Shown here: piece after piece, positions 1-52,612 of the stretch
How positions within the stretch are numbered: the first letter of the stretch is position 1
Layout of the letters: each line of letters opens with the position of its first letter
Position numbers and translations under genes: made by a program
Source of the DNA: an uncultured Spartobacteria bacterium
GTDB taxonomy: Bacteria; Verrucomicrobiota; Verrucomicrobiia; Chthoniobacterales; Chthoniobacteraceae
Length of the DNA: 52,612 nt
Reading direction: 5' to 3'
Assembly: GCA_903919125.1 (NCBI GenBank)
Contig: CAIXGS010000008.1
Location: forward strand, 1 to 52,612
The notes under the pieces: model-generated
Database searches by the model: none
Seen by the model: only the letters and a program-made list of their open reading frames with translations
What the model was told of the DNA's origin: nothing

Positions 1-144
1 GCCACCCGGACAGCCACCCGGACAGCCACCCGGACAGCCACCCGGACAGCCACCCGGACAGCCACCCGGACAGCCACCCGGACAGCCACCCGGACAGCCA
101 CCCGGACAGCCACCCGGACAGCCACCTGGACAGCCACCCGGACC
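1..144 (+). repeat. 12-bp tandem repeat coding for (PPGQ)n
   Basis: Twelve tandem copies of a 12-base unit (gccacccggaca) run from the left edge of the window. The first ten are identical; copy 11 has one C-to-T change and copy 12 diverges at its end. Read in frame 2 each unit is Pro-Pro-Gly-Gln, and the frame continues without a stop into the PEBP-domain gene, so this is a coding minisatellite making a Pro/Gln-rich linker. The array probably extends left of the window. Unit size is a multiple of three, so copy-number change would keep the frame. Confidence 0.95.
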
Positions 145-736
145 ACAACCCGCGTCGCAACCAAGACCGCAACCCTTAGCGCCACCCCCTTCCCCGTTGC
201 CCGCAAGCGCCCCGAATTCGAGCGGCTTCGTGCTTCGCAGTCCCGAGGTGACCAACGGCGGCACGCTCCCAGTCGAATACACTGGCGACGGCGCGGGCTC
301 CACTCTGCCTCTGGAGTGGAGCGGCGCGCCCGCAGGAACAAAGACTTTCGCCCTGCTTATGCACCACCTGGATCCAGCGGGCATAACCAAGTGGTACTGG
401 ATTCTATACAACTTGCCCGCAACGGTAATGAGTCTGCCAAAAAATGTGACTGGCCAAGGCGTCTTGGGAAGCAACTTCCAAGGGCGGGCGGGATATCAAC
501 CACCGCATTCCAAAGGGCCGGGTGCGAAAACGTACGTCCTTACTCTTTACGCACTCTCCAGCGCGCTGGATATCCGAGGCCCAGTAGAGTCCGTAAACTA
601 CAACACCATGCTTTCTGCAATGCAGGGCAAAGTACTTGCGAGTACCGATTTAAGTGTAGTCTATAACCGCACTGGAGCCGCAGATGAACCGCGCCCCGGA
701 CCGCCACCACGAGACCGCGCAAAGCCCAACAACTAA
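2..736 (+). CDS. PEBP-family (YbhB/YbcL, Raf-kinase-inhibitor-like) protein with N-terminal PPGQ repeat linker, 5' partial
   Basis: The 3' part of a gene whose start lies left of the window. The visible product begins with about twelve PPGQ units, then a Pro/Gln-rich stretch, then a roughly 165-residue phosphatidylethanolamine-binding domain. Domain support comes from the order SPEVTNGGTLPVEYTGDG (folded core start), PLEWSGAPAGTKTFALLMHH (strand with the conserved Trp-Ser), WILYNLPA, and the late GPGAKTYVLTLYALS motif, all typical of bacterial YbhB/YbcL proteins. The biochemical role of these bacterial proteins is poorly defined. The Pro-rich extension is unusual for the family and suggests an exported or surface-tethered form, but the signal peptide would lie outside the window. 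A TTG at 197 could be called as a start, but the upstream frame is open and repeat-coding, so it is probably not the real start. The gene converges on folA. Confidence 0.85.
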   Translation, partial: PPGQPPGQPPGQPPGQPPGQPPGQPPGQPPGQPPGQPPGQPPGQPPGPQPASQPRPQPLAPPPSPLPASAPNSSGFVLRSPEVTNGGTLPVEYTGDGAGSTLPLEWSGAPAGTKTFALLMHHLDPAGITKWYWILYNLPATVMSLPKNVTGQGVLGSNFQGRAGYQPPHSKGPGAKTYVLTLYALSSALDIRGPVESVNYNTMLSAMQGKVLASTDLSVVYNRTGAADEPRPGPPPRDRAKPNN

Positions 737-753
737 ACGGCGAGCGAGCTCAC

Positions 754-1209
754 TCAATTTGCGAGGTAATGGTGAACCTCAAAGCCTTCGTGCTTTTCCA
801 CCACACTTTCAAAGCGGAATAAATGTTCGAACTTCGGGAAGAACGTATCTCCCACGGGTTCGAGATCGACGACGCTCAAATAAAGATCCGAACATTTGGA
901 CAACGCTTGTTCGTAAATCTGCGCGCCTCCAATAATCCAGACTGGAGCAGGCGCATAGCCGTCTAAATTAAGTTCTTCAAGAGAGGAAACCACCTCCACT
1001 CCCAGCGCCTCAAAGCACGATGAAACCACGACATTGCGCCTTCCCGGGAGGGGCTTGCCGAGGCTTTGAAACGTCTTGCGCCCCATCACCACCACCCCAC
1101 CCATTGTGGCTCGCTTAAACCAACGAAAATCCTCCGGGAGGTGCCAAGGAATTCCACCATTCGCTCCAATCACTCTATTTCGGGCCATCGCGGCGATCGC
1201 TTTCATCAT
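754..1209 (-). CDS. folA: Dihydrofolate reductase
   Basis: Reduces dihydrofolate to tetrahydrofolate with NADPH, in the cytoplasm. The product is 151 residues, a normal length. Family signs: the N-terminal MKAIAAMARNRVIGANGGIPW with the Met20-loop region, LPEDFRWFK with the active-site acid, VVMGRKTFQSLGKPLPGR (NADPH-binding motif), and VWIIGGAQIYEQAL near residue 95. There are two adjacent ATG codons at the start; the second (1206) is equally plausible. It begins 13 bases after the thyA stop on the same strand, so thyA and folA are almost certainly cotranscribed. This is the usual pairing because ThyA produces the dihydrofolate that FolA recycles. Confidence 0.96.
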   Translation of the reverse strand: MMKAIAAMARNRVIGANGGIPWHLPEDFRWFKRATMGGVVVMGRKTFQSLGKPLPGRRNVVVSSCFEALGVEVVSSLEELNLDGYAPAPVWIIGGAQIYEQALSKCSDLYLSVVDLEPVGDTFFPKFEHLFRFESVVEKHEGFEVHHYLAN

Positions 1210-1222
1210 TCAAATATTCACT

Positions 1223-2017
1223 TCAAACGGAGATGGGCGCTCGAATGGCCGGATGCGGGTCGTAGCCTTCCAAAGTGAAATCCGAGTATTGAAACGCCTG
1301 GATTTCGCGAACACTGGCATTCAAAGACATCTTCGGTAAGGGGCGTATCTCCCTTGAAAGCTGCAGGTTCGCTTGCTCGATATGATTATTATAGAGGTGC
1401 AAGTCCCCGAAGGTGTGCACAAAATCGCCGGGTTTGAGGTCACAGATTTGCGCAACCATCAGGGTCAGGAGCGCGTAGGAGGCGATGTTGAAAGGCACGC
1501 CTAAAAAGAGATCCGCACTTCGCTGATACAGTTGGCAACTCAGACGTCCGTCGGCAACGTAAAATTGGTAAAGCGCGTGACAGGGTGGCAAAGCCATGAG
1601 GTGCAACTCGCCTGGATTCCATGCCGTGACGATGTGGCGGCGACTGTCTGGATCGGAGCGCAGGCGGGCGATGAGCTCTTTGATTTGGTTGATCGAACGG
1701 CCATCGGTGGCGCGCCAATCGGTCCATTGAGCGCCATAGACGCGGCCGAGATTTCCGTCTGCGTCGGCCCACTCGTCCCAGATGGTAACGCCCGCAGCAT
1801 GGAGCGGGGCGAGCGTGGTTTCGCCACGTAAGAACCAAAGCAGCTCGTGGATGACGCTCTTTAAATGGACTTTTTTGGTCGTGACCAAAGGAAAGCCCTC
1901 AGCGAGATCGAAGCGGGTTTGTGCTCCAAAAACCGAGCGAGTTCCCGTACCCGTGCGGTCCTGTTTCGGGTGGCCTTTCTCTAAAACGAGGCGGAGGAGT
2001 TCGTGGTACTGTCGCAT
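1223..2017 (-). CDS. thyA: Thymidylate synthase
   Basis: Converts dUMP and 5,10-methylenetetrahydrofolate to dTMP and dihydrofolate. At 264 residues it matches the classical ThyA length. Visible motifs: [19 protein letters not shown] near residue 20 (phosphate-binding Arg), the catalytic Cys in [32 protein letters not shown], and [11 protein letters not shown]. It follows mqnA by 40 bases and precedes folA by 13 bases, so it appears to be the third gene of an mqnE-mqnA-thyA-folA transcription unit. No flavin-dependent ThyX is seen nearby. Confidence 0.97.
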
Positions 2018-2057
2018 AAAATCAGGGGGTAAATCAGTGGGTTAAACCTCGAGGCGC

Positions 2058-2846
2058 TTATACAAACTCCAACCGGGTTTGAGAATCTGGAAGGAATCCA
2101 TGCTGAACCAGTTCTAGGCGAAAACGAGTTAAGCCCGCCAACTCATTAGCCCCTAGGTTAAAGCGGATATGTTGACTGAGATATTCAAGCGCCAGCTCGG
2201 AGCCAAACTCCGTTTCGGCCGCAGCGATCTCGGGGATGCGGGCGACCCCTGCGCGGGCAAGCTCACGAAAGGCATCCGCGACGCCGGGCACATCGGACAA
2301 ACCGCGTCTCAACACCCAAACGGCGTACACAAAGGGAAGCCCTGTCCACGCCGTCCACGCCTCCCCCAAATCCCAGAAACTCATCTCCTCAGAATGTTGC
2401 AAACGATAGGCTATCGCCTGATTCCCAATCAAAAGCCGCCCTAGCTCAGGGCCAGGTTCAATGCCAGGTTGAGCCACAACTAAGGGCAAATCCAAACCCA
2501 ACGCGCCTTTCGATAGCACTTGAAAAAGGTGGATTGAACTCAGCGATGCCGGATCCCCCACCACCCCGCGCAGCTGCGCCAAAGGCTGCTCGTGCGACAC
2601 GTACACGCTGTAAACCGGACCGTCACTCGCAATGGCGACGCCGTTGACCGCGACATACTGCTCAGGCGCGCGCAGCAACTCAAAAACTGGAACCAACGCC
2701 GCGTCCAACTCCCCCGCCTGCAATGCCTGCGCAAGAACGCGAGGGTGCGCCAACTGCACACCGTCCAGTCCGCAGATCAGCGGCCGGCTGTTTAAGTACT
2801 GCACGCAACCGATGCGAAGTCCTTTGAGCGCCTCAAACGTTCTCAT
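2058..2846 (-). CDS. mqnA: Chorismate dehydratase, futalosine pathway
   Basis: First committed step of futalosine-type menaquinone synthesis: dehydration of chorismate to 3-enolpyruvylbenzoate. The 262-residue product has the MqnA/MqnD periplasmic-binding-protein-like fold signs: IGCVQYLNSRPLI at the start, AGELDAALVPVFELLR, VYSVYVSHEQPL, and the later GNQAIAYRL and WTAWTGLPFVYAVW motifs. Its ATG overlaps the mqnE stop by 4 bases (ATGA), indicating translational coupling. With mqnE it shows that the organism makes menaquinone by the futalosine route rather than MenF/D. The remaining genes (mqnB/C/D) are not in this window. Confidence 0.93.
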   Translation of the reverse strand: MRTFEALKGLRIGCVQYLNSRPLICGLDGVQLAHPRVLAQALQAGELDAALVPVFELLRAPEQYVAVNGVAIASDGPVYSVYVSHEQPLAQLRGVVGDPASLSSIHLFQVLSKGALGLDLPLVVAQPGIEPGPELGRLLIGNQAIAYRLQHSEEMSFWDLGEAWTAWTGLPFVYAVWVLRRGLSDVPGVADAFRELARAGVARIPEIAAAETEFGSELALEYLSQHIRFNLGANELAGLTRFRLELVQHGFLPDSQTRLEFV

Positions 2847-4000
2847 GCGCCCGCGCCCTCGTGCGAGAGAGCCTTTGCAGGCTGTCCGAGCGTCGGCAAC
2901 CGGTTGTACTTCGTATCACGAGGAACAGGCTCCCGTCCGGCTTCTCGGATCGCCTTTTCGAACGCCTCCTGCTTTTGAGCGATGGGCGTCTTGGCACCGG
3001 CCATGTGGAAAATTTTCTCCTCCATGATAGTGCCGTGCAAATCATCAACGCCGTAGTTAAGCGCTAGAGAGGCCAAGGGAAGCCCGAAGCTGATCCAATA
3101 CGCTGTGATGTGATCGAAGTTATCCAGGAAGATCCGACTCACGGCCAGGGTGCGGAGTTCATCAGCGGCAGTCGTCGGAGGAATGTGCGCCATGTCAGTG
3201 GTCTCTGGCGCGAAAGCGAAAGGAATGAACGCCGTAAAACCCTTGGTGCGGTCCTGCAAATCCCGAAGTTGGCGCAGATGATCGACCCGTTGTTCGAGCG
3301 TCTCAACGTGCCCGAAGAGCATGGTTGCGGTGCTCGGCATGCCCATTCCGTGCCATATTTCGTGAACCTCCAACCACTCTTCGGCGCTTTCTTTGCCTCG
3401 ACAAATCCGGTCACGAACTCCGTCATCAAAAATTTCGGCGCCGCCGCCAGTCAGGGCGCCCAGTCCGGCCTGACGCAGCAGTTGAAGGGTTTCGAGGATC
3501 GGCTTTTTAAAAATGCGCTCCGCTAGATGGCGTATTTCTATCGCCGTAAACGCTTTCAAGAAAAGCTGCTCATCCAAAGCGCGCAAGGTTCCCAACAAAT
3601 CGAGGTACCACTGCGCCGGAAGATTCGGATGAAGGCCACCCACCATGTGGACTTCGTTGATCCCGTGTTCCAAACCTTTGCGTACCTTCTGCGCAATCTC
3701 TTCAATGGAAAGTTCGAATGCGTGAGGATCCCGCTTCTTGGCACCAAAGGCGCAGAACTGACAGTTAAGAATACAGTGATTGGAATAGTTGACGTAAAGA
3801 TTGCGAATGTAAGTCGCTACATTGCCGTTTTTACGCTCGCGCAAAACGTTTGCTATCGTCCCCAACGCATTCACATCGTTGTGCTTGAACAATGTCAGCG
3901 CTTCCTCCTCCAAAATGCGTTCCCCAGCCACGACTTTGTCGTAAATCGGACGCAATGCGCCGGGCAAAAGACGCGTAGCCACTAGGTGAGTAAAGTGCAC
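2843..4000 (-). CDS. mqnE: Aminofutalosine synthase (radical SAM)
   Basis: Joins 3-enolpyruvylbenzoate to adenosine derived from SAM, giving aminofutalosine. The 385-residue product carries a radical-SAM CX3CX2C cluster motif (HCILNCQFCAFGAKK) near residue 80. Later motifs ALTGGGAEIFDDGVRDRICR, KESAEEWLEVH, and YGVDDLHGTIMEEKI fit MqnE better than its paralogue MqnC. It is the first gene of the mqnE-mqnA-thyA-folA run and overlaps mqnA by 4 bases. About 160 bases separate its start from the ilvC terminator, so its promoter should lie at 4001-4160, though I see no sure -35/-10 pair there. Confidence 0.92.
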   Translation of the reverse strand: MHFTHLVATRLLPGALRPIYDKVVAGERILEEEALTLFKHNDVNALGTIANVLRERKNGNVATYIRNLYVNYSNHCILNCQFCAFGAKKRDPHAFELSIEEIAQKVRKGLEHGINEVHMVGGLHPNLPAQWYLDLLGTLRALDEQLFLKAFTAIEIRHLAERIFKKPILETLQLLRQAGLGALTGGGAEIFDDGVRDRICRGKESAEEWLEVHEIWHGMGMPSTATMLFGHVETLEQRVDHLRQLRDLQDRTKGFTAFIPFAFAPETTDMAHIPPTTAADELRTLAVSRIFLDNFDHITAYWISFGLPLASLALNYGVDDLHGTIMEEKIFHMAGAKTPIAQKQEAFEKAIREAGREPVPRDTKYNRLPTLGQPAKALSHEGAGA

Positions 4001-4162
4001 AGGGAAGCCTAAACAGCGACGGCACGCATTTCAATCTGAAGTCCAAATCCCGCGCGGAGAAACGCAAAAATCACCCGCCGCAAAACCAAGCCCGCGTCCA
4101 GCAAATCACCGCTTGATCGGTCTTGCTCATTCAGAAAGGGCCAAAACTCACGGGTACCTCCA

Positions 4163-4200
4163 CAAAAAAGGCGCGGAACGCCGAAACGTCCCGCGCCAAA
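4163..4200 (-). terminator. Rho-independent terminator of the ilvC end of the mre-ilv run
   Basis: A perfect 7-bp GC stem (GGCGCGG at 4170-4176 pairing with CCGCGCC at 4191-4197) with a 14-base loop. On the minus strand it is followed by a run of six T. It lies 24 bases past the ilvC stop, in the right orientation to end the transcript. Confidence 0.85.
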
Positions 4201-4223
4201 ATTTTCACCGAGCAGGTTCGAGC

Positions 4224-5252
4224 CTACTGGTAAGAGGCCTGTGTTCCTTTGAGATTGCGCTTAGCGATCCAAGGCATAAGGGCACGGAGTTCAGCGCCCG
4301 TCTTCTCGATCGGATGCGCTTCACCTGCGGCCAACAAAGCGTTGTAGTGCTTGTAGCCTCCTTCGTATTCGGCGACCCAGCCCTGTGCAAACTTGCCGGA
4401 TTGAATGTCCTTGAGGACTTCCTGCATGCGCTTCTTGGTGTCCGCGTCGATAATCTTCGGACCGACAGTCACGTCGCCCCACTTAGCGGTTTCAGAGATG
4501 GAGAAACGCATTCCAGCGATGCCAGCTTCGTTCATCAAGTCCACGATCAGCTTGAGCTCGTGCAAGCACTCAAAGTACGCCATTTCAGGAGAATAGCCAG
4601 CTTCCACCAGCACTTCAAAGCCAGCCATCACCAACGCCGAGGCGCCGCCGCAAAGTACGGCCTGTTCGCCGAAAAGATCGGTTTCAGTCTCTTCCTTGAA
4701 GCTGGTTTCTAAAACCCCAGCCCGAGTGCCACCGATGCCCTTCGCCCACGTGAGCGCAGTTTCCTTTGCGTGACCACTCGCGTCTTGGAAGACGGCGATG
4801 AGTGTCGGCACGCCTTTTCCTTCGGTATACTGGCGGCGCACGATGTGGCCCGGCCCCTTGGGAGCGACGAGGATCACGTCGACGTCTGCTGGAGGAACGA
4901 TCGTCTTGTAATGGATAGAAAAGCCGTGGCTGAAAAGGAGCGTCTTGCCCTTGGTCAAATTGGGCTCGATGTCTTTCGTGTAAGCGGCGGGCTGCTTGGT
5001 GTCGGGCAATCCGACAAAAATGACGTCTGCGCGGCGCACTGCTTCCGCCGTGTCGAATACTTCAAAGCCGCGCTCTTGAGCGACTTTGCGGGAATGGCTT
5101 TCGGGATAAAGACCGACGATGACGTGCACGCCGGATTCCTTGAGATTCAGCGCGTGTGCGTGTCCTTGGGAGCCGAAGCCTAGAACGGCGATGGTTTTGC
5201 CGTGGAAAAAAGCGAGGTCGGCGTCCTTGTCAGTGTAGATTGTAACAGCCAT
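4224..5252 (-). CDS. ilvC: Ketol-acid reductoisomerase, class I
   Basis: Second common step of valine/isoleucine synthesis: isomerises and reduces acetolactate or acetohydroxybutyrate using NAD(P)H and Mg. The 342-residue product is a short class I enzyme. Motifs: the Rossmann [17 protein letters not shown] near residue 26, [18 protein letters not shown], the Mg-binding stretch [14 protein letters not shown], and the C-terminal ISETAKWGD domain motif. It follows ilvH by 58 bases on the same strand and is the last gene before a strong terminator. The acetolactate synthase large-subunit gene (ilvB) that often sits with these two is absent from the window. Confidence 0.97.
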
Positions 5253-5309
5253 GAGATGGTGGTTTTTGGTTAGTGTTGAGAGTGATTACAAAAAACTAGG
5301 TTTGGGAAA

Positions 5310-5789
5310 CTAGTCGTCCCGGCGGGCCAGAGCAATTTTACCGGTCCGAGTGAGGTCTGAGATGCCGAAGGGCTCCATCAGGAAAATGAACTTACCGATC
5401 TTGCTTTCATCGCCCGTGATTTCGATGGAAATGTTACGGCGCTGAACATCGATGATTTTGGCGCGGAAAATGTCGCAGATCTGCATCACTTCGGAACGAT
5501 TTTCGGGTGAGGCGGTGACGCGCATCAGAACCAGTTCGCGATCTACGCTTTGGTCGTCGCTGTAGTCCTGCAACTCGATCACGTCGATGAGTTTGCGTAA
5601 TTGTTTGGTGACCTGCTCCAAAACCGCATCATCTCCGCGCACGACAATGGTCATGCGAGAAGTGTTCGGATCCAAAGTGGGGCCGACGTTTAGAGTGTCG
5701 ATGTTGAAGCCGCGCCCGCTGAACATGCCAGCGATGCGCGTCAAAACACCGAATTTATTTTCAACCAGAACCGAGATCGTGTGACGCAT
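5310..5789 (-). CDS. ilvH: Acetolactate synthase small (regulatory) subunit
   Basis: Regulatory partner of the IlvB/IlvI catalytic subunit; carries the valine-responsive ACT domain. The product from the ATG at 5789 is 159 residues, normal for IlvH, and starts MRHTISVLVENKFGVLTRIA, the canonical beginning. Further signs are FSGRGFNIDTLNVGPT and the C-terminal second ACT-like half (residues 80-150). An in-frame TTG at 5816 would add nine residues (MAQPPPPFR) with a weak AAGG upstream; I prefer the ATG because it matches the family start. It is followed by ilvC. The catalytic subunit must be encoded elsewhere. Confidence 0.93.
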   Translation of the reverse strand: MRHTISVLVENKFGVLTRIAGMFSGRGFNIDTLNVGPTLDPNTSRMTIVVRGDDAVLEQVTKQLRKLIDVIELQDYSDDQSVDRELVLMRVTASPENRSEVMQICDIFRAKIIDVQRRNISIEITGDESKIGKFIFLMEPFGISDLTRTGKIALARRDD

Positions 5790-5900
5790 GCGAAAGGGGG
5801 GCGGAGGTTGCGCCAAGCTGAGCCTTGGGTCAAACTCAAAGTGGCGAGAGTAAAAAAAACCCGTTCTTTGAGAGAGTCGCTTTCGATTGGATCCTCCACC

Positions 5901-6851
5901 TCAAGGCTTAGAATTTCGGGGTACTGACCCGCTCAAACCCTCCTCGTAAACCGGTCGCCTCAAAGCGAAACCCAAAAACAGAACTCCTATCACGATCAGG
6001 AAAAAGGAGAGAAACACACCCCGAGGCATTCCATAATTAAAGTCTTCCGGTTGTCGAAATTGCTCCCCGGCGATTCGCAGCAGCGCGTACAGGATGAAGA
6101 ATGTGCCGGTCAACACACCGCGAGGAACCCGCAAACGGGTACGCATCAACCAGAGGACCACGAACAGCACGACGCCTTCCAGCAGCGCCTCAATGAGTTG
6201 CGACGGGTAGCGCGGAGGCAGAACTGTACGCAACGCCTGTTCCAAAGCGGCGGAGTCCGGTCCACCTTCCCGCAACAGAGCCGTTAAAGCATCCGGAGCA
6301 AGATTCACGAAAGGCGTCTTCTCCAACAACTCGGGGTGTTCGCGAAGCTCTGAGGGAAACTGGACCGCCCAAGGAACCGAAGCCATGCGCCCGTAAAGTT
6401 CGCCATTGATGAAATTTGCGATGCGCACAAAAAACAGTCCCGGCGGTGCCACGCTCACCAAACCGTCACCAATACCAGTCCAAGAGACACGATGTTTCCA
6501 CGCGTAATAGTACGTGTAAGCCACAAGCCCAAGAATGCCGCCGTGACTGGCCATGCCGCCTTCCCAAACCCTCACGATACTGAGCGGTTCCCGACAAAAA
6601 CGCTCAAAATCGTACAACAAAGTGTATCCCAAACGTCCCCCGAGCAACACCCCGAACAAGGCCGCCCAAGTGATAAAATCACTCACGTTCTCGACCTTCA
6701 GCGGCGTGAGATGCCTTTTCGCCAAATAAACGCACAGTTGGTACCCGACGAGAAACCCAAGAACGTAACACAGCCCATACCAGCGGATGCCCACTCCCTG
6801 AGCAAATTCCCACACAAACGGCCCCAACCGGTGGAGATAAAAATGCTCCAT
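5901..6851 (-). CDS. lgt: Prolipoprotein diacylglyceryl transferase
   Basis: Inner-membrane enzyme that moves diacylglycerol from phosphatidylglycerol to the lipobox Cys of prolipoproteins. The 316-residue product has about seven hydrophobic segments. Motifs: IRWYGLCYVLGFL in the first segments, GGRLGYTLLYDFERF, GGMASHGGILG (region of the essential His), RIANFINGELYGR (the Lgt signature, with Ala in place of the usual Gly before Asn-Phe), and YPSQLIEALLEG plus LRIAGEQFRQPE toward the C-terminus. It lies between rng and ilvH on the same strand, with 60 bases on the rng side and 84 bases between its stop and the TTG that could begin ilvH. The Gly-to-Ala change in the signature is mild and probably tolerated. 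Confidence 0.94.
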   Translation of the reverse strand: MEHFYLHRLGPFVWEFAQGVGIRWYGLCYVLGFLVGYQLCVYLAKRHLTPLKVENVSDFITWAALFGVLLGGRLGYTLLYDFERFCREPLSIVRVWEGGMASHGGILGLVAYTYYYAWKHRVSWTGIGDGLVSVAPPGLFFVRIANFINGELYGRMASVPWAVQFPSELREHPELLEKTPFVNLAPDALTALLREGGPDSAALEQALRTVLPPRYPSQLIEALLEGVVLFVVLWLMRTRLRVPRGVLTGTFFILYALLRIAGEQFRQPEDFNYGMPRGVFLSFFLIVIGVLFLGFALRRPVYEEGLSGSVPRNSKP

Positions 6852-6911
6852 GGAGAAGTTCCTCTCGAAGAGAACGCCTTTATCAGGTAAGTGGCTAAAT
6901 GGGCTGGAACC

Positions 6912-8492
6912 CTAGGGCTTCAACTCGTTGCCGCTCTGTGCATCCACGATCATAAAACGCTCGTGATGAAAGGTCGGATCGGAGCGGAACGTCAAACGCC
7001 CGGCGTACTTCCGCTCAATTTCCACCAAAAGCTCCTCGTCCTCACTGCGCAGACGGGTCATCACGTGAGGGTTCACGGTGACTTTGAGCTCGTGCACTTC
7101 GGGGAATTTGCGGAGCACGAGATGCAAGGCCCGTTGCAATTCCACGCTCATCGTCATCGAGCTTTTCACCTTGCCACGGCCGTTACAATACGGGCAGGAC
7201 TCGTAGACTGCACCGGAGATGGACTCCTGCGCGCGTTGCCGCGTCATTTCCATGAGCCCCAGCGGAGAGATAGGCAGGACATGCGTCTTAGCCTTGTCGC
7301 GCTTCAGGCGATCCTTCATGCGCTGGTAGACCGTTTGCTGGTCCTTCCGGCTCTTCATGTCAATGAAGTCGCCGATAATCAGCCCACCGATATTGCGCAG
7401 ACGCATCTGGCGGGCCATTTCATCAGCCGCCTCAATATTGGTCTGTAAAATGGTCTTCTCGACATCCTTGCCGCCCTTGTTGCGCCCCGTATTGACGTCG
7501 ATAGCGATCAACGCCTCGGTTTCGTCGATGACGATATAGCCGCCGCAGGGCAGCCAAACTTGGCGATGAAAGGCGTCGTCGATTTGCTTTTGCACTCCAA
7601 AGCTCTCAAAGATTGGCTGAGTGCCACTGTAAAACTGGATCCGGTTGCGGGAACGTTTAGAGATCTGACCGACTAATTCGCCCATGCGCTTGACGGCCTG
7701 TTCGTCGTCACAATGCACTTCGTCGATTTCATCAGTAAGAAAGTCACGCACGGTACGTTCCACGAGATCCGGTTCCTCGAAGGCGCACACTGGGGCGGGA
7801 CGCTTGTTGACGGTCTCCTCAATTTTGCGCCACTGCTCCAGCAGCAACCCCAAATCGCGGACAAAGTAACGGGCACGCTGCCCCTCTCCCACAGTGCGAA
7901 TAATCACGCCCATCCCTGCAGGAACATCGAGTTCGCGAAGAATTTTGCGCAAGCGCTCCCGTTCTTTGGGAGATTCGATTTTGCGCGAAATACCGCTTTG
8001 ATCACTGTAGGGCATCAGCACTAGGTAGCGACCGGGAAGCGACACATTGGTGGTGATGCGCGGGCCCTTGGTGGAAATCGGACCCTTGGTGACCTGAACA
8101 AGCACCTCACTGCCAATGGGATATATTTCGGGAATGTCCTTGGCAGTGATGCGGCGCTTATCGTTGCCGCCACCGTTGCCGCCACCGCGTTCCACCTGCT
8201 CGACACCGCTGTCGAGGGCGGCTGGGAGCGCATCCCAGAAGTGGAGGAAGGCGTTTTTCTCAAACCCGATGTCTACAAACATGGCCTTGAGACCATGTTC
8301 GATATTTTTCACGCGGCCCTTAAAAATAGAGCCGACGATGTTGCGGTCGGTTTGCCGTTCGATGGAGTACTCTTCGAGGACTCCATTTTCGAGCAGCGCG
8401 ACGCGACGTTCGAGTTTCTCAGAGCTGATAATGAGCGTGTTGCCGGTCCGCCGAGGGGCGAGCCCGAGCAGGCGTTTAACGCGTTCGGTCAT
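6912..8492 (-). CDS. rng: Ribonuclease G/E family endoribonuclease
   Basis: Single-strand-specific endoribonuclease for rRNA maturation and mRNA turnover. From the ATG at 8490-8492 the product is about 526 residues, RNase G-like in length with no long RNase E scaffold tail. An S1-type RNA-binding domain lies at about residues 35-120 (NIVGSIFKGRVKNIEHGLKA). It is interrupted by a Gly/Arg/Asn-rich insertion (RGGGNGGGNDKR). The catalytic region has AIDVNTGRNKGG and IIGDFIDMKS with the metal-binding Asp residues, and the Zn-link motif CPYCNGRGKVKS follows. An upstream in-frame start at 8525 would add 11 residues; MTERVKRLLG looks the more natural start. It follows mrdA, as the related gene often does in mre loci. 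Confidence 0.94.
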   Translation of the reverse strand: MTERVKRLLGLAPRRTGNTLIISSEKLERRVALLENGVLEEYSIERQTDRNIVGSIFKGRVKNIEHGLKAMFVDIGFEKNAFLHFWDALPAALDSGVEQVERGGGNGGGNDKRRITAKDIPEIYPIGSEVLVQVTKGPISTKGPRITTNVSLPGRYLVLMPYSDQSGISRKIESPKERERLRKILRELDVPAGMGVIIRTVGEGQRARYFVRDLGLLLEQWRKIEETVNKRPAPVCAFEEPDLVERTVRDFLTDEIDEVHCDDEQAVKRMGELVGQISKRSRNRIQFYSGTQPIFESFGVQKQIDDAFHRQVWLPCGGYIVIDETEALIAIDVNTGRNKGGKDVEKTILQTNIEAADEMARQMRLRNIGGLIIGDFIDMKSRKDQQTVYQRMKDRLKRDKAKTHVLPISPLGLMEMTRQRAQESISGAVYESCPYCNGRGKVKSSMTMSVELQRALHLVLRKFPEVHELKVTVNPHVMTRLRSEDEELLVEIERKYAGRLTFRSDPTFHHERFMIVDAQSGNELKP

Positions 8493-8531
8493 GGATAAAA
8501 TTTTGGTAAAAAAGGTTGAAAGCACTGGGGT

Positions 8532-10850
8532 TCAGTGGGCGGTTTTGCCCGCAGGTGAAAGGGGTGTGGAAAGGGGAGGGTCAGACTTTCTAGGGCCGAA
8601 AAGCCGTTCAAAGAAGCTTCTTTTCTCACGAGTCTCTTCTAAAGGCGTTTTTTTCGACACGGTCCCCATTTCGTCCGCCTCTGGACGGATGTCGGGACTG
8701 GCCTCGGAGAGGGCCTTCTTTTTGACTGGTTTAGAGCCCGTGGCGGAGGAGCTATCCCCATGATGATCAGCAGTTTCTCTATCCACTGCATCCGGCGCAA
8801 TTAGCACACCTGTTTTGTAATTTACCTCGTCAATTTGAGCAAAACTTCCCACCGCCGGCTCCAGCCAAGTTAATCCAGGCTCCACGCCCTTAGATAATGC
8901 CAAGGATTGTTCAAAAACCCGCTGCGCAATCGGTGCCGATACGCCTCCTCCAGACTTTGCACCTTGCACAAAGACACACACCGCAAACTTCGGCGCATCG
9001 TACGGTGCAAAGCTCATAAACCACGTGTGGTTATCCTTTTCCTTCTTACCATTCACCTCCCGCCAGAACTGCGCCGTCCCCGTTTTTCCGGCGACCTCCA
9101 CACCCTTAACCTGCGCCTTTTTTCCCGTGCCGCCGGGTTCATTGACCACTTTCCACATTCCGCGCCGCACCAGTTCGATTTCCTCGTCTGAAATTCCCGA
9201 ATCATGCAAATCTGCGCGAAGTATCGGCTTAGAGGGAGCCACCAATTCGCCTGTCTCCGGATCCACCACGTCCCGACCTTCACTGTCGACAACGCGCGCG
9301 ACTAATTTGGGAGCGAAACTGCGACCGCGATTGGCCACAGTCGCCCCGACCAAACACATTTGCAGAGGAGACGCCTCCACAGAACCCTGTCCAATAGACA
9401 CATTTGCTGTATACCCGTTGGACCAGCGCTCTGCTGGATTGATCATTTTTAGCCACTCGGGACTGGGCAGAATCCCGGGGTCCTCGCCCGTCAAAGGCAG
9501 GCCACTGCGCTGCCCCAAACCCAAGGCTTGGCCCACAGCGACAATCTGATCAATGCCCGCCGCATTGCCCCACTGATAAAAAAAGGCGTTGCAAGAGTAC
9601 TTTAACGCATCCGGCAGCGTCAGAACCCCGTGAGGCGCAAGGTGCTTTTCCATCACCCAGCACTTCATGAACTTGTTGCCATAAGAAACTCCGCCCGAAC
9701 AACTAAAGGTACTTTTAGCAGTGAGCCCCTTCCTTAGGCCGGCCAGAGCAGAAACCGCCTTGTAAGTTGAACCGGGCGCGTAACCTTGAATCGCGCGGTT
9801 GGTGAGCGGGTTAGTATCGTCCGTTCGAATACGCTGCCAGTCTTCACGAGAAATACTGGGGATAAATACGTTAGGATCATAAGAAGGCACAGACGCCATC
9901 GCCAGCACCTCCCCGTTGTTGGGATCCACCACCACGCACGCCGCACGGCCGACTCCGGCGTCCCGCAGAGCACGCTCCACGATGTACTGGATACGGGCGT
10001 CGATGGTCAAATAGACATGGTTACCCTGTTTGGGCTCTACGCGGCGCACCTCATTTTCAATGACGCCCTTGATGTTGCGCTGCAATACACGCACTCCGGG
10101 AGTCCCTCGCAACCATTTGTCCAAATGCGCCTCAACCTGCGACTTACCCTCTGAATCCGGCTGGTAAAAAGTATATTTACGAATGTCTGGCAACTTATCG
10201 ATATCTGCGGGCGCCCCCACGTACCCCAACAAATGCGAAGCTAGCGCCCCGTACATGTACTGTCGCACCGGCCTGATCGCGATTTCCACACCTGGCAAGC
10301 CCACGTCGTTTTCCGAAAATCGCGCGATAGTTCGGAAATCCAACTCTTCAAGGTAAGTGAAGGGCACCTCGGTGTCGTTCCGGTAATGCCGCTGCAAACG
10401 CACCGAGTTGTAATCCTTGGCAAGATCCAACTCCTTGAGACGAGGAATGATGGTGCTATTGACAATCTGCACCACGTCCTCCTCGTGCTTTTCCTTCAAC
10501 ATCTGGCGCACTGGCGCCGTGTAGGTCGCCTGAGGCGGCTTGCCGTAATGCTGCCGGTACCCGCGCACCATGTCCGGAAGATAAAAGTCCACCTCATAAC
10601 TTGCCCGATTTCCGACCAGCGTCAGGCCGTTGCGGTCACGAATTTCACCCCGAACCGAGGGAATACGAACGGTAACCTCTGAGCGGGAGGACATCTTGCG
10701 GGTCCAGCGTTCGCCGTGGGCGACCTGCAACCACCAAAGGCGCCCCACTAGCACGGAAAGACCCGACACCATCACAAAAACAATGAAGTAGATGCGTAAC
10801 TCGCCGTCTGGCCCCTTACTTTTTTTCCGGTGGTTTACGGCGGAGTTCAT
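8532..10850 (-). CDS. mrdA: Penicillin-binding protein 2, peptidoglycan D,D-transpeptidase
   Basis: Transpeptidase of the elongation machinery that cross-links lateral-wall peptidoglycan. The product is 772 residues from the ATG at 10850, which overlaps the mreD stop as ATGA and has GAGGAG upstream. Layout: one membrane helix at about 25-45 (IYFIVFVMVSGLSVLVG), a PBP dimerisation domain beginning VRGEIRDRNGLTL, then the transpeptidase domain with SxxK in GYAPGSTYKAV, SxN in YSCNAFF and KTG in VAGKTGTAQF. The last 90 residues or so form a charged, low-complexity tail after the catalytic domain, longer than in E. coli PBP2. No rodA follows; the next gene is rng. Confidence 0.95.
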   Translation of the reverse strand: MNSAVNHRKKSKGPDGELRIYFIVFVMVSGLSVLVGRLWWLQVAHGERWTRKMSSRSEVTVRIPSVRGEIRDRNGLTLVGNRASYEVDFYLPDMVRGYRQHYGKPPQATYTAPVRQMLKEKHEEDVVQIVNSTIIPRLKELDLAKDYNSVRLQRHYRNDTEVPFTYLEELDFRTIARFSENDVGLPGVEIAIRPVRQYMYGALASHLLGYVGAPADIDKLPDIRKYTFYQPDSEGKSQVEAHLDKWLRGTPGVRVLQRNIKGVIENEVRRVEPKQGNHVYLTIDARIQYIVERALRDAGVGRAACVVVDPNNGEVLAMASVPSYDPNVFIPSISREDWQRIRTDDTNPLTNRAIQGYAPGSTYKAVSALAGLRKGLTAKSTFSCSGGVSYGNKFMKCWVMEKHLAPHGVLTLPDALKYSCNAFFYQWGNAAGIDQIVAVGQALGLGQRSGLPLTGEDPGILPSPEWLKMINPAERWSNGYTANVSIGQGSVEASPLQMCLVGATVANRGRSFAPKLVARVVDSEGRDVVDPETGELVAPSKPILRADLHDSGISDEEIELVRRGMWKVVNEPGGTGKKAQVKGVEVAGKTGTAQFWREVNGKKEKDNHTWFMSFAPYDAPKFAVCVFVQGAKSGGGVSAPIAQRVFEQSLALSKGVEPGLTWLEPAVGSFAQIDEVNYKTGVLIAPDAVDRETADHHGDSSSATGSKPVKKKALSEASPDIRPEADEMGTVSKKTPLEETREKRSFFERLFGPRKSDPPLSTPLSPAGKTAH

Positions 10851-11395
10851 ATCTGATTCTCCTCTTTTTCCGGACGGTAATGCTGATGCCCCAAGAGACC
10901 AGCAAGATAACTGAGAGAAAAAAATGCGAACGGAGCAAGCACTAGCGCAACCACACCAGCACCCAAGATCCGACCCCAAATCACCCCTGAAAAATCAAAA
11001 TGCAACGGTTCTCTTCTCAATGAAATCATCAGGTACTCTAAAAGCACCAGAACCGAGGTGGCCACGCCGCTAAACAAGCAATGAACCTCCCAGCGTTTGC
11101 GCAAAAACAAAGGACGCAACCCGCTCATCAGCGCCCCTAAAACTGCGTAAACGAGCACCGACCAACCGATCCCCAGTTCCGTGGCGTCATCAATCCACTG
11201 GGCGTGCAACAAATCCCACATCACCCCAGCTAAGAACGCTAAAAAGAGCATCCCCGCCGTGGAAAAAGAGAGCGCTCCATAAAGAAAAATAATCGGCATC
11301 AAAAAAACGCGTGCACCCCAAGGCGGTACCGCACCGAAAAAGTGCTGTGCCACCAGGCTCAGGAATAACGCGGCGATGAGCGTGCAGAAAAACAT
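10847..11395 (-). CDS. mreD: Rod shape-determining membrane protein MreD
   Basis: Integral membrane component of the elongasome. The 182-residue product has about five to six hydrophobic helices (starting FFCTLIAALFLSLVAQHFFG) and an FLAGVMWDLLHAQWI segment resembling the conserved MreD core. Sequence conservation in MreD is low, so the call rests on size, topology and its place between mreC and mrdA. Its stop overlaps the mrdA start by 4 bases. Confidence 0.85.
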   Translation of the reverse strand: MFFCTLIAALFLSLVAQHFFGAVPPWGARVFLMPIIFLYGALSFSTAGMLFLAFLAGVMWDLLHAQWIDDATELGIGWSVLVYAVLGALMSGLRPLFLRKRWEVHCLFSGVATSVLVLLEYLMISLRREPLHFDFSGVIWGRILGAGVVALVLAPFAFFSLSYLAGLLGHQHYRPEKEENQI

Positions 11396-11471
11396 CAGGA
11401 GGGCGACATTTTAGCGATAATTTCAGGTGGTATTTTACTAGTATTTAGCAGGTTGTTGCAAAATCTGCCAC

Positions 11472-12287
11472 TTACCTTGGATCACTCACCACGATAAATA
11501 AGTCCTGTAAACCGGTAAGATCCACTGCCGGCACCAATGTCGCAGCACCGTCGAGTTCGCGCACTCGAAAGTCTTGGACCACCCCAATTAAAATTCCCGA
11601 TGGATACACGCCGCCCACCCCTGAAGTAAGCACCTTTTGCCCCACCTTCAACCCCGCCTGTTTCGACAAAAAAAACAGCGACACCAACGGGGCCGAGCCG
11701 CTCGACGCCCGATCCCCGCGCAAAATCCCCTGCTCCCGAGAATTTTCAACGCTCGCGGCTACCTTGCAATTCTCGTCGGAAATTAAAATCACCACCGATG
11801 AATGCTCCGACACTAGCGTCGTCTTCCCCACCAAACCCTCCTCCGTAAGCACCGGCATATCACGCCGCACACCGTCTTCGCTGCCCCGATCAATCACCAC
11901 CTGGTTAAACCACGTCGAAATATCGCGCCCGATAATTTGCGCCGGAACCAGCTTAAACTCAGCTCTCCCTCTGTAGCCGAGGGCTTTGCGCAACCGGTTG
12001 TTTTCCGCCTCCATGCCGCGCAAGGTCTGGTTGGTGGCGCTCAACTCCCGATTTGCCACCCGCAACGCCACACTTTCGTCCTCCAAGTCCTCCAGCTTCT
12101 TCAATCCCTCACGAAAGGCGCTGAATTTGCGCTCCAAGGTGGAACCCGAACGCAAAAACGGAGTCAAAAAGCCCAGAAAGCCAGATTGCAAACTTCTGAG
12201 TGAAGACGGATTTCCTGCCCCCAGCACCAGAATCAGAAACGCCACCAAGAAAACCCCGGCGGCGATAAGCTTCGATCGCATCCTCAT
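11472..12287 (-). CDS. mreC: Rod shape-determining protein MreC
   Basis: Bitopic membrane protein that links MreB to PBP2 in the periplasm. The 271-residue product has an N-terminal membrane helix (residues 7-25), a coiled-coil region rich in Leu/Glu at about 50-105 (LEDLEDESVALRVANRELSA), then two beta-barrel domains. MreC-type motifs are LVPAQIIGRDISTWFNQVVI, DRGSEDGVRRDMPVL and GVYPSGILIGVV. It lies 118 bases after mreB and 76 bases before mreD. Confidence 0.94.
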   Translation of the reverse strand: MRMRSKLIAAGVFLVAFLILVLGAGNPSSLRSLQSGFLGFLTPFLRSGSTLERKFSAFREGLKKLEDLEDESVALRVANRELSATNQTLRGMEAENNRLRKALGYRGRAEFKLVPAQIIGRDISTWFNQVVIDRGSEDGVRRDMPVLTEEGLVGKTTLVSEHSSVVILISDENCKVAASVENSREQGILRGDRASSGSAPLVSLFFLSKQAGLKVGQKVLTSGVGGVYPSGILIGVVQDFRVRELDGAATLVPAVDLTGLQDLFIVVSDPR

Positions 12288-12405
12288 AACATCCAGTCTG
12301 CGTCTACCAACCTTTCAATCGAAAGAAACGCACGCGACCGCGCCGTTGGCTGCTCAGCAAAACCAGCTCGGCCACGCGTGTCGTTCACCCGTTGACGGTT
12401 CGCCC

Positions 12406-13452
12406 TCAATGATGACGCGAATCGGTTGCAGTCGATACTTGGCGCAAGAAGTTCAGCTCCTGCAACGCACGACCGGTGCCCTCAGCCACCGCACTCAACG
12501 GGTCCTCGGCCAAGTGCACTGGCAAACCGGTTTCTTCGGTCAGCAACTTGTCTAGGCCGCGCAACAAAGCGCCACCGCCCGCAAGCACCAGACCGCGATC
12601 CACCAAATCAGCCGACAATTCTGGAGGGCACCGCTCCAATGCCACACGGACGGAATCTACAATGGTAGAAATCGGTTCGAGCAAGGCTTCGCGAATCTCT
12701 TGGGAAGTAATAGTCAACGTTTTGGGCAAGCCCGCCACCTGATCCCGCCCCTTCACTTCCATGGTCGCTTCCCGTTCCAACGGATATGCTGACCCAATTT
12801 TAATCTTAATATCTTCCGCCGTGCGCTCCCCAATCATCAGGTTGTACGCGCGCCGCATGTATTGGATAATGGCCTCGTCCAACTCGTCGCCCGCGACCCG
12901 CACCGAGCGAGAGTAGACGATTCCCGAGAGAGAAATCAGCGCCACTTCCGTAGTCCCACCGCCGATATCGATAATCATGTTCCCAGCAGCGTCCTGAACC
13001 GGCAACCCACAGCCAATTGCCGCCGCCATCGGCTCCTCAATCAAGTGCACCTCCCGCGCCCCCGCCCGCAGCGCCGAGTCCTTCACTGCGCGCTTTTCCA
13101 CCTCCGTAATGCCGGAAGGCACCGCCACCACCACACGGGGCCGGGGCCGGAAAAGCGTTCGCCTCCCGTGAACCTTGATGATGAAATGCCGCAACATCGC
13201 CTCTGTGATCTCAAAGTCAGCGATCACCCCGTCCTTGAGTGGACGAATCGCCACAATGTTCCCCGGAGTACGCCCGAGCATGCGCTTCGCCTCGTCTCCA
13301 ACGGCCAATACACGATTGGTACCAGCCTGCACTGCGACAACGGAAGGCTCCCGCAGCACGATGCCGCTGTCTTTAAGATACACCAAAGTGTTAGCCGTTC
13401 CCAAATCGATACCAATATCGTTGGAAAATAGCCCAAAAAATCTGTTTATCAT
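12406..13452 (-). CDS. mreB: Rod shape-determining protein MreB, actin-like
   Basis: Cytoskeletal ATPase that organises lateral wall growth. The 348-residue product shows the actin-fold motifs in order: phosphate-1 [15 protein letters not shown] (residue 13 onward), [38 protein letters not shown], connect-1 and [11 protein letters not shown], phosphate-2 [16 protein letters not shown], and the adenosine motif [12 protein letters not shown]. It is the first gene of the run mreB-mreC-mreD-mrdA-rng-lgt-ilvH-ilvC. The 252 bases upstream (13453-13704) must hold its promoter. Confidence 0.98.
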
Positions 13453-13607
13453 GTCTAAGTCCCTAAATGAAAAAGTAATCTAACAGCACCACGAGGAAGG
13501 TACCATCACGCACTCAATTATTTAATTCCCCTCGAAGTAAGCCTCCACTTTGAACCCACTAAAGGGTTCTGCGAGCAGAAACACACAGCAAAGCGCAAAC
13601 AAGAGCG

Positions 13608-13627
13608 CCCTGCAATTTGGCGCAGGG
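13608..13627 (-). terminator. Possible weak terminator after the M50-like gene
   Basis: A perfect 6-bp stem (CCCTGC at 13608-13613 with GCAGGG at 13622-13627) lies about 80 bases past the stop of the M50-like gene and before the mreB promoter region. On the minus strand it is not followed by a clean T run, so intrinsic termination is uncertain. The rest of 13453-13704 shows nothing else I can name. Confidence 0.3.
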
Positions 13628-13704
13628 TTTTGATAGCGTCAAAAGAGAAATGTTGTCTTCAACGGGTGAAACGCGTGAACACGAAGATGAAGGCGAGGGC
13701 GGGA

Positions 13705-14751
13705 TTAGCGAAACTTCTTCCCGAACGCCCAAACCCCTTTGCCAAAATCCTTGGCATTGAAAAGAAGTTCATTTGCAAAGGTGCCAAACTCCACGCCTGG
13801 GGCAGTGAGAATCAAGAAAAGCGACAGCAGCACTAAGTTCGCAATGTAAATGAGCACTAGCGAAAACAAGTTGCCGTGCATTTTCAAATCACTCTGCCCG
13901 CGGCGAATCATCCAAACGGTAAACGTGCAGTGAAAAGACCAGCACACTCCCATCAAAAGTAGAAAGATTTGAATGGGCAGCATCCACCCCCACAACACAG
14001 CAGGAGCGTCTTCGATCACGTAAAAAGGACGCACGACCAAAAAAAGCGTCAATAACACCACGCAAGGCAAAGGATAAAAGTACGGCGCCAAGGTGACTAA
14101 TACCGTAGGTTTGTTGGTCAAAATATGACCATGGTCCCGGTACACCTTCAACTCTGAAACCCGACCGTTACTCAACCAAGTCCAAATCGCGTGCGTGTAT
14201 TCGTGCACCCAAACATACCAGCGCAATAGCCACGGCTCTCCCTTCGCGTAAAGGCTCCCGCAAAAAGTGACCAACCACAGCAAAGCACCCAGCACAAAGA
14301 ACCAGAAGTCCTCCGTCCTCCAGTACGCCTGATGCACCGTTGCGTGTCGAAAAGCTCCGACAAAGCTGACCGTCCACACCCAGGCCACCGGCAACAAAAG
14401 GACGCCCACGAAATTCTTCACCCACGTTAAAGGCACCCAGAAAAACCAGCGCGGGGCGGGCTCTGGCGCCCTCCTTTTCCGGGCAGGCAATGTGTCACGA
14501 TCGCCTTGCCCGCGATCCAAAGGCTCAACTTCCGGAATGATCGCCTTGCCCACGGCTGCCGCCGCTCTTAAGCGGGGGACTTTCGAAGGGGCGCTCAGTT
14601 TTTTGGGAACCTTACGGTTTTCCGAGGATTGCGAGTGCTGTTGATTTTTTCGGGCCGGGGGAGTCGACACAGAAGACTGCTCCTTCGCCCGTCTCTCTTC
14701 CCGAGCGATGCGCTGGCCTGGTCCGCCACGGAATTCTGGTTCAGGCTTCAA
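13705..14751 (-). CDS. M50-like membrane metalloprotease homologue
   Basis: A 348-residue protein. The N-terminal 110 residues are hydrophilic and basic, rich in Lys/Arg/Ser/Pro. After that come about six hydrophobic segments. The key motif is HEYTHAIW, an HExxH zinc-protease signature in a membrane context, followed by NGRVSELKVYRDHGHI and the LAPYFYPLP stretch, then RRGQSDLKMHGN, whose Asp is a candidate third metal ligand. This order resembles M50B-like (site-2-protease-like) proteins. The substrate is unknown. The stop of efp lies 59 bases upstream on the same strand, so it may be cotranscribed with efp. A fused basic N-terminal region is unusual for such proteases. Confidence 0.65.
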   Translation of the reverse strand: MKPEPEFRGGPGQRIAREERRAKEQSSVSTPPARKNQQHSQSSENRKVPKKLSAPSKVPRLRAAAAVGKAIIPEVEPLDRGQGDRDTLPARKRRAPEPAPRWFFWVPLTWVKNFVGVLLLPVAWVWTVSFVGAFRHATVHQAYWRTEDFWFFVLGALLWLVTFCGSLYAKGEPWLLRWYVWVHEYTHAIWTWLSNGRVSELKVYRDHGHILTNKPTVLVTLAPYFYPLPCVVLLTLFLVVRPFYVIEDAPAVLWGWMLPIQIFLLLMGVCWSFHCTFTVWMIRRGQSDLKMHGNLFSLVLIYIANLVLLSLFLILTAPGVEFGTFANELLFNAKDFGKGVWAFGKKFR

Positions 14752-14810
14752 CGCGTCCGAAAGTTACGGCCCGACAAGGGCGGATGTGGCACTGCCAAAA
14801 CTTTGAAACG

Positions 14811-15368
14811 TTACGCACGGCCCATATACTGGCCGGTACGCGTATCCACTTTGATGGATTCGCCTTCTTTGATAAAAAGCGGCACCTGCACCACTTTCCC
14901 AGTTTCAAGAGTAGCGGGCTTTTGCACGTTATTCGCGCTGTCGCCCCGCACGCCTTCGGCAGACTCGGTTACCTTCAAAATCACGGAAGCTGGCATGTCG
15001 ATGTTCGCGGGTTTTCCCTCTACAAACAGCACCTCCACCTTCATGTTTTCTGTCAAATACTCTTTGGATTCCCCAATGAATTCCTCTTCGAAGGACACGG
15101 TTTCATAGGATTCTGGATCCATGAAATTATAGGTAGTCTGATCTTTGTAAGAATACTCGAGAGTTTGACGATGAACCTCCACCGTCTCTACTTTGTCCGT
15201 GGAACCAAAGCGCACGTCAGCAGACTTACCCGTCCCGATGTAACGAATGATCGCCTGCACAAACGCCCGAAGATTGCCTGGGGTTCTGTGCATGACCTCC
15301 AAAACAATTGCGGGGTTGCCGTTGTAGCGAATGCACATGCCTTTGCGGAGATCGTTTGCTGCTGCCAT
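14811..15368 (-). CDS. efp: Elongation factor P
   Basis: Relieves ribosome stalling at polyproline stretches. The 185-residue product has the three beta-barrel EF-P layout: KGMCIRYNGNPAIVLEV at the start, the domain I loop HRTPGNLRAFVQ, then the SYKDQTTYNFMDPESYETVS central domain and the C-terminal ESIKVDTRTGQYMGRA signature. The loop tip aligns without gaps to E. coli PGKGQAF, so Asn32 here occupies the place of the modified Lys34. Neither the Lys of the EpmA/YmfI types nor the Arg of the EarP type is at its expected position. No epmA, epmB or earP homologue is in the window. Confidence 0.96.
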   Translation of the reverse strand: MAAANDLRKGMCIRYNGNPAIVLEVMHRTPGNLRAFVQAIIRYIGTGKSADVRFGSTDKVETVEVHRQTLEYSYKDQTTYNFMDPESYETVSFEEEFIGESKEYLTENMKVEVLFVEGKPANIDMPASVILKVTESAEGVRGDSANNVQKPATLETGKVVQVPLFIKEGESIKVDTRTGQYMGRA

Positions 15369-15499
15369 GAGTCAAAAAGTAAAAGTGGTGTAGGTTAAAA
15401 CGTTGAAACGTTTGTGGGGTGGAAACGTTGATTGCAACGTCGATTAAGGGGTTTGTCCAGTGTTTGGCAAGCCGCGAAGCCCGCTGAGTTGAAACAGAC

Positions 15500-15517
15500 G
15501 AGGGATTACTATCCCTC
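15500..15517. other. Perfect hairpin between cyclase gene and efp
   Basis: GAGGGAT at 15500-15506 pairs perfectly with ATCCCTC at 15511-15517 around a TACT loop. It lies in the 224-base gap (15369-15592) between the stop of the cyclase gene and the start of efp, both on the minus strand. No long T run follows on the minus strand, so it is either a weak terminator for the cyclase operon or a regulatory element upstream of efp. Confidence 0.4.
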
Positions 15518-15592
15518 ACTGGAGGAAGTCATGCAAGCGATCTCAATAACTCCGCCTGTCTGCGTCCGCCCCAAAAAAAGGGAGGGAACACT

Positions 15593-17683
15593 CTACTTCG
15601 ATTCCATCTTCCAAACACCCTTCCAATTAGCGGGCGGGGCGGCCGCAAGCTCGACACAATGCTCGCTCAGAACCTGGCTGGCCTTGTCGTCGTACTTCAC
15701 CACCAAGGCGTCGAAAAGCGGCCGAGCCTCCTCAAACCGCCCAACCGCATACACCTCGTAAGCCTTCGCGTAGGCCTCACACAGCTCCGAATAATGAGGA
15801 GGGGTGCACGGGTTTTCACATTCGAACAACTGAATCGGATCGCTTTTCCCCTTCACAATCACTCTGTCGATCATCCGATGCATTCCAGGGTTTTTTAACT
15901 CGTTGAGCACATCACAAGAAACCAGAAGCCTCACCCCGTAATATTTGGTCAAAGCCTCAATCCGAGAGGCCGCATTCACAGCGTCGCCGACCAGTCCATA
16001 ATCTAGCCGTTTCGCGGAGCCCTTATTGCCGACCAGCACGTGCCCCCGATGCAGGGCCACGCCATACCCAAAGATTTTCTTTACCGCCTCGGGCAACTGG
16101 AGGCTCACCGTGTTCATACCCGTGATCAAAGCTTTCGCAGCCCGCAAGGCACTGTCTGGGCCGTCGGGCTGAGCCTGTGGCGCACCCCAATAGCTCAAAA
16201 ACTGGTCACCCAGAAAGTGCTCAAGGTTTCCCGCCTCTCGCATGATCGCGTTGGTCTGGACCTCAAAGACCTTGTTGAGCAGATCGAACATCCCCTGAGG
16301 CCCCAAGAGCTCTGCCAAAGGCGTGGAATTGCGCAAATCCGTAAGCAGCAGGGTGACATCTGCGTGCTTGGGCAGCATCGAACCGGGGTCTGAGAGAACG
16401 GCTTCCAACACTTTTGGGGAGAAATACAACCCCATGGTGTGCCTCAATTTCATTCGATCAAGGTGCTCCTGAAAGAAGTCGTAAAACAGGATGAGGATAC
16501 TGCTAATGCCCAGCACCAGAACGGGGACGGCCACGGGGATCACCCAGCCCTTGTCGTAACACCACTGGGCAATCACCCAATAAGCGCCCACGCACAAAAC
16601 CAGAGCCGCCAAGCGCTCACCGGGTTGGGAATTATGAAAACACAAGGCACCCGCGAGCAACCCAGCCAATAGGATCATCAAAAACACGGCGAGTTTTGGT
16701 ATCTCCCTTAGAAACTCATGGTTCAGCGCCGCCGCCATAATGTTAAGATGAACCTCCGGCCCGTTCATCTGGCGCTCTGTGAATGGCGTGTCGTGTTCGT
16801 CGTGAAAAATGCCCGCCGTGGGTCCAATCAACACGATTTTGTCGCGAAAAAATGCGCCATTGGCGTAGTTTTTTTGCCAGATATTCGGGCTCAACACGTC
16901 CCCAATCGGATGCACCTGATAACCAAATCCGGGCGCGTTTCCGTAGCGAAACCGTGTCGTTTCGAATGCCTCGGGCACCGCTTCAGGATGACCAAATTTC
17001 CGTACCGCCCTCGCCGCAAGCGACTCCATCACCACGGCGCCATCCACCACAAAGCCGGCTTGCGCACCAGTTTGGCGGAAGCGCGCGCGCCGCACCACTC
17101 CATCGAAATCCTTGGGGATGTTGACATAAGCCACCCGATCGTCCTGCACCAGTGCATCGGAGTCCGCTGCGGGCAACACCACGGAGTTCGGAGTGATGAG
17201 CTGCAGGAAATCGCCGCGCGGAGTCTTTTGTGGACTTATGGTGCACCCGATCACCACCTTATCCTTGTGCCGCAAAAGAGCTGCAGCCAGTTGCTCATCT
17301 CCTTCGTTGGGCGCACCGAAAATCAAGTCGAACGCGATCACCTTGGCGCCCGCATCGGCCAGTTTGTCGATCAACTCCGCCCAAACCGCCCGTGACCAGG
17401 GGAAGTTTTTCTGCAACGCCCGAAGCACAGGCGCTTTTTCAAGCGTCTCCTCGCTAAAGTCCGTATCTGCGTACTGCGGGCGGTCAATTCCAATGAGCAC
17501 CAACTCTGAGGCCACCGGCGTCTTTTTCCCCATCCGCGCTCGGATATCCTCAGTGAAGGTCTCCATCTGCTTGAGCGGGATGTAAGAAAACCCACGAAAC
17601 AAGCCGTCAAGAGAGAGCGCCAAAAACGTGCAGCTCAGGCAGATGAGCAGAAAAACCCACTGACGTTGGGGAAGTTTAATCAT
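15593..17683 (-). CDS. CHASE2-domain class III adenylate/guanylate cyclase
   Basis: Membrane cyclase that would make cAMP or cGMP in response to a periplasmic signal. The 696-residue product has an N-terminal helix (10-28), a periplasmic CHASE2 domain (about 40-320; ELVLIGIDRPQYADT and AGAKVIAFDLIFG are typical), three helices (about 330-400), and a catalytic domain from about 440. Metal-binding Asp residues are visible at D449 (LLLTDLRNST) and D493 (LGDQFLSYWGAP). KRLDYGLVGDAVNAASR holds the Lys558 and Asp561 expected for ATP selectivity and the transition-state Asn570/Arg574. All key residues appear present, so activity is likely. It is the third gene of an operon with a FecR-domain protein and an outer-membrane barrel, a combination seen with CHASE2 proteins elsewhere. 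A cyclic-nucleotide-binding redox protein is encoded just upstream. Confidence 0.9.
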   Translation of the reverse strand: MIKLPQRQWVFLLICLSCTFLALSLDGLFRGFSYIPLKQMETFTEDIRARMGKKTPVASELVLIGIDRPQYADTDFSEETLEKAPVLRALQKNFPWSRAVWAELIDKLADAGAKVIAFDLIFGAPNEGDEQLAAALLRHKDKVVIGCTISPQKTPRGDFLQLITPNSVVLPAADSDALVQDDRVAYVNIPKDFDGVVRRARFRQTGAQAGFVVDGAVVMESLAARAVRKFGHPEAVPEAFETTRFRYGNAPGFGYQVHPIGDVLSPNIWQKNYANGAFFRDKIVLIGPTAGIFHDEHDTPFTERQMNGPEVHLNIMAAALNHEFLREIPKLAVFLMILLAGLLAGALCFHNSQPGERLAALVLCVGAYWVIAQWCYDKGWVIPVAVPVLVLGISSILILFYDFFQEHLDRMKLRHTMGLYFSPKVLEAVLSDPGSMLPKHADVTLLLTDLRNSTPLAELLGPQGMFDLLNKVFEVQTNAIMREAGNLEHFLGDQFLSYWGAPQAQPDGPDSALRAAKALITGMNTVSLQLPEAVKKIFGYGVALHRGHVLVGNKGSAKRLDYGLVGDAVNAASRIEALTKYYGVRLLVSCDVLNELKNPGMHRMIDRVIVKGKSDPIQLFECENPCTPPHYSELCEAYAKAYEVYAVGRFEEARPLFDALVVKYDDKASQVLSEHCVELAAAPPANWKGVWKMESK

Positions 17684-17729
17684 CGTAAATTAGAGAATTA
17701 ACCACCCAAGATTCCCCTTACCTCACTCG

Positions 17730-18737
17730 CTAAAATTGGACGCGGAGGGAGAGTCCCATTCCGGTATCCACTTTCTGATAGTCTTCGATAGTGGGATCCT
17801 CGGAGCTACGTCCCTCGAAATTTACAAAGGCGCGCAGGGAAGCCTCGTTGCAGAGCGAATACGCCAGAACCACGCCGACTGTCTGCGTTAAATCTTTGCG
17901 TACGTGGTTGCGCGTGTACTGGGTGAACTGCGCTCTGTAAAACGTCTGAAAGCCAAGCTGGGGAAGCAATTCCCTCGAGTAGGTAACCGTCGCGGATTCA
18001 TCCACCCGATCGTAAAAGTCGGAGGTCACCGAGGTATTTGAGGGATCTAAATAGGTGATATGGCCGACCACTCCAAAGTTGGTCGTAATCGCGGATTTCT
18101 TACTCAGCTCAAAAGAGCGCTGGAGACTCAGATTCGGGGCGAACTCCGAGTAAAACTCAGTGTAAGAACCGTCGGTAGAAGTGAGCAGACGATTGTAGTC
18201 CATGCCTCCACCGACTAACCACTGCTCGCGAATAAGGTAGTGCCCCTGAAAAAACAAAGTACTGATATCAAAATCAGAGTCGTTAATGGTACTTTCGCTC
18301 CTTCCGCTCGCTATCCCGTAATTAAACTTTTGATGCCGATAGCCCGCTCTCGCTGAGAATTGGCCTCCGGGCACTTGCCATGCTGGAGGAGTCACGGCGA
18401 GTTGCACTGTGGAAATCATCATCGAAGAGTCCGTTTTACCCGTCTCAGTCAGGTAGACGTTGGAAGTAGAGCCGAATTGCACATCCGAGGAGGCTTCCAG
18501 CCAGTTATGGCGGGGCTTTTGACGGATGACGTTTTGGGGACCGACGTCTTTGTCCTCATCTTCGTAAAGCGAGGAAATCTCTTGAGCAGCAGGGGTCTGC
18601 AAACGGGCACGGAGATCCTGACGGCCCATTTGTTGAGTCGCTGTATCGATGCGGTTTTGGGCAACGGCAATTCCCGAAAGGCAGCACCAAGCCAGCGCCA
18701 CCATCCAGAAGCCTCGAAGGCTCACATGTAATTTCAT
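17730..18737 (-). CDS. Outer-membrane beta-barrel protein
   Basis: A 335-residue secreted protein. It has a signal peptide (residues 1-26, ending IAVAQ) and a short acidic N-terminal segment. From about residue 75 there are alternating amphipathic strands rich in Ser/Thr/Tyr/Phe, and it ends in Phe (GLSLRVQF), the usual C-terminal signal for BAM-dependent insertion. I cannot assign a substrate. It lies 18 bases after the FecR-domain gene and 46 bases before the cyclase. It may be the outer-membrane partner of a FecR/CHASE2 signalling module. Confidence 0.75.
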   Translation of the reverse strand: MKLHVSLRGFWMVALAWCCLSGIAVAQNRIDTATQQMGRQDLRARLQTPAAQEISSLYEDEDKDVGPQNVIRQKPRHNWLEASSDVQFGSTSNVYLTETGKTDSSMMISTVQLAVTPPAWQVPGGQFSARAGYRHQKFNYGIASGRSESTINDSDFDISTLFFQGHYLIREQWLVGGGMDYNRLLTSTDGSYTEFYSEFAPNLSLQRSFELSKKSAITTNFGVVGHITYLDPSNTSVTSDFYDRVDESATVTYSRELLPQLGFQTFYRAQFTQYTRNHVRKDLTQTVGVVLAYSLCNEASLRAFVNFEGRSSEDPTIEDYQKVDTGMGLSLRVQF

Positions 18738-18755
18738 AGGGGTGGAGCGTCGTGA

Positions 18756-20762
18756 TTAACGACCATTGGCGATTATTGTGATGTTTCGGGTCGTGCCAAC
18801 CGGTAACCCATTCGTTTGCAAATTCGCATTGGTGGTGTTGGAAGGAATCGGGACGCCGCCATACTTAACTCCATTAATGAAGTTAACGTGTAGCGGCACG
18901 GACGCCTGCCCAGTGTTGGGGTTTGGCGCAAGTTGTCCGTTGCTAGATTTCAGCGTGACAACGGAACCTGCGCTAAAGTCGACATTCGTTAAATTGATGG
19001 TTCTTGCGTCCAAGGAAATACTCGTCGCGTTGAGATTGGTATTAAGCGTTTGGCCGCCGACAAGGCTAATGACCTCGCCCGCCACCATGCTCAAGCTGGA
19101 GCCAACGGGCGCCGCCGATAACGTTCGTCCCCAGACACTCGTCATGGAAATGTCCCCTAGCGACTTGAAGGAAACATCGCCTCTCGCATAAACACTCAGA
19201 TTGCTGCCCGTGATGGTGCTCCCGCGGACGTCCACCGAACCGGAGCGGTTAAACAAAATGGAGTCGGTAAGGGTAACGGCGGAGTTGACCGTGGCATCCG
19301 CTATACCGAGCACGAAGGATTCAGCTTTCGCCACGAGAAAAGTCGTTGCCACGTTGATTGGCTTCCCAAGAATCCAGAGCAGCTTTTCAGTCGCTTTCGA
19401 TTCAGGCCCAATCGGCATGGCGAGCTCGGTGGTGAAGTTCGTCAACTGGCTAGGTGAAAGCGACAGTCCACCTCGTATTTCCAACAATTCATTTTGAGTC
19501 CTCATGTCGTTAATTGAAATGGCACCCGAAGCGGCGATTATTTTCACATCAATTAGCAAGTCTGGGAATACAAACTCAGCAACATTCCCACCTTGAGGGA
19601 AGTGCTCGAATGGCGCAGGCGCCTCCTCTCCCGGCAACAAAACGGTCGGAGGAAGAGGATCTTTCCCCTCTAATGTAAGGGTTTTGGCGAGCAAAATGCG
19701 GGTGGTCTTATCGCCATAATCAGATTTAAATTTGATGAAGCTAGTCTCCCCGAAAACAGAGGAAAGAGTCGAAGGCACACTCAACCCCGATGAGAGGGAC
19801 AGCCGACTTAGCAAACTTACCAAACTCAACGGTGTTCTGCCTGACCCAAGCAAACTGGTGCCCGGCTCCTTCCCACGCTGTCCGATAACTGAGACATCTT
19901 GACTTAAAGCAAAATTCACGTCGCCATCTGAGGGAAGTGAAATGATTCCTTTCGCCGCTTCGGTGGGACGTAATTCATTCCTACGCACGGGAGGAGGCCC
20001 GTTATCCTCCATTAACTGGTCGCCGCGCACCCTTAGATTAGTGGATTCAGCACGACCACTGGCGATCATGCGCTCCTGACGCTCGACAGAGTCCATCACC
20101 TTCCGCTCGGAGGCGATGGCTGTGCGAAAGCCCTTCATCAAGGCAGAGCCCGCCACTTGTTCTTTTAGACGAAAATTAAGGACGGGGCCGAAATCACTTT
20201 TTCCCGGAGCAACGACAGTGAGCTGGCCTGCGGTCACTGCCATGGAATTGCCGCCGGGCAGAGTGGCCTTCGCCTTGCCTTCCAAGACCAATAACTTAAA
20301 GCCTTTGTTCGCAGTCGCCGTCACAATCAGCGTTGTGCCCATGACCGCCGCTTGCGCCCCATCGGAAGCGATCACTCCCCCGCCCTTACCCTCGGGCGAA
20401 TGAAAAAGAATGCTGCCCTTTTGTAGGTTCACCTGTCGCTTGTCCGCAGCGAAGGAAAAGACGGTGTTTGCGCCCACGCGAGTCACCGTGCCGTCGGGGG
20501 CGACGAGTTCCGCCCGGGAATTAGCGCCCGTGGAAATCTGATCAGGCACCTTGAAGGTCTGATTGACGCTCGCCGGTCTGGAGCGCTGAGTGACGGCATC
20601 AATGATGACGACTTTGTCCACCACCTCTGTGAACTTCAGCGTATTAAGATTTTGCGGCGCAGCCCCTAGTGCGCTGGAGGCCGCCAGCAAGAGCGAGGCA
20701 AGGCAGGCGGCGGCGCGCAGCACCGCAGACATACGAAGCGGTAGAGGAGGCGAAATTAACAT
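18756..20762 (-). CDS. FecR-domain secreted protein with long beta-rich C-terminus
   Basis: A 668-residue exported protein. The signal peptide ends near residue 33; an alternative ATG at 20732 would start ten residues later, directly at the signal peptide. A FecR-like domain spans about 50-190: QISTGANSRAELVAPDGTVT, RVGANTVFSF and GSILFHSPEGKGG are characteristic, and VMGTTLIVTA is the second half. The remaining 450 residues carry Asn/Ser-rich, filamentous-haemagglutinin-like beta repeats (ISINDMRTQN, GSVDVRGSTITGSNLSVYAR), which suggest a beta-helix. It is the first gene of a three-gene operon with a barrel and a CHASE2 cyclase. In known systems FecR domains sense or relay periplasmic signals; the ligand here is unknown. 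Confidence 0.82.
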   Translation of the reverse strand: MLISPPLPLRMSAVLRAAACLASLLLAASSALGAAPQNLNTLKFTEVVDKVVIIDAVTQRSRPASVNQTFKVPDQISTGANSRAELVAPDGTVTRVGANTVFSFAADKRQVNLQKGSILFHSPEGKGGGVIASDGAQAAVMGTTLIVTATANKGFKLLVLEGKAKATLPGGNSMAVTAGQLTVVAPGKSDFGPVLNFRLKEQVAGSALMKGFRTAIASERKVMDSVERQERMIASGRAESTNLRVRGDQLMEDNGPPPVRRNELRPTEAAKGIISLPSDGDVNFALSQDVSVIGQRGKEPGTSLLGSGRTPLSLVSLLSRLSLSSGLSVPSTLSSVFGETSFIKFKSDYGDKTTRILLAKTLTLEGKDPLPPTVLLPGEEAPAPFEHFPQGGNVAEFVFPDLLIDVKIIAASGAISINDMRTQNELLEIRGGLSLSPSQLTNFTTELAMPIGPESKATEKLLWILGKPINVATTFLVAKAESFVLGIADATVNSAVTLTDSILFNRSGSVDVRGSTITGSNLSVYARGDVSFKSLGDISMTSVWGRTLSAAPVGSSLSMVAGEVISLVGGQTLNTNLNATSISLDARTINLTNVDFSAGSVVTLKSSNGQLAPNPNTGQASVPLHVNFINGVKYGGVPIPSNTTNANLQTNGLPVGTTRNITIIANGR

Positions 20763-20930
20763 AGCTAGAAGGGTGAAACTTGAACGGTTATAACGTCAAA
20801 ATAAGACTGAGAAAGATTTGTCAGCGAGCGCAGCTTCAACTTAAGCAATCTCAAAGAATAGCTTAAGTCATTCCACCTAATGAGAATGTTCGGGAGCAAT
20901 ATTCCAGCTCGTTCTTAACATTTGTTACTC

Positions 20931-23444
20931 TCACTTCCCGCTGGAATTACCCGAGAGGACAAGCTGCAACAATTCGTCTCCAGTGTAACGATCTGCAGCC
21001 CCATGAGGGCAGGAGGAGACGCAGCGCGGTTCGGGCGTGTCCTTGTTCCCTTCCGCATCGCAGAGATCGCAGGCCACGGCCTTGGGTTGAGCCAACCGGA
21101 AGTGATGAGAAGACGAGTCTGGCGCATTGGATTTCGGCGCCGCGTTGTGTTCATTGGGCACCATAAAGATGCTGCCATACGGACAATTATTGGCGCAGAG
21201 ACCACATCCAATGCAGTGGTCTTCGATGACGATCTGGAGATGTTTTCCTCTGTGAATGGAGTCCACCGGACACCCCACCATACAATGAGCCTCAACACAG
21301 GAGCGGCACGAAGTGGCCACCATGAAGTTGCCCAGACGCATCCCGTCCCGAAGCAAACGACTGACAGGCACTCCGTGGGAATGAGTCCCATGCTGCTCAA
21401 CGCAACCCTTAGTGCATTCGTCGCAGCGGATGCACAAGTCCATGTTCAATGCCAGAATGCTGCGCCCCTCGTAAAGTCCCTGACTTACGTAATTGTCCAC
21501 GATGGGATTCATCTGGCTGTCCCCCTTCAGAAAACCGAGCGAACGCTCAATTAAGTGCCTCCGCAAAGTGGGAAATTCGCGTAGCATCGGGAGGAAGTCC
21601 TCACGACTGAGGCGTGCCACTTCCAATTGGCCAAGGGCCGAGCAACTCGCCGAACGCACTCCAATGGGAAGCGCCGTGGCGAGGTCAACCCCCGAATCAT
21701 TGAGGATCGGCAACATGGCACGCTCCACTTCGTCTACGGTCCTGTGGGCGTCTCCCGCTGCCAGCGCCAGCATCCCAATTTCGCCAATCATCCCGCCTGG
21801 ACCACGGGAAACCACTCGGGATTCCTCATCGTAGCGTCGAATCCCGATTCGCGTATAACCCAAACGGACAATATAAAGGCAATCCGCCGGTTCCCCTTGC
21901 TCAAAGAGGACCTGCCCGGGATTGATGCGCAAAAAGGTAATGCGATTGCGCATGTACTCGATGATGCGAGCGTACTCCTCCTTAGGAATGCCTTGGAAAA
22001 TGCTAGAAGATTGCAGCACCAAGTTAAGAGCTCGATCGCGGTACGCTTTCTCAAACTTCTGACGCTGACTGGGCAAGCGCATCAATCGATCCAGCACATT
22101 GCGGCGAATTTCCCACACTTCCCCGTCCTCGAGCACTTTGAGGTCCGCGCTTCTAGGCGAACCGCTCAAACAGGACATTTCCCCCACGATCACGTCTTCA
22201 GAAGTCACCTCGACCTCAAAAATAACCTCTTTGCGAGACTTGCCCATCCAAGCACTAAAGGTACCCTTCGCCCCTGGAAGCTCAGGCTTGAACACCGTAG
22301 TGAGATAGCGCCCAGAGCGCATAATAAACGCAGTATTACCTGCTTCCCCCTGCTGCATGAGCATGCTTCCTGCACGAACTCTGCGGCGCATCACCAACCC
22401 CTCCTGCCAGAGCAAAAACTTGGGCGGAATCCCAAAAAAGAGGGGATCCTTGAGCAGTTCAGCAGCCGAAATTTTCTCCGCAGCGCCGTGTTTAGTCGCC
22501 GGCTTCACGGCGGTCACAGGATTGAAGGTAATGGCGCTAGTGGGGCACGAAATCATGCATTCCCCACACTGCACACAGTCGCTCTCGCCCATGGGTTCAT
22601 CCAAGTCGAAGCCGATTGAGGCTTGAGCCCCCTTCCCTGTGCGCCCGATAATGTTGTTGCCCTTCACCTCGTTGCACGCGCGTACGCAACGATCGCAAAG
22701 CACGCAAGCACTGTGGTCGGTCACAAACACAGGGGACGAGGTGTCCAACCGCTGTCTGTGCGCGATGGCCTCGGGCTGTAACGGCGCGAAAACGTCGAGT
22801 TTGAGGCGCGAGGGGTCGGCGCCGCAGCGGTCTACCAAACGGCCCAATTCGTTAAACGGAGCCAGTTCCCTGTCGAGTTCAGCGCGTGGAGCCGGCTTAA
22901 GATGATCCACCGCGAGCAACTCCGTAAGGGTACGCACCGATTTGCGCACCCGTTCCCCATCGGCACCGGGGTCCTCCATGGTAAACACCTCCATGCCCTC
23001 CTTGACTTGATGCTGACAGGCAGGGAGCAACTTTCGCTCCGCCGCGCGCTTCCCACGTTTTTGCCCGTAAATTTGCACCACACAAAGCCGGCACACCGCC
23101 ACGGGCTTCATGTGCGCCTGATGACACAACACTGGGATGGGGATTTTGACCTCGTCCCCGGGTTGCTTCACGTAAAGCTTGGTGGCGGCGTCGTAAATGG
23201 TGGTGTAGCGAGGAGTGGTGCGGCCCTCGAGGTCCAGGATGATGTTTCCATTGGCGTCCTTGGAGGGCTCGGCCATGGGAACAGTAACGGTTTGACCGTC
23301 GATTTGCAGGGTGACGCTCCTGCTGTAATCCCGCTCCACAGGCGCGTCTAGACGCACCAACTGGCCGTTGATATCGCGGCTAAATAGGCCCTCGTCGTCG
23401 TCTTCGCGAAGCAGATGGGCGCCGGGTTCGTTATTCGGTAGCAT
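20931..23444 (-). CDS. Seven-cluster iron-sulfur protein with two cyclic-nucleotide-binding domains
   Basis: An 837-residue cytoplasmic-type protein with no signal peptide. Domains in order: a NuoG/HydA-like [2Fe-2S] domain (C107, C118, C121, C143); a degenerate NuoG His-Cys3 segment (about 170-210) that keeps a His but has no Cys cluster motif; a 2x[4Fe-4S] ferredoxin unit (C247/250/253/257 and C290/293/296/300); cNMP domain 1 (about 335-465) with cassette GEMSCLSGSPRSA including the phosphate-binding Arg431; cNMP domain 2 (about 475-635), whose cassette is split by about 35 residues between GEIGML and VRSASCSALG; and a DmsB/HybA-type unit with 16 Cys for four [4Fe-4S] clusters (C671-C812). 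It follows the NuoE-NuoF gene by 11 bases. It probably accepts electrons from that flavoprotein. The cNMP domains suggest control by cyclic nucleotide, which is inference. Confidence 0.88.
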   Translation of the reverse strand: MLPNNEPGAHLLREDDDEGLFSRDINGQLVRLDAPVERDYSRSVTLQIDGQTVTVPMAEPSKDANGNIILDLEGRTTPRYTTIYDAATKLYVKQPGDEVKIPIPVLCHQAHMKPVAVCRLCVVQIYGQKRGKRAAERKLLPACQHQVKEGMEVFTMEDPGADGERVRKSVRTLTELLAVDHLKPAPRAELDRELAPFNELGRLVDRCGADPSRLKLDVFAPLQPEAIAHRQRLDTSSPVFVTDHSACVLCDRCVRACNEVKGNNIIGRTGKGAQASIGFDLDEPMGESDCVQCGECMISCPTSAITFNPVTAVKPATKHGAAEKISAAELLKDPLFFGIPPKFLLWQEGLVMRRRVRAGSMLMQQGEAGNTAFIMRSGRYLTTVFKPELPGAKGTFSAWMGKSRKEVIFEVEVTSEDVIVGEMSCLSGSPRSADLKVLEDGEVWEIRRNVLDRLMRLPSQRQKFEKAYRDRALNLVLQSSSIFQGIPKEEYARIIEYMRNRITFLRINPGQVLFEQGEPADCLYIVRLGYTRIGIRRYDEESRVVSRGPGGMIGEIGMLALAAGDAHRTVDEVERAMLPILNDSGVDLATALPIGVRSASCSALGQLEVARLSREDFLPMLREFPTLRRHLIERSLGFLKGDSQMNPIVDNYVSQGLYEGRSILALNMDLCIRCDECTKGCVEQHGTHSHGVPVSRLLRDGMRLGNFMVATSCRSCVEAHCMVGCPVDSIHRGKHLQIVIEDHCIGCGLCANNCPYGSIFMVPNEHNAAPKSNAPDSSSHHFRLAQPKAVACDLCDAEGNKDTPEPRCVSSCPHGAADRYTGDELLQLVLSGNSSGK

Positions 23445-23455
23445 GAAAAGGCCTC

Positions 23456-25510
23456 CTAAGAGTTAATTTGCGGGCTCGCCTTGGGTGCAGTGAGGTGTTT
23501 GGCAACGTCTGCTGGAAAAAAGTTTATCAACGTCCGCAAAGGCGCAGGGACCGACCTGCCCAACCCACAGATCGAAGACATCTCGATCGCCCCAAGCAGA
23601 TCTTTCATCATGGGCACCAACTCCTCTTTCCAAGTCGTGGCGTCAATTTTTCCGGCCAACAAACTGGCGGCTAGAGAAGTCATTTTCTGCGACCCCAAGC
23701 GGCAAGGCACGCACTTACCGCAGGATTCGTTGCGGTAAAACTCCATGGAATAAAGAGCCTGCTCAGCCATGTCGCGGCCCTCCGCGTAAACCACAAGTCC
23801 CGCGCCCAAGGCTTGGGTCGGGCTCAACGCTCGGAACAAGTTGAGTTCCAATTCCAAATCAAGAATATCGATTTCTGGGGAAGCCGGATCAATCCCGCGA
23901 CGGCCAGCCAGCGCAATCCAAGCCTTGTTGTTGACGTGATCCCTAGGCAAACCGGCACCTGCTTTGAGTTTGGCCGGCAAAAAGCCGCCCGAGGGACCAG
24001 AGGGCGCGAACGCTTTCATGGGCAGGTCATTCACGATCCCCCCGCAGTAGTTTTCTCCGTAAACGAGCTCACGCAACGTCATGCCCATGGGCACTTCGTA
24101 CACACCCGGTTTTTTGACATCGCCTGAAATCGAGAAAAAACGCCGCCCCTTCCAACCGTTGACCCCGAGGCCCGCGTAAGTGGCACCGCTTCGCAAAAAG
24201 ATGTAAGGCATCCACGCGTAGGTTTCCACGTTGCTGACAATCGTAGGGAGATCTTGTAACCCGTTGGTTTCAAGTTTCGGCGGCATGTTTCTGGGTTCGC
24301 CGCGCCGATCGGACATCGCCTCAATTAAGGCGCTCTGTTCCCCGCAAATATAGCCTCCCGGACTCACAAAAACGCTCACAGGAAACGGCCGACCCAAAAC
24401 CGGAGCATCGCTCCCACACATCCCAAGCTCCTCCGCACGAAGAATCTCAGCGCGACAAGCCTCAATTTGTTCGGTGTATTCGTGGCGGATATAAATGAAG
24501 CCTTGAGAAGCGCCGGTCACGAGTCCGGCCATAATAACGGCCTCGACCACAAGATGAGGCGTGCGCAGCAAAATCTCCCTGTCCTTGAAAGTGCCCGGCT
24601 CACTCTCGTCCCCATTGACCACCACAAACGCCCGAACGTCAGTCCCACGAACGCGCGCAGTGCGCACAGCGTCACGAACATCCCGCAACTTCTGCGATAC
24701 GGGGATTCCAGCGCCACCCATGCCGCGCAAATCTGCCGCCTCAAACTCCGTCAAAATTGCTTCAGACCAACCGCCCAACTCTTTGCTCTTCGCCCAATCG
24801 GAGTCGGACTGCCACGCCAGAACCGCTCGGTCGACTTCCGCATCCTCTTGATTGGCGACCTTGTCCTCTCCGACCGCTTTCTGGCGGAAAGCCTCCAGTT
24901 GATGCGGTCCGAGATGAAACTTCTCTGCGGCGAGCTTGGATGCCGCCAAAATTGAATCGTTTCGAGCGATCACAACTTTGCTAACCGCCGCGTAGTCGCA
25001 AGGTTTGCCTTCGTAAGGATCCGCCTGAAAAGTCGGCGAGCTTGCAGCGTCACGTGCATCGCTGTCATGGGCGGCTCGGGAACCTTGCAAAGCAGCTCGC
25101 ACGACGCCCTCCAGTTCAGTGCCACTACGCCCAAGATGGTAGGACTCGTGCTCGTCACCCGCCGTCGAAAGACACGCGGCGGGGGCCCGGTCACAGCGGC
25201 CTAAACACGAAACGCCGTGCACCTCCACTCCTTCTGGGAAAGCGCGTTTCAGCGCATCGGTCGTTTGGCGGGATCCGGCCATTTGACAAGCCATATCCCG
25301 ACACACATGAACACTCACCTTCGCAGGGGCTTTAAATCGGAAATGGGGGAAAAAACTCCCGACCGCCTGTAAACGCGCCATCGGAATGCCGCTTTGCTGG
25401 GAAAACTGTTCCATGGCAGCACTCTGCAGGTATCCAAACTGATGCTGGATGCGATGCAACGCTGGGACAACTACCGGGGCGTAAGGAGGCTGGGGCGCCG
25501 AAGCACTCAT
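23456..25510 (-). CDS. NuoE-NuoF fusion, NADH-binding flavoprotein
   Basis: Cytoplasmic NADH-oxidising (or NAD-reducing) module. The 684-residue product starts at the ATG at 25510, overlapping the upstream cytochrome stop as ATGA; a longer frame exists, but the overlap and domain start favour this ATG. NuoE-like thioredoxin-fold [2Fe-2S] part: C70-x4-C75 and C102-x3-C106. NuoF-like part: RGMGGAGIP (262-270) and NGDESEPGTFKDR (299-311) for FMN/NADH, GGYICGEQSALIEAM (385-399), an SLBB region, and the [4Fe-4S] Cys set C597/C600/C603/C648 (ESCGKCVPCRLG). All ligands are intact. No other Nuo subunits or [NiFe]-hydrogenase subunits lie nearby, so this is not a standard complex I or HoxFU operon. 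It is flanked by a decaheme cytochrome and an Fe-S protein. Confidence 0.92.
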   Translation of the reverse strand: MSASAPQPPYAPVVVPALHRIQHQFGYLQSAAMEQFSQQSGIPMARLQAVGSFFPHFRFKAPAKVSVHVCRDMACQMAGSRQTTDALKRAFPEGVEVHGVSCLGRCDRAPAACLSTAGDEHESYHLGRSGTELEGVVRAALQGSRAAHDSDARDAASSPTFQADPYEGKPCDYAAVSKVVIARNDSILAASKLAAEKFHLGPHQLEAFRQKAVGEDKVANQEDAEVDRAVLAWQSDSDWAKSKELGGWSEAILTEFEAADLRGMGGAGIPVSQKLRDVRDAVRTARVRGTDVRAFVVVNGDESEPGTFKDREILLRTPHLVVEAVIMAGLVTGASQGFIYIRHEYTEQIEACRAEILRAEELGMCGSDAPVLGRPFPVSVFVSPGGYICGEQSALIEAMSDRRGEPRNMPPKLETNGLQDLPTIVSNVETYAWMPYIFLRSGATYAGLGVNGWKGRRFFSISGDVKKPGVYEVPMGMTLRELVYGENYCGGIVNDLPMKAFAPSGPSGGFLPAKLKAGAGLPRDHVNNKAWIALAGRRGIDPASPEIDILDLELELNLFRALSPTQALGAGLVVYAEGRDMAEQALYSMEFYRNESCGKCVPCRLGSQKMTSLAASLLAGKIDATTWKEELVPMMKDLLGAIEMSSICGLGRSVPAPLRTLINFFPADVAKHLTAPKASPQINS

Positions 25511-27030
25511 GGTTTCGATGGGACAGGGGTGGTAGGAGAGGCCGGATGAACCGCCGCCTCTAAAACAGGAGGCGTGAAGGAGCTGTGGAAGTGATGGCAG
25601 TTCTGGCAAGAGAACTTCACTCCCTCTTTTCCGGTGCTGGTGAGAGGCTGGTGACACTCTACGCAAGACTGCTGGGTGGGCAGCAAAATATCACTGGTCA
25701 GCGTGCTCTTCAACGCTGCGCCATGGCAGTCCGTGCAGGCGGATTGCTTGTGGGGTTGGTGATTGAATGCGCCCTTCGCAAGCCAACGCGTAGGAGTAAG
25801 CGGCGGTTGCACTTCAGGGGACGAACCGGCGTCACCACCCGTGACGGTGTGGCACTTGGCGCACTCCGTCAAAAACTTGGGCTTTCCAGAGCGCATCAGG
25901 AGTTCGCCGCCCAAATCCTGTGGATCACCCTGCAGGAACACGCGCTTTACCATATCATCAACCGAAAATAGCCCTCTTCGCTGCAAGGCCTCCCGCTCCT
26001 CCTTGACCCTGAGGGAAACCGCCACAGGCTCGCTCACTCCCGAGGCTCGGACACTGGATTCGATAGAAGAGTCTAATCCAGCGAGGAACAGCTTAACGGT
26101 TCTAGAGTCCCCGTGGGGAATATGCAGATCGGGAAGTGACTGCTGAATTTGAAGTGAGTGGCACTCTTGGCAGTGCTTTTCATAACGCACCGGCTGATAG
26201 AATACGCCGTTGGCATCCGGTTGGTGACAAGAGGCGCAATCCAACTTCGCATTGTTGAGCTTAGGAATGTCGCCCCGAAAATGCCGCGCATGATTGAACT
26301 TGAGATCGGAGGGATCGCGAGCTTCGGGGCTTTCATAACCAAAACTAGGGTGCCCATGGGCGAAGCTTGCAAAGGCGGCCAACGACTCAGGAGCACGTGC
26401 AGAGGGAAGAAAAAGACGTAGTCCCTCACCAAGGTCGACAGTTTGCCCCCCCGACACAGCGGAGGTGGTTGCGCTAGAAGGTGTCCGCTTGGGCAACGTG
26501 CGGGAGTCGTGGAGGCGCGTGAGAGAACCGTGGCAGTCGGTGCAACTCTGGTTGGAGGGAAGTGCCATCCGGTGAGGGCCGGCGTGTTCCCGGTGGCAAC
26601 TCGCGCAAGAAGACGCATGAACCAGCCCTTGAGAGGCTTGGTTGAACCCCACGGTCATGATCTGGGGAGCGTGCAAACCCGTGCCGGGGTGGCACGTCAT
26701 ACACGCAGCATCCATGGCTTCCAAGGAACTCATGGACGCAAGCTTTGTTATATTTTCGAACAAATCCGCACCCAACGACTCCCCAGAACCTGTGTGACAC
26801 GTCTCACAGCGGTCCACTAAATGAGCATGATTTTGAGAAAGTGGGCCGGGACTGAACTTTTTTGGAGACCCCCATTTGCCAGAAATAAAGACGCCGAGCG
26901 CACACAGCGCCACAACGAGGCTGAAACACAAAAACCGGAGACGGCGCCAATAATGAGGCCGCCTGAAGTACCCCAAATTACCGGCGTACCCCTTGGAAAT
27001 ATTTTTCTGAGAATCAGGATTTTCTGGCAT
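25507..27030 (-). CDS. Membrane-anchored decaheme cytochrome c
   Basis: The product is 507 residues from the ATG at 27030. It has one N-terminal membrane helix (about 31-50, RFLCFSLVVALCALGVF), uncleaved in appearance, then a periplasmic region with ten CXXCH haem-attachment motifs: CETCH, CMTCH, CASCH, CTDCH, CASCH, CQECH, CAKCH, CTDCH, CVECH and CQNCH. Extra His residues between them can serve as distal ligands. It starts 5 bases after the cytochrome b gene and its stop overlaps the NuoE-NuoF start. Likely role: periplasmic electron carrier docked to the inner membrane, next to the cytochrome b. An in-frame start further upstream (27147) would overlap cytochrome b and is less likely. Confidence 0.93.
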   Translation of the reverse strand: MPENPDSQKNISKGYAGNLGYFRRPHYWRRLRFLCFSLVVALCALGVFISGKWGSPKKFSPGPLSQNHAHLVDRCETCHTGSGESLGADLFENITKLASMSSLEAMDAACMTCHPGTGLHAPQIMTVGFNQASQGLVHASSCASCHREHAGPHRMALPSNQSCTDCHGSLTRLHDSRTLPKRTPSSATTSAVSGGQTVDLGEGLRLFLPSARAPESLAAFASFAHGHPSFGYESPEARDPSDLKFNHARHFRGDIPKLNNAKLDCASCHQPDANGVFYQPVRYEKHCQECHSLQIQQSLPDLHIPHGDSRTVKLFLAGLDSSIESSVRASGVSEPVAVSLRVKEEREALQRRGLFSVDDMVKRVFLQGDPQDLGGELLMRSGKPKFLTECAKCHTVTGGDAGSSPEVQPPLTPTRWLAKGAFNHQPHKQSACTDCHGAALKSTLTSDILLPTQQSCVECHQPLTSTGKEGVKFSCQNCHHFHSSFTPPVLEAAVHPASPTTPVPSKP

Positions 27031-27035
27031 GATCT

Positions 27036-27947
27036 TCAGGGAGTTTGCGTGACCAGAAAACGGATTCCCGCCCAAGCGTGCCAAATTGTCACAATTATCA
27101 GAACCAGCGAGGTGGGAACGTGCACCAAAAGCCAGCCGTGAAGCCAATGCTGAAACCTCGTTTGCAAGTCCGTTAGCCGTCGACTCTCACACCAGGCTTC
27201 GATCTCATCCACCCGAGGACGCCATTCAGGATGAACGTTCACCCTCAAAATTTTGAACATCTCAGCCGCCAACTGAGCGTTCCCAAGATGCAGATTACGC
27301 ACCCCTTTCTTCACCGAGAGAAACGGCAGGCATTCGTCATCTAAAAAACGCCCAAGAATCTGAGGTGAAGTGTCGCCACTCAAACCGAGAGCATTGGTCT
27401 CCGCCACTTGAGTGCGCAATTCGGTCGCGGCACGCAAAAGCGATTCCCGAACAAAAGGAATTTGTTCAAATACCACCTCCCGAGGAAGATGCTCACGCAT
27501 AATCGAGGGCAAAAAATGTTGTAAAATCACCCCAAAAATTCCGCTTACCATCACCAATGTGTAAAGCGCCAACAACCCCATGGTGTGCGGCCCTCCTATC
27601 CGAAAGCCCGAATGCAACACCACCAGAGGGATCGTCAAAACGGTCAGCCACAAATGGGCCTTCAGCCACGTTTGTACACTGCCAATGGGCCACAACCGCT
27701 TCTTCTTGCGCACCCCCAGCGCCGCCGCAAACAGAAAAATCCCTAAAGCCACGATGCCGAACAACAGTCCAAGAGGTGTTCCTCCGTAGTTTGCGCGGAG
27801 GGGTGGAACAGGGCCCAAAACAGCGGGAAACTTTACACCGCGTGGCAAAAATTCGGGATGCAAGTTTAATGAATAGGAGATCGCTGCAATAACAGTTAAT
27901 GCAGTAACTAACAAAATCCAAGGTAAGTGCGAACGATCAATCCTCAT
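27036..27947 (-). CDS. Membrane diheme cytochrome b-like protein
   Basis: A 303-residue integral membrane protein with about five helices: 9-28, 57-79, 93-113, 122-144 and 272-296, and a soluble stretch of about 125 residues before the last. Two helices each carry a His pair 14 residues apart: H98/H112 (KAHLWL, VLHSGF) and H276/H290 (LLVHVP, TIWHAW). This is the pattern of a bis-His, two-haem b bundle as in cytochrome b and ferric-reductase-type proteins. I do not recognise a named family. It is the first gene of the minus-strand operon with the decaheme cytochrome, NuoE-NuoF and the Fe-S/cNMP protein, so it is the best candidate for moving electrons across the inner membrane. Confidence 0.72.
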   Translation of the reverse strand: MRIDRSHLPWILLVTALTVIAAISYSLNLHPEFLPRGVKFPAVLGPVPPLRANYGGTPLGLLFGIVALGIFLFAAALGVRKKKRLWPIGSVQTWLKAHLWLTVLTIPLVVLHSGFRIGGPHTMGLLALYTLVMVSGIFGVILQHFLPSIMREHLPREVVFEQIPFVRESLLRAATELRTQVAETNALGLSGDTSPQILGRFLDDECLPFLSVKKGVRNLHLGNAQLAAEMFKILRVNVHPEWRPRVDEIEAWCESRRLTDLQTRFQHWLHGWLLVHVPTSLVLIIVTIWHAWAGIRFLVTQTP

Positions 27948-28208
27948 ACGCGAACAACTGCGGAAACTAAAAGTCAGTCCGCGAACACAGGGGTGGCTCT
28001 TGGATGGTTGACTTGTAAACAGGGAAAATGGTTGGTTGTAAAAAACATTTTCTTATTAAACGTTTGTTCATTCAGTATCTTTCTCTGAGAAATCTATCAT
28101 TCGACGCACGTCACTTCCTGTCAGACTTCTCTGCGCTCACTTTTGAAAGTACTTCCCCCTTTGAGCGACCGTTTACTCCGCTAACACTTCGCTAATGCAA
28201 ATTTAGAA
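27948..28208. promoter_or_regulatory. Divergent promoter region of the electron-transfer cluster
   Basis: A 261-base gap between the divergent starts of the cytochrome b operon (minus) and the tetraheme cytochrome gene (plus). It is visibly richer in A/T than its surroundings, particularly 28010-28100. It must hold both promoters. I see no convincing -35/-10 pair or operator palindrome and do not assign finer sites. Confidence 0.55.
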
Positions 28209-29348
28209 ATGAAAGTACCCAAAACCCTTCTTCTTATCTCGCTTACGTGCTTGGTTTTGCCGACTTTCGCCGCAGATTCCGGCAACCCTGCCCAAAGCGG
28301 AAAATTCACAGGCACTCAGTCCTGCGGCACTACCGGGTGCCACGGCGGCGGCACCATTCATAACGAATCAATCATTTTTGAGCGGAAGGATCCCCATGGT
28401 GTCGCCTACGGGATTCTCGGTAAAGGAACCTCCCTGCGCATCGCGGAGGCCCTCGGCATCAAGGGGGACCCGGCAAAAGACATCCAGTGTAACGTCTGCC
28501 ACGCTCCCATGCAGGGGGTAGACGCCGAATTCTTCGTCAAAGGCCTCAAGCCCGACCGGGGCGTGGGATGCGAATCGTGTCACGGTGCGGCTGAAAACTG
28601 GCTGAGGTTCCACACCCGTCCAGACGTTGATTTTCAACAGATTATCGCCGCTGGGATGCGCGATCTCAATGACATTTACGGGCGTGCCAACTCGTGCGTT
28701 GGCTGTCATCTCAATCTGGACGAGTCACTGCGCAAAGCGGGGCATCCCGAGCTGTTTTTCGAACTCGACGGCCAGTGTGCCGCCCAACCACCGCACTACC
28801 GCGACGCCCGTCCCTCGCTGGGGCCTCGCTCTTGGCTCACAGGCCAGGCAGCTGCTCTTCGGGAAATGAGCTGGAAACTTTCACTTAAAGGGGACGAAAA
28901 CTTTCTCCCTCGCTGGAAAGCTCTGGTGTGGCTGCTACAAAAAACCGAACTTGGCCGACAGGAACTCCCTGCAACTGAGGACTTCGCCGCCATGCAAAAG
29001 GCAGCTGACGGCTTGGCTCGGAAAGCCGCCCCAAAATTGTGGTCCACCCCCGCAGTGCAAACCCAACTCCAAGAATTCTCAGCGCTTCACACCGAGTTTG
29101 AAGTCCAAAATTCCGACAAAGCCCTCCTCCAACGAAAGGCGGAAGTCTTAGTGCCCGCCCTCGATCGACTATGGCGCGAACTCCGCAAAACTGGCATCGC
29201 TCAATCGGAGTGCGAAACCTCCATCCAAACCCTTCATCTTCTGGCGATGGACCACGAAGACTTCGATCCCGCTAAGTTCTCAACCGCGCTGGGTAAACTG
29301 AAAGTCTCGCTGACCAACCTAAGCGCGGCAGACAGCAAGAAAAAATAA
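28209..29348 (+). CDS. Cytochrome c554-like tetraheme cytochrome
   Basis: A 379-residue exported protein with a signal peptide (1-21, cleavage after TFA). It has four haem-binding motifs: CGTTGCH (a CX4CH spacing, unusual), CNVCH, CESCH and CVGCH, all in the first 180 residues. The region FERKDPHGVAYGILG and the pattern of spacing resemble the cytochrome c554/c' family of small periplasmic multihaem carriers. The second half (about 215-379) has no haem motif and looks helical. Likely a soluble periplasmic shuttle between the inner-membrane decaheme cytochrome and the outer-membrane components. It is transcribed away from the cytochrome b operon. Confidence 0.85.
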   Translation: MKVPKTLLLISLTCLVLPTFAADSGNPAQSGKFTGTQSCGTTGCHGGGTIHNESIIFERKDPHGVAYGILGKGTSLRIAEALGIKGDPAKDIQCNVCHAPMQGVDAEFFVKGLKPDRGVGCESCHGAAENWLRFHTRPDVDFQQIIAAGMRDLNDIYGRANSCVGCHLNLDESLRKAGHPELFFELDGQCAAQPPHYRDARPSLGPRSWLTGQAAALREMSWKLSLKGDENFLPRWKALVWLLQKTELGRQELPATEDFAAMQKAADGLARKAAPKLWSTPAVQTQLQEFSALHTEFEVQNSDKALLQRKAEVLVPALDRLWRELRKTGIAQSECETSIQTLHLLAMDHEDFDPAKFSTALGKLKVSLTNLSAADSKKK

Positions 29349-29394
29349 CGCGCCATCCTTCAAGGTGCGGCTTCTTAGGCTGGGAAGTTTCCGA

Positions 29395-29416
29395 ACCGTT
29401 TAACATCCTAAACGGT
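29395..29416. terminator. Hairpin between convergent genes, possible terminator
   Basis: ACCGTTTA at 29395-29402 pairs perfectly with TAAACGGT at 29409-29416 around a 6-base loop. It sits in the 98-base gap between the convergent tetraheme cytochrome and HbpS-like genes. There is no T run on either side, so it would be a weak or factor-assisted bidirectional terminator. Confidence 0.45.
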
Positions 29417-29446
29417 AACGCCCTCCGCGCCTGCTACTGAATCTAT

Positions 29447-31108
29447 TTACTGCGGGTTACGCGGGAACTTCACGTAAGGAAGGCGCGCTCCCCGGTAAAC
29501 AAGAGTGTCGGACCGGATTGCATCGGCTGCCAAAAAGTTGGCGGTTCCGCTCGCACAAATCATGTCATCCTGATCCACGCCATCGCCTGAAACACCGATG
29601 GCTCCGATCAATTCTCCATTTCGATACAAGGGCAGACCACCAGGGAAGATGGTCATTCCATTGGGAAGATTCGTGTTGCCGGGATAAGTTAATGGCGCTG
29701 AGGACGACAAGGGAGACGTTTTCAAAGAAACCGCCTCTTGAAGTCCGAAAAACGGTCCCCATGCCCGACCATCTATGCCCGGTGGATAAAAGCGTTGGGC
29801 AAGGAAGCCCACGGCCCGAGTGCTCATCGCAGTGGTCTTATTCGAGAAAAACACGGCGGTACGGGCCTTCTGCGCACTCACATCCCAACTAAACATAGTC
29901 GCCTCCCCGACCCTGAAGACGCCAAGTACAGCGGGGGGCTCGCCGTCGCTGTTTGGATTGTTCACCACGGTGATGAATGTTTTGGCGCGCGTCCCCAAGG
30001 GCAATCTGATTCCCGCGCGAATGATGCTACAACGCTGCGCGGCGAGCGTAAGGATACTGGTCACTTCCGCCGCCGTAAGCCGCGCGGCAGCTCCTGCCCC
30101 AATAGTTCCCGGAAGTGGATCGGCCTGAATGAGCTGACGAGTCTCCCCCGCAACCCCTCCAAGACTGCTTGGTCCGAGGGTGCTGAAGTCATAACTAGCT
30201 GGAGAACCCTGAGGAGTGTAGACGAAGCTGTCGACAGGATCCGTGACCACGCTTCCTACTGCCGGAAATGGAAGAGGAGACGGAGGCTCGGGCAATTTAG
30301 AAATATTGCCGATCACATAAGGCACACGGATTCCACCGAGGAGCACATTCGTCGCCAAGATTTTAGTTGAAGGCCGAAACCCACTTTGGGCGGCAAGGGC
30401 CACATTTTCATCGGTATCCGCGGGCACTTTGAAGCCAGCCGTGGAATTTGTTGGAGGGGTGCTACTGAGCAAAAAGGCAGCTGGACTCAGATTTGAAGGG
30501 CTTGAATCGCCCGTCACCCCGACTCCGCCCACCAGTTCTCCGTTAATGTACAGAGGAACGCCTCCGGGCGAATCATCAAGCGAGGTGAACGGTACGGCTG
30601 GGGTTCTGGCTCCAGGCGACCCGACGACGCCTGCTGAACCATTAAATCCTGCGGGGATCCTCTTGAAGCGATTGACGTCAGAAAAAAAGAGGTTCGAAAA
30701 ACCCACTCCTACCAGAGGACCCGGAGGAGAGTTTCGTATCCCCGGAGGAAAATGCTGCTGGATGATGTACCCTGCGGTGCGCGAGGTGAATGCATTTTCG
30801 TTGCTGCTCAAAAATGCGGCCGTCCCCGCTCTGGAAACAGCAGAGGCGATCACTCCCTGAGCTGGCGCGGTGGTGCCAACATTACGCACGCCCAGTACAA
30901 AGCCCTCGCGATCCACCACAGCCACCACAGACTGGGAACTATACTTGGAAGCGTAAGCCGCCCCCTGATCAAGGATCCGGATCACGTCCGGCCCGCTCAA
31001 CGACTGGGCCGCCGATGCATCGCAAGTCAAAGCGCCCAACAGTACAAAAGCAGCTTTGGAGATTTGCTCGCCGAGAGAGCTTGAAAAATTTCGAATCGCA
31101 TCTGGCAT
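29447..31108 (-). CDS. Exported protein with two HbpS/GlcG-type (haem-binding-like) domains
   Basis: A 553-residue protein with a signal peptide ending near residue 34 (CDASAAQS). Two HbpS/GlcG-like domains are present. The first is at about 37-200 (LSGPDVIRILDQGAAYA, VVAVVDREGFVLGVRNVG, GGVPLYINGELVGGVGVTGD). The second is at about 340-545 (LTAAEVTSILTLAAQR, FPGGLPLYRNGELIGAIGVS). The linker between them is low in conserved motifs. Some relatives such as HbpS bind haem or degrade it to sense iron and redox state; others are uncharacterised. Lying between cytochrome genes and divergent from the porin, it could act in haem handling or redox sensing, which is inference. Confidence 0.8.
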   Translation of the reverse strand: MPDAIRNFSSSLGEQISKAAFVLLGALTCDASAAQSLSGPDVIRILDQGAAYASKYSSQSVVAVVDREGFVLGVRNVGTTAPAQGVIASAVSRAGTAAFLSSNENAFTSRTAGYIIQQHFPPGIRNSPPGPLVGVGFSNLFFSDVNRFKRIPAGFNGSAGVVGSPGARTPAVPFTSLDDSPGGVPLYINGELVGGVGVTGDSSPSNLSPAAFLLSSTPPTNSTAGFKVPADTDENVALAAQSGFRPSTKILATNVLLGGIRVPYVIGNISKLPEPPSPLPFPAVGSVVTDPVDSFVYTPQGSPASYDFSTLGPSSLGGVAGETRQLIQADPLPGTIGAGAAARLTAAEVTSILTLAAQRCSIIRAGIRLPLGTRAKTFITVVNNPNSDGEPPAVLGVFRVGEATMFSWDVSAQKARTAVFFSNKTTAMSTRAVGFLAQRFYPPGIDGRAWGPFFGLQEAVSLKTSPLSSSAPLTYPGNTNLPNGMTIFPGGLPLYRNGELIGAIGVSGDGVDQDDMICASGTANFLAADAIRSDTLVYRGARLPYVKFPRNPQ

Positions 31109-31200
31109 GGTGTTTTTTTGCCCTAATTATCTTCTGCTTCAAGCACCAAACCGCTACACGCTTTCCGGACAATCGGCCGAATCGAACGGCTAAGGTGAAA
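31109..31200. promoter_or_regulatory. Short divergent promoter region, HbpS-like gene and porin
   Basis: A 92-base gap between the divergent starts of the HbpS-like gene (minus) and the outer-membrane porin (plus). Both promoters must overlap here, which suggests joint control. An AAGGTG sits just upstream of the porin ATG at 31201. Confidence 0.5.
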
Positions 31201-33411
31201 ATGAGCCCACCCACCCACCCGAAATTCTTCACATTAAAACGCCTCATCGCGCTCAGTTGCGTCGCTTGGGCAGCGGCGTCGCCTGCTGGAGATTCACAGG
31301 GGGTGGGTGCAGGAAAGCAATCGAAGCTGCCCCCTGTTTTCAACCCTGATCCCGGCGCGTGGGCCACGCCCTCCTCTCAAACTGTCGCAGACACCGTATC
31401 CCCGCCGCCTCTTGCCGAGGCCATTAGAACGCTCGGACGCCTAACTCCTATCGACATTGCTCGCGAACCGCTCGCCGCCAAGGAGCGAGCCCCTGGCGAA
31501 TTTGCGGCGCACGACTATCCCTTGGCGAAAGACGGGCGTGGTTTGCTGAATTTAAGCACCGCCGTTCCTAATCGCTGGGCGGTGCCTCTCCCGCACTGGC
31601 AGCGTTATTTAGATCCCAGCATTGAAACGCCTTACTTGCAGGAAAAAACAAGACTCTGGCACCCCTACCAGCAAAGCCGTCTCAAGGGAGATGTGCCAAT
31701 TTTTGGACAGGATATTTTCACCAATATATCAGCGAAGAGCTTCACGTTTTCTGAGTTCCGTAGTCTTCCAGTTCCTAGCGGGGTCAGCACTGTCAGCCCA
31801 GGTCGATCCGAGTTTTTTGGGAATGGCAATCAATCTCTGATTTCCACCGACACTTCCGTAGCCATCGATATCTTCAAGGGGGAAACCTCCTTCAAACCTG
31901 TTACTTGGCTTCTGCGCCTCAACGCAGTCCAAAACAATAACTGGGTCCGCACCCGCGAAAACAACCTCCTCAACCCCGACCCTCGGGGCAGCGACTTCCA
32001 AGACACAACCAGAGCTCCGAATACCACGGGTTTCGGATCCTTCTCGGGGAGCACGGGTAGCTTTAACCCAACCATCACCGCAGGGTCCTTCGGAAGCACG
32101 CTCAATCCAGCCAGTTCCGGCACATCGGGAAACGTTTTAGACCAACTCAAGAACCAAGGGGCGACCCCTGCCTCGAGCAACCAGACCCGCTACACTTATC
32201 GGCAAAAAGATAAGCTTTCCCTCCAAGAGGCCTTCTTGGAAATCCATCTGCGCGACCTATCAGATAACTACGATTTCATCAGCAGCCGGTTCGGTATCCA
32301 GCCCTTTTCCTCCGACTTCCGCGGGTTCGTCTTCTCAGACAGCAACCTTGGTGCGCGGATCTTCGGCAACGCCTCCAACAACAAGTCTCAATATAACCTG
32401 TTGTATTTTAAAATGCGGGAGAAGGACACCTACTCCGAGCTCAACACCTTCGACTCCAGACAACAGCAGGTTTTTATCGCCAACGTCTATCGCCAGGACT
32501 TCCTCACCAAAGGTTACACCGCCCAACTCAGCTTACACGCTAACCTAGACGGAGACAGCACCAAATACGACCGCAACGGGTTCCTAGTGCGCCCCGCCCC
32601 CCTAGGCACCGTCCCACAAAATGAGGCTGACGGCTCTCCCCTAGGACACGATCTACAATCCTACTACCTCGGCTGGGCTGGGGACGGGCACATTGGAAAA
32701 CTCAACATCAACCACGCCTTTTACCAAGCCTTGGGCCGCGACGAATTTAACCAACTCGCTGGACGCAGCGTTTCCATCAACGCTCAGATGGCCGCCCTTG
32801 AACTGAGCGTCGACAGAGACTGGGTGCGCTGGAAATTTTCCGGCTTCTACGCAAGCGGCGATTCCAACCCCACCGATGGCGTTGCCCGAGGCTTCGACTC
32901 AATTATAGACAACCCCGTCTTTTTTGGTGGCCCCTTCAGCTGGTACGCGCGCGAAGGTATAAGCCTGCCGGGTACTGGAGTCAACCTCAAGGAGCGCAAC
33001 TCTTTAGTACCCAGCCTGCGCACCAGCAAAACACAAGGCCAGTCCAACTTCGTCAACCCCGGAGTCTGGATCATTGGCGCGGGCACCGATGTGGACGTCA
33101 CCCCAAAACTCAGGGCTTTTGGCAACCTCAACTACGTCCATCTTGCGGAAACCGCTGCCGTCAAATACGCCCTGCAAACCGACAAGGCACGCTCCGATCT
33201 GGGTGTGGACGCCAGCGTGGGAGTCAAATACCGACCATTTTTAACCGAAAACGTGATCGTCTCATTCGGAGTCGGCCTCTTTTTCCCAGGCGGCGGTTAC
33301 CGAGACTTGTACCGGCAAAACACTGTGCAAGTTCCCGGCTACGACTCGGGCTCAGGTAAGGTGGACCCCTGCCTTTACAACGCCCTTTTGACCCTGACGC
33401 TTAATTACTAA
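31201..33411 (+). CDS. Large outer-membrane porin of the cytochrome cluster
   Basis: The product is 736 residues from the ATG at 31201, which has an AAGGTG upstream; longer frames run back into the divergent HbpS-like gene and are not credible. The signal peptide is 1-28. A soluble N-terminal part of about 150 residues is followed by a long beta-barrel: many amphipathic strands (SRFGIQPFSSDFRGFVFSD, QYNLLYFKMREKDTYSELN), Ser/Gly-rich loops, and a C-terminal Tyr (LTLTLNY). It ends 5 bases before the decaheme-LVIVD gene, so the two are cotranscribed. By analogy with MtrB/PCC porins it may sheathe a multihaem cytochrome across the outer membrane. Sequence similarity to MtrB is not evident by eye. 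Confidence 0.78.
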   Translation: MSPPTHPKFFTLKRLIALSCVAWAAASPAGDSQGVGAGKQSKLPPVFNPDPGAWATPSSQTVADTVSPPPLAEAIRTLGRLTPIDIAREPLAAKERAPGEFAAHDYPLAKDGRGLLNLSTAVPNRWAVPLPHWQRYLDPSIETPYLQEKTRLWHPYQQSRLKGDVPIFGQDIFTNISAKSFTFSEFRSLPVPSGVSTVSPGRSEFFGNGNQSLISTDTSVAIDIFKGETSFKPVTWLLRLNAVQNNNWVRTRENNLLNPDPRGSDFQDTTRAPNTTGFGSFSGSTGSFNPTITAGSFGSTLNPASSGTSGNVLDQLKNQGATPASSNQTRYTYRQKDKLSLQEAFLEIHLRDLSDNYDFISSRFGIQPFSSDFRGFVFSDSNLGARIFGNASNNKSQYNLLYFKMREKDTYSELNTFDSRQQQVFIANVYRQDFLTKGYTAQLSLHANLDGDSTKYDRNGFLVRPAPLGTVPQNEADGSPLGHDLQSYYLGWAGDGHIGKLNINHAFYQALGRDEFNQLAGRSVSINAQMAALELSVDRDWVRWKFSGFYASGDSNPTDGVARGFDSIIDNPVFFGGPFSWYAREGISLPGTGVNLKERNSLVPSLRTSKTQGQSNFVNPGVWIIGAGTDVDVTPKLRAFGNLNYVHLAETAAVKYALQTDKARSDLGVDASVGVKYRPFLTENVIVSFGVGLFFPGGGYRDLYRQNTVQVPGYDSGSGKVDPCLYNALLTLTLNY

Positions 33412-33416
33412 TTTCA

Positions 33417-36400
33417 ATGAGCCTTTTTCGTCCTCTTGTTAGAAAAAAAGTGCTGGGTCTCCTGCTGCCGCTTTTGGTGCTGCTCGTTGGTGGTTGGCGC
33501 GTGCTAGCACAATCTTCCACTACCCCCGGCGCAGGTCCCGCAATCGCTGCGCCCGCCGCGCCTCCGAACTCCCCAATTTCCTCTCTATTTCGCGCCACTG
33601 AAGCCGCTCCCAAGTCTCGCGCTTATTACGCTCCAGCAACCTCTGTAAGCACCTCTCAGGAGCCAACCAAGCCCTCTCCTACACCTCCTTCCCAGAAAGA
33701 ACCTCCTGCCCGTGGATCCGCCAGCGGCGCCCACGGTCCCGCCATTTCCGGCAAGACGCCTCCAGTGCACGCAGGTCCACGCCCACCCAAGAACTGGATT
33801 GACCAAAGCCAAGACGAAGCCAAACGCAAAAGTGCCGGTTGCGTAGAGTGCCACACGCAAACCGACGCCCACACCATGCACGCCTCGCCCAATGTGGTTT
33901 TGGGTTGCACAGACTGTCACGGTGGCGACCCCCGCAAAGGTCTCACCATCGTCGACGCCCATGTTCATCCGCGGCATCCTGAATTTTGGAAAGGTTCAGC
34001 CAACCCGCCCAACTCCCATGTCGCGCTAAATCACGAGTCTCCAGAGTTTATCCGCTTCATGAACCCCGGCGACCTGCGAGTGGCCAAAGAGGCCTGCGGC
34101 CTTTGCCACGGAGACATCGTCGACCGCGTCTCCAACTCCATGATGAACCACGGCGGGATGCTCTGGAACGCAGCCGCTTACAACAACGGCGCCATCAACA
34201 TCAAGGACGCTGTCGTCGGCCAAGCCTACGGCGCGGATGGAGTGCCTCTCACCCTTAATAACCCCTTCGTCCCCACTGAAGAAGAAACACGTACGCTGGG
34301 TATCCTTCCATCTCTAAGCCCCCTGCCCCGCTTTAACATCTCGCAACCGGGCAACTTGTTCCGTATTTTTGAAAAAGGCGGCAGCGACCAGCTCACCCTC
34401 GGTATCCCCACCCTCGATGAGCCCCCCGGCAAACCTGAACGACGCCTCTCCCAACGCGGCCTTGGCACACTCAACCGCATCGACCCCGTCTTTTTGGGCG
34501 CCCAAAAAACTAGGCTCCACGACCCTTTGCTCGGCTTTCTAGGCTCCAACGACCGGCCCGGCGATTACCGCTCCAGCGGTTGCACCGCCTGCCATGTCGT
34601 CTACGCCAACGACCGCTCCCCAAGCAATTCAGGCTGGTGGAGTAAATACGGTAACCAAGGACTCAGTTTTTCCAAGGATCCCACGATCCCGAAAAATGAA
34701 AGAGGCCACCCGATTGTTCACCAGTTTACCCGCGCGGTGCCATCAAGCATGTGTATGAACTGCCATATGCATCAGGGCAATGCGTTCGTTAACCCCTACC
34801 TCGGCTACACTTGGTGGGATCAGGAAACCGACGGCGAATTCATGTATCCCAAAAAGCAGAAGGACCCTTCCGAAGAAGAAATGGCGAAGGCTGCTGTCAG
34901 TGCTCCGGAAGCAGCGTCGGTTCGCGGGCTTTGGGGAGATTTGGACTTTCTGGAAAAAGTGGCGGAACTCAACCCAAAGCTCAAACACACACAGTTCGCG
35001 GACTACCATGGCCACGGCTGGGTGTTCAGGGCGATTTTCAAGCAGGACCGCAAGGGCAACCGCCTTGATCTCGACGATAAAATCGTGGCGCATTCCGACT
35101 TCAAACGCGCAGTGCACCTTAAGGACATCCATCTCGCCAAGGGGATGCAATGCGCGGACTGCCATTTCAACGTGGACGTCCACGGCAACGGCCTTCTTTA
35201 TGGCGAAGTGCGTAATGCCGAGACTATTGAGTGCATCGACTGCCACGGCACAGTCTCGGAGCGCCCGCGCAAAATCGTCGATGGGCGCATCACCATGCCG
35301 ACCTCCGGCGCCAGCGGCGAGACCACCCCTGAGGACCGGCGCACGATCAAACCGGTGGACCTCATGACCACCAAAACCTCGTGGCGGCCCCGCTTCGAGT
35401 GGGAAGGCGACAAGCTTTTCCAAAACTCTACCATGTCAGCCGACATTCGCTGGGAAGTCCCGCAAACCGTCGACGTCATCGACCCCAACTCGCCCCGCTA
35501 CAACGCCAAGGCGCGTTACGCCAAAACCATCGAGCGCGACGGCCAGACTTGGGGAGCCGAGACCTCGAGTGCCGATGCCTGCGCCCGCATGGCGCACAAC
35601 AACAAGTCCATGGACTGCCAGATTTGCCACTCCTCCTGGGCCACGAGTTGCTTCGGCTGTCACCTGCCCATGAAGGCCAACACGCGCACCCCCCAGAACA
35701 AGTACGAAGGCGCCGTGGATCGCAATTTCATCACCTACAACCCGCAGGTCGTCCGAGACGACGTCTTTATGCTGGGACTCGATGGAACTGTTAAAAAGAA
35801 CCGCCTCGCCGTCATTCGCTCCTCCAGCGCCGTGATCGTGGGCTCCCAGAACAACAATCGGGAATGGGTCTACTCTCAACAGCAGACCGTCAGCGCCGAG
35901 GGTTACAGCGGACAAGCCTTTAACCCGCACTTCGCCCACACCACCAGCGGTAAAGGCACCACAAAAAACTGCACAGACTGTCACCTGTCCAAAGCGGGCG
36001 ACAATAACGCCTGGATGACCCAGCTCCTCGGATTCGGCACTGGAACAGTCAACTTCTTCGGCCGCTACGCTTATGTGGGCGGAGAAAAGGCCGTCCATGG
36101 AGTAGTTTGGACTGAACAGGACGAACCGCAGAGCGCCATTGGCAGCTCCTTCCAGAAACTCGCTTACCCTCGCAATTTTGAAGAGCACCTCGCTAGGGGC
36201 AGGCGCTTGGAAGAAGGTTACGAGCATCACGCGCACACCATCAACGACCTCACCCTACGGGGCGAATACCTCTACACCGCCAACGGACTGGGAGGTTTGG
36301 AAGTCTTCGATGTCGCCAATATTGATAACAAGGGGTTCAGCGAGCGCATCACCAGTTCGCCTGTCTCCCCCTTGGGCGGTCAGCGCACCGTAGTACGCTC

Positions 36401-37460
36401 CAAGTTCGCCACATCCGTCGCTTTGCCCAGCACCCTGATGATCGATCCGGAACGCACTCGGCTCCCGCGCAACGAGGAAACTCCGATCCACCCCTCGTAC
36501 AGCTTTGTTTACGTCACAGACCGCGAAGAAGGACTTATCGTCGTGAAGGCAAGCGCCTTATTCGACGGTGATCCTAAGAACAACTTCCTCTCCCGGAGCA
36601 AACTTAAGGACACCTCTGGCAAATCGATCGGCAATCATTTCAACCCCAATGGAGTACTCTCGGGCGCCGAATATGGCCTCTGCGCTGGGCATCGCCTTTA
36701 CGTCTGCACCAAACGCGGTCTCGCTGTGGTAGATCTCAACGAACCGGAACGCCCGCGCCTCGTTGGGGAACTCGCTGATGGCTCCCTGCGCAACCCCAAG
36801 GCGATCGCCATTCAATTTCAGTACGCTTTTGTGACGGACGACGACGGGCTCAAAGTCATCAGTCTGGAAGATCCCGAGCATCCAAAGCTCCTCCCCAAAG
36901 CCACCGTCGCTTTGAAACACGCCCACAAACTCTACGTAGCGCGCACCTACGTCTACGTGGCTAACGGCCCAGAAGGGATCGCGATCGTTAACATCGAAAA
37001 GCCCGCCCGCCCTAGCCTCGAGCTTATGTACAACGCCGATGGCGCGCTCAACGACACGCACTCCCTCCAAATCGGTTCAATCGCCGCCTCCATGTACGCC
37101 TTGGTGGCCGACGGTAAAAACGGATTGCGCGTCCTCCAGCTCATCTCCCCAGACACCGTCGAGGGCGCCGCTGGATTCAGTCCGGCCCCAGCGCCACGTC
37201 TCATCGCCACCTATCCCACTCCCACCCCGATGCTCGCTGTGTCTCGAGGCCTCGATCGTGACCGCGTGGTGGATGAAACCGGCAAACAAACCGTCGTTTT
37301 CGGCCGACGCGGCGCTAAGCCCTTCGCTCTAGAAGACATGGCCCGCTTCCTAAAACACTCTAACGGCGCCGCCTTCCGGGTCGAGGACGTCACGGGATCG
37401 GGAAGCGAAGTGCGCACGAAGTCCGGCAATCCGCTCCCAAAACCGGTTGGGGACCGCTGA
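33417..37460 (+). CDS. Decaheme cytochrome c fused to LVIVD-type beta-propeller
   Basis: A 1347-residue exported protein. The signal peptide is 1-32 (VLGLLLPLLVLLVGGWRVLAQ), followed by a Pro/Ala/Ser-rich linker to about 130. A multihaem region at about 140-860 has ten CXXCH motifs: CVECH, CTDCH, CGLCH, CTACH, CMNCH, CADCH, CIDCH, CQICH, CFGCH and CTDCH. The C-terminal region of about 935-1290 has six repeated blades of the LVIVD type, such as LYTANGLGGLEVFDVANI, LYVCTKRGLAVVDLNEP and YVYVANGPEGIAIVNIEKP. It starts 5 bases after the porin. It is the likely terminal, surface-facing or periplasmic electron carrier of the cluster. The propeller may bind a partner protein or an external substrate; this is inference. 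There is no clear ribosome-binding site, so it may be translated by coupling to the porin gene. Confidence 0.9.
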   Translation: MSLFRPLVRKKVLGLLLPLLVLLVGGWRVLAQSSTTPGAGPAIAAPAAPPNSPISSLFRATEAAPKSRAYYAPATSVSTSQEPTKPSPTPPSQKEPPARGSASGAHGPAISGKTPPVHAGPRPPKNWIDQSQDEAKRKSAGCVECHTQTDAHTMHASPNVVLGCTDCHGGDPRKGLTIVDAHVHPRHPEFWKGSANPPNSHVALNHESPEFIRFMNPGDLRVAKEACGLCHGDIVDRVSNSMMNHGGMLWNAAAYNNGAINIKDAVVGQAYGADGVPLTLNNPFVPTEEETRTLGILPSLSPLPRFNISQPGNLFRIFEKGGSDQLTLGIPTLDEPPGKPERRLSQRGLGTLNRIDPVFLGAQKTRLHDPLLGFLGSNDRPGDYRSSGCTACHVVYANDRSPSNSGWWSKYGNQGLSFSKDPTIPKNERGHPIVHQFTRAVPSSMCMNCHMHQGNAFVNPYLGYTWWDQETDGEFMYPKKQKDPSEEEMAKAAVSAPEAASVRGLWGDLDFLEKVAELNPKLKHTQFADYHGHGWVFRAIFKQDRKGNRLDLDDKIVAHSDFKRAVHLKDIHLAKGMQCADCHFNVDVHGNGLLYGEVRNAETIECIDCHGTVSERPRKIVDGRITMPTSGASGETTPEDRRTIKPVDLMTTKTSWRPRFEWEGDKLFQNSTMSADIRWEVPQTVDVIDPNSPRYNAKARYAKTIERDGQTWGAETSSADACARMAHNNKSMDCQICHSSWATSCFGCHLPMKANTRTPQNKYEGAVDRNFITYNPQVVRDDVFMLGLDGTVKKNRLAVIRSSSAVIVGSQNNNREWVYSQQQTVSAEGYSGQAFNPHFAHTTSGKGTTKNCTDCHLSKAGDNNAWMTQLLGFGTGTVNFFGRYAYVGGEKAVHGVVWTEQDEPQSAIGSSFQKLAYPRNFEEHLARGRRLEEGYEHHAHTINDLTLRGEYLYTANGLGGLEVFDVANIDNKGFSERITSSPVSPLGGQRTVVRSKFATSVALPSTLMIDPERTRLPRNEETPIHPSYSFVYVTDREEGLIVVKASALFDGDPKNNFLSRSKLKDTSGKSIGNHFNPNGVLSGAEYGLCAGHRLYVCTKRGLAVVDLNEPERPRLVGELADGSLRNPKAIAIQFQYAFVTDDDGLKVISLEDPEHPKLLPKATVALKHAHKLYVARTYVYVANGPEGIAIVNIEKPARPSLELMYNADGALNDTHSLQIGSIAASMYALVADGKNGLRVLQLISPDTVEGAAGFSPAPAPRLIATYPTPTPMLAVSRGLDRDRVVDETGKQTVVFGRRGAKPFALEDMARFLKHSNGAAFRVEDVTGSGSEVRTKSGNPLPKPVGDR

Positions 37461-37464
37461 TTTT

Positions 37465-38202
37465 TTAACGCGGTGCAATCGGAGGCAGTGAGACGCCTTG
37501 ACCGACTTCCAAAACAGGTTCTAACGAGGCGTTCTCCAGCTTAAAATCGTCTCCGATAAGCAACTTAAGATTATCCAGAGCGAAGGTCGCGAGCGGATGT
37601 ACCGCATTGTTAGCAAGTTGAGAAAGCACGGGAAGCGAGATCTCTTTGGGGCGTTCCATCAAATCCGCGAATAAGACACTTAAAACCCGGCCATGTGTCT
37701 GTGCATTCGCCAGGATCGGTTGAGCCGCACTCCTCCAATCCGAATTGGACAACCGCTCCATGGCCTGCTCCGTTGCGGTCTCGAGCGCCTCCTCTGGCAA
37801 GTAGGCCAGCAAACTCAGAATTGCCTTGGCTGCCGGCGTTCCTTCCCCAGCTCGGGCAATCGTCTCTTTCAATTGCAACTCCCACCCCAGTGGCCCCTTG
37901 CTGAAATTCAACTGCGACATCGGGTTGCGCCCTCCAATGGTCTCAGCCGACAATCCCGCCGCCTGATTCCAAGCCTCAAGTCGCGCCGTGCCGGCCTCAA
38001 CTGCAACCCCGCCAACCATCGCCCGAGACTCGCCGGCAGGCCCCTTCGAATGCAATTCCTCCTCCGAAAGCCCCTCGCCCTTGGCTGCTTCTCCTACAGC
38101 GCCCTGTTTACTCTCACCCTTGAAGTCCACCCGCACAAACCAGACAAACGCCGCACCAAACAAGCACAGCCCTGCAATTTTTAGCGGCAGTGAACTCCTC
38201 AT
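37465..38202 (-). CDS. Membrane-anchored protein of unknown function
   Basis: A 245-residue protein not recognised as a named family. It has an N-terminal helix (about 7-25, KIAGLCLFGAAFVWFVRV), then a charged, Gly/Glu-rich linker (28-65) and an alpha-helical C-terminal region (about 100-230) with HEAT-like helical pairs (AKAILSLLAYLPEEALETA, PVLSQLANNAVHPLATFAL). It probably faces the periplasm. It converges on the decaheme-LVIVD gene with only four bases between the two stop codons. Confidence 0.6.
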   Translation of the reverse strand: MRSSLPLKIAGLCLFGAAFVWFVRVDFKGESKQGAVGEAAKGEGLSEEELHSKGPAGESRAMVGGVAVEAGTARLEAWNQAAGLSAETIGGRNPMSQLNFSKGPLGWELQLKETIARAGEGTPAAKAILSLLAYLPEEALETATEQAMERLSNSDWRSAAQPILANAQTHGRVLSVLFADLMERPKEISLPVLSQLANNAVHPLATFALDNLKLLIGDDFKLENASLEPVLEVGQGVSLPPIAPR

Positions 38203-38295
38203 ACGAAAAGACTCTAGGCGGCTTCATACCCAGCGCCGTGCTTGGAAATGCTCCAAGTGCGCAGAAGATTCAAACCCATCCCACCCAATCACCTC

Positions 38296-38327
38296 AAATA
38301 AAAGTCGCCGCCCTCAAAGACGGCGAC
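38296..38327 (-). terminator. Rho-independent terminator of the peroxiredoxin gene
   Basis: A perfect 7-bp stem (GTCGCCG at 38304-38310 with CGGCGAC at 38321-38327) with a 10-base loop. On the minus strand it is followed by TTTTATTT. It lies 35 bases past the peroxiredoxin stop in the correct orientation. Confidence 0.85.
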
Positions 38328-38361
38328 ACACTGCCGCCAGCACAACCGCCAATAAAAAAGA

Positions 38362-38874
38362 CTACTTCGGAAGCGCATCAAATGCCTTCACGACATCCTT
38401 GGCATGATCCGTGGTCGAGGCGCTCAACATATTCCACACCACTTTGCCGTCCTTCACCAAAAACGACATCCGCTTGGCGAAACCTCCCATGAAGGGAACC
38501 CCAAAGGCTGCTGCGACTTTCCCTTCAGGATCAGCTACCAACGTGAAGGGCAGTTTGTACTTTTCTTCAAACTTCTTCTGCGACTCTGGCTTGTCGCCAC
38601 TCACTCCCAACACTTGGATACCCTTACCGCTCAACACGCTCCAGTCATCCCGCAGACTGCAAGCCTGCTTGGTGCATCCGGGCGTATCCGCTTTTGGATA
38701 AAAATAAACCAGCGTCGTCCCCTTCGCAAAGACGTCCTTAAGGACGACATTCTGCCCATTTTGATCAGAAGCGGTGACGTCGGGAACTGCCGTACCAACA
38801 GCCAAGGGGTCCCCTTTGGCTACTAGTATCAGACCGAGAAATGAAACGACCGTGGTGAGAAATTTCTTACACAT
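38362..38874 (-). CDS. Exported Bcp-type peroxiredoxin
   Basis: Thiol peroxidase reducing hydrogen peroxide and organic hydroperoxides. The 170-residue product has an N-terminal signal-like segment (KFLTTVVSFLGLILVAKG), so it probably acts in the periplasm, unlike E. coli Bcp. The peroxidatic site is FYPKADTPGCTKQACSL, with the peroxidatic Cys in PGCT and a second Cys five residues later as in atypical 2-Cys Bcp enzymes. The later FTLVADPEGKVAAAFGVP motif also fits. A terminator lies downstream. It is the only peroxide-defence gene in the window and is divergent from panC. Confidence 0.92.
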   Translation of the reverse strand: MCKKFLTTVVSFLGLILVAKGDPLAVGTAVPDVTASDQNGQNVVLKDVFAKGTTLVYFYPKADTPGCTKQACSLRDDWSVLSGKGIQVLGVSGDKPESQKKFEEKYKLPFTLVADPEGKVAAAFGVPFMGGFAKRMSFLVKDGKVVWNMLSASTTDHAKDVVKAFDALPK

Positions 38875-39053
38875 ACAATTTAGCTTGGGTTCAACACTGA
38901 ATAAGACTGAGTAGCACAGGATCTCTTAGTTGTCAGTTCGTGGAAATGATTCTCTTTATGGTGATGAATCTAAAAGTCTCGATAGAGCATCCCGCTTAAC
39001 TCATTAAATACTTCAATTCAGCAAGTCTTCCGAGTCAACAATCCACCGCCCTT

Positions 39054-39902
39054 TTGAAAACAATACGCTCCTTGGCTGCTCTCCGAAGCGCCCTTGAAGG
39101 CTCCCAATGCCCCCAGGTGCTTGTCCCCACCATGGGCGCCCTCCACGCAGGACACGCGGCGCTGCTGGTTCGCGCCCGTAAACTCGCCGGTCGCCTCGGC
39201 TCAGTCACCGCCTCCATTTTTGTCAACCCTACCCAGTTTGGACCTAACGAAGACCTTTCACGTTACCCGCGCCCATTTGCCAAAGATCAGGCCTTGTGCC
39301 GCACCCACGGCGTGAACCTTCTCTTCGCTCCAACCCCAGAAGCACTCTACCCAGACGGCTTTTCCACATGGGTTCACGAAGAATCCGTGGGCCTCGGCCT
39401 TTGCGGCGGCACGCGTCCCGGACATTTTCGCGGAGTCTGCACGGTGGTGCTCAAACTGCTGCTGCTCACGCGTGCAACACACGCCGTTTTTGGCCGAAAA
39501 GACTTCCAACAATGCGCCGTCATCGCGCGCTTGGTGCGCGACCTCAATCTGCCAGTTAAACTGGACTTCGTGGACACCGTACGCGAGCCCGACGGGTTGG
39601 CTCTTTCCTCGCGCAACGCCTACCTGACTCCCGAAGAAAGAAGCGAAGCCCCGCGCATCTACGCTGCATTGGTCGCGGCTCAAGCAGCCGTCGCTCGTGG
39701 AGAGAGCACCGCGAGCAGGCTGCGTCGCGCGCTTGAGCGCAGGCTCGCCGCTATCCCCGGGGCGCGCGTGGACTACGTCGCGTTCGTAGACGGCAGCACG
39801 CTTCAACCCGTCTCAAAGGTGACAACCGGCTGCGTCGCCGCCGTCGCCGTGTGGTTAGGCAAGACAAGGCTCATTGACAACATCCTCCTATCAGTGGGTT
39901 AA
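39054..39902 (+). CDS. panC: Pantothenate synthetase
   Basis: Condenses pantoate and beta-alanine with ATP to form pantothenate. The 282-residue product has the expected motifs: VPTMGALHAGHAALL (the HxGH nucleotide motif), FVNPTQFGPNEDLSRYPR, CGGTRPGHFRGVCTVV, FGRKDFQQ, and REPDGLALSSRNAYL (KMSKS-like and SSRN). The start codon appears to be TTG at 39054; no ATG fits the conserved N-terminus. About 180 bases separate it from the divergent peroxiredoxin gene. panB is not in the window. Confidence 0.96.
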   Translation: MKTIRSLAALRSALEGSQCPQVLVPTMGALHAGHAALLVRARKLAGRLGSVTASIFVNPTQFGPNEDLSRYPRPFAKDQALCRTHGVNLLFAPTPEALYPDGFSTWVHEESVGLGLCGGTRPGHFRGVCTVVLKLLLLTRATHAVFGRKDFQQCAVIARLVRDLNLPVKLDFVDTVREPDGLALSSRNAYLTPEERSEAPRIYAALVAAQAAVARGESTASRLRRALERRLAAIPGARVDYVAFVDGSTLQPVSKVTTGCVAAVAVWLGKTRLIDNILLSVG

Positions 39903-40016
39903 ATTATCCCATAAACTCCTCCCCTTCTAGCGCTTAAAAATAATCAAAAAAATCACTACAAACCGTCTCGTCCTAACCGCTTGACCCTGCCTGTAGTCCC
40001 TCGCTTATACCTGCTC

Positions 40017-40661
40017 ATGCGAATTCAGACTCTCTGGGAAGGCCGCGCTATTTTTGCCGTCCTTATTTTATTGGGCGGGGCCGGTTGGGGCCTGCACTGG
40101 CCTTGGCTCATAGCCGTGGCAGTTCTAGGCACCCTCTTCTGCCTCAACTTCTTTCGCGACCCGAACCGCACCGGCTCCACCGATGTGCGCGATATCTTGT
40201 CCGCCGCCGACGGTACCGTGACGGAAATTGTCGAAATGGAAGAAACGGAATTCGCCAAAAAGCCGATGAAGCGCATCGGTGTGTTTTTGTCGGTGCTCGA
40301 CGTTCACACCAACCGCGCGCCAATGGACGGAACGGTGACTTACCTAAATCATTTTCCAGGCACGTATCCCGGACCGTATCTCGACGCTCGGAACAAAGAG
40401 TGCTCGAGCAAAAACGAGGCGCAGACCTGGGCGTTTGAGAGTGCGCAGACGGTTTTGGTTGTCCGCCAAATCACCGGTGCCATCGCAAGACGCATCGTGC
40501 CATGGCGCAAGGTCGGGGACGCAGTGTTAAAGGGCGAGCGCTTCGGCATGATACGTTTCGGTTCGCGTACGGAAGTCTTTGTACCGCTGGAGGCTGAGGT
40601 TATGGTGACACCTGGCCAGAAGGTCAAAGGGGGCGAGACGGTCATAGCAAGACTCCCGTAA
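40017..40661 (+). CDS. psd: Phosphatidylserine decarboxylase, short (Psd-B-like) type
   Basis: Makes phosphatidylethanolamine from phosphatidylserine using a self-generated pyruvoyl group. The product is 214 residues from the ATG at 40017; a TTG at 39981 would add 12 residues. Two hydrophobic helices lie at the N-terminus (FAVLILLGGAGWGL, LIAVAVLGTLFCLNFFRD), then the catalytic domain: FRDPNR, AADGTVTEI, FLSVLDVHTNRAPMDGTV, and the self-cleavage site RFGSR near the C-terminus, with Ser as the pyruvoyl precursor. It lies 53 bases before pssA, the usual pairing for this short family. Confidence 0.93.
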   Translation: MRIQTLWEGRAIFAVLILLGGAGWGLHWPWLIAVAVLGTLFCLNFFRDPNRTGSTDVRDILSAADGTVTEIVEMEETEFAKKPMKRIGVFLSVLDVHTNRAPMDGTVTYLNHFPGTYPGPYLDARNKECSSKNEAQTWAFESAQTVLVVRQITGAIARRIVPWRKVGDAVLKGERFGMIRFGSRTEVFVPLEAEVMVTPGQKVKGGETVIARLP

Positions 40662-40714
40662 ACCATCGCACCCCAGACATTTGCCGCTCACCCTCTCCTT
40701 TTAGAAACCTTTCC

Positions 40715-41626
40715 ATGGGCGACGACAACAGCGTCAAAATCTACCTCCTGCCCAATCTGATGACGGCGGGCAACCTGTTTTGCGGGTTTGCAGCGTCATT
40801 GAAAATAGTAGAGAACGCCACCGTCTACGCGCTTCCCGGTGGCACCCCGGCGGTCATGGCGGCTGACACTCACCAGATTCACTACGCGATCTGGTTAATT
40901 CTGGCCTCTTGCATTTTCGACCTTCTCGACGGCCGCTTGGCCCGACTCGGCGGCCATGAAAGTCCCTTTGGGCGCGAGTTTGATTCCCTCGCTGACATCG
41001 TCTCCTTCGGCGTCGCTCCCGCGCTGATGGTGTACAAAATCGTGCTCTTCCAATTCCCGCGCACCGGCTGGCTCATTGCCTCCGTGTACCTCGTATGCGG
41101 TGCCCTCCGCCTGGCCCGCTTTAACTGCCTGGCCGCCGCAAACTCTGCCGAAGCAAACCGCGAGTTTACTGGGTTCCCCATCCCCGCTGCGGCCGGCCTG
41201 ATCGCTTCCTTGACGTTATTTATTTTGTTCTTGGACGAGAACGCAACACAGCTTGGAACCAGCAAATGGATCCTTCCACCACTCATGCTATTTCTTGCAT
41301 GGATGATGTTTAGCAAATTTCGATACCCGAGCTTCAAAGGGCTTTCCTGGCGCTCTACGCGTTCGCTTTCAAAGTTCGTCGGCATTCTGATAGTCGCCGT
41401 ACTTACTGCACTGAATTTTGAGTGGATGCCTTTCCTGCTCTTTTTAACGTATCTGCTCTACGGATTCCTACGTCCTTTCCTTTCCCGTGAAATGAAGCGC
41501 GACATCGAAGAGGACGAGGACGAAGAGGAGGCAAGACTCGCTGTTTTCGGCCAGCCTTCCGACTCGCCGCCTTCGGCTACTGACTCTAAATCTCCGGCGC
41601 AGACCAACGAAAAGCCGCAGCACTGA
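40715..41626 (+). CDS. pssA: CDP-diacylglycerol-serine O-phosphatidyltransferase
   Basis: Makes phosphatidylserine from CDP-diacylglycerol and serine in the inner membrane. The 303-residue product has several hydrophobic helices and the CDP-alcohol phosphotransferase signature across DLLDGRLARLGG and SPFGREFDSLADIVSFG, with all metal-binding Asp residues present. The last 45 residues form an acidic tail (EEDEDEEEA). It follows psd by 53 bases, so the two steps to phosphatidylethanolamine are made together. Confidence 0.96.
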   Translation: MGDDNSVKIYLLPNLMTAGNLFCGFAASLKIVENATVYALPGGTPAVMAADTHQIHYAIWLILASCIFDLLDGRLARLGGHESPFGREFDSLADIVSFGVAPALMVYKIVLFQFPRTGWLIASVYLVCGALRLARFNCLAAANSAEANREFTGFPIPAAAGLIASLTLFILFLDENATQLGTSKWILPPLMLFLAWMMFSKFRYPSFKGLSWRSTRSLSKFVGILIVAVLTALNFEWMPFLLFLTYLLYGFLRPFLSREMKRDIEEDEDEEEARLAVFGQPSDSPPSATDSKSPAQTNEKPQH

Positions 41627-41666
41627 GAGAAGCAGGCAGCCCACCCCTCCGTCCCGCTTTACCGCA

Positions 41667-42839
41667 ATGAGCGACTTCGCGCAAACAGGCGTCATCTGTA
41701 CCCTGCAGAGGCTCAACGACGTACACCTCGCACCACTGGACCGCGAGTGGCTTCCAGACCGATCAGCGCGGTGTCCCATATCGTTGATTTTGCCCTGCCA
41801 CGCGCCTGATTTGCAGCAACCGGCACTCCGCCATATTTGCGAGCAACTCACTGGGGCGCAGTGGTTGCAACGCGTTGTCATTCCAATCAACGGCCTCCCT
41901 CCTTCAGAGCAAGCCGCGGTACGTTCGCAATTTGCGCAGCAGCTTCCCATCTCGCACACGCTTCTTTTCACAGACGCTCCCCCTCTTAACGACGCCCTAG
42001 CTCTCGCCGCCGGACGCCCCAAGGAATTGCTACGCCCAGGAAAAGGTCTCAACGTGTGGGCCGCACTCGGCTGGCTCCACGCCCAACGCATAGGCGGAAT
42101 CTATGCGCTTCAGGACGCCGATGTCCTTTCTTTCAACCGCCCGACCTTGGCACGTTTGTGCTTTGCTCTCGCCGAGGAAGAGCTCCAATTCGACTTCGCA
42201 AAGATGTACTACAGTCGCGTCACAGACCGCCTGTACGGGCGGGTTAGCAGGCTATTTCTCACTCCCCTTTTGCACTCTTTCGTCCGGGTACTGGGGCATC
42301 ATCCGCTGTTGGATTTTCTACTAGGATTCCGTTATCCGCTGGCCGGGGAATGCGCGTTACGGGCTTCATTGGCTTCCAGTCTTCCGTTCCACGAAGGTTG
42401 GTCGCTGGAAATAGGAATGTTATGTGAAGTGTTCCGACGCATTGAACCCGCCCGCGTCTGCCAAGTAGACGGCGGCACAGGCTACGACCACAAGCACCAA
42501 CCCGCCACAGGGGGGCTGCTGGGAATGTGCGAACAAATCGCTAACACCCTACTGCAACAGCTTGCCATTGAGGGCTGTAATGTCGACCACACCATTCGCG
42601 AGACACTCCTGAGAACCCTGCAACGAGAGACCGCACAGGCCGTCAAACGCTCAAACGCCTTGGCGAGACTCAACGGAATAACGTCAAGCCCCTCTCAGGA
42701 AATTGCTGACGCACTGCACTTTACGAATACACTACCCACAGGCCCTCTCCCCACGCCGCAGCCGCTGCCATCTTGGGAAACGGTTGAGCGCATGCAACCA
42801 TCTGCGCTCGAATTACTTTCGAAACACATCAAAATATAA
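41667..42839 (+). CDS. GT81-like glycosyltransferase (glucosyl-3-phosphoglycerate synthase-like)
   Basis: A 390-residue protein of GT-A type resembling GT81 glucosyl-3-phosphoglycerate or mannosylglycerate synthases. Supporting motifs: SLILPCHAPD near residue 38, PGKGLNVWAALGWL, ALQDADVLSF (the metal-binding DAD), FAKMYYSRVTDRLYGRVSRL, YPLAGECALR, GWSLEIGMLCEVF and GTGYDHKHQ. The DxD, the LAGE and the xxEIGxL blocks follow the order of GpgS. It would make a glycosylated 3-phosphoglycerate compatible solute or lipid precursor. It starts 40 bases after pssA. The exact donor and acceptor cannot be told from the sequence. Confidence 0.75.
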   Translation: MSDFAQTGVICTLQRLNDVHLAPLDREWLPDRSARCPISLILPCHAPDLQQPALRHICEQLTGAQWLQRVVIPINGLPPSEQAAVRSQFAQQLPISHTLLFTDAPPLNDALALAAGRPKELLRPGKGLNVWAALGWLHAQRIGGIYALQDADVLSFNRPTLARLCFALAEEELQFDFAKMYYSRVTDRLYGRVSRLFLTPLLHSFVRVLGHHPLLDFLLGFRYPLAGECALRASLASSLPFHEGWSLEIGMLCEVFRRIEPARVCQVDGGTGYDHKHQPATGGLLGMCEQIANTLLQQLAIEGCNVDHTIRETLLRTLQRETAQAVKRSNALARLNGITSSPSQEIADALHFTNTLPTGPLPTPQPLPSWETVERMQPSALELLSKHIKI

Positions 42840-42866
42840 ACCACATGATACTGCAAACCATGTGGT
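42840..42866 (+). terminator. Hairpin after the GT81-like gene
   Basis: ACCACATG at 42840-42847 pairs perfectly with CATGTGGT at 42859-42866 around an 11-base loop, beginning at the last base of the stop codon of the GT81-like gene. No T run follows, so termination strength is uncertain. The rest of the 140-base gap to the next gene shows nothing I can name. Confidence 0.4.
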
Positions 42867-42979
42867 GATATTGCGCTTAGAACGCTGAACCCTACCAGTC
42901 GGACTCGCCTGCGGCCATGTGCGGCTACGTCCCTCAATCCTTGCGAGAAAGTCCTTTTTAGATTTTCTATTCCTTGCCC

Positions 42980-45607
42980 ATGCATCTCAGCCGATCCTCT
43001 TTTCACACCTTCTTATCATGCGTATCGCTAAGCTTCCTGCCCTTATCGATTCAGGCACTCGAGCTCACACTTGCACCCCAAGGTCTGCCCAATGAGTTAC
43101 AAACTAAAATAGTTGAAGTCCGAAAAAAACGAGCAGAAGGAGACCTCTCCCCAGCAAAGATTATCATCGAAGACGGCATCTACCGATTCGATGCACCGAT
43201 TGTTTTAGAACCCTCAGACTCCAATATCGCCTTTGTCGCAAAGCAAGGAGCGAACCCTATTTTTGAAGGAGGTGAGAGAATCTCCGGGTGGAAAGTTGAC
43301 GCAAGTGGGGCTTGGAGCACTCAAATTGATCCGGCTTGGAAATTTGAGGCACTTTGGGTGAATGGCAAACGCGCCACACGCGCCCGCACTCCCAACAAGG
43401 GCTTTTTCCAAGCCACTTCCCAGCCTACCGCCCCCGTCGAAAACATTCCCCTCGCGGGCGATCCCCAGAAAACGCTCATTGCGATCGCGCCTGAAAATGC
43501 AGCCTCTCTCGGCTCTCTATCGCCTGAAGAACAAACTGAGGTGCAGGCACTAATCTATCATTCTTGGGATGTGTCGCGCCTGCGTGTTGCCGGCGTTCAA
43601 GCCTCCGATGGCAAAATGCAATTCACTGGAAGCGGGCGCGAATTTTTTTCGAGCGAAGCAGCGCCTCGATTGCGGCTGGAGAACTATCTGGGAGCGATGG
43701 ATGAACCCGGAGAATGGTTCCTGGAAAAAAGCGGCGTCCTCCATTACTTGCCGCACCCGGGCGAAACCCCAGAGAACTCTGCCATCACAGCCCCCAAAGC
43801 GACGCAATGGATTGTGCTTAAGGGAGAAGTTGAAAAAGGAATATTCGTGGAGAACGTCCGTTTCAGTGGGCTTAAATTCCAGTTTCAGCAGTGGATAACG
43901 CCCAAAGCGGGAATTCATGCCGGTCAGATAGAGGCCGGCTTGCCGCTTCCCGCAATTGAGGGCAACGGAGTCCGCAATTTGAATTTTGAAAACTGTAAGT
44001 TCCAGCACACCGCGACGCATGCAATTTGGCTACGCAGCGGCTGTTCAGACGCGCGTGTTTCTCACTGCCTTTTTCAAGACCTCGGCGCTGGCGGCATCTA
44101 CGTCGGCGATCCCGCAGCTTCTAAAAACGACAAAAAACACACGCACCATGTGAAGGTTGAGAACTGCATTTTCCGTGAGGGGGGACGCCTGTTTCCCGCA
44201 GGAGCGGGCGTCTCACTATTTCACGCGAGCGACTGTACCATTAGCCACTGCGATATCGGGGACTTTTACTATAGTGCAGTAAGCGTCGGCTGGACATGGG
44301 GTTACAAACCTACTGCAGCAGGACGTAATACCGTTGAGTTTTGTCATTTGCACCATCTCGGTTGGGGCGAGCTCAGTGATCTCGGGGCGGTATACACCCT
44401 CGGACAGCAGCTCGGAACTGTCATTCGCAACAACCATATTCACGATATCGGCTGCGCGAGTTACGGAGGATGGGGCATGTACAACGACGAAGGCAGCACT
44501 GGCGTTTTGTGGGAAAATAATCTCGTGCACGACACCCAGACGGCGGGCTACCACCAGCACTACGGGCGCGGAAATATCGTCCGCAACAACATCCTCGCCT
44601 TTGGAAAAGAGGAACACCTGCGCCGATCAAAACCTGAGGACATGCTCGCCTTCGCGTTCGTGCGAAACATCGTCCTCATGGGCGAAGGAAAACTCCTCAC
44701 ACAACTCGACAAGAACTGGCACGACGGCCGCGTATTCATGGCGGACAACGTTTATTGGCATCCCAAAGGTGCCCCCAACGATTTCGCGGGCAAAACGTGG
44801 GCGGAATGGCAAGCTGCTGGCAACGATGTTTGTAGCGTCTTGGCGGACCCACTCTTTCGCGATCCCAGAAATGGAGACTGGACTCTAAGCTCAAATTCCC
44901 CCGCTTTGAAACTCGGTTTTCAACCATTCAATTGGAAGGCCGCTGGTGTGGAGGGTGATGTGAATTGGAAAGAAATAGCAAGCGCGCCTCTGCCACCTAT
45001 GGTGTACGGCGTAAAGGCGATCCCCTCACCGCTTAAAATAAAACAGGACTTCGAAACGTTCAAAGCCGGCGAACGCATCAATTTAGGACGCAAAAATGCA
45101 AACAATCCTGCGCTGTTCGCAGCAAAGGACATTCCAGGTGCAACCGGCCAATGCCTCGAGTTGCGCGATGGACCAGAGCAGTTGCCGGCTTTCGAACCAC
45201 ATTTTTTCTATGATCCCGCTCATTTAGAGGGAGTCACTCGGGTTGCCTTCGACCTGAGAATGGATCCGAAATACCGCCTTCTCCATGAATGGCGGAACAA
45301 TGAGGTTCCCTACAAGACAAGCGTTTATCTCGGTATAGAAAACGGAGAGATCCGGGTGGCCGGTAAAAAGCTCGCGGACTTTCCACCGCAAACTTGGGTG
45401 CACTTTGAAATCCAATCCAACGTGGGCAAAGACTCTGACGGAACTTGGTCCCTGAGCGTGAAGCCGGCGGACGGGCCCGTGCAGAGCTTCGAAAAACTAC
45501 CCTCTCAAAAAGGCGGAGGCATCGACTTGCGCTGGCTCGGCTTCATCAGCACTGGAACTGTAGAGTCAAAAGCATGGATCGATAACATCGATATTGAAAA
45601 CCGATAA
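42980..45607 (+). CDS. Secreted right-handed beta-helix protein
   Basis: An exported protein of 875 residues from the ATG at 42980; a TTG at 42974 gives two more residues. The signal peptide is about 1-26 (SCVSLSFLPLSIQA). The body is a parallel beta-helix: repeated NCxF/HCxF turns (NFENCKFQHTATHAIWLRSG, ARVSHCLFQDLGAGGIYVGD, CTISHCDIGDFYYSAVSVGW) and RNNHIHDIG blocks resembling pectate-lyase/glycoside-hydrolase helices. The last 190 residues form a separate beta-sandwich, concanavalin- or LamG-like, starting DFETFKAGERINLG. Likely a polysaccharide-active enzyme; the substrate is unknown. It stands alone between two hairpin-flanked gaps. Confidence 0.85.
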   Translation: MHLSRSSFHTFLSCVSLSFLPLSIQALELTLAPQGLPNELQTKIVEVRKKRAEGDLSPAKIIIEDGIYRFDAPIVLEPSDSNIAFVAKQGANPIFEGGERISGWKVDASGAWSTQIDPAWKFEALWVNGKRATRARTPNKGFFQATSQPTAPVENIPLAGDPQKTLIAIAPENAASLGSLSPEEQTEVQALIYHSWDVSRLRVAGVQASDGKMQFTGSGREFFSSEAAPRLRLENYLGAMDEPGEWFLEKSGVLHYLPHPGETPENSAITAPKATQWIVLKGEVEKGIFVENVRFSGLKFQFQQWITPKAGIHAGQIEAGLPLPAIEGNGVRNLNFENCKFQHTATHAIWLRSGCSDARVSHCLFQDLGAGGIYVGDPAASKNDKKHTHHVKVENCIFREGGRLFPAGAGVSLFHASDCTISHCDIGDFYYSAVSVGWTWGYKPTAAGRNTVEFCHLHHLGWGELSDLGAVYTLGQQLGTVIRNNHIHDIGCASYGGWGMYNDEGSTGVLWENNLVHDTQTAGYHQHYGRGNIVRNNILAFGKEEHLRRSKPEDMLAFAFVRNIVLMGEGKLLTQLDKNWHDGRVFMADNVYWHPKGAPNDFAGKTWAEWQAAGNDVCSVLADPLFRDPRNGDWTLSSNSPALKLGFQPFNWKAAGVEGDVNWKEIASAPLPPMVYGVKAIPSPLKIKQDFETFKAGERINLGRKNANNPALFAAKDIPGATGQCLELRDGPEQLPAFEPHFFYDPAHLEGVTRVAFDLRMDPKYRLLHEWRNNEVPYKTSVYLGIENGEIRVAGKKLADFPPQTWVHFEIQSNVGKDSDGTWSLSVKPADGPVQSFEKLPSQKGGGIDLRWLGFISTGTVESKAWIDNIDIENR

Positions 45608-45742
45608 CTCCCTCTTTCAGATCCATTTATCAACCCTACATACCATCAAATCGCTGCTCCCTTGAGCTGTTCTCTTTTCTAGCAGCCTCAAAATCGTTGC
45701 GCATTAGGAGGCAAGAAAAACGCACCGATATGGCGTCCCCAT

Positions 45743-46702
45743 TTAGGATCCGCAAGCAGCGCTGACAGCGGGCTTTTGCGCAACCAAGTTTAACTCGCGT
45801 AAAAGGTCGCGGTCCTCCTCAACGCCAGGGTTGGCTGCAGTAAGCAATTTATCGCCGTAAAAAATGGAATTCGCCCCCGCAAAGAAAGCGAGTGCCTGCC
45901 CCTCTCGCGTCAAACGAGTACGCCCCGCACTGAGACGTACCTTCGCCTTGGGCAGCGCGATCCGCGTGGTTGCGATTAGACGCACGAGCTCAAACACCTC
46001 AATTGGAGGCTGTTCTTCTAATGGAGTTCCTGCCATTGGCATCAGGCAATTAATCGGCACGCTTTCAGGAGCTGGATCAAACGTGGTGAGAACCTGCAAC
46101 ATTTTGAGACGGTCGAGCTCTGTCTCCCCCATCCCGATGATCCCACCACAACACACGTCCATGCCTGCGTCTTGAACGGCGCGAATCGTGTTGAGGCGAT
46201 CCTGGAACGTGTGAGTGCTCACGACACTGGGGTAATATTCGGGGGAGGTGTCGATGTTATGGTTGTAGGCCTTAACGCCAGCCGCCTTGAGCTTGTGGGC
46301 CTCCGAAACTGAAAGCTGCCCCAAGGTCACGCACACCTCCATGCCCAGTTTGCTGACTTCTTCAATAGTTCCAAGTACTTGCTCAAACCTGGAATCCCCC
46401 TCCCGCACGCCCTTCCAAGCAGCCCCCATGCAAAAACGTGTCGAGCCGTTCTCACTCGCCCGGCGCGCCACAGCGAGCACATCCTCGGTGGACATCAGCT
46501 TTTCCGCCTGCACCCCAGTGCTATAGCGGGCGCTCTGTGCGCAGTAACCGCAGTCCTCAGAACAACCGCCAGTTTTAATCGAAAGCAACGTGCACAGCTG
46601 CACTTCGTTACCCGACCAGTGCTCAAGGTAAACCGAACGTGCGCGGCTAATTAAATCAAAAAATGGCGTGGCGTAAATGTCTTGGAGGTCCGAGATCTGC
46701 AT
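45743..46702 (-). CDS. bioB: Biotin synthase (radical SAM)
   Basis: Inserts sulfur into dethiobiotin with two SAM molecules and an auxiliary [2Fe-2S] cluster. The 319-residue product carries the radical-SAM motif CSEDCGYCAQSARY near residue 49 and the expected blocks RFCMGAAWKGVREGD, VCVTLGQLS, YNHNIDTSPEYYP, CCGGIIGMGET, and PINCLMPMAGTPL. The Arg in KVRLSAGRTRL that helps bind the auxiliary cluster is present. It follows the sigma-54 response regulator by 46 bases on the same strand; a hairpin abuts its ATG. Other bio genes are absent from the window. Confidence 0.97.
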   Translation of the reverse strand: MQISDLQDIYATPFFDLISRARSVYLEHWSGNEVQLCTLLSIKTGGCSEDCGYCAQSARYSTGVQAEKLMSTEDVLAVARRASENGSTRFCMGAAWKGVREGDSRFEQVLGTIEEVSKLGMEVCVTLGQLSVSEAHKLKAAGVKAYNHNIDTSPEYYPSVVSTHTFQDRLNTIRAVQDAGMDVCCGGIIGMGETELDRLKMLQVLTTFDPAPESVPINCLMPMAGTPLEEQPPIEVFELVRLIATTRIALPKAKVRLSAGRTRLTREGQALAFFAGANSIFYGDKLLTAANPGVEEDRDLLRELNLVAQKPAVSAACGS

Positions 46703-46731
46703 GCCCCGCTAGAATGAGCTTTGGGCGGGGC
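46703..46731 (-). promoter_or_regulatory. bioB: GC-rich hairpin directly abutting the bioB start codon
   Basis: GCGGGGC (minus strand, 46709-46703) pairs perfectly with GCCCCGC (46731-46725) around a 15-base loop, and its 3' arm ends at the base before the bioB ATG (46702). If the ribosome-binding site is in or beside this arm, translation would be occluded when the hairpin forms. No T run follows, so it is not a normal terminator for the upstream response-regulator gene. No BirA-like operator is visible here. Confidence 0.5.
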
Positions 46732-46748
46732 TCCAGAAAGCAAAAATA

Positions 46749-48161
46749 TCATGCATCCTCGGAAGACTTTCCGAGTTGGTTTCGGATCCCGTACTTGCGC
46801 AACTTCGCGTACAACGTCGGCCGCTGGATTCCCAGCACCTCAGCCGCCCGCTTTTTGTTGCCACGACTTTCCGTAAGTGCCGCTAGAATTGCTTGGCGCT
46901 CAGTGGCTTCTAAACTGCCAGAATGATCAATCGGCCCAACCGCTACACGCAGCGCTGGGGAGACCTGGAGCTCTGCTGGCAACTGCTTGAGCCCAATCAT
47001 ATTGGATTCCGCCAAAATTACGGCGTACTCCACCGTGTTCTGCAATTCGCGAATGTTTCCCGGCCAATGGTAGGCATGCAACCGCTCCAAAGCCTCAGGA
47101 CTCACGCTCGGAGACGTCAATCCATGCCGTTCAGAAAACTGTGCCACGAAGCGTTTCACCAACGCAGGAATGTCCTCCCGCCTCTCCCGAAGCGGAGGAA
47201 TCTCGATTTGGAACGTGTTTAACCTGTAGTACAAATCTTGCCGAAGCGCGCCCGAGCGTAACGCCTCCGCCACCGGTCGATTCGTCGCCGCCACCAGCCG
47301 AAAATCAGCCTTCACCACCCGAGTACTCCCTAAGGGACGGTATTCGCGCTCTTGCAGTACCCGCAGAAACCGAGCCTGTAATTCTGGCGGCATTTCAGCA
47401 ATTTCATCCAAAAAAAGAGTGCCGCTCTTGGCCTCGGAAAGCATTCCAGGAAAATCGATGACCGCGCCCGTAAATGCACCACGAACATAACCAAAAAGCT
47501 CCGCCTCAATCATGTTCGCCGGAAACGCCGCACAATTCAGTTTGATAAACGGCGCAGCGTTTCTGCGACTCCGCGAATGAACCTGAGCGGCGAGCACCTC
47601 CTTGCCCACCCCGCTTTCTCCAAGCAAAAGAACGTTCGCGTCTGTCGGGGCCAACCGATCAAGCAAGTCGTCGATCTGACGCATCGGTCGACTTTGGAAA
47701 ATGGGTTTAGAGCGTTCTTCAACCTCAGCGAGACGCTTGGACAAGTAAGCCCGCTCCTCTCTGAGAACTAAGGTTTCGCGCTGAAGACTCCGTTGCTCGA
47801 GAGCCCGCCCCATCAGACTCAAGAGCTCCTCTGCGGCGTAAGGCTTGCTGATAAAATGAAATGCTCCCAGCTTGATCGACTGGGTTGCATTCGCCAGAGA
47901 ATCATTGGCAGTAAGGATTAACACCTGCACATGCGCGTCCTCGGCGCGCAACTCACGAAGTACATCCAGACCATCCGCGTCTGGAAGACCAAGGTCCAAC
48001 AACACCACATCAGGCTTGCTGCGCCGAAAAGCTTGCATACCAGCGGCTCCCGATCCCGCAGTTTGAACCGCGAAACCCCGACGTTGCAATAACGCCTCAA
48101 GCGTCATGAGAACTGGGCGCTCATCATCAATCACGAGCACCTTCACGGGCGCCACACTCAC
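46749..48161 (-). CDS. Sigma-54-dependent response regulator (NtrC/AtoC family)
   Basis: Activates sigma-54 promoters when phosphorylated. The product is 470 residues from the GTG at 48161, which overlaps the kinase stop as GTGA and has GGGAG upstream; a TTG at 48182 would add seven residues. A receiver domain lies at about 5-120 with the phospho-acceptor Asp in DVVLLDLGLPDADGL. The AAA+ domain has GESGVGKEVLAAQ (Walker A), ELFGYVRGAFTGA (sigma-54 contact loop) and LFLDEIAEMP (Walker B). A Fis-type HTH closes the protein (NKKRAAEVLGIQRPTLYAKL). It is encoded with its probable kinase. Target promoters were not identified. Confidence 0.95.
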   Translation of the reverse strand: MSVAPVKVLVIDDERPVLMTLEALLQRRGFAVQTAGSGAAGMQAFRRSKPDVVLLDLGLPDADGLDVLRELRAEDAHVQVLILTANDSLANATQSIKLGAFHFISKPYAAEELLSLMGRALEQRSLQRETLVLREERAYLSKRLAEVEERSKPIFQSRPMRQIDDLLDRLAPTDANVLLLGESGVGKEVLAAQVHSRSRRNAAPFIKLNCAAFPANMIEAELFGYVRGAFTGAVIDFPGMLSEAKSGTLFLDEIAEMPPELQARFLRVLQEREYRPLGSTRVVKADFRLVAATNRPVAEALRSGALRQDLYYRLNTFQIEIPPLRERREDIPALVKRFVAQFSERHGLTSPSVSPEALERLHAYHWPGNIRELQNTVEYAVILAESNMIGLKQLPAELQVSPALRVAVGPIDHSGSLEATERQAILAALTESRGNKKRAAEVLGIQRPTLYAKLRKYGIRNQLGKSSEDA

Positions 48162-48889
48162 CTCAAACTCCCGCCAAACCAAACCTCTGTGACAAGCAGT
48201 CGCACGTCGGCTTGATGAAAGAATTCTAAGTTTGCGTTGTGCGCCTCAACAATTCGGCGAACTCGGAAAAGGCCCAAGCCATACCGGGAACTGCGCGTAG
48301 ACTCCAAAGGCCGTCGCCCCCACTGGGATATGTCCTCTGGACATTTATCAGCAACCTGCTCGATGCGCCAAAGCACACCATGCTCCTGACTTTCGACAAA
48401 CACACGCACGTTGGTTCCCGATGGTGAAAAACCCAAAGCGTTATCCAGCAATTCCAAAAGGGCCTCCATCACCAGCCCTGGATCCACCGCAACCACCACC
48501 CGCGCACCAAGACGCTCCCAGTTTGTGCGCTCGAAAACCTCGGGTCTATCCAGCTTGTAGCGCGCGCGCACATCTTCAAACAAAAGGTCGCTCGGATACG
48601 GAATCCAGTCCGGATCACAAACTTGCACCGCCTTGGAGAGACGCTGCATGCGCTGAGAGCCGTAACGCACTGAATCGTGCAACTGAGAGAGCGCCTCCCG
48701 CACATTGCCCTCGGGCTGCAAGTCTTCTACGTAGGAAGTCAGCAGGTCCATGGCGTTTAGATCATTACGCACATCATGAGAGAGCTGCCTTAAGAAAGCC
48801 TCGAGACGCTCCACTGCGATGGTTGCGCCCGGTTCCGACGCAAAACCCGTTTCAGAGCTAATCTGTGACCGAACAGGGTCGGGCCTCAT
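48158..48889 (-). CDS. Small soluble histidine kinase, sensor-less
   Basis: Probable partner kinase of the sigma-54 regulator. The 243-residue product has no membrane helix and no sensor domain. It has an H-box [14 protein letters not shown] (His near residue 38) and an N-box [13 protein letters not shown]. The ATP-binding G1 box is degenerate: the usual DxGxG reads ADKCPEDI, with both Gly replaced. The G2 box is retained ([18 protein letters not shown]). It overlaps pgi by 4 bases and the regulator by 4 bases, so the three genes are translationally coupled. Kinase activity may be weak or it may act mainly as a phosphatase; this is inference. Confidence 0.82.
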
Positions 48890-50433
48890 TCAGAGCGGCA
48901 AAAGCGGTCTGCTGATGGGGCGCTGCCGTTTTCGCAATGGAGAGCGGTCCTGTTCGCTGCAAGATGGCGTAGCACATGGTAAACTGCCTCCGGATCCGCA
49001 CTCAGCTTCGCTGCAATTTCTTCGGCCGTTTGTGGAACAACACCAATATTTTCCAGCACGGAATGTTGCAGTGAAAGAACCGCAGTGGCCGCCTTTTTCC
49101 CAGCCTCTACGCCAGGCTGATGGTAGGCATTCACATTCACCAAAGTACCGTAAAATCCCACCGCGCGCTCGTATAACGCGATCAAAGCGCCGACACTCTG
49201 CGGCGTGACTTCGGGCAAACTCACCGTGATGGACTCCCGCCCGCTCTCGAACAAGGCGGAGCGTGTGCCCCGCAGAAAACCCTGCAAATAATCACCAGTG
49301 GTCGTGTTAGGCTCCACTTCGAACATCTCGCCAGAGCGGTCTTTACGGACCTCGATGAAGGTCACGAAGAAGTTGTGCACGCCGTCCCGCAACTGCTGGA
49401 CGTAGGCATGCTGGTCCGTCGAACCCTTGTTGCCATACACCGCGATACCTTGGTTTACCTCGTTCCCATCCAGATCGAGGCGTTTGCCTAACGATTCCAT
49501 CACGAGTTGCTGAAGGTACTTAGAGAACAAGACCAAGCGGTCCTTATAAGGCAACACGACCATGTCCTTCTCCCCCTTACCATTACCTGCGTAATGCCAC
49601 ATCAGAGCGAGAAGCATGGCCGGATTTTGCAGCGGCTCTGGGGTACGAGTCCACACGTCCATCTCCGCAGCTCCAGCGAGAAATTCATCCATTGCAATAC
49701 CTTGCAACATCAGGGGCACCATCCCCACGGCGCTCATCACCGAAGTGCGTCCACCCACCCAATCCCACATCGGGAAACGGGTCAGCCAGCCATGAGCACT
49801 CGCGTAATGATCCAGCTCGCTCCCCTCACCCGTGACAGCCACCGCGCGCGGTCCAAATGGGACATCGGCAAGTTCATAGCGCCGTTTGGCTTCCAACATT
49901 CCATTACGCGTTTCCTTAGTTCCTCCGGACTTCGAAATGACCACCGTCAAGGTATGTTCCAAACGCCCAGCTAAACGTTCAAACACGCGATCAATCCCGT
50001 CAGGATCGGTGTTATCCAAAAAATGAAGGCGTATTGGATTCTCCGGAGAGCCCAGCGCATCGGAGATAAATTGAGGGCCTAAAGCGGACCCACCGATGCC
50101 GATCACAAGCACTTCTGAAAATTCCCCAGCCTGGTGCACGTGACTTGCAAAGGCGGCAATCGCTTCGTTAGTATCCCGAATGGTTTCCTGAAGCTCTTTA
50201 TTGGGAGCGAGTTGCGGCGTTCGCAACCAATAATGCCCAACCATGCGGTGCTCATCTGGGTTGGCCTCGGCCCCAGCTTCCAAGGCACTCATGCCCACAA
50301 GCGCATGCCGAGCGGGAGCGTCCATTTTAGAGAGAAATGCTTCGCAAAAGCCCATCCGGGAGACATCCACGGAAATGCCAAGCGCTAAGTGACGGAGATG
50401 ATGTTGTTGAAAGCGATCCCAAAGAGTGGTCAT
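48886..50433 (-). CDS. pgi: Glucose-6-phosphate isomerase
   Basis: Interconverts glucose-6-phosphate and fructose-6-phosphate. I choose the ATG at 50433 ([12 protein letters not shown]), giving 515 residues; a longer frame reaches 50613 but its extra 60 residues look random and would leave six bases to the divergent ThuA gene. Family motifs: [68 protein letters not shown] (the His-bearing signature) and [13 protein letters not shown] near the C-terminus. Its stop overlaps the kinase start by 4 bases, an unusual link between a glycolytic enzyme and a two-component system. Confidence 0.94.
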
Positions 50434-50619
50434 TGGAACTGGATCGAAGCGATCCGTAAGCACCCTGTCGAGTAGAGAGTTGTAATGACACAAAACTGTC
50501 ATCCACCAATTTGGACTCCCCAGTGAGCAGGAGGTATTAACCCGCCTCGGGCATTTCTCCGGATGACATCCGTTCGCAGCTTGATCTCCTAGGCCAAGGG
50601 CGTATCTCATCAAGGGCGA

Positions 50620-51447
50620 ATGAAACTGCTACCCTCCATTATTCTGACCCTCAGCCTGCTCGCCAGCACGACGCACGCCCAACAGCCCAAGCCGCTCCGA
50701 GTCCTTCTTATCACCGGAGGATGCTGCCACGATTACGCCGCCCAAAAGGATATCCTCAAAGCGGGGATCGAAAAGCGCCTCAACGCAGAGGTGACTCAAG
50801 TTCACACCGATGACAAGAGCACAAAGCCACCTTTATCCATCTATGGCAACCCAGACTACGCCAAGGGCTTTGATCTGGTAATCCATGACGAGTGTGCCGC
50901 CGGCATCAACGAGGAGGCCACTGTTGAAGGAGTTCTCAAGCCGCATCGCGACGGGATCCCTGGCGTGAATTTGCACTGCGCCATGCATTGCTACCGAATC
51001 GGTGGGGCGAATGAGCCGGTGACGCTAGGAACACCGCACGGATGGTGGTTTGAATACCTCGGACTCCAATCCAGTGGCCATGGCCCACAGGAACCCATCA
51101 GCATCACGCACCTCGAAACCAACGACGCGCTTTCCAAAAACCTTCCCGATTGGACGACCATCAAGGAAGAACTTTACAACAACGTGCGCGTCTTCGACAC
51201 CGCCAAGCCCGTTTTGCGCGGCAAACAAACCGTGAAAGCCAAGGACGGCACCGAGAAGGAAGTAGAATCCGTTGTGGCGTGGACGAACCTGTACATGGGT
51301 AAAACGCGCGTCTTTAGCACCACCATCGGTCACAACAACGGCACCGTTGCAGACGATCGCTATCTCGACTTTGTGTCACGCGGCGTTCTTTGGGCGACCA
51401 ACCACATCAACGCCGACGGAACTCCTAAAGACGGCTACGGCAAGTAA
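50620..51447 (+). CDS. Exported ThuA-like protein
   Basis: A 275-residue protein with a signal peptide (1-21, cleavage near THAQQ). The rest is a ThuA-like fold related to class I glutamine amidotransferases: [69 protein letters not shown], and [20 protein letters not shown]. ThuA proteins are linked to trehalose or sugar metabolism in some bacteria and are common in Verrucomicrobia and Planctomycetes, but the reaction is unsettled. It is divergent from pgi (about 186 bases if pgi starts at 50433) and is followed by a strong terminator. Confidence 0.88.
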
Positions 51448-51469
51448 TTCTAGGACTTTCCGAAACATC

Positions 51470-51505
51470 AAGGAGGTCCTGTTCACGGCGGGACCTCCTT
51501 TTTTT
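51470..51505 (+). terminator. Rho-independent terminator of the ThuA-like gene
   Basis: A perfect 10-bp stem (AAGGAGGTCC at 51470-51479 with GGACCTCCTT at 51491-51500) and an 11-base loop, followed by a run of T to 51505. It starts 22 bases after the ThuA stop. The 5' arm contains a Shine-Dalgarno-like AAGGAGGT, but no start codon follows at useful distance. Confidence 0.92.
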
Positions 51506-51510
51506 GCGCG

Positions 51511-52353
51511 TTGACCTTCTCTGGGAGCGCCTCACAGAGCCATTTTGCAGTGACGAACTCCCCTTCTCCTCGTTCCGCTGCGAGCCATTTTCCCCGTGTG
51601 GTGGAGGAATTTCCCGAATGGCTGGTGATTGAAAAGCCGGCGTTCATGCAAGTGCATCCAAGTAAGCCGGGAGATGAGCGGACGCTTTGGCATCACCTTT
51701 CTGATCTTCTTGCGTTTGAACGTGTAACAGGCGGAGGAATTTCCATCATTAACCGGTTGGACAGGGAAACTAGCGGCCTGACATTGGTTGCCAAAACAAA
51801 GGCGGCGGCCCGAAACCTGTGTCGTCAAATGGAGGCACGCACGATTCGCAAGACCTACTCGGCGCTGGTCTTCGGCTGGCCGCTTGAAGATGCGTGGGAG
51901 ATCGAGGCGCCGCTCCTGCGACAAGGGTTGCACCACCCGTCACGAATATGGCTTAAACAGTGCATTCATCCCGAGGGCAGTCCCGCGAGAACCTCCTTTC
52001 GCACGCTTGGCCGGTTCACCGCCCCAAACGCCGCGACCACCCGCTTCGCGTTGCTAGAAGCACAACCGCACACGGGCCGGATGCACCAGATTCGAGTTCA
52101 CGCCGCCGCCTCCGGGCACCCTTTGATTGGCGACAAAATTTATGGCCCGGATGAAGGCTGTTATTTGGAATTCATCGAGACGGGTTGGACGCCCTCACTG
52201 GAAAGTCGCCTGCTACTCAATCGGCACGCCCTCCACGCAGGCGGACTCACTCTGGAAGAAAGCGGCCAAACATGGCACACCTCGCTTCCGTCTGATATGG
52301 AACAGTTTATGGGTGACTCTATGAAACACACAACACCCCCTCCACCGCGTTGA
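51511..52353 (+). CDS. RluA-family pseudouridine synthase
   Basis: Isomerises uridine to pseudouridine in rRNA or tRNA. The 280-residue product has the family motif IINRLDRETSGLTLVAKT (catalytic Asp in RLD; the usual His before it is Asn here), YSALVFGWP, LEAQPHTGRMHQIRVHAAA and HPLIGDKIYGPDEG. There is no S4 domain, as in RluA/TruC. The start is uncertain: TTG at 51511 lies at the foot of the upstream terminator, and GTG at 51550 is also possible and would remove 13 residues. The exact RNA target cannot be told. Confidence 0.88.
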   Translation: MTFSGSASQSHFAVTNSPSPRSAASHFPRVVEEFPEWLVIEKPAFMQVHPSKPGDERTLWHHLSDLLAFERVTGGGISIINRLDRETSGLTLVAKTKAAARNLCRQMEARTIRKTYSALVFGWPLEDAWEIEAPLLRQGLHHPSRIWLKQCIHPEGSPARTSFRTLGRFTAPNAATTRFALLEAQPHTGRMHQIRVHAAASGHPLIGDKIYGPDEGCYLEFIETGWTPSLESRLLLNRHALHAGGLTLEESGQTWHTSLPSDMEQFMGDSMKHTTPPPPR

Positions 52354-52358
52354 AAGCG

Positions 52359-52461
52359 TGCTAGTACCCAGTGCACGCAGGAACGTCGTATGGTTAGCGT
52401 CTGTTTCACTCAAAAAAGGCCCGACTCAATCCGTCCAAATTCGCTGTACTGGGTACCAGTA
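52359..52461. repeat. Imperfect inverted repeat around a 71-base spacer
   Basis: A 16-base arm at 52359-52374 (TGCTAGTACCCAGTGC) matches the reverse complement of 52446-52461 at 13 of 16 positions. It follows the RluA-like gene. The spacer (52375-52445) shows no gene. It may be the edge of a small mobile element or a degenerate intergenic repeat. Confidence 0.4.
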
Positions 52462-52508
52462 GGCAGTGAGGTCTAATACCAAATCTTGAAGAAAACTGGT
52501 TCTTCTCT

Positions 52509-52592
52509 CCCGGGAACGCGGAGCCCTAGCTCCGCTTTGACGCCCCAAAAGCTCGGACAGGCATTGCGGAGCTGGGGCTCCGCGCTCCCAGG
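52509..52592. repeat. REP-like double hairpin, two inverted 27-base arms
   Basis: The left arm (52509-52535) and the reverse complement of the right arm (52566-52592) agree at 24 of 27 bases. Each arm is itself a perfect hairpin: GCGGAGC/GCTCCGC at 52518-52535 and at 52566-52583, each with a 4-base loop. The 30-base spacer has no gene. The organisation (paired, inverted palindromes between genes) is that of REP/BIME elements. No transposase is visible before the window ends. Confidence 0.65.
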
Positions 52593-52612
52593 TGCTGAGG
52601 TCTCTTGAATCA

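Follow-up and report, generated by a model that had tools for sequence, protein, structure and literature searches.

Results

A tight operon encodes an iron-sulfur protein with two cNMP-binding domains

The DNA examined, referred to here as the window, is a stretch of 52,612 nucleotides from an uncultured Spartobacteria bacterium. An open reading frame of 837 residues occupies positions 20931..23444 of its minus strand (read 23444-20931), exactly where the original prediction had placed it with no strand given. It opens with an ATG closely preceded by an AGGAGG Shine-Dalgarno motif. Since its hydrophobic segments are all too short for a membrane helix, the product is probably cytoplasmic.

While this single gene was all that the original prediction had considered, we found it to be a member of a conserved cluster of NADH dehydrogenase, cytochrome b, and multiheme cytochrome genes. 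It stands last in a tight minus-strand operon (neighboring genes overlap or are 5 to 11 bases apart), following a membrane protein (27036..27947), a decaheme cytochrome c (25507..27030), and a NuoE-NuoF fusion (23456..25510). By profile matches, the fusion has [2Fe-2S] thioredoxin-like, FMN/NADH, and [4Fe-4S] domains. The decaheme cytochrome, predicted to be membrane anchored and periplasmic, contains 10 CxxCH motifs, as do the intact copies of its homologues. No Pfam family matched the membrane protein, AlphaFold2 (AF2) modeling with fold comparison returned generic helical bundles only, and a profile search found no solved relative. Its assignment as a probable diheme cytochrome b therefore rests on four invariant histidines, H98, H112, H276, and H290, which form two H-x13-H pairs, the pattern that two b hemes would call for. 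Two verrucomicrobial homologues (L142, 10384-11702, and L143, 10391-11777), both from loci with the short form described below, carry a long Pro/Ala-rich insertion between helices.

Upstream of the operon lie a divergent cytochrome c554-like protein (28209..29348, plus strand), with four heme motifs in its relatives, and an HbpS-like secreted protein (29447..31108, minus strand) that neighborhood comparison showed to be linked in Acidobacteriota as well. These are followed by a secreted protein that may be an outer-membrane barrel (31201..33411, plus strand), with partners 44 to 49% identical beside the module in other phyla, and a 1347-residue cytochrome (33417..37460, plus strand) with 10 CxxCH motifs and LVIVD repeats. 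The latter is distantly ExtM-like by profile match, is about 50% identical across phyla, and usually adjoins a homologue of the secreted protein. A barrel test of the 31201-33411 product found no barrel family and an amphipathic-strand z of about 0. The multiheme cytochromes encoded together at the locus are thus a 10-heme, a c554-like, and a second 10-heme protein. On the other side, 168 bp downstream of the 837-residue gene, neighborhood annotation placed a FecR-domain protein (18756..20762), then a secreted, possible outer-membrane protein (17730..18737), and then a CHASE2 sensor joined to a class III nucleotide cyclase (15593..17683), all on the minus strand. The gap between the 837-residue gene and the FecR-domain gene had no terminator or sigma-70 promoter pattern.

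The set of NuoF, FeS/cNMP protein, cytochrome b, and decaheme cytochrome recurred, in the same or shuffled order, at most loci with enough flank in three phyla. We saw no ion-pumping subunit among the conserved neighbor genes, and the genes next to the 837-residue gene included no molybdenum or hydrogenase catalytic subunit. A plasmid search gave one partial, distant match only. Cytochrome bd subunit II was not found in a search of the source genome, which says little.

Seven predicted clusters are conserved across three phyla

By motif, 28 cysteine ligands are predicted to hold one [2Fe-2S] and six [4Fe-4S] clusters, and the two cNMP-binding domains are placed between clusters 3 and 4. The seven sites follow the order originally described, and 28/28 ligands are invariant among 16 aligned full-architecture sequences. 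The [2Fe-2S] site (residues 101-155, 22980..23144) matched Fer2_4 at a Pfam E value of 1.3e-7, with its four cysteines, C107/C118/C121/C143, invariant in 16/16. Profile matches and alignment then assigned two HoxU/HydA/FdhA-like [4Fe-4S] sites to residues 242-308 (22521..22721), with ligands C247/C250/C253/C257 and C290/C293/C296/C300. Together these make up a NuoG/HoxU-type head (Fer2_4, Fer4_9; HoxU profile E value of 1.2e-28). At the C terminus, residues 667-817 (20993..21446) form a DmsB/HycB/HybA-type unit of four [4Fe-4S] sites, C671/674/677/681, C713/716/721/725, C744/747/750/754, and C792/795/808/812. This unit matched the HydN, FDH3 beta, and HycB profiles, with its motifs in the usual DmsB/HycB order. 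All of these features are on the minus strand.

HoxU and NuoG heads contain a His-Cys3 [4Fe-4S] site that would be the eighth here; by alignment, none of its ligand cysteines is left in the 837-residue protein. In acidobacterial relatives the site survives in broken form (DHPxPCARQ...GDCELE), and Pfam still detected NADH-G_4Fe-4S_3 in 8/17 family members.

Several other identities were rejected. Against complex I subunit NuoG, the protein scored 54 bits where the equivalog cutoff is 470, and Pfam found no molybdopterin domain. A complex I or hydrogenase subunit of any kind fails on scores far under the cutoffs and the missing catalytic subunit. A chance cysteine pattern is ruled out by the invariance of the ligands among relatives that are 34 to 37% identical in other phyla, and a fusion artifact or pseudogene is ruled out by dozens of genomes in three phyla with the same architecture.

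Structure prediction served us in part. The AF2 model of the whole protein, built from 17 sequences, was poor (pLDDT 57.5, pTM 0.40) and usable for the cNMP domains alone, so cluster-to-cluster distances could not be measured.

The cNMP domains keep the residues expected to hold a nucleotide

Both central domains were confirmed as cNMP folds. PF00027 (cNMP_binding) matched in two stretches with a whole-protein E value of 1.7e-25 and was found in 17/17 homologues. Domain 1 (about residues 340-456, 22077..22425, minus strand; PF00027 stretch 22077-22265) has the near-canonical cassette GEMSCLSGSPRSA, and its R431, singled out in the original prediction, is present in 20/20 homologues. Domain 2 (about residues 477-643, 21513..22014, minus strand) was placed by Pfam, alignment, and fold match. 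Its cassette, GEIG...R597-SA, does carry the long insertion described earlier, of about 40 residues, but this is confined to Verrucomicrobiota, with a shorter or partial version in Tautonia; in Acidobacteriota the cassette is short and canonical (GEIGLL-x-RTA). Compared by structure, the AF2 model of domain 2 matched cAMP- or cGMP-bound domains of SthK, HCN, and PKG at Z scores of 16 to 18. Tandem PKA regulatory subunits ranked first in a sequence search, and a profile search also matched the mycobacterial Pat acetyltransferase model.

Folds of this kind in bacteria frequently bind other ligands or nothing (PMC2246266), so we considered whether these domains are structural or assembly modules, for docking or dimerization, that have lost nucleotide binding and sit in an unregulated NADH:cytochrome oxidoreductase. 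The insertion in the verrucomicrobial cassette would fit such a role, as would the constant fusion of the pair right before the four-cluster unit. So would the glycine between beta2 and beta3, an allosteric position reported to coevolve with the cassette arginine in CNB domains (PMC2246266): domain 1 keeps it as G369 in 19/20 homologues, while domain 2 has alanine in 19/20. However, the ribose-holding glutamate and the phosphate-holding arginine of both domains (E422 and R431; E555 and R597) are invariant in 20/20 aligned homologues from three phyla, which argues for retained binding. Candidates for its loss are found elsewhere, in the short forms of a deep acidobacterial sister group (L104-L116, about 35 to 42% identity), where the family profile hardly recognizes several of the cNMP regions.

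Each cassette also contains one cysteine that is not a cluster ligand, C425 (20/20 homologues) and C601 (19/20), and these may be redox-responsive thiols. Such conservation would suit a sensor working in the opposite sense, in which nucleotide binding follows the redox state of C425/C601 or of the clusters. We consider this very unlikely, since the conserved neighbors form a full electron transfer chain that starts at NADH and ends in the membrane, and a Pfam search of the 837-residue protein found no effector or DNA-binding domain.

Full and short forms are about equally frequent

The original prediction proposed looking for the same architecture in other Verrucomicrobiota and in Planctomycetota. 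The full form is present in both and also in Acidobacteriota, in about 22/213 genomes of the same order as the source, at least 7/343 genomes of a planctomycete sample, and 5/396 of an acidobacterial sample. About as frequent is a short form, cNMP-cNMP-FeS4, which has no NuoG-like head and whose 16 cysteines, those of the four-cluster unit, are invariant as well. In every member, full or short, the cNMP pair is directly N terminal to the four-cluster unit. Short-form loci have no NuoF but retain the membrane protein and the decaheme cytochrome. At one locus (L019, 28-1595), on a contig of 3.3 kb, the FeS/cNMP gene runs in two overlapping frames, from either a frameshift or an assembly error.

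A tree of the shared part requires a switch from one form to the other about five times, at least two of these on well-supported branches, and groups the verrucomicrobial full form with the planctomycete Tautonia. Because the acidobacterial head has its nearest sequences, 56 to 59% identical, in the N termini of FdhA-like molybdoproteins of other acidobacteria, it was probably acquired from a formate dehydrogenase-type enzyme along with its NuoE-NuoF partner.

A nucleotide cyclase is linked to the module in several lineages

In the source genome (4.34 Mb), we counted four genes for class III cyclases, along with three cNMP proteins. One of the cyclases is that of the window, three genes downstream of the 837-residue gene on the same strand, an arrangement maintained in near relatives among the matches listed. 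It has the metal-binding aspartates (D, GD) and the transition-state N..R, while the substrate-specifying lysine is replaced by histidine (LEHFLGD), as in the near relative L009. Directly downstream of its cyclase, L009 encodes a 234-residue protein with a single cNMP domain (14505-15209); no counterpart was recognized in the window.

The linkage is clearest in Acidobacteriota, where cyclases are scarce: one lies within 11 kb of the full-length gene in 7/12 genomes and is the sole cyclase found in 6 of those 7. Against an expectation of 0.09, P is about 1e-11 at ±12 kb, a distance picked after the data were seen, and 1.3e-5 at ±5 kb, both uncorrected for kinship among relatives that are not fully independent; counting three independent cases alone, P is 1e-4. 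The linked cyclases vary in type (FHA-GAF, CHASE2, and other) and in position, which argues against a single inherited accident. They retain the catalytic N/R and the lysine that cyclases acting on ATP typically have, which makes cAMP the more probable ligand of the acidobacterial modules. Other cNMP proteins in these genomes are alternative possible targets of the cyclases. In Verrucomicrobiota, where each genus was represented by about one genome, the cyclase is adjacent in 3/11 (P = 0.03, a weak excess). An adjacent cyclase was found in 0/8 planctomycete genomes and, among the matches listed, in 0/15 short forms. Several of the genomes compared are drafts. Domains that had lost their nucleotide would leave the acidobacterial linkage without a reason, and for this and the invariant binding residues we regard the purely structural role as unlikely.

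Discussion

We lean toward a reading in which the 837-residue protein serves a membrane complex as its cytoplasmic electron wire. Under the control of a cyclic nucleotide, the complex would carry electrons from NADH to the periplasm or outer membrane. A conduit from NADH to the cell envelope is the natural reading of a gene kept in the company of NuoEF, a cytochrome b, and multiheme cytochromes. The NuoE-NuoF fusion would oxidize NADH through its FMN and clusters and pass electrons to the [2Fe-2S]/2x[4Fe-4S] head and on to the DmsB-like unit. From there, they would cross the diheme-b membrane protein to the periplasmic decaheme cytochrome and reach, through further multiheme cytochromes, an acceptor at the outer membrane or outside the cell. 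We infer this order by analogy with the wiring of NuoEFG, FdnHI, and Ext/Pcc.

Intact-looking cNMP domains, neighbors for NADH oxidation, chains of heme proteins, and, in some genomes, an adjacent cyclase that is the only one found suggest that in these cells a cyclic nucleotide acts directly on respiratory electron flow. The ligand of the tandem domains would be cAMP or a different cyclic nucleotide, produced by the class III cyclase encoded beside the complex in several lineages. Because the pair always immediately precedes the four-cluster unit, the simplest control would be a nucleotide-driven change in how that unit is arranged or docked against the head or the membrane, turning the complex up or down. 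The original prediction of a gated redox chain is supported in its layout and, given the conserved binding residues and the acidobacterial cyclases, in its suspicion of cyclic-nucleotide control. The support does not extend to a chain “interrupted” by sensors: in short forms the cNMP pair has nothing before it, which means that the electron path could bypass the sensors, and the general role of the pair would be control of the four-cluster unit. We likewise infer complex formation, nucleotide binding, gating, the direction of flow, and its physical path. Electrons entering from the periplasm or outside could instead reduce NAD+ with the nucleotide as a switch, as the identical parts list would serve and sequence fixes no direction, but we think this very unlikely, because such reverse transfer would need energy coupling, with no ion-pumping subunit seen among the conserved genes, and because electrons leaving NADH for hemes at the usual multiheme potentials run downhill in the outward direction.

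More tentatively, the outward, nucleotide-controlled conduit could be narrowed to a respiratory complex, running from NADH to the outer-membrane cytochromes, on which cAMP from a cyclase encoded beside it acts directly as the allosteric regulator of rate. The alanine of domain 2 at the coevolving glycine, the histidine of the window cyclase, the other cNMP proteins of the acidobacterial genomes, the planctomycete count, and the weakness of the verrucomicrobial excess all count against nucleotide control of the conduit in general.

In bacteria, cAMP is known mostly for effects on transcription, through CRP. Shewanella, for example, uses it to control outer-membrane cytochrome genes through transcription (PMC4417206). 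If our reading is true, a second messenger would act on electron flow itself, quicker than any transcriptional response. The hosts, from three phyla, live in soils and lakes and may use humics or metals for respiration, and the 837-residue protein with NuoEF would supply such chains with a module for NADH entry.

Comparison with known systems

The layout had been put forward as one with no characterized example, and our search of the literature, which covered few subscription papers, agrees, with no description found of the fused protein or of cNMP domains with ferredoxin and NuoF in Acidobacteria. Among the matches listed, no solved structure spans both iron-sulfur parts and the cNMP pair; the molybdopterin oxidoreductase 9bov_A aligned as a single stretch over residues 228-468.

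The diaphorase modules of NAD-dependent formate dehydrogenase, NuoEFG, HoxU, and HydA share with our locus the NuoE-NuoF fusion and the head of one [2Fe-2S] and two [4Fe-4S] clusters. In contrast to them, the 837-residue protein has no Mo, NiFe, or FeFe site but a cNMP pair and four-cluster unit instead, and the His-Cys3 site is lost in Verrucomicrobiota and broken in Acidobacteriota. The DmsB, HybA, HycB, and FdnH subunits have the identical order of four-cluster motifs, and the partner, as in FdnHI, is a membrane protein, here a probable cytochrome b; however, the unit is fused behind two cNMP domains and has no molybdenum or hydrogenase catalytic subunit next to it.

The Geobacter extHIJKLMNOPQS conduit, as far as described in the portions of PMC5877670 and PMC6148476 consulted, also groups multiheme cytochromes with a cytochrome b in the inner membrane and a protein in the outer one; the counterparts at our locus are a probable cytochrome b and a possible outer-membrane protein. 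The 1347-residue cytochrome matched the ExtM profile at an E value of 6.6e-20, far under the equivalog cutoff. The Geobacter locus encodes a Rieske protein, and those portions describe no NADH dehydrogenase or cNMP protein there. Putative porin-multiheme clusters of freshwater Verrucomicrobia (PMC5615132), from the same phylum, resemble ours by description in having a secreted protein beside multiheme cytochromes, and the main text of that paper nowhere mentions cyclic nucleotides.

A cNMP domain and an enzyme also share one chain in the mycobacterial Pat acetyltransferase and in the Bact_Pyrredox tandem-CNB oxidoreductases (PMC2246266). The latter join tandem CNB domains to a redox domain but, unlike the 837-residue protein, have no Fe-S wire; this pyridine nucleotide-disulfide oxidoreductase is one of the 30 CNB families in the 2007 census, which includes no Fe-S family (PMC2246266). 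Taken together, the parts of the system are of known kinds and their assembly is new, and if the gating is true, so is the kind of control.

Follow-up and report, generated by a model that had tools for sequence, protein, structure and literature searches.

Eight genes in a 52,612-nucleotide stretch of DNA from an uncultured Spartobacteria bacterium (the window) form a co-inherited set that, judged by its sequences, looks like a wire from cytoplasmic NADH through both membranes. On balance, we consider it probable that the locus encodes a single trans-envelope electron line whose cytoplasmic end would oxidise NADH and in which electrons would run outward under cyclic-nucleotide control. The features that make it appear unusual among known porin-cytochrome systems lie on the input and control side.

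Gene content and predicted cofactors

The four genes P0004-P0003-P0002-P0001 of the minus strand follow one another at spacings of 5, -4 and 11 bases and were therefore taken to be an operon. P0004 (27036..27947) is a cytochrome b-like inner-membrane protein with five predicted transmembrane (TM) helices and, by motif, two haem b sites: W94-X3-H98-X13-H112 is located on TM3 and W272-X3-H276-X13-H290 on TM5, with S135-G-X-X-G on TM4. The haem-motif and SGXXG residues are invariant in 28 homologues. The AlphaFold model of P0004 (pLDDT 85.8) gave no significant Foldseek match when compared with the PDB, and its VIA rows were generic helical bundles. No Pfam family matched the protein, including ferric reductase PF01794, with which it has only the HX13H motif in common; searching the PDB by sequence yielded nothing useful for P0003, P0004 or P0008. 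P0003 (25507..27030, likely start corrected to 27030) is a membrane-anchored decaheme cytochrome c with one TM segment and 10 CXXCH motifs, all conserved, compared with a mean of 0.05 in shuffled sequence.

P0002 (23456..25510, likely start corrected to 25510) is a NuoE-NuoF fusion (PF01257, PF01512 and PF10589 over cut-off) and thus a predicted NADH-oxidising FMN flavoprotein. It carries FMN, NADH and 4Fe-4S motifs that are conserved in the alignment, and among its relatives of solved structure HydB, HoxF and NuoF score best. The features of an NADH diaphorase of the HoxEFU/HydABC/Nuo type are present: P0002 provides the NuoE 2Fe-2S site and the NuoF FMN/NADH site and 4Fe-4S motif, and P0001 contributes the HoxU-like 2Fe-2S and two 4Fe-4S clusters of the diaphorase set. 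P0001 (20931..23444) consists of a HoxU/NuoG-like N-terminus, with NCBIfam matches at 1e-28 to 1e-34 to HoxU or to the N-terminal part of NADH-dependent hydrogenase, two cyclic-nucleotide-binding (cNMP) domains and a four-cluster ferredoxin domain at the C-terminus, like those serving membrane cytochromes in the formate dehydrogenase and DMSO reductase families. Its ligand sets correspond to one 2Fe-2S and six 4Fe-4S clusters and are conserved in 41 sequences, down to ∼30% identity; His-Cys cluster ligands, as in diaphorase modules, are not conserved in this 41-sequence alignment.

On the plus strand, P0005 (28209..29348) is a predicted periplasmic tetraheme cytochrome of c554-like type (PF13435) with three CXXCH motifs (shuffled mean 0.01) and one CX4CH that is kept in 23/23 homologues. 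It is separated from the predicted outer-membrane beta-barrel P0007 (31198..33411 from its corrected likely start at 31198) by an accessory minus-strand gene, P0006 (29447..31108), coding for an HbpS-like secreted protein (PF03928, 2.3e-20). An HbpS-like gene adjoins the barrel gene in Verrucomicrobiota, Planctomycetota and Sphingomonadaceae. P0008 (33417..37460, plus strand), which begins 5 bases past the end of the barrel gene, combines a Sec signal and 10 CXXCH motifs (shuffled mean 0.02) with LVIVD beta-propeller repeats (PF08309, 9.6e-12); its homologues across phyla are 44-50% identical over ∼1200 residues. No lipobox or surface signal was seen on P0008. Assignment of P0008 to ExtM was rejected, the NCBIfam match being only partial (71 bits, cut-off 800).

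All parts that an earlier note on this DNA had listed for 20931-37460 were found there; its list had passed over the HbpS-like gene at 29447-31108 and the two cNMP domains of P0001. The note had also described a large porin and a complete candidate path to the outer membrane. A barrel gene is indeed present, and so are the other parts; the size and the completeness are less certain, as the AlphaFold model of P0007, of low confidence (mean pLDDT 58.5), has ∼18 strands and does not resemble a large MtrB-type barrel, and as the cytochrome b may have a quinone site. Its best matches were AlgE (VIA Z 22.8, rmsd 3.3, 360 residues) and OprD/Occ channels. A barrel of this modelled size would be narrower than MtrB, and narrow for a threaded multihaem protein. 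P0008 may run through the barrel, be exposed on the cell surface or act in the periplasm.

Co-inheritance and the proposed pyridine-nucleotide input

A genome scan with P0001 located 48 loci, mostly in Chthoniobacterales and Gemmataceae, with one in a Riflebacteria MAG. NuoEF precedes the Fe-S gene wherever the contig extends that far, and genes for the cytochrome b, the decaheme and the tetraheme cytochrome adjoin this pair in most of the loci; the exceptions are L012, L015, L016 and L021, which carry the long variant of P0001 (see below) and in which no cytochrome b or decaheme gene was located beside NuoEF. The propeller cytochrome and the barrel are present in 19/19 P0001-carrying genomes searched whole, even where their genes lie elsewhere. 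Among 197 genomes of the window's order, in which the propeller was sought with the propeller part of P0008 alone, 43 contain both the P0001 family and the propeller, 5 the P0001 family only, 1 the propeller only and 148 neither (Fisher p 1e-36, with genomes counted as independent despite kinship). Five of the six single-family exceptions are drafts that are <90% complete; the sixth, G324, is 93% complete. Within the window's own genus, eight genomes, the window's included, have both and four have neither. Phylum-wide sampling with P0001 returned only the window's own genome and two short forms, a consequence of the module's concentration in a single order.

The Riflebacteria MAG has a run of genes in one orientation that code for the propeller cytochrome, a decaheme cytochrome, two tetraheme-type proteins, NuoEF, the Fe-S protein and cytochrome b; the barrel gene lies immediately upstream of this run, and the HbpS gene closes the cluster. 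A long distance separates the operon from the barrel or propeller gene in some genomes of Planctomycetota and Chthoniobacterales. In two short-variant genomes (L100 12546-14765, L101 5863-7878), barrel, HbpS and propeller form a separate locus away from the cNMP-FeS/cytochrome b/decaheme operon. The 19/19 genomes, the counts of 43, 5, 1 and 148 and the single Riflebacteria cluster support the proposal that both halves belong to one unit.

The genome has its own complex I, with nuoD, a nuoE-F fusion, nuoG and membrane genes on contig C76 and nuoB and nuoC on C73 (family searches covered PF01512 and PF00329; the remaining gene names derive from ORF position and similarity). The window NuoEF is neither encoded with the quinone and membrane modules of complex I nor the sole copy for them. 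The complex I NuoE-NuoF of this genome (L056 8207-10231) is likewise fused; fusion by itself is no special mark of the window copy.

About half of the P0001-family genomes of the order contain a shortened P0001 that comprises the cNMP domains and the four-cluster end. In the short-variant operons (L058, L059 and L103), the Fe-S protein stands with the cytochrome b and the ten-haem cytochrome, and none of them has a flavoprotein gene. Window-type NuoEF (>970 bits) was detected in 5/5 long-variant genomes and 0/21 short-variant genomes tested, the latter giving NuoF matches only at ≤194 bits. NuoEF is therefore tied to the HoxU-like extension and not to complex I. Together with the separate nuo genes, the absence of window-type NuoEF from 21/21 short-variant genomes supports a NuoE-NuoF unit that is independent of complex I. 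The earlier idea of a single NADH-fed path built from both halves thus stands as regards co-conservation and independence from complex I, its reach to the outer membrane being less certain. As half of the related genomes in the order have no NuoEF, the core does not depend on NADH entry via NuoEF.

A different input is encoded on plasmids. The propeller cytochrome is found on twelve Sphingobium plasmids and one Sphingopyxis plasmid (40-44% identity, ∼1200 residues), and genes for the cNMP Fe-S protein and cytochrome b are also carried by 12/12 of these Sphingobium plasmids; with P0004 as query no match was obtained on the plasmids, and the Sphingobium relative was located via the neighbouring gene. 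On pMSHV of S. herbicidovorans (L110), c554-HbpS-barrel-propeller cytochrome genes face those for the Fe-S protein, cytochrome b and decaheme. At the N-terminus of the Fe-S protein of this plasmid is a Pyr_redox FAD/NAD(P)H oxidoreductase domain (PF13738, 2.5e-20; PF07992, 2.9e-14), whose FAD motif GSGPAG lies just upstream of the annotated start. One chain is thus, by sequence, combined with exchanged input modules: NuoEF/HoxU, a fused Pyr_redox FAD reductase, or no fused flavoprotein. Since two unrelated pyridine-nucleotide flavoproteins occupy the same position, we favour NAD(P)H as the donor that would feed the chain, the flavoprotein swap being the best sequence evidence for it.

The plasmids that carry the module in S. 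herbicidovorans (L110 5036-21325) and Sphingopyxis indica (L111 6405-16104) are typed conjugative, and the Sphingopyxis region holds the outer half only. The Sphingobium decaheme (L110 16150-17949) has an extra N-terminal cytoplasmic domain before its TM anchor (PF16697, 3.6e-6, below cut-off) that is missing from P0003 of the window.

Proposed electron route, related systems and alternatives

For the direction of flow, the order of the middle steps, the gating, the surface exposure and the acceptor, we infer the following route. NADH would reduce the FMN and 4Fe-4S cluster of NuoF in P0002, from where electrons would enter P0001 at the 2Fe-2S and 4Fe-4S clusters in its HoxU-like part and move on to its four-cluster C-terminal domain. 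This domain would deliver them to the two b haems of P0004, which would take them through the inner membrane; the anchored decaheme P0003 and then the periplasmic tetraheme P0005 would be next. The decaheme-propeller protein P0008, associated with the barrel P0007, would then receive them and pass them to an outside acceptor such as humics, Fe(III) or Mn(IV). Cyclic nucleotide bound to P0001 would control the flow, and the role of the line would be redox-balancing discharge rather than energy-conserving respiration. A quinone-free wire exports negative charge at the cost of membrane potential, in the manner of NADPH oxidases; a gate would therefore make sense, and the wire fits a gated redox-discharge role.

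More tentatively, and with less than even confidence, we propose that the module is a line that would discharge electrons from NAD(P)H to the cell exterior, independently of quinone and gated by cyclic nucleotides, in which exchangeable pyridine-nucleotide input modules are attached to a fixed core, and which would occur in Verrucomicrobiota, Planctomycetota, Riflebacteria and, on plasmids, Sphingomonadaceae. Equally tentatively, the fixed core would comprise the cNMP and four-cluster Fe-S protein, the diheme cytochrome b, the decaheme, the AlgE-like barrel and the decaheme-propeller protein. If true, an NAD(P)H-fed, cyclic-nucleotide-controlled line would represent a different way of redox balancing in soil and freshwater bacteria that are abundant and poorly understood. 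Homologues in the culturable Sphingobium herbicidovorans MH, Zavarzinella formosa, Limnoglobus roseus and Gemmata make the question accessible to gene removal.

The quinol pool feeds those extracellular electron conduits that have been studied best, and our literature search (largely openly readable journal papers) found no NADH-fed arrangement of this kind. MtrABC/MtoAB/PioAB conduits contain an MtrB-type porin of ∼26 strands; the AlgE-like, low-confidence model of the window barrel has ∼18. The diaphorase modules of HoxEFU, HydABC and NuoEFG have NuoE, NuoF and a HoxU-like cluster set in common with the window proteins, whereas the window NuoEF lacks a hydrogenase or complex I partner and the HoxU part is fused to cNMP and four-cluster domains. 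The Hmc, Tmc and Qrc complexes, like the window locus, join a cytoplasmic Fe-S protein and a membrane part to a periplasmic multihaem cytochrome, but are devoid of an NADH flavoprotein, a cNMP domain, a barrel and a propeller; profile matches to them were weak (QrcA 4e-6, HmcA 3e-4). NADPH oxidases and ferric reductases (PF01794) resemble the window chain in their two HX13H pairs and in the inferred outward flow from a cytosolic flavoprotein, and differ from it in that the window chain has a separate Fe-S input, periplasmic multihaem acceptors and no PF01794 match.

The closest published system is PCC4, which we compared by its description and not by its sequences. PCC4 clusters are known from Hyphomicrobium, Zeta-, Gamma- and other Alphaproteobacteria and Planctomycetes, with subgroup II including Planctomycetes and Alphaproteobacteria (PMC5566968). 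Their inner-membrane protein has five TM helices with WX3HX13H on TM3 and TM5 and SGXXG on TM4 (PMC5566968), a signature that P0004 displays throughout the 28-sequence alignment. PCC4 systems use 4-, 5- and 10-haem periplasmic cytochromes and no extracellular one, and are proposed to carry electrons into quinone during Fe(II) oxidation (PMC5566968). Porin, tetraheme and decaheme are common to PCC4 and the window locus, and the Fe-S gene of PCC4 subgroup II adjoins the inner-membrane gene; the window has, in addition, the decaheme-propeller P0008. A relative with five CXXCH motifs was found only in the Gemmataceae loci L033 and L048. The main text on PCC4 (PMC5566968) names no NuoEF, cNMP domain or propeller, all three of which are present in the window locus. 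The window module and PCC4 may be branches of one family. The earlier note had furthermore linked the locus to published porin-multihaem clusters of freshwater Verrucomicrobia, a tie that proved weak: phylum and porin-beside-multihaem layout agree, but those clusters pair an octahaem periplasmic cytochrome with a porin that has 20 or more TM motifs, and have no NADH side described (PMC5615132), whereas the window has haem counts of 4, 10 and 10 and a barrel of ∼18 strands. An octahaem cytochrome beside the porin is absent from the window locus.

The flow into quinone that the PCC4 authors proposed for a similar cytochrome b is inward and counts against the outward, NADH-fed route. This route has to be weighed against one in which the cytochrome b holds a quinone site. 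In that case electrons from NADH would pass into menaquinone, or the decaheme would be reduced by menaquinol, with the outer half serving ordinary quinol-driven extracellular respiration. The inner-membrane signature, as in the PCC3/PCC4 proteins proposed to be quinone-active, and the short variants without a flavoprotein in the operon are consistent with this arrangement; however, there are two unrelated arrangements that link the chain to a flavoprotein for NADH or NAD(P)H, and the quinone pool is already served by complex I. We consider a quinone link unlikely, though well worth keeping in mind. A periplasmic terminal reductase, in which the barrel would import a soluble substrate for reduction by P0008 and no electrons would exit, would agree with a barrel model that resembles the AlgE and OprD/Occ substrate channels and not a wide conduit, and with carriers such as Sphingobium, which is aerobic. 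Such a function is improbable in our view, as the barrel and propeller cytochrome genes are adjacent (5-base gap) and co-inherited, as in porin-cytochrome systems, and known substrate-reductase families gave no match in Pfam or NCBIfam.

Inward flow, by which electrons from outside Fe(II), Mn(II) or a similar donor would make NADH, draws on the proposal of Fe(II) oxidation for PCC4. By established potentials, electrons on a direct wire between Fe(II) and NAD+ would have to move uphill and also against the inside-negative membrane potential, and the cluster has no coupling subunit. A wire between NADH and the outside is downhill only in the outward direction, which speaks against an inward, NADH-making role, and we regard this reading as very improbable. 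We give next to no credence to the view that the halves are unrelated neighbours or that NuoEF serves complex I as a spare. The distance of the barrel or propeller gene from the operon in some Planctomycetota and Chthoniobacterales genomes would suit it, but the two halves co-occur despite this scattering and form single clusters in Riflebacteria and on Sphingobium plasmids; likewise, complex I is separate with its own NuoE-NuoF, and the window NuoEF is tied to the HoxU-like extension.

Cyclic-nucleotide-binding domains and neighbouring cyclases

Both cNMP domains of P0001 (PF00027, 1.7e-25) contain the phosphate-binding motif GE...R.A, with G421, E422, R431 and A433 and G554, E555, R597 and A599 conserved to at least 93% in 41 homologues, and they are retained in every variant examined. 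These domains suggest that electron flow through P0001 would be under cyclic-nucleotide control. A CHASE2 class III nucleotide cyclase (15593..17683, minus strand; PF05226 and PF00211 over cut-off), a tentative member of the gene set, is encoded 3 kb from the Fe-S gene, a position kept in close relatives, and is a possible source of the nucleotide for P0001.

Class III cyclases of differing architectures adjoin module genes in L014, L017, L100, L101 and L107. Altogether, 924 kb of locus DNA contained 14 cyclases, about nine of them independent, as against ∼2-3 expected from genome counts (∼four-fold), with a cyclase profile that was built from the found cases. Several genomes have no cyclase near the module. 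The enrichment is modest, and a link between cyclase proximity and gating is suggestive.

The cyclase gene is the last of three on the minus strand (15593-20762) that lie directly downstream of the Fe-S gene, the others coding for a FecR-domain protein and an outer-membrane protein. This triad is kept at the same place in L008, L009, L011, L020 and L049. A short-variant cNMP Fe-S protein (L109 7983-10667) has a long Trp-rich stretch inserted between its two cNMP domains.
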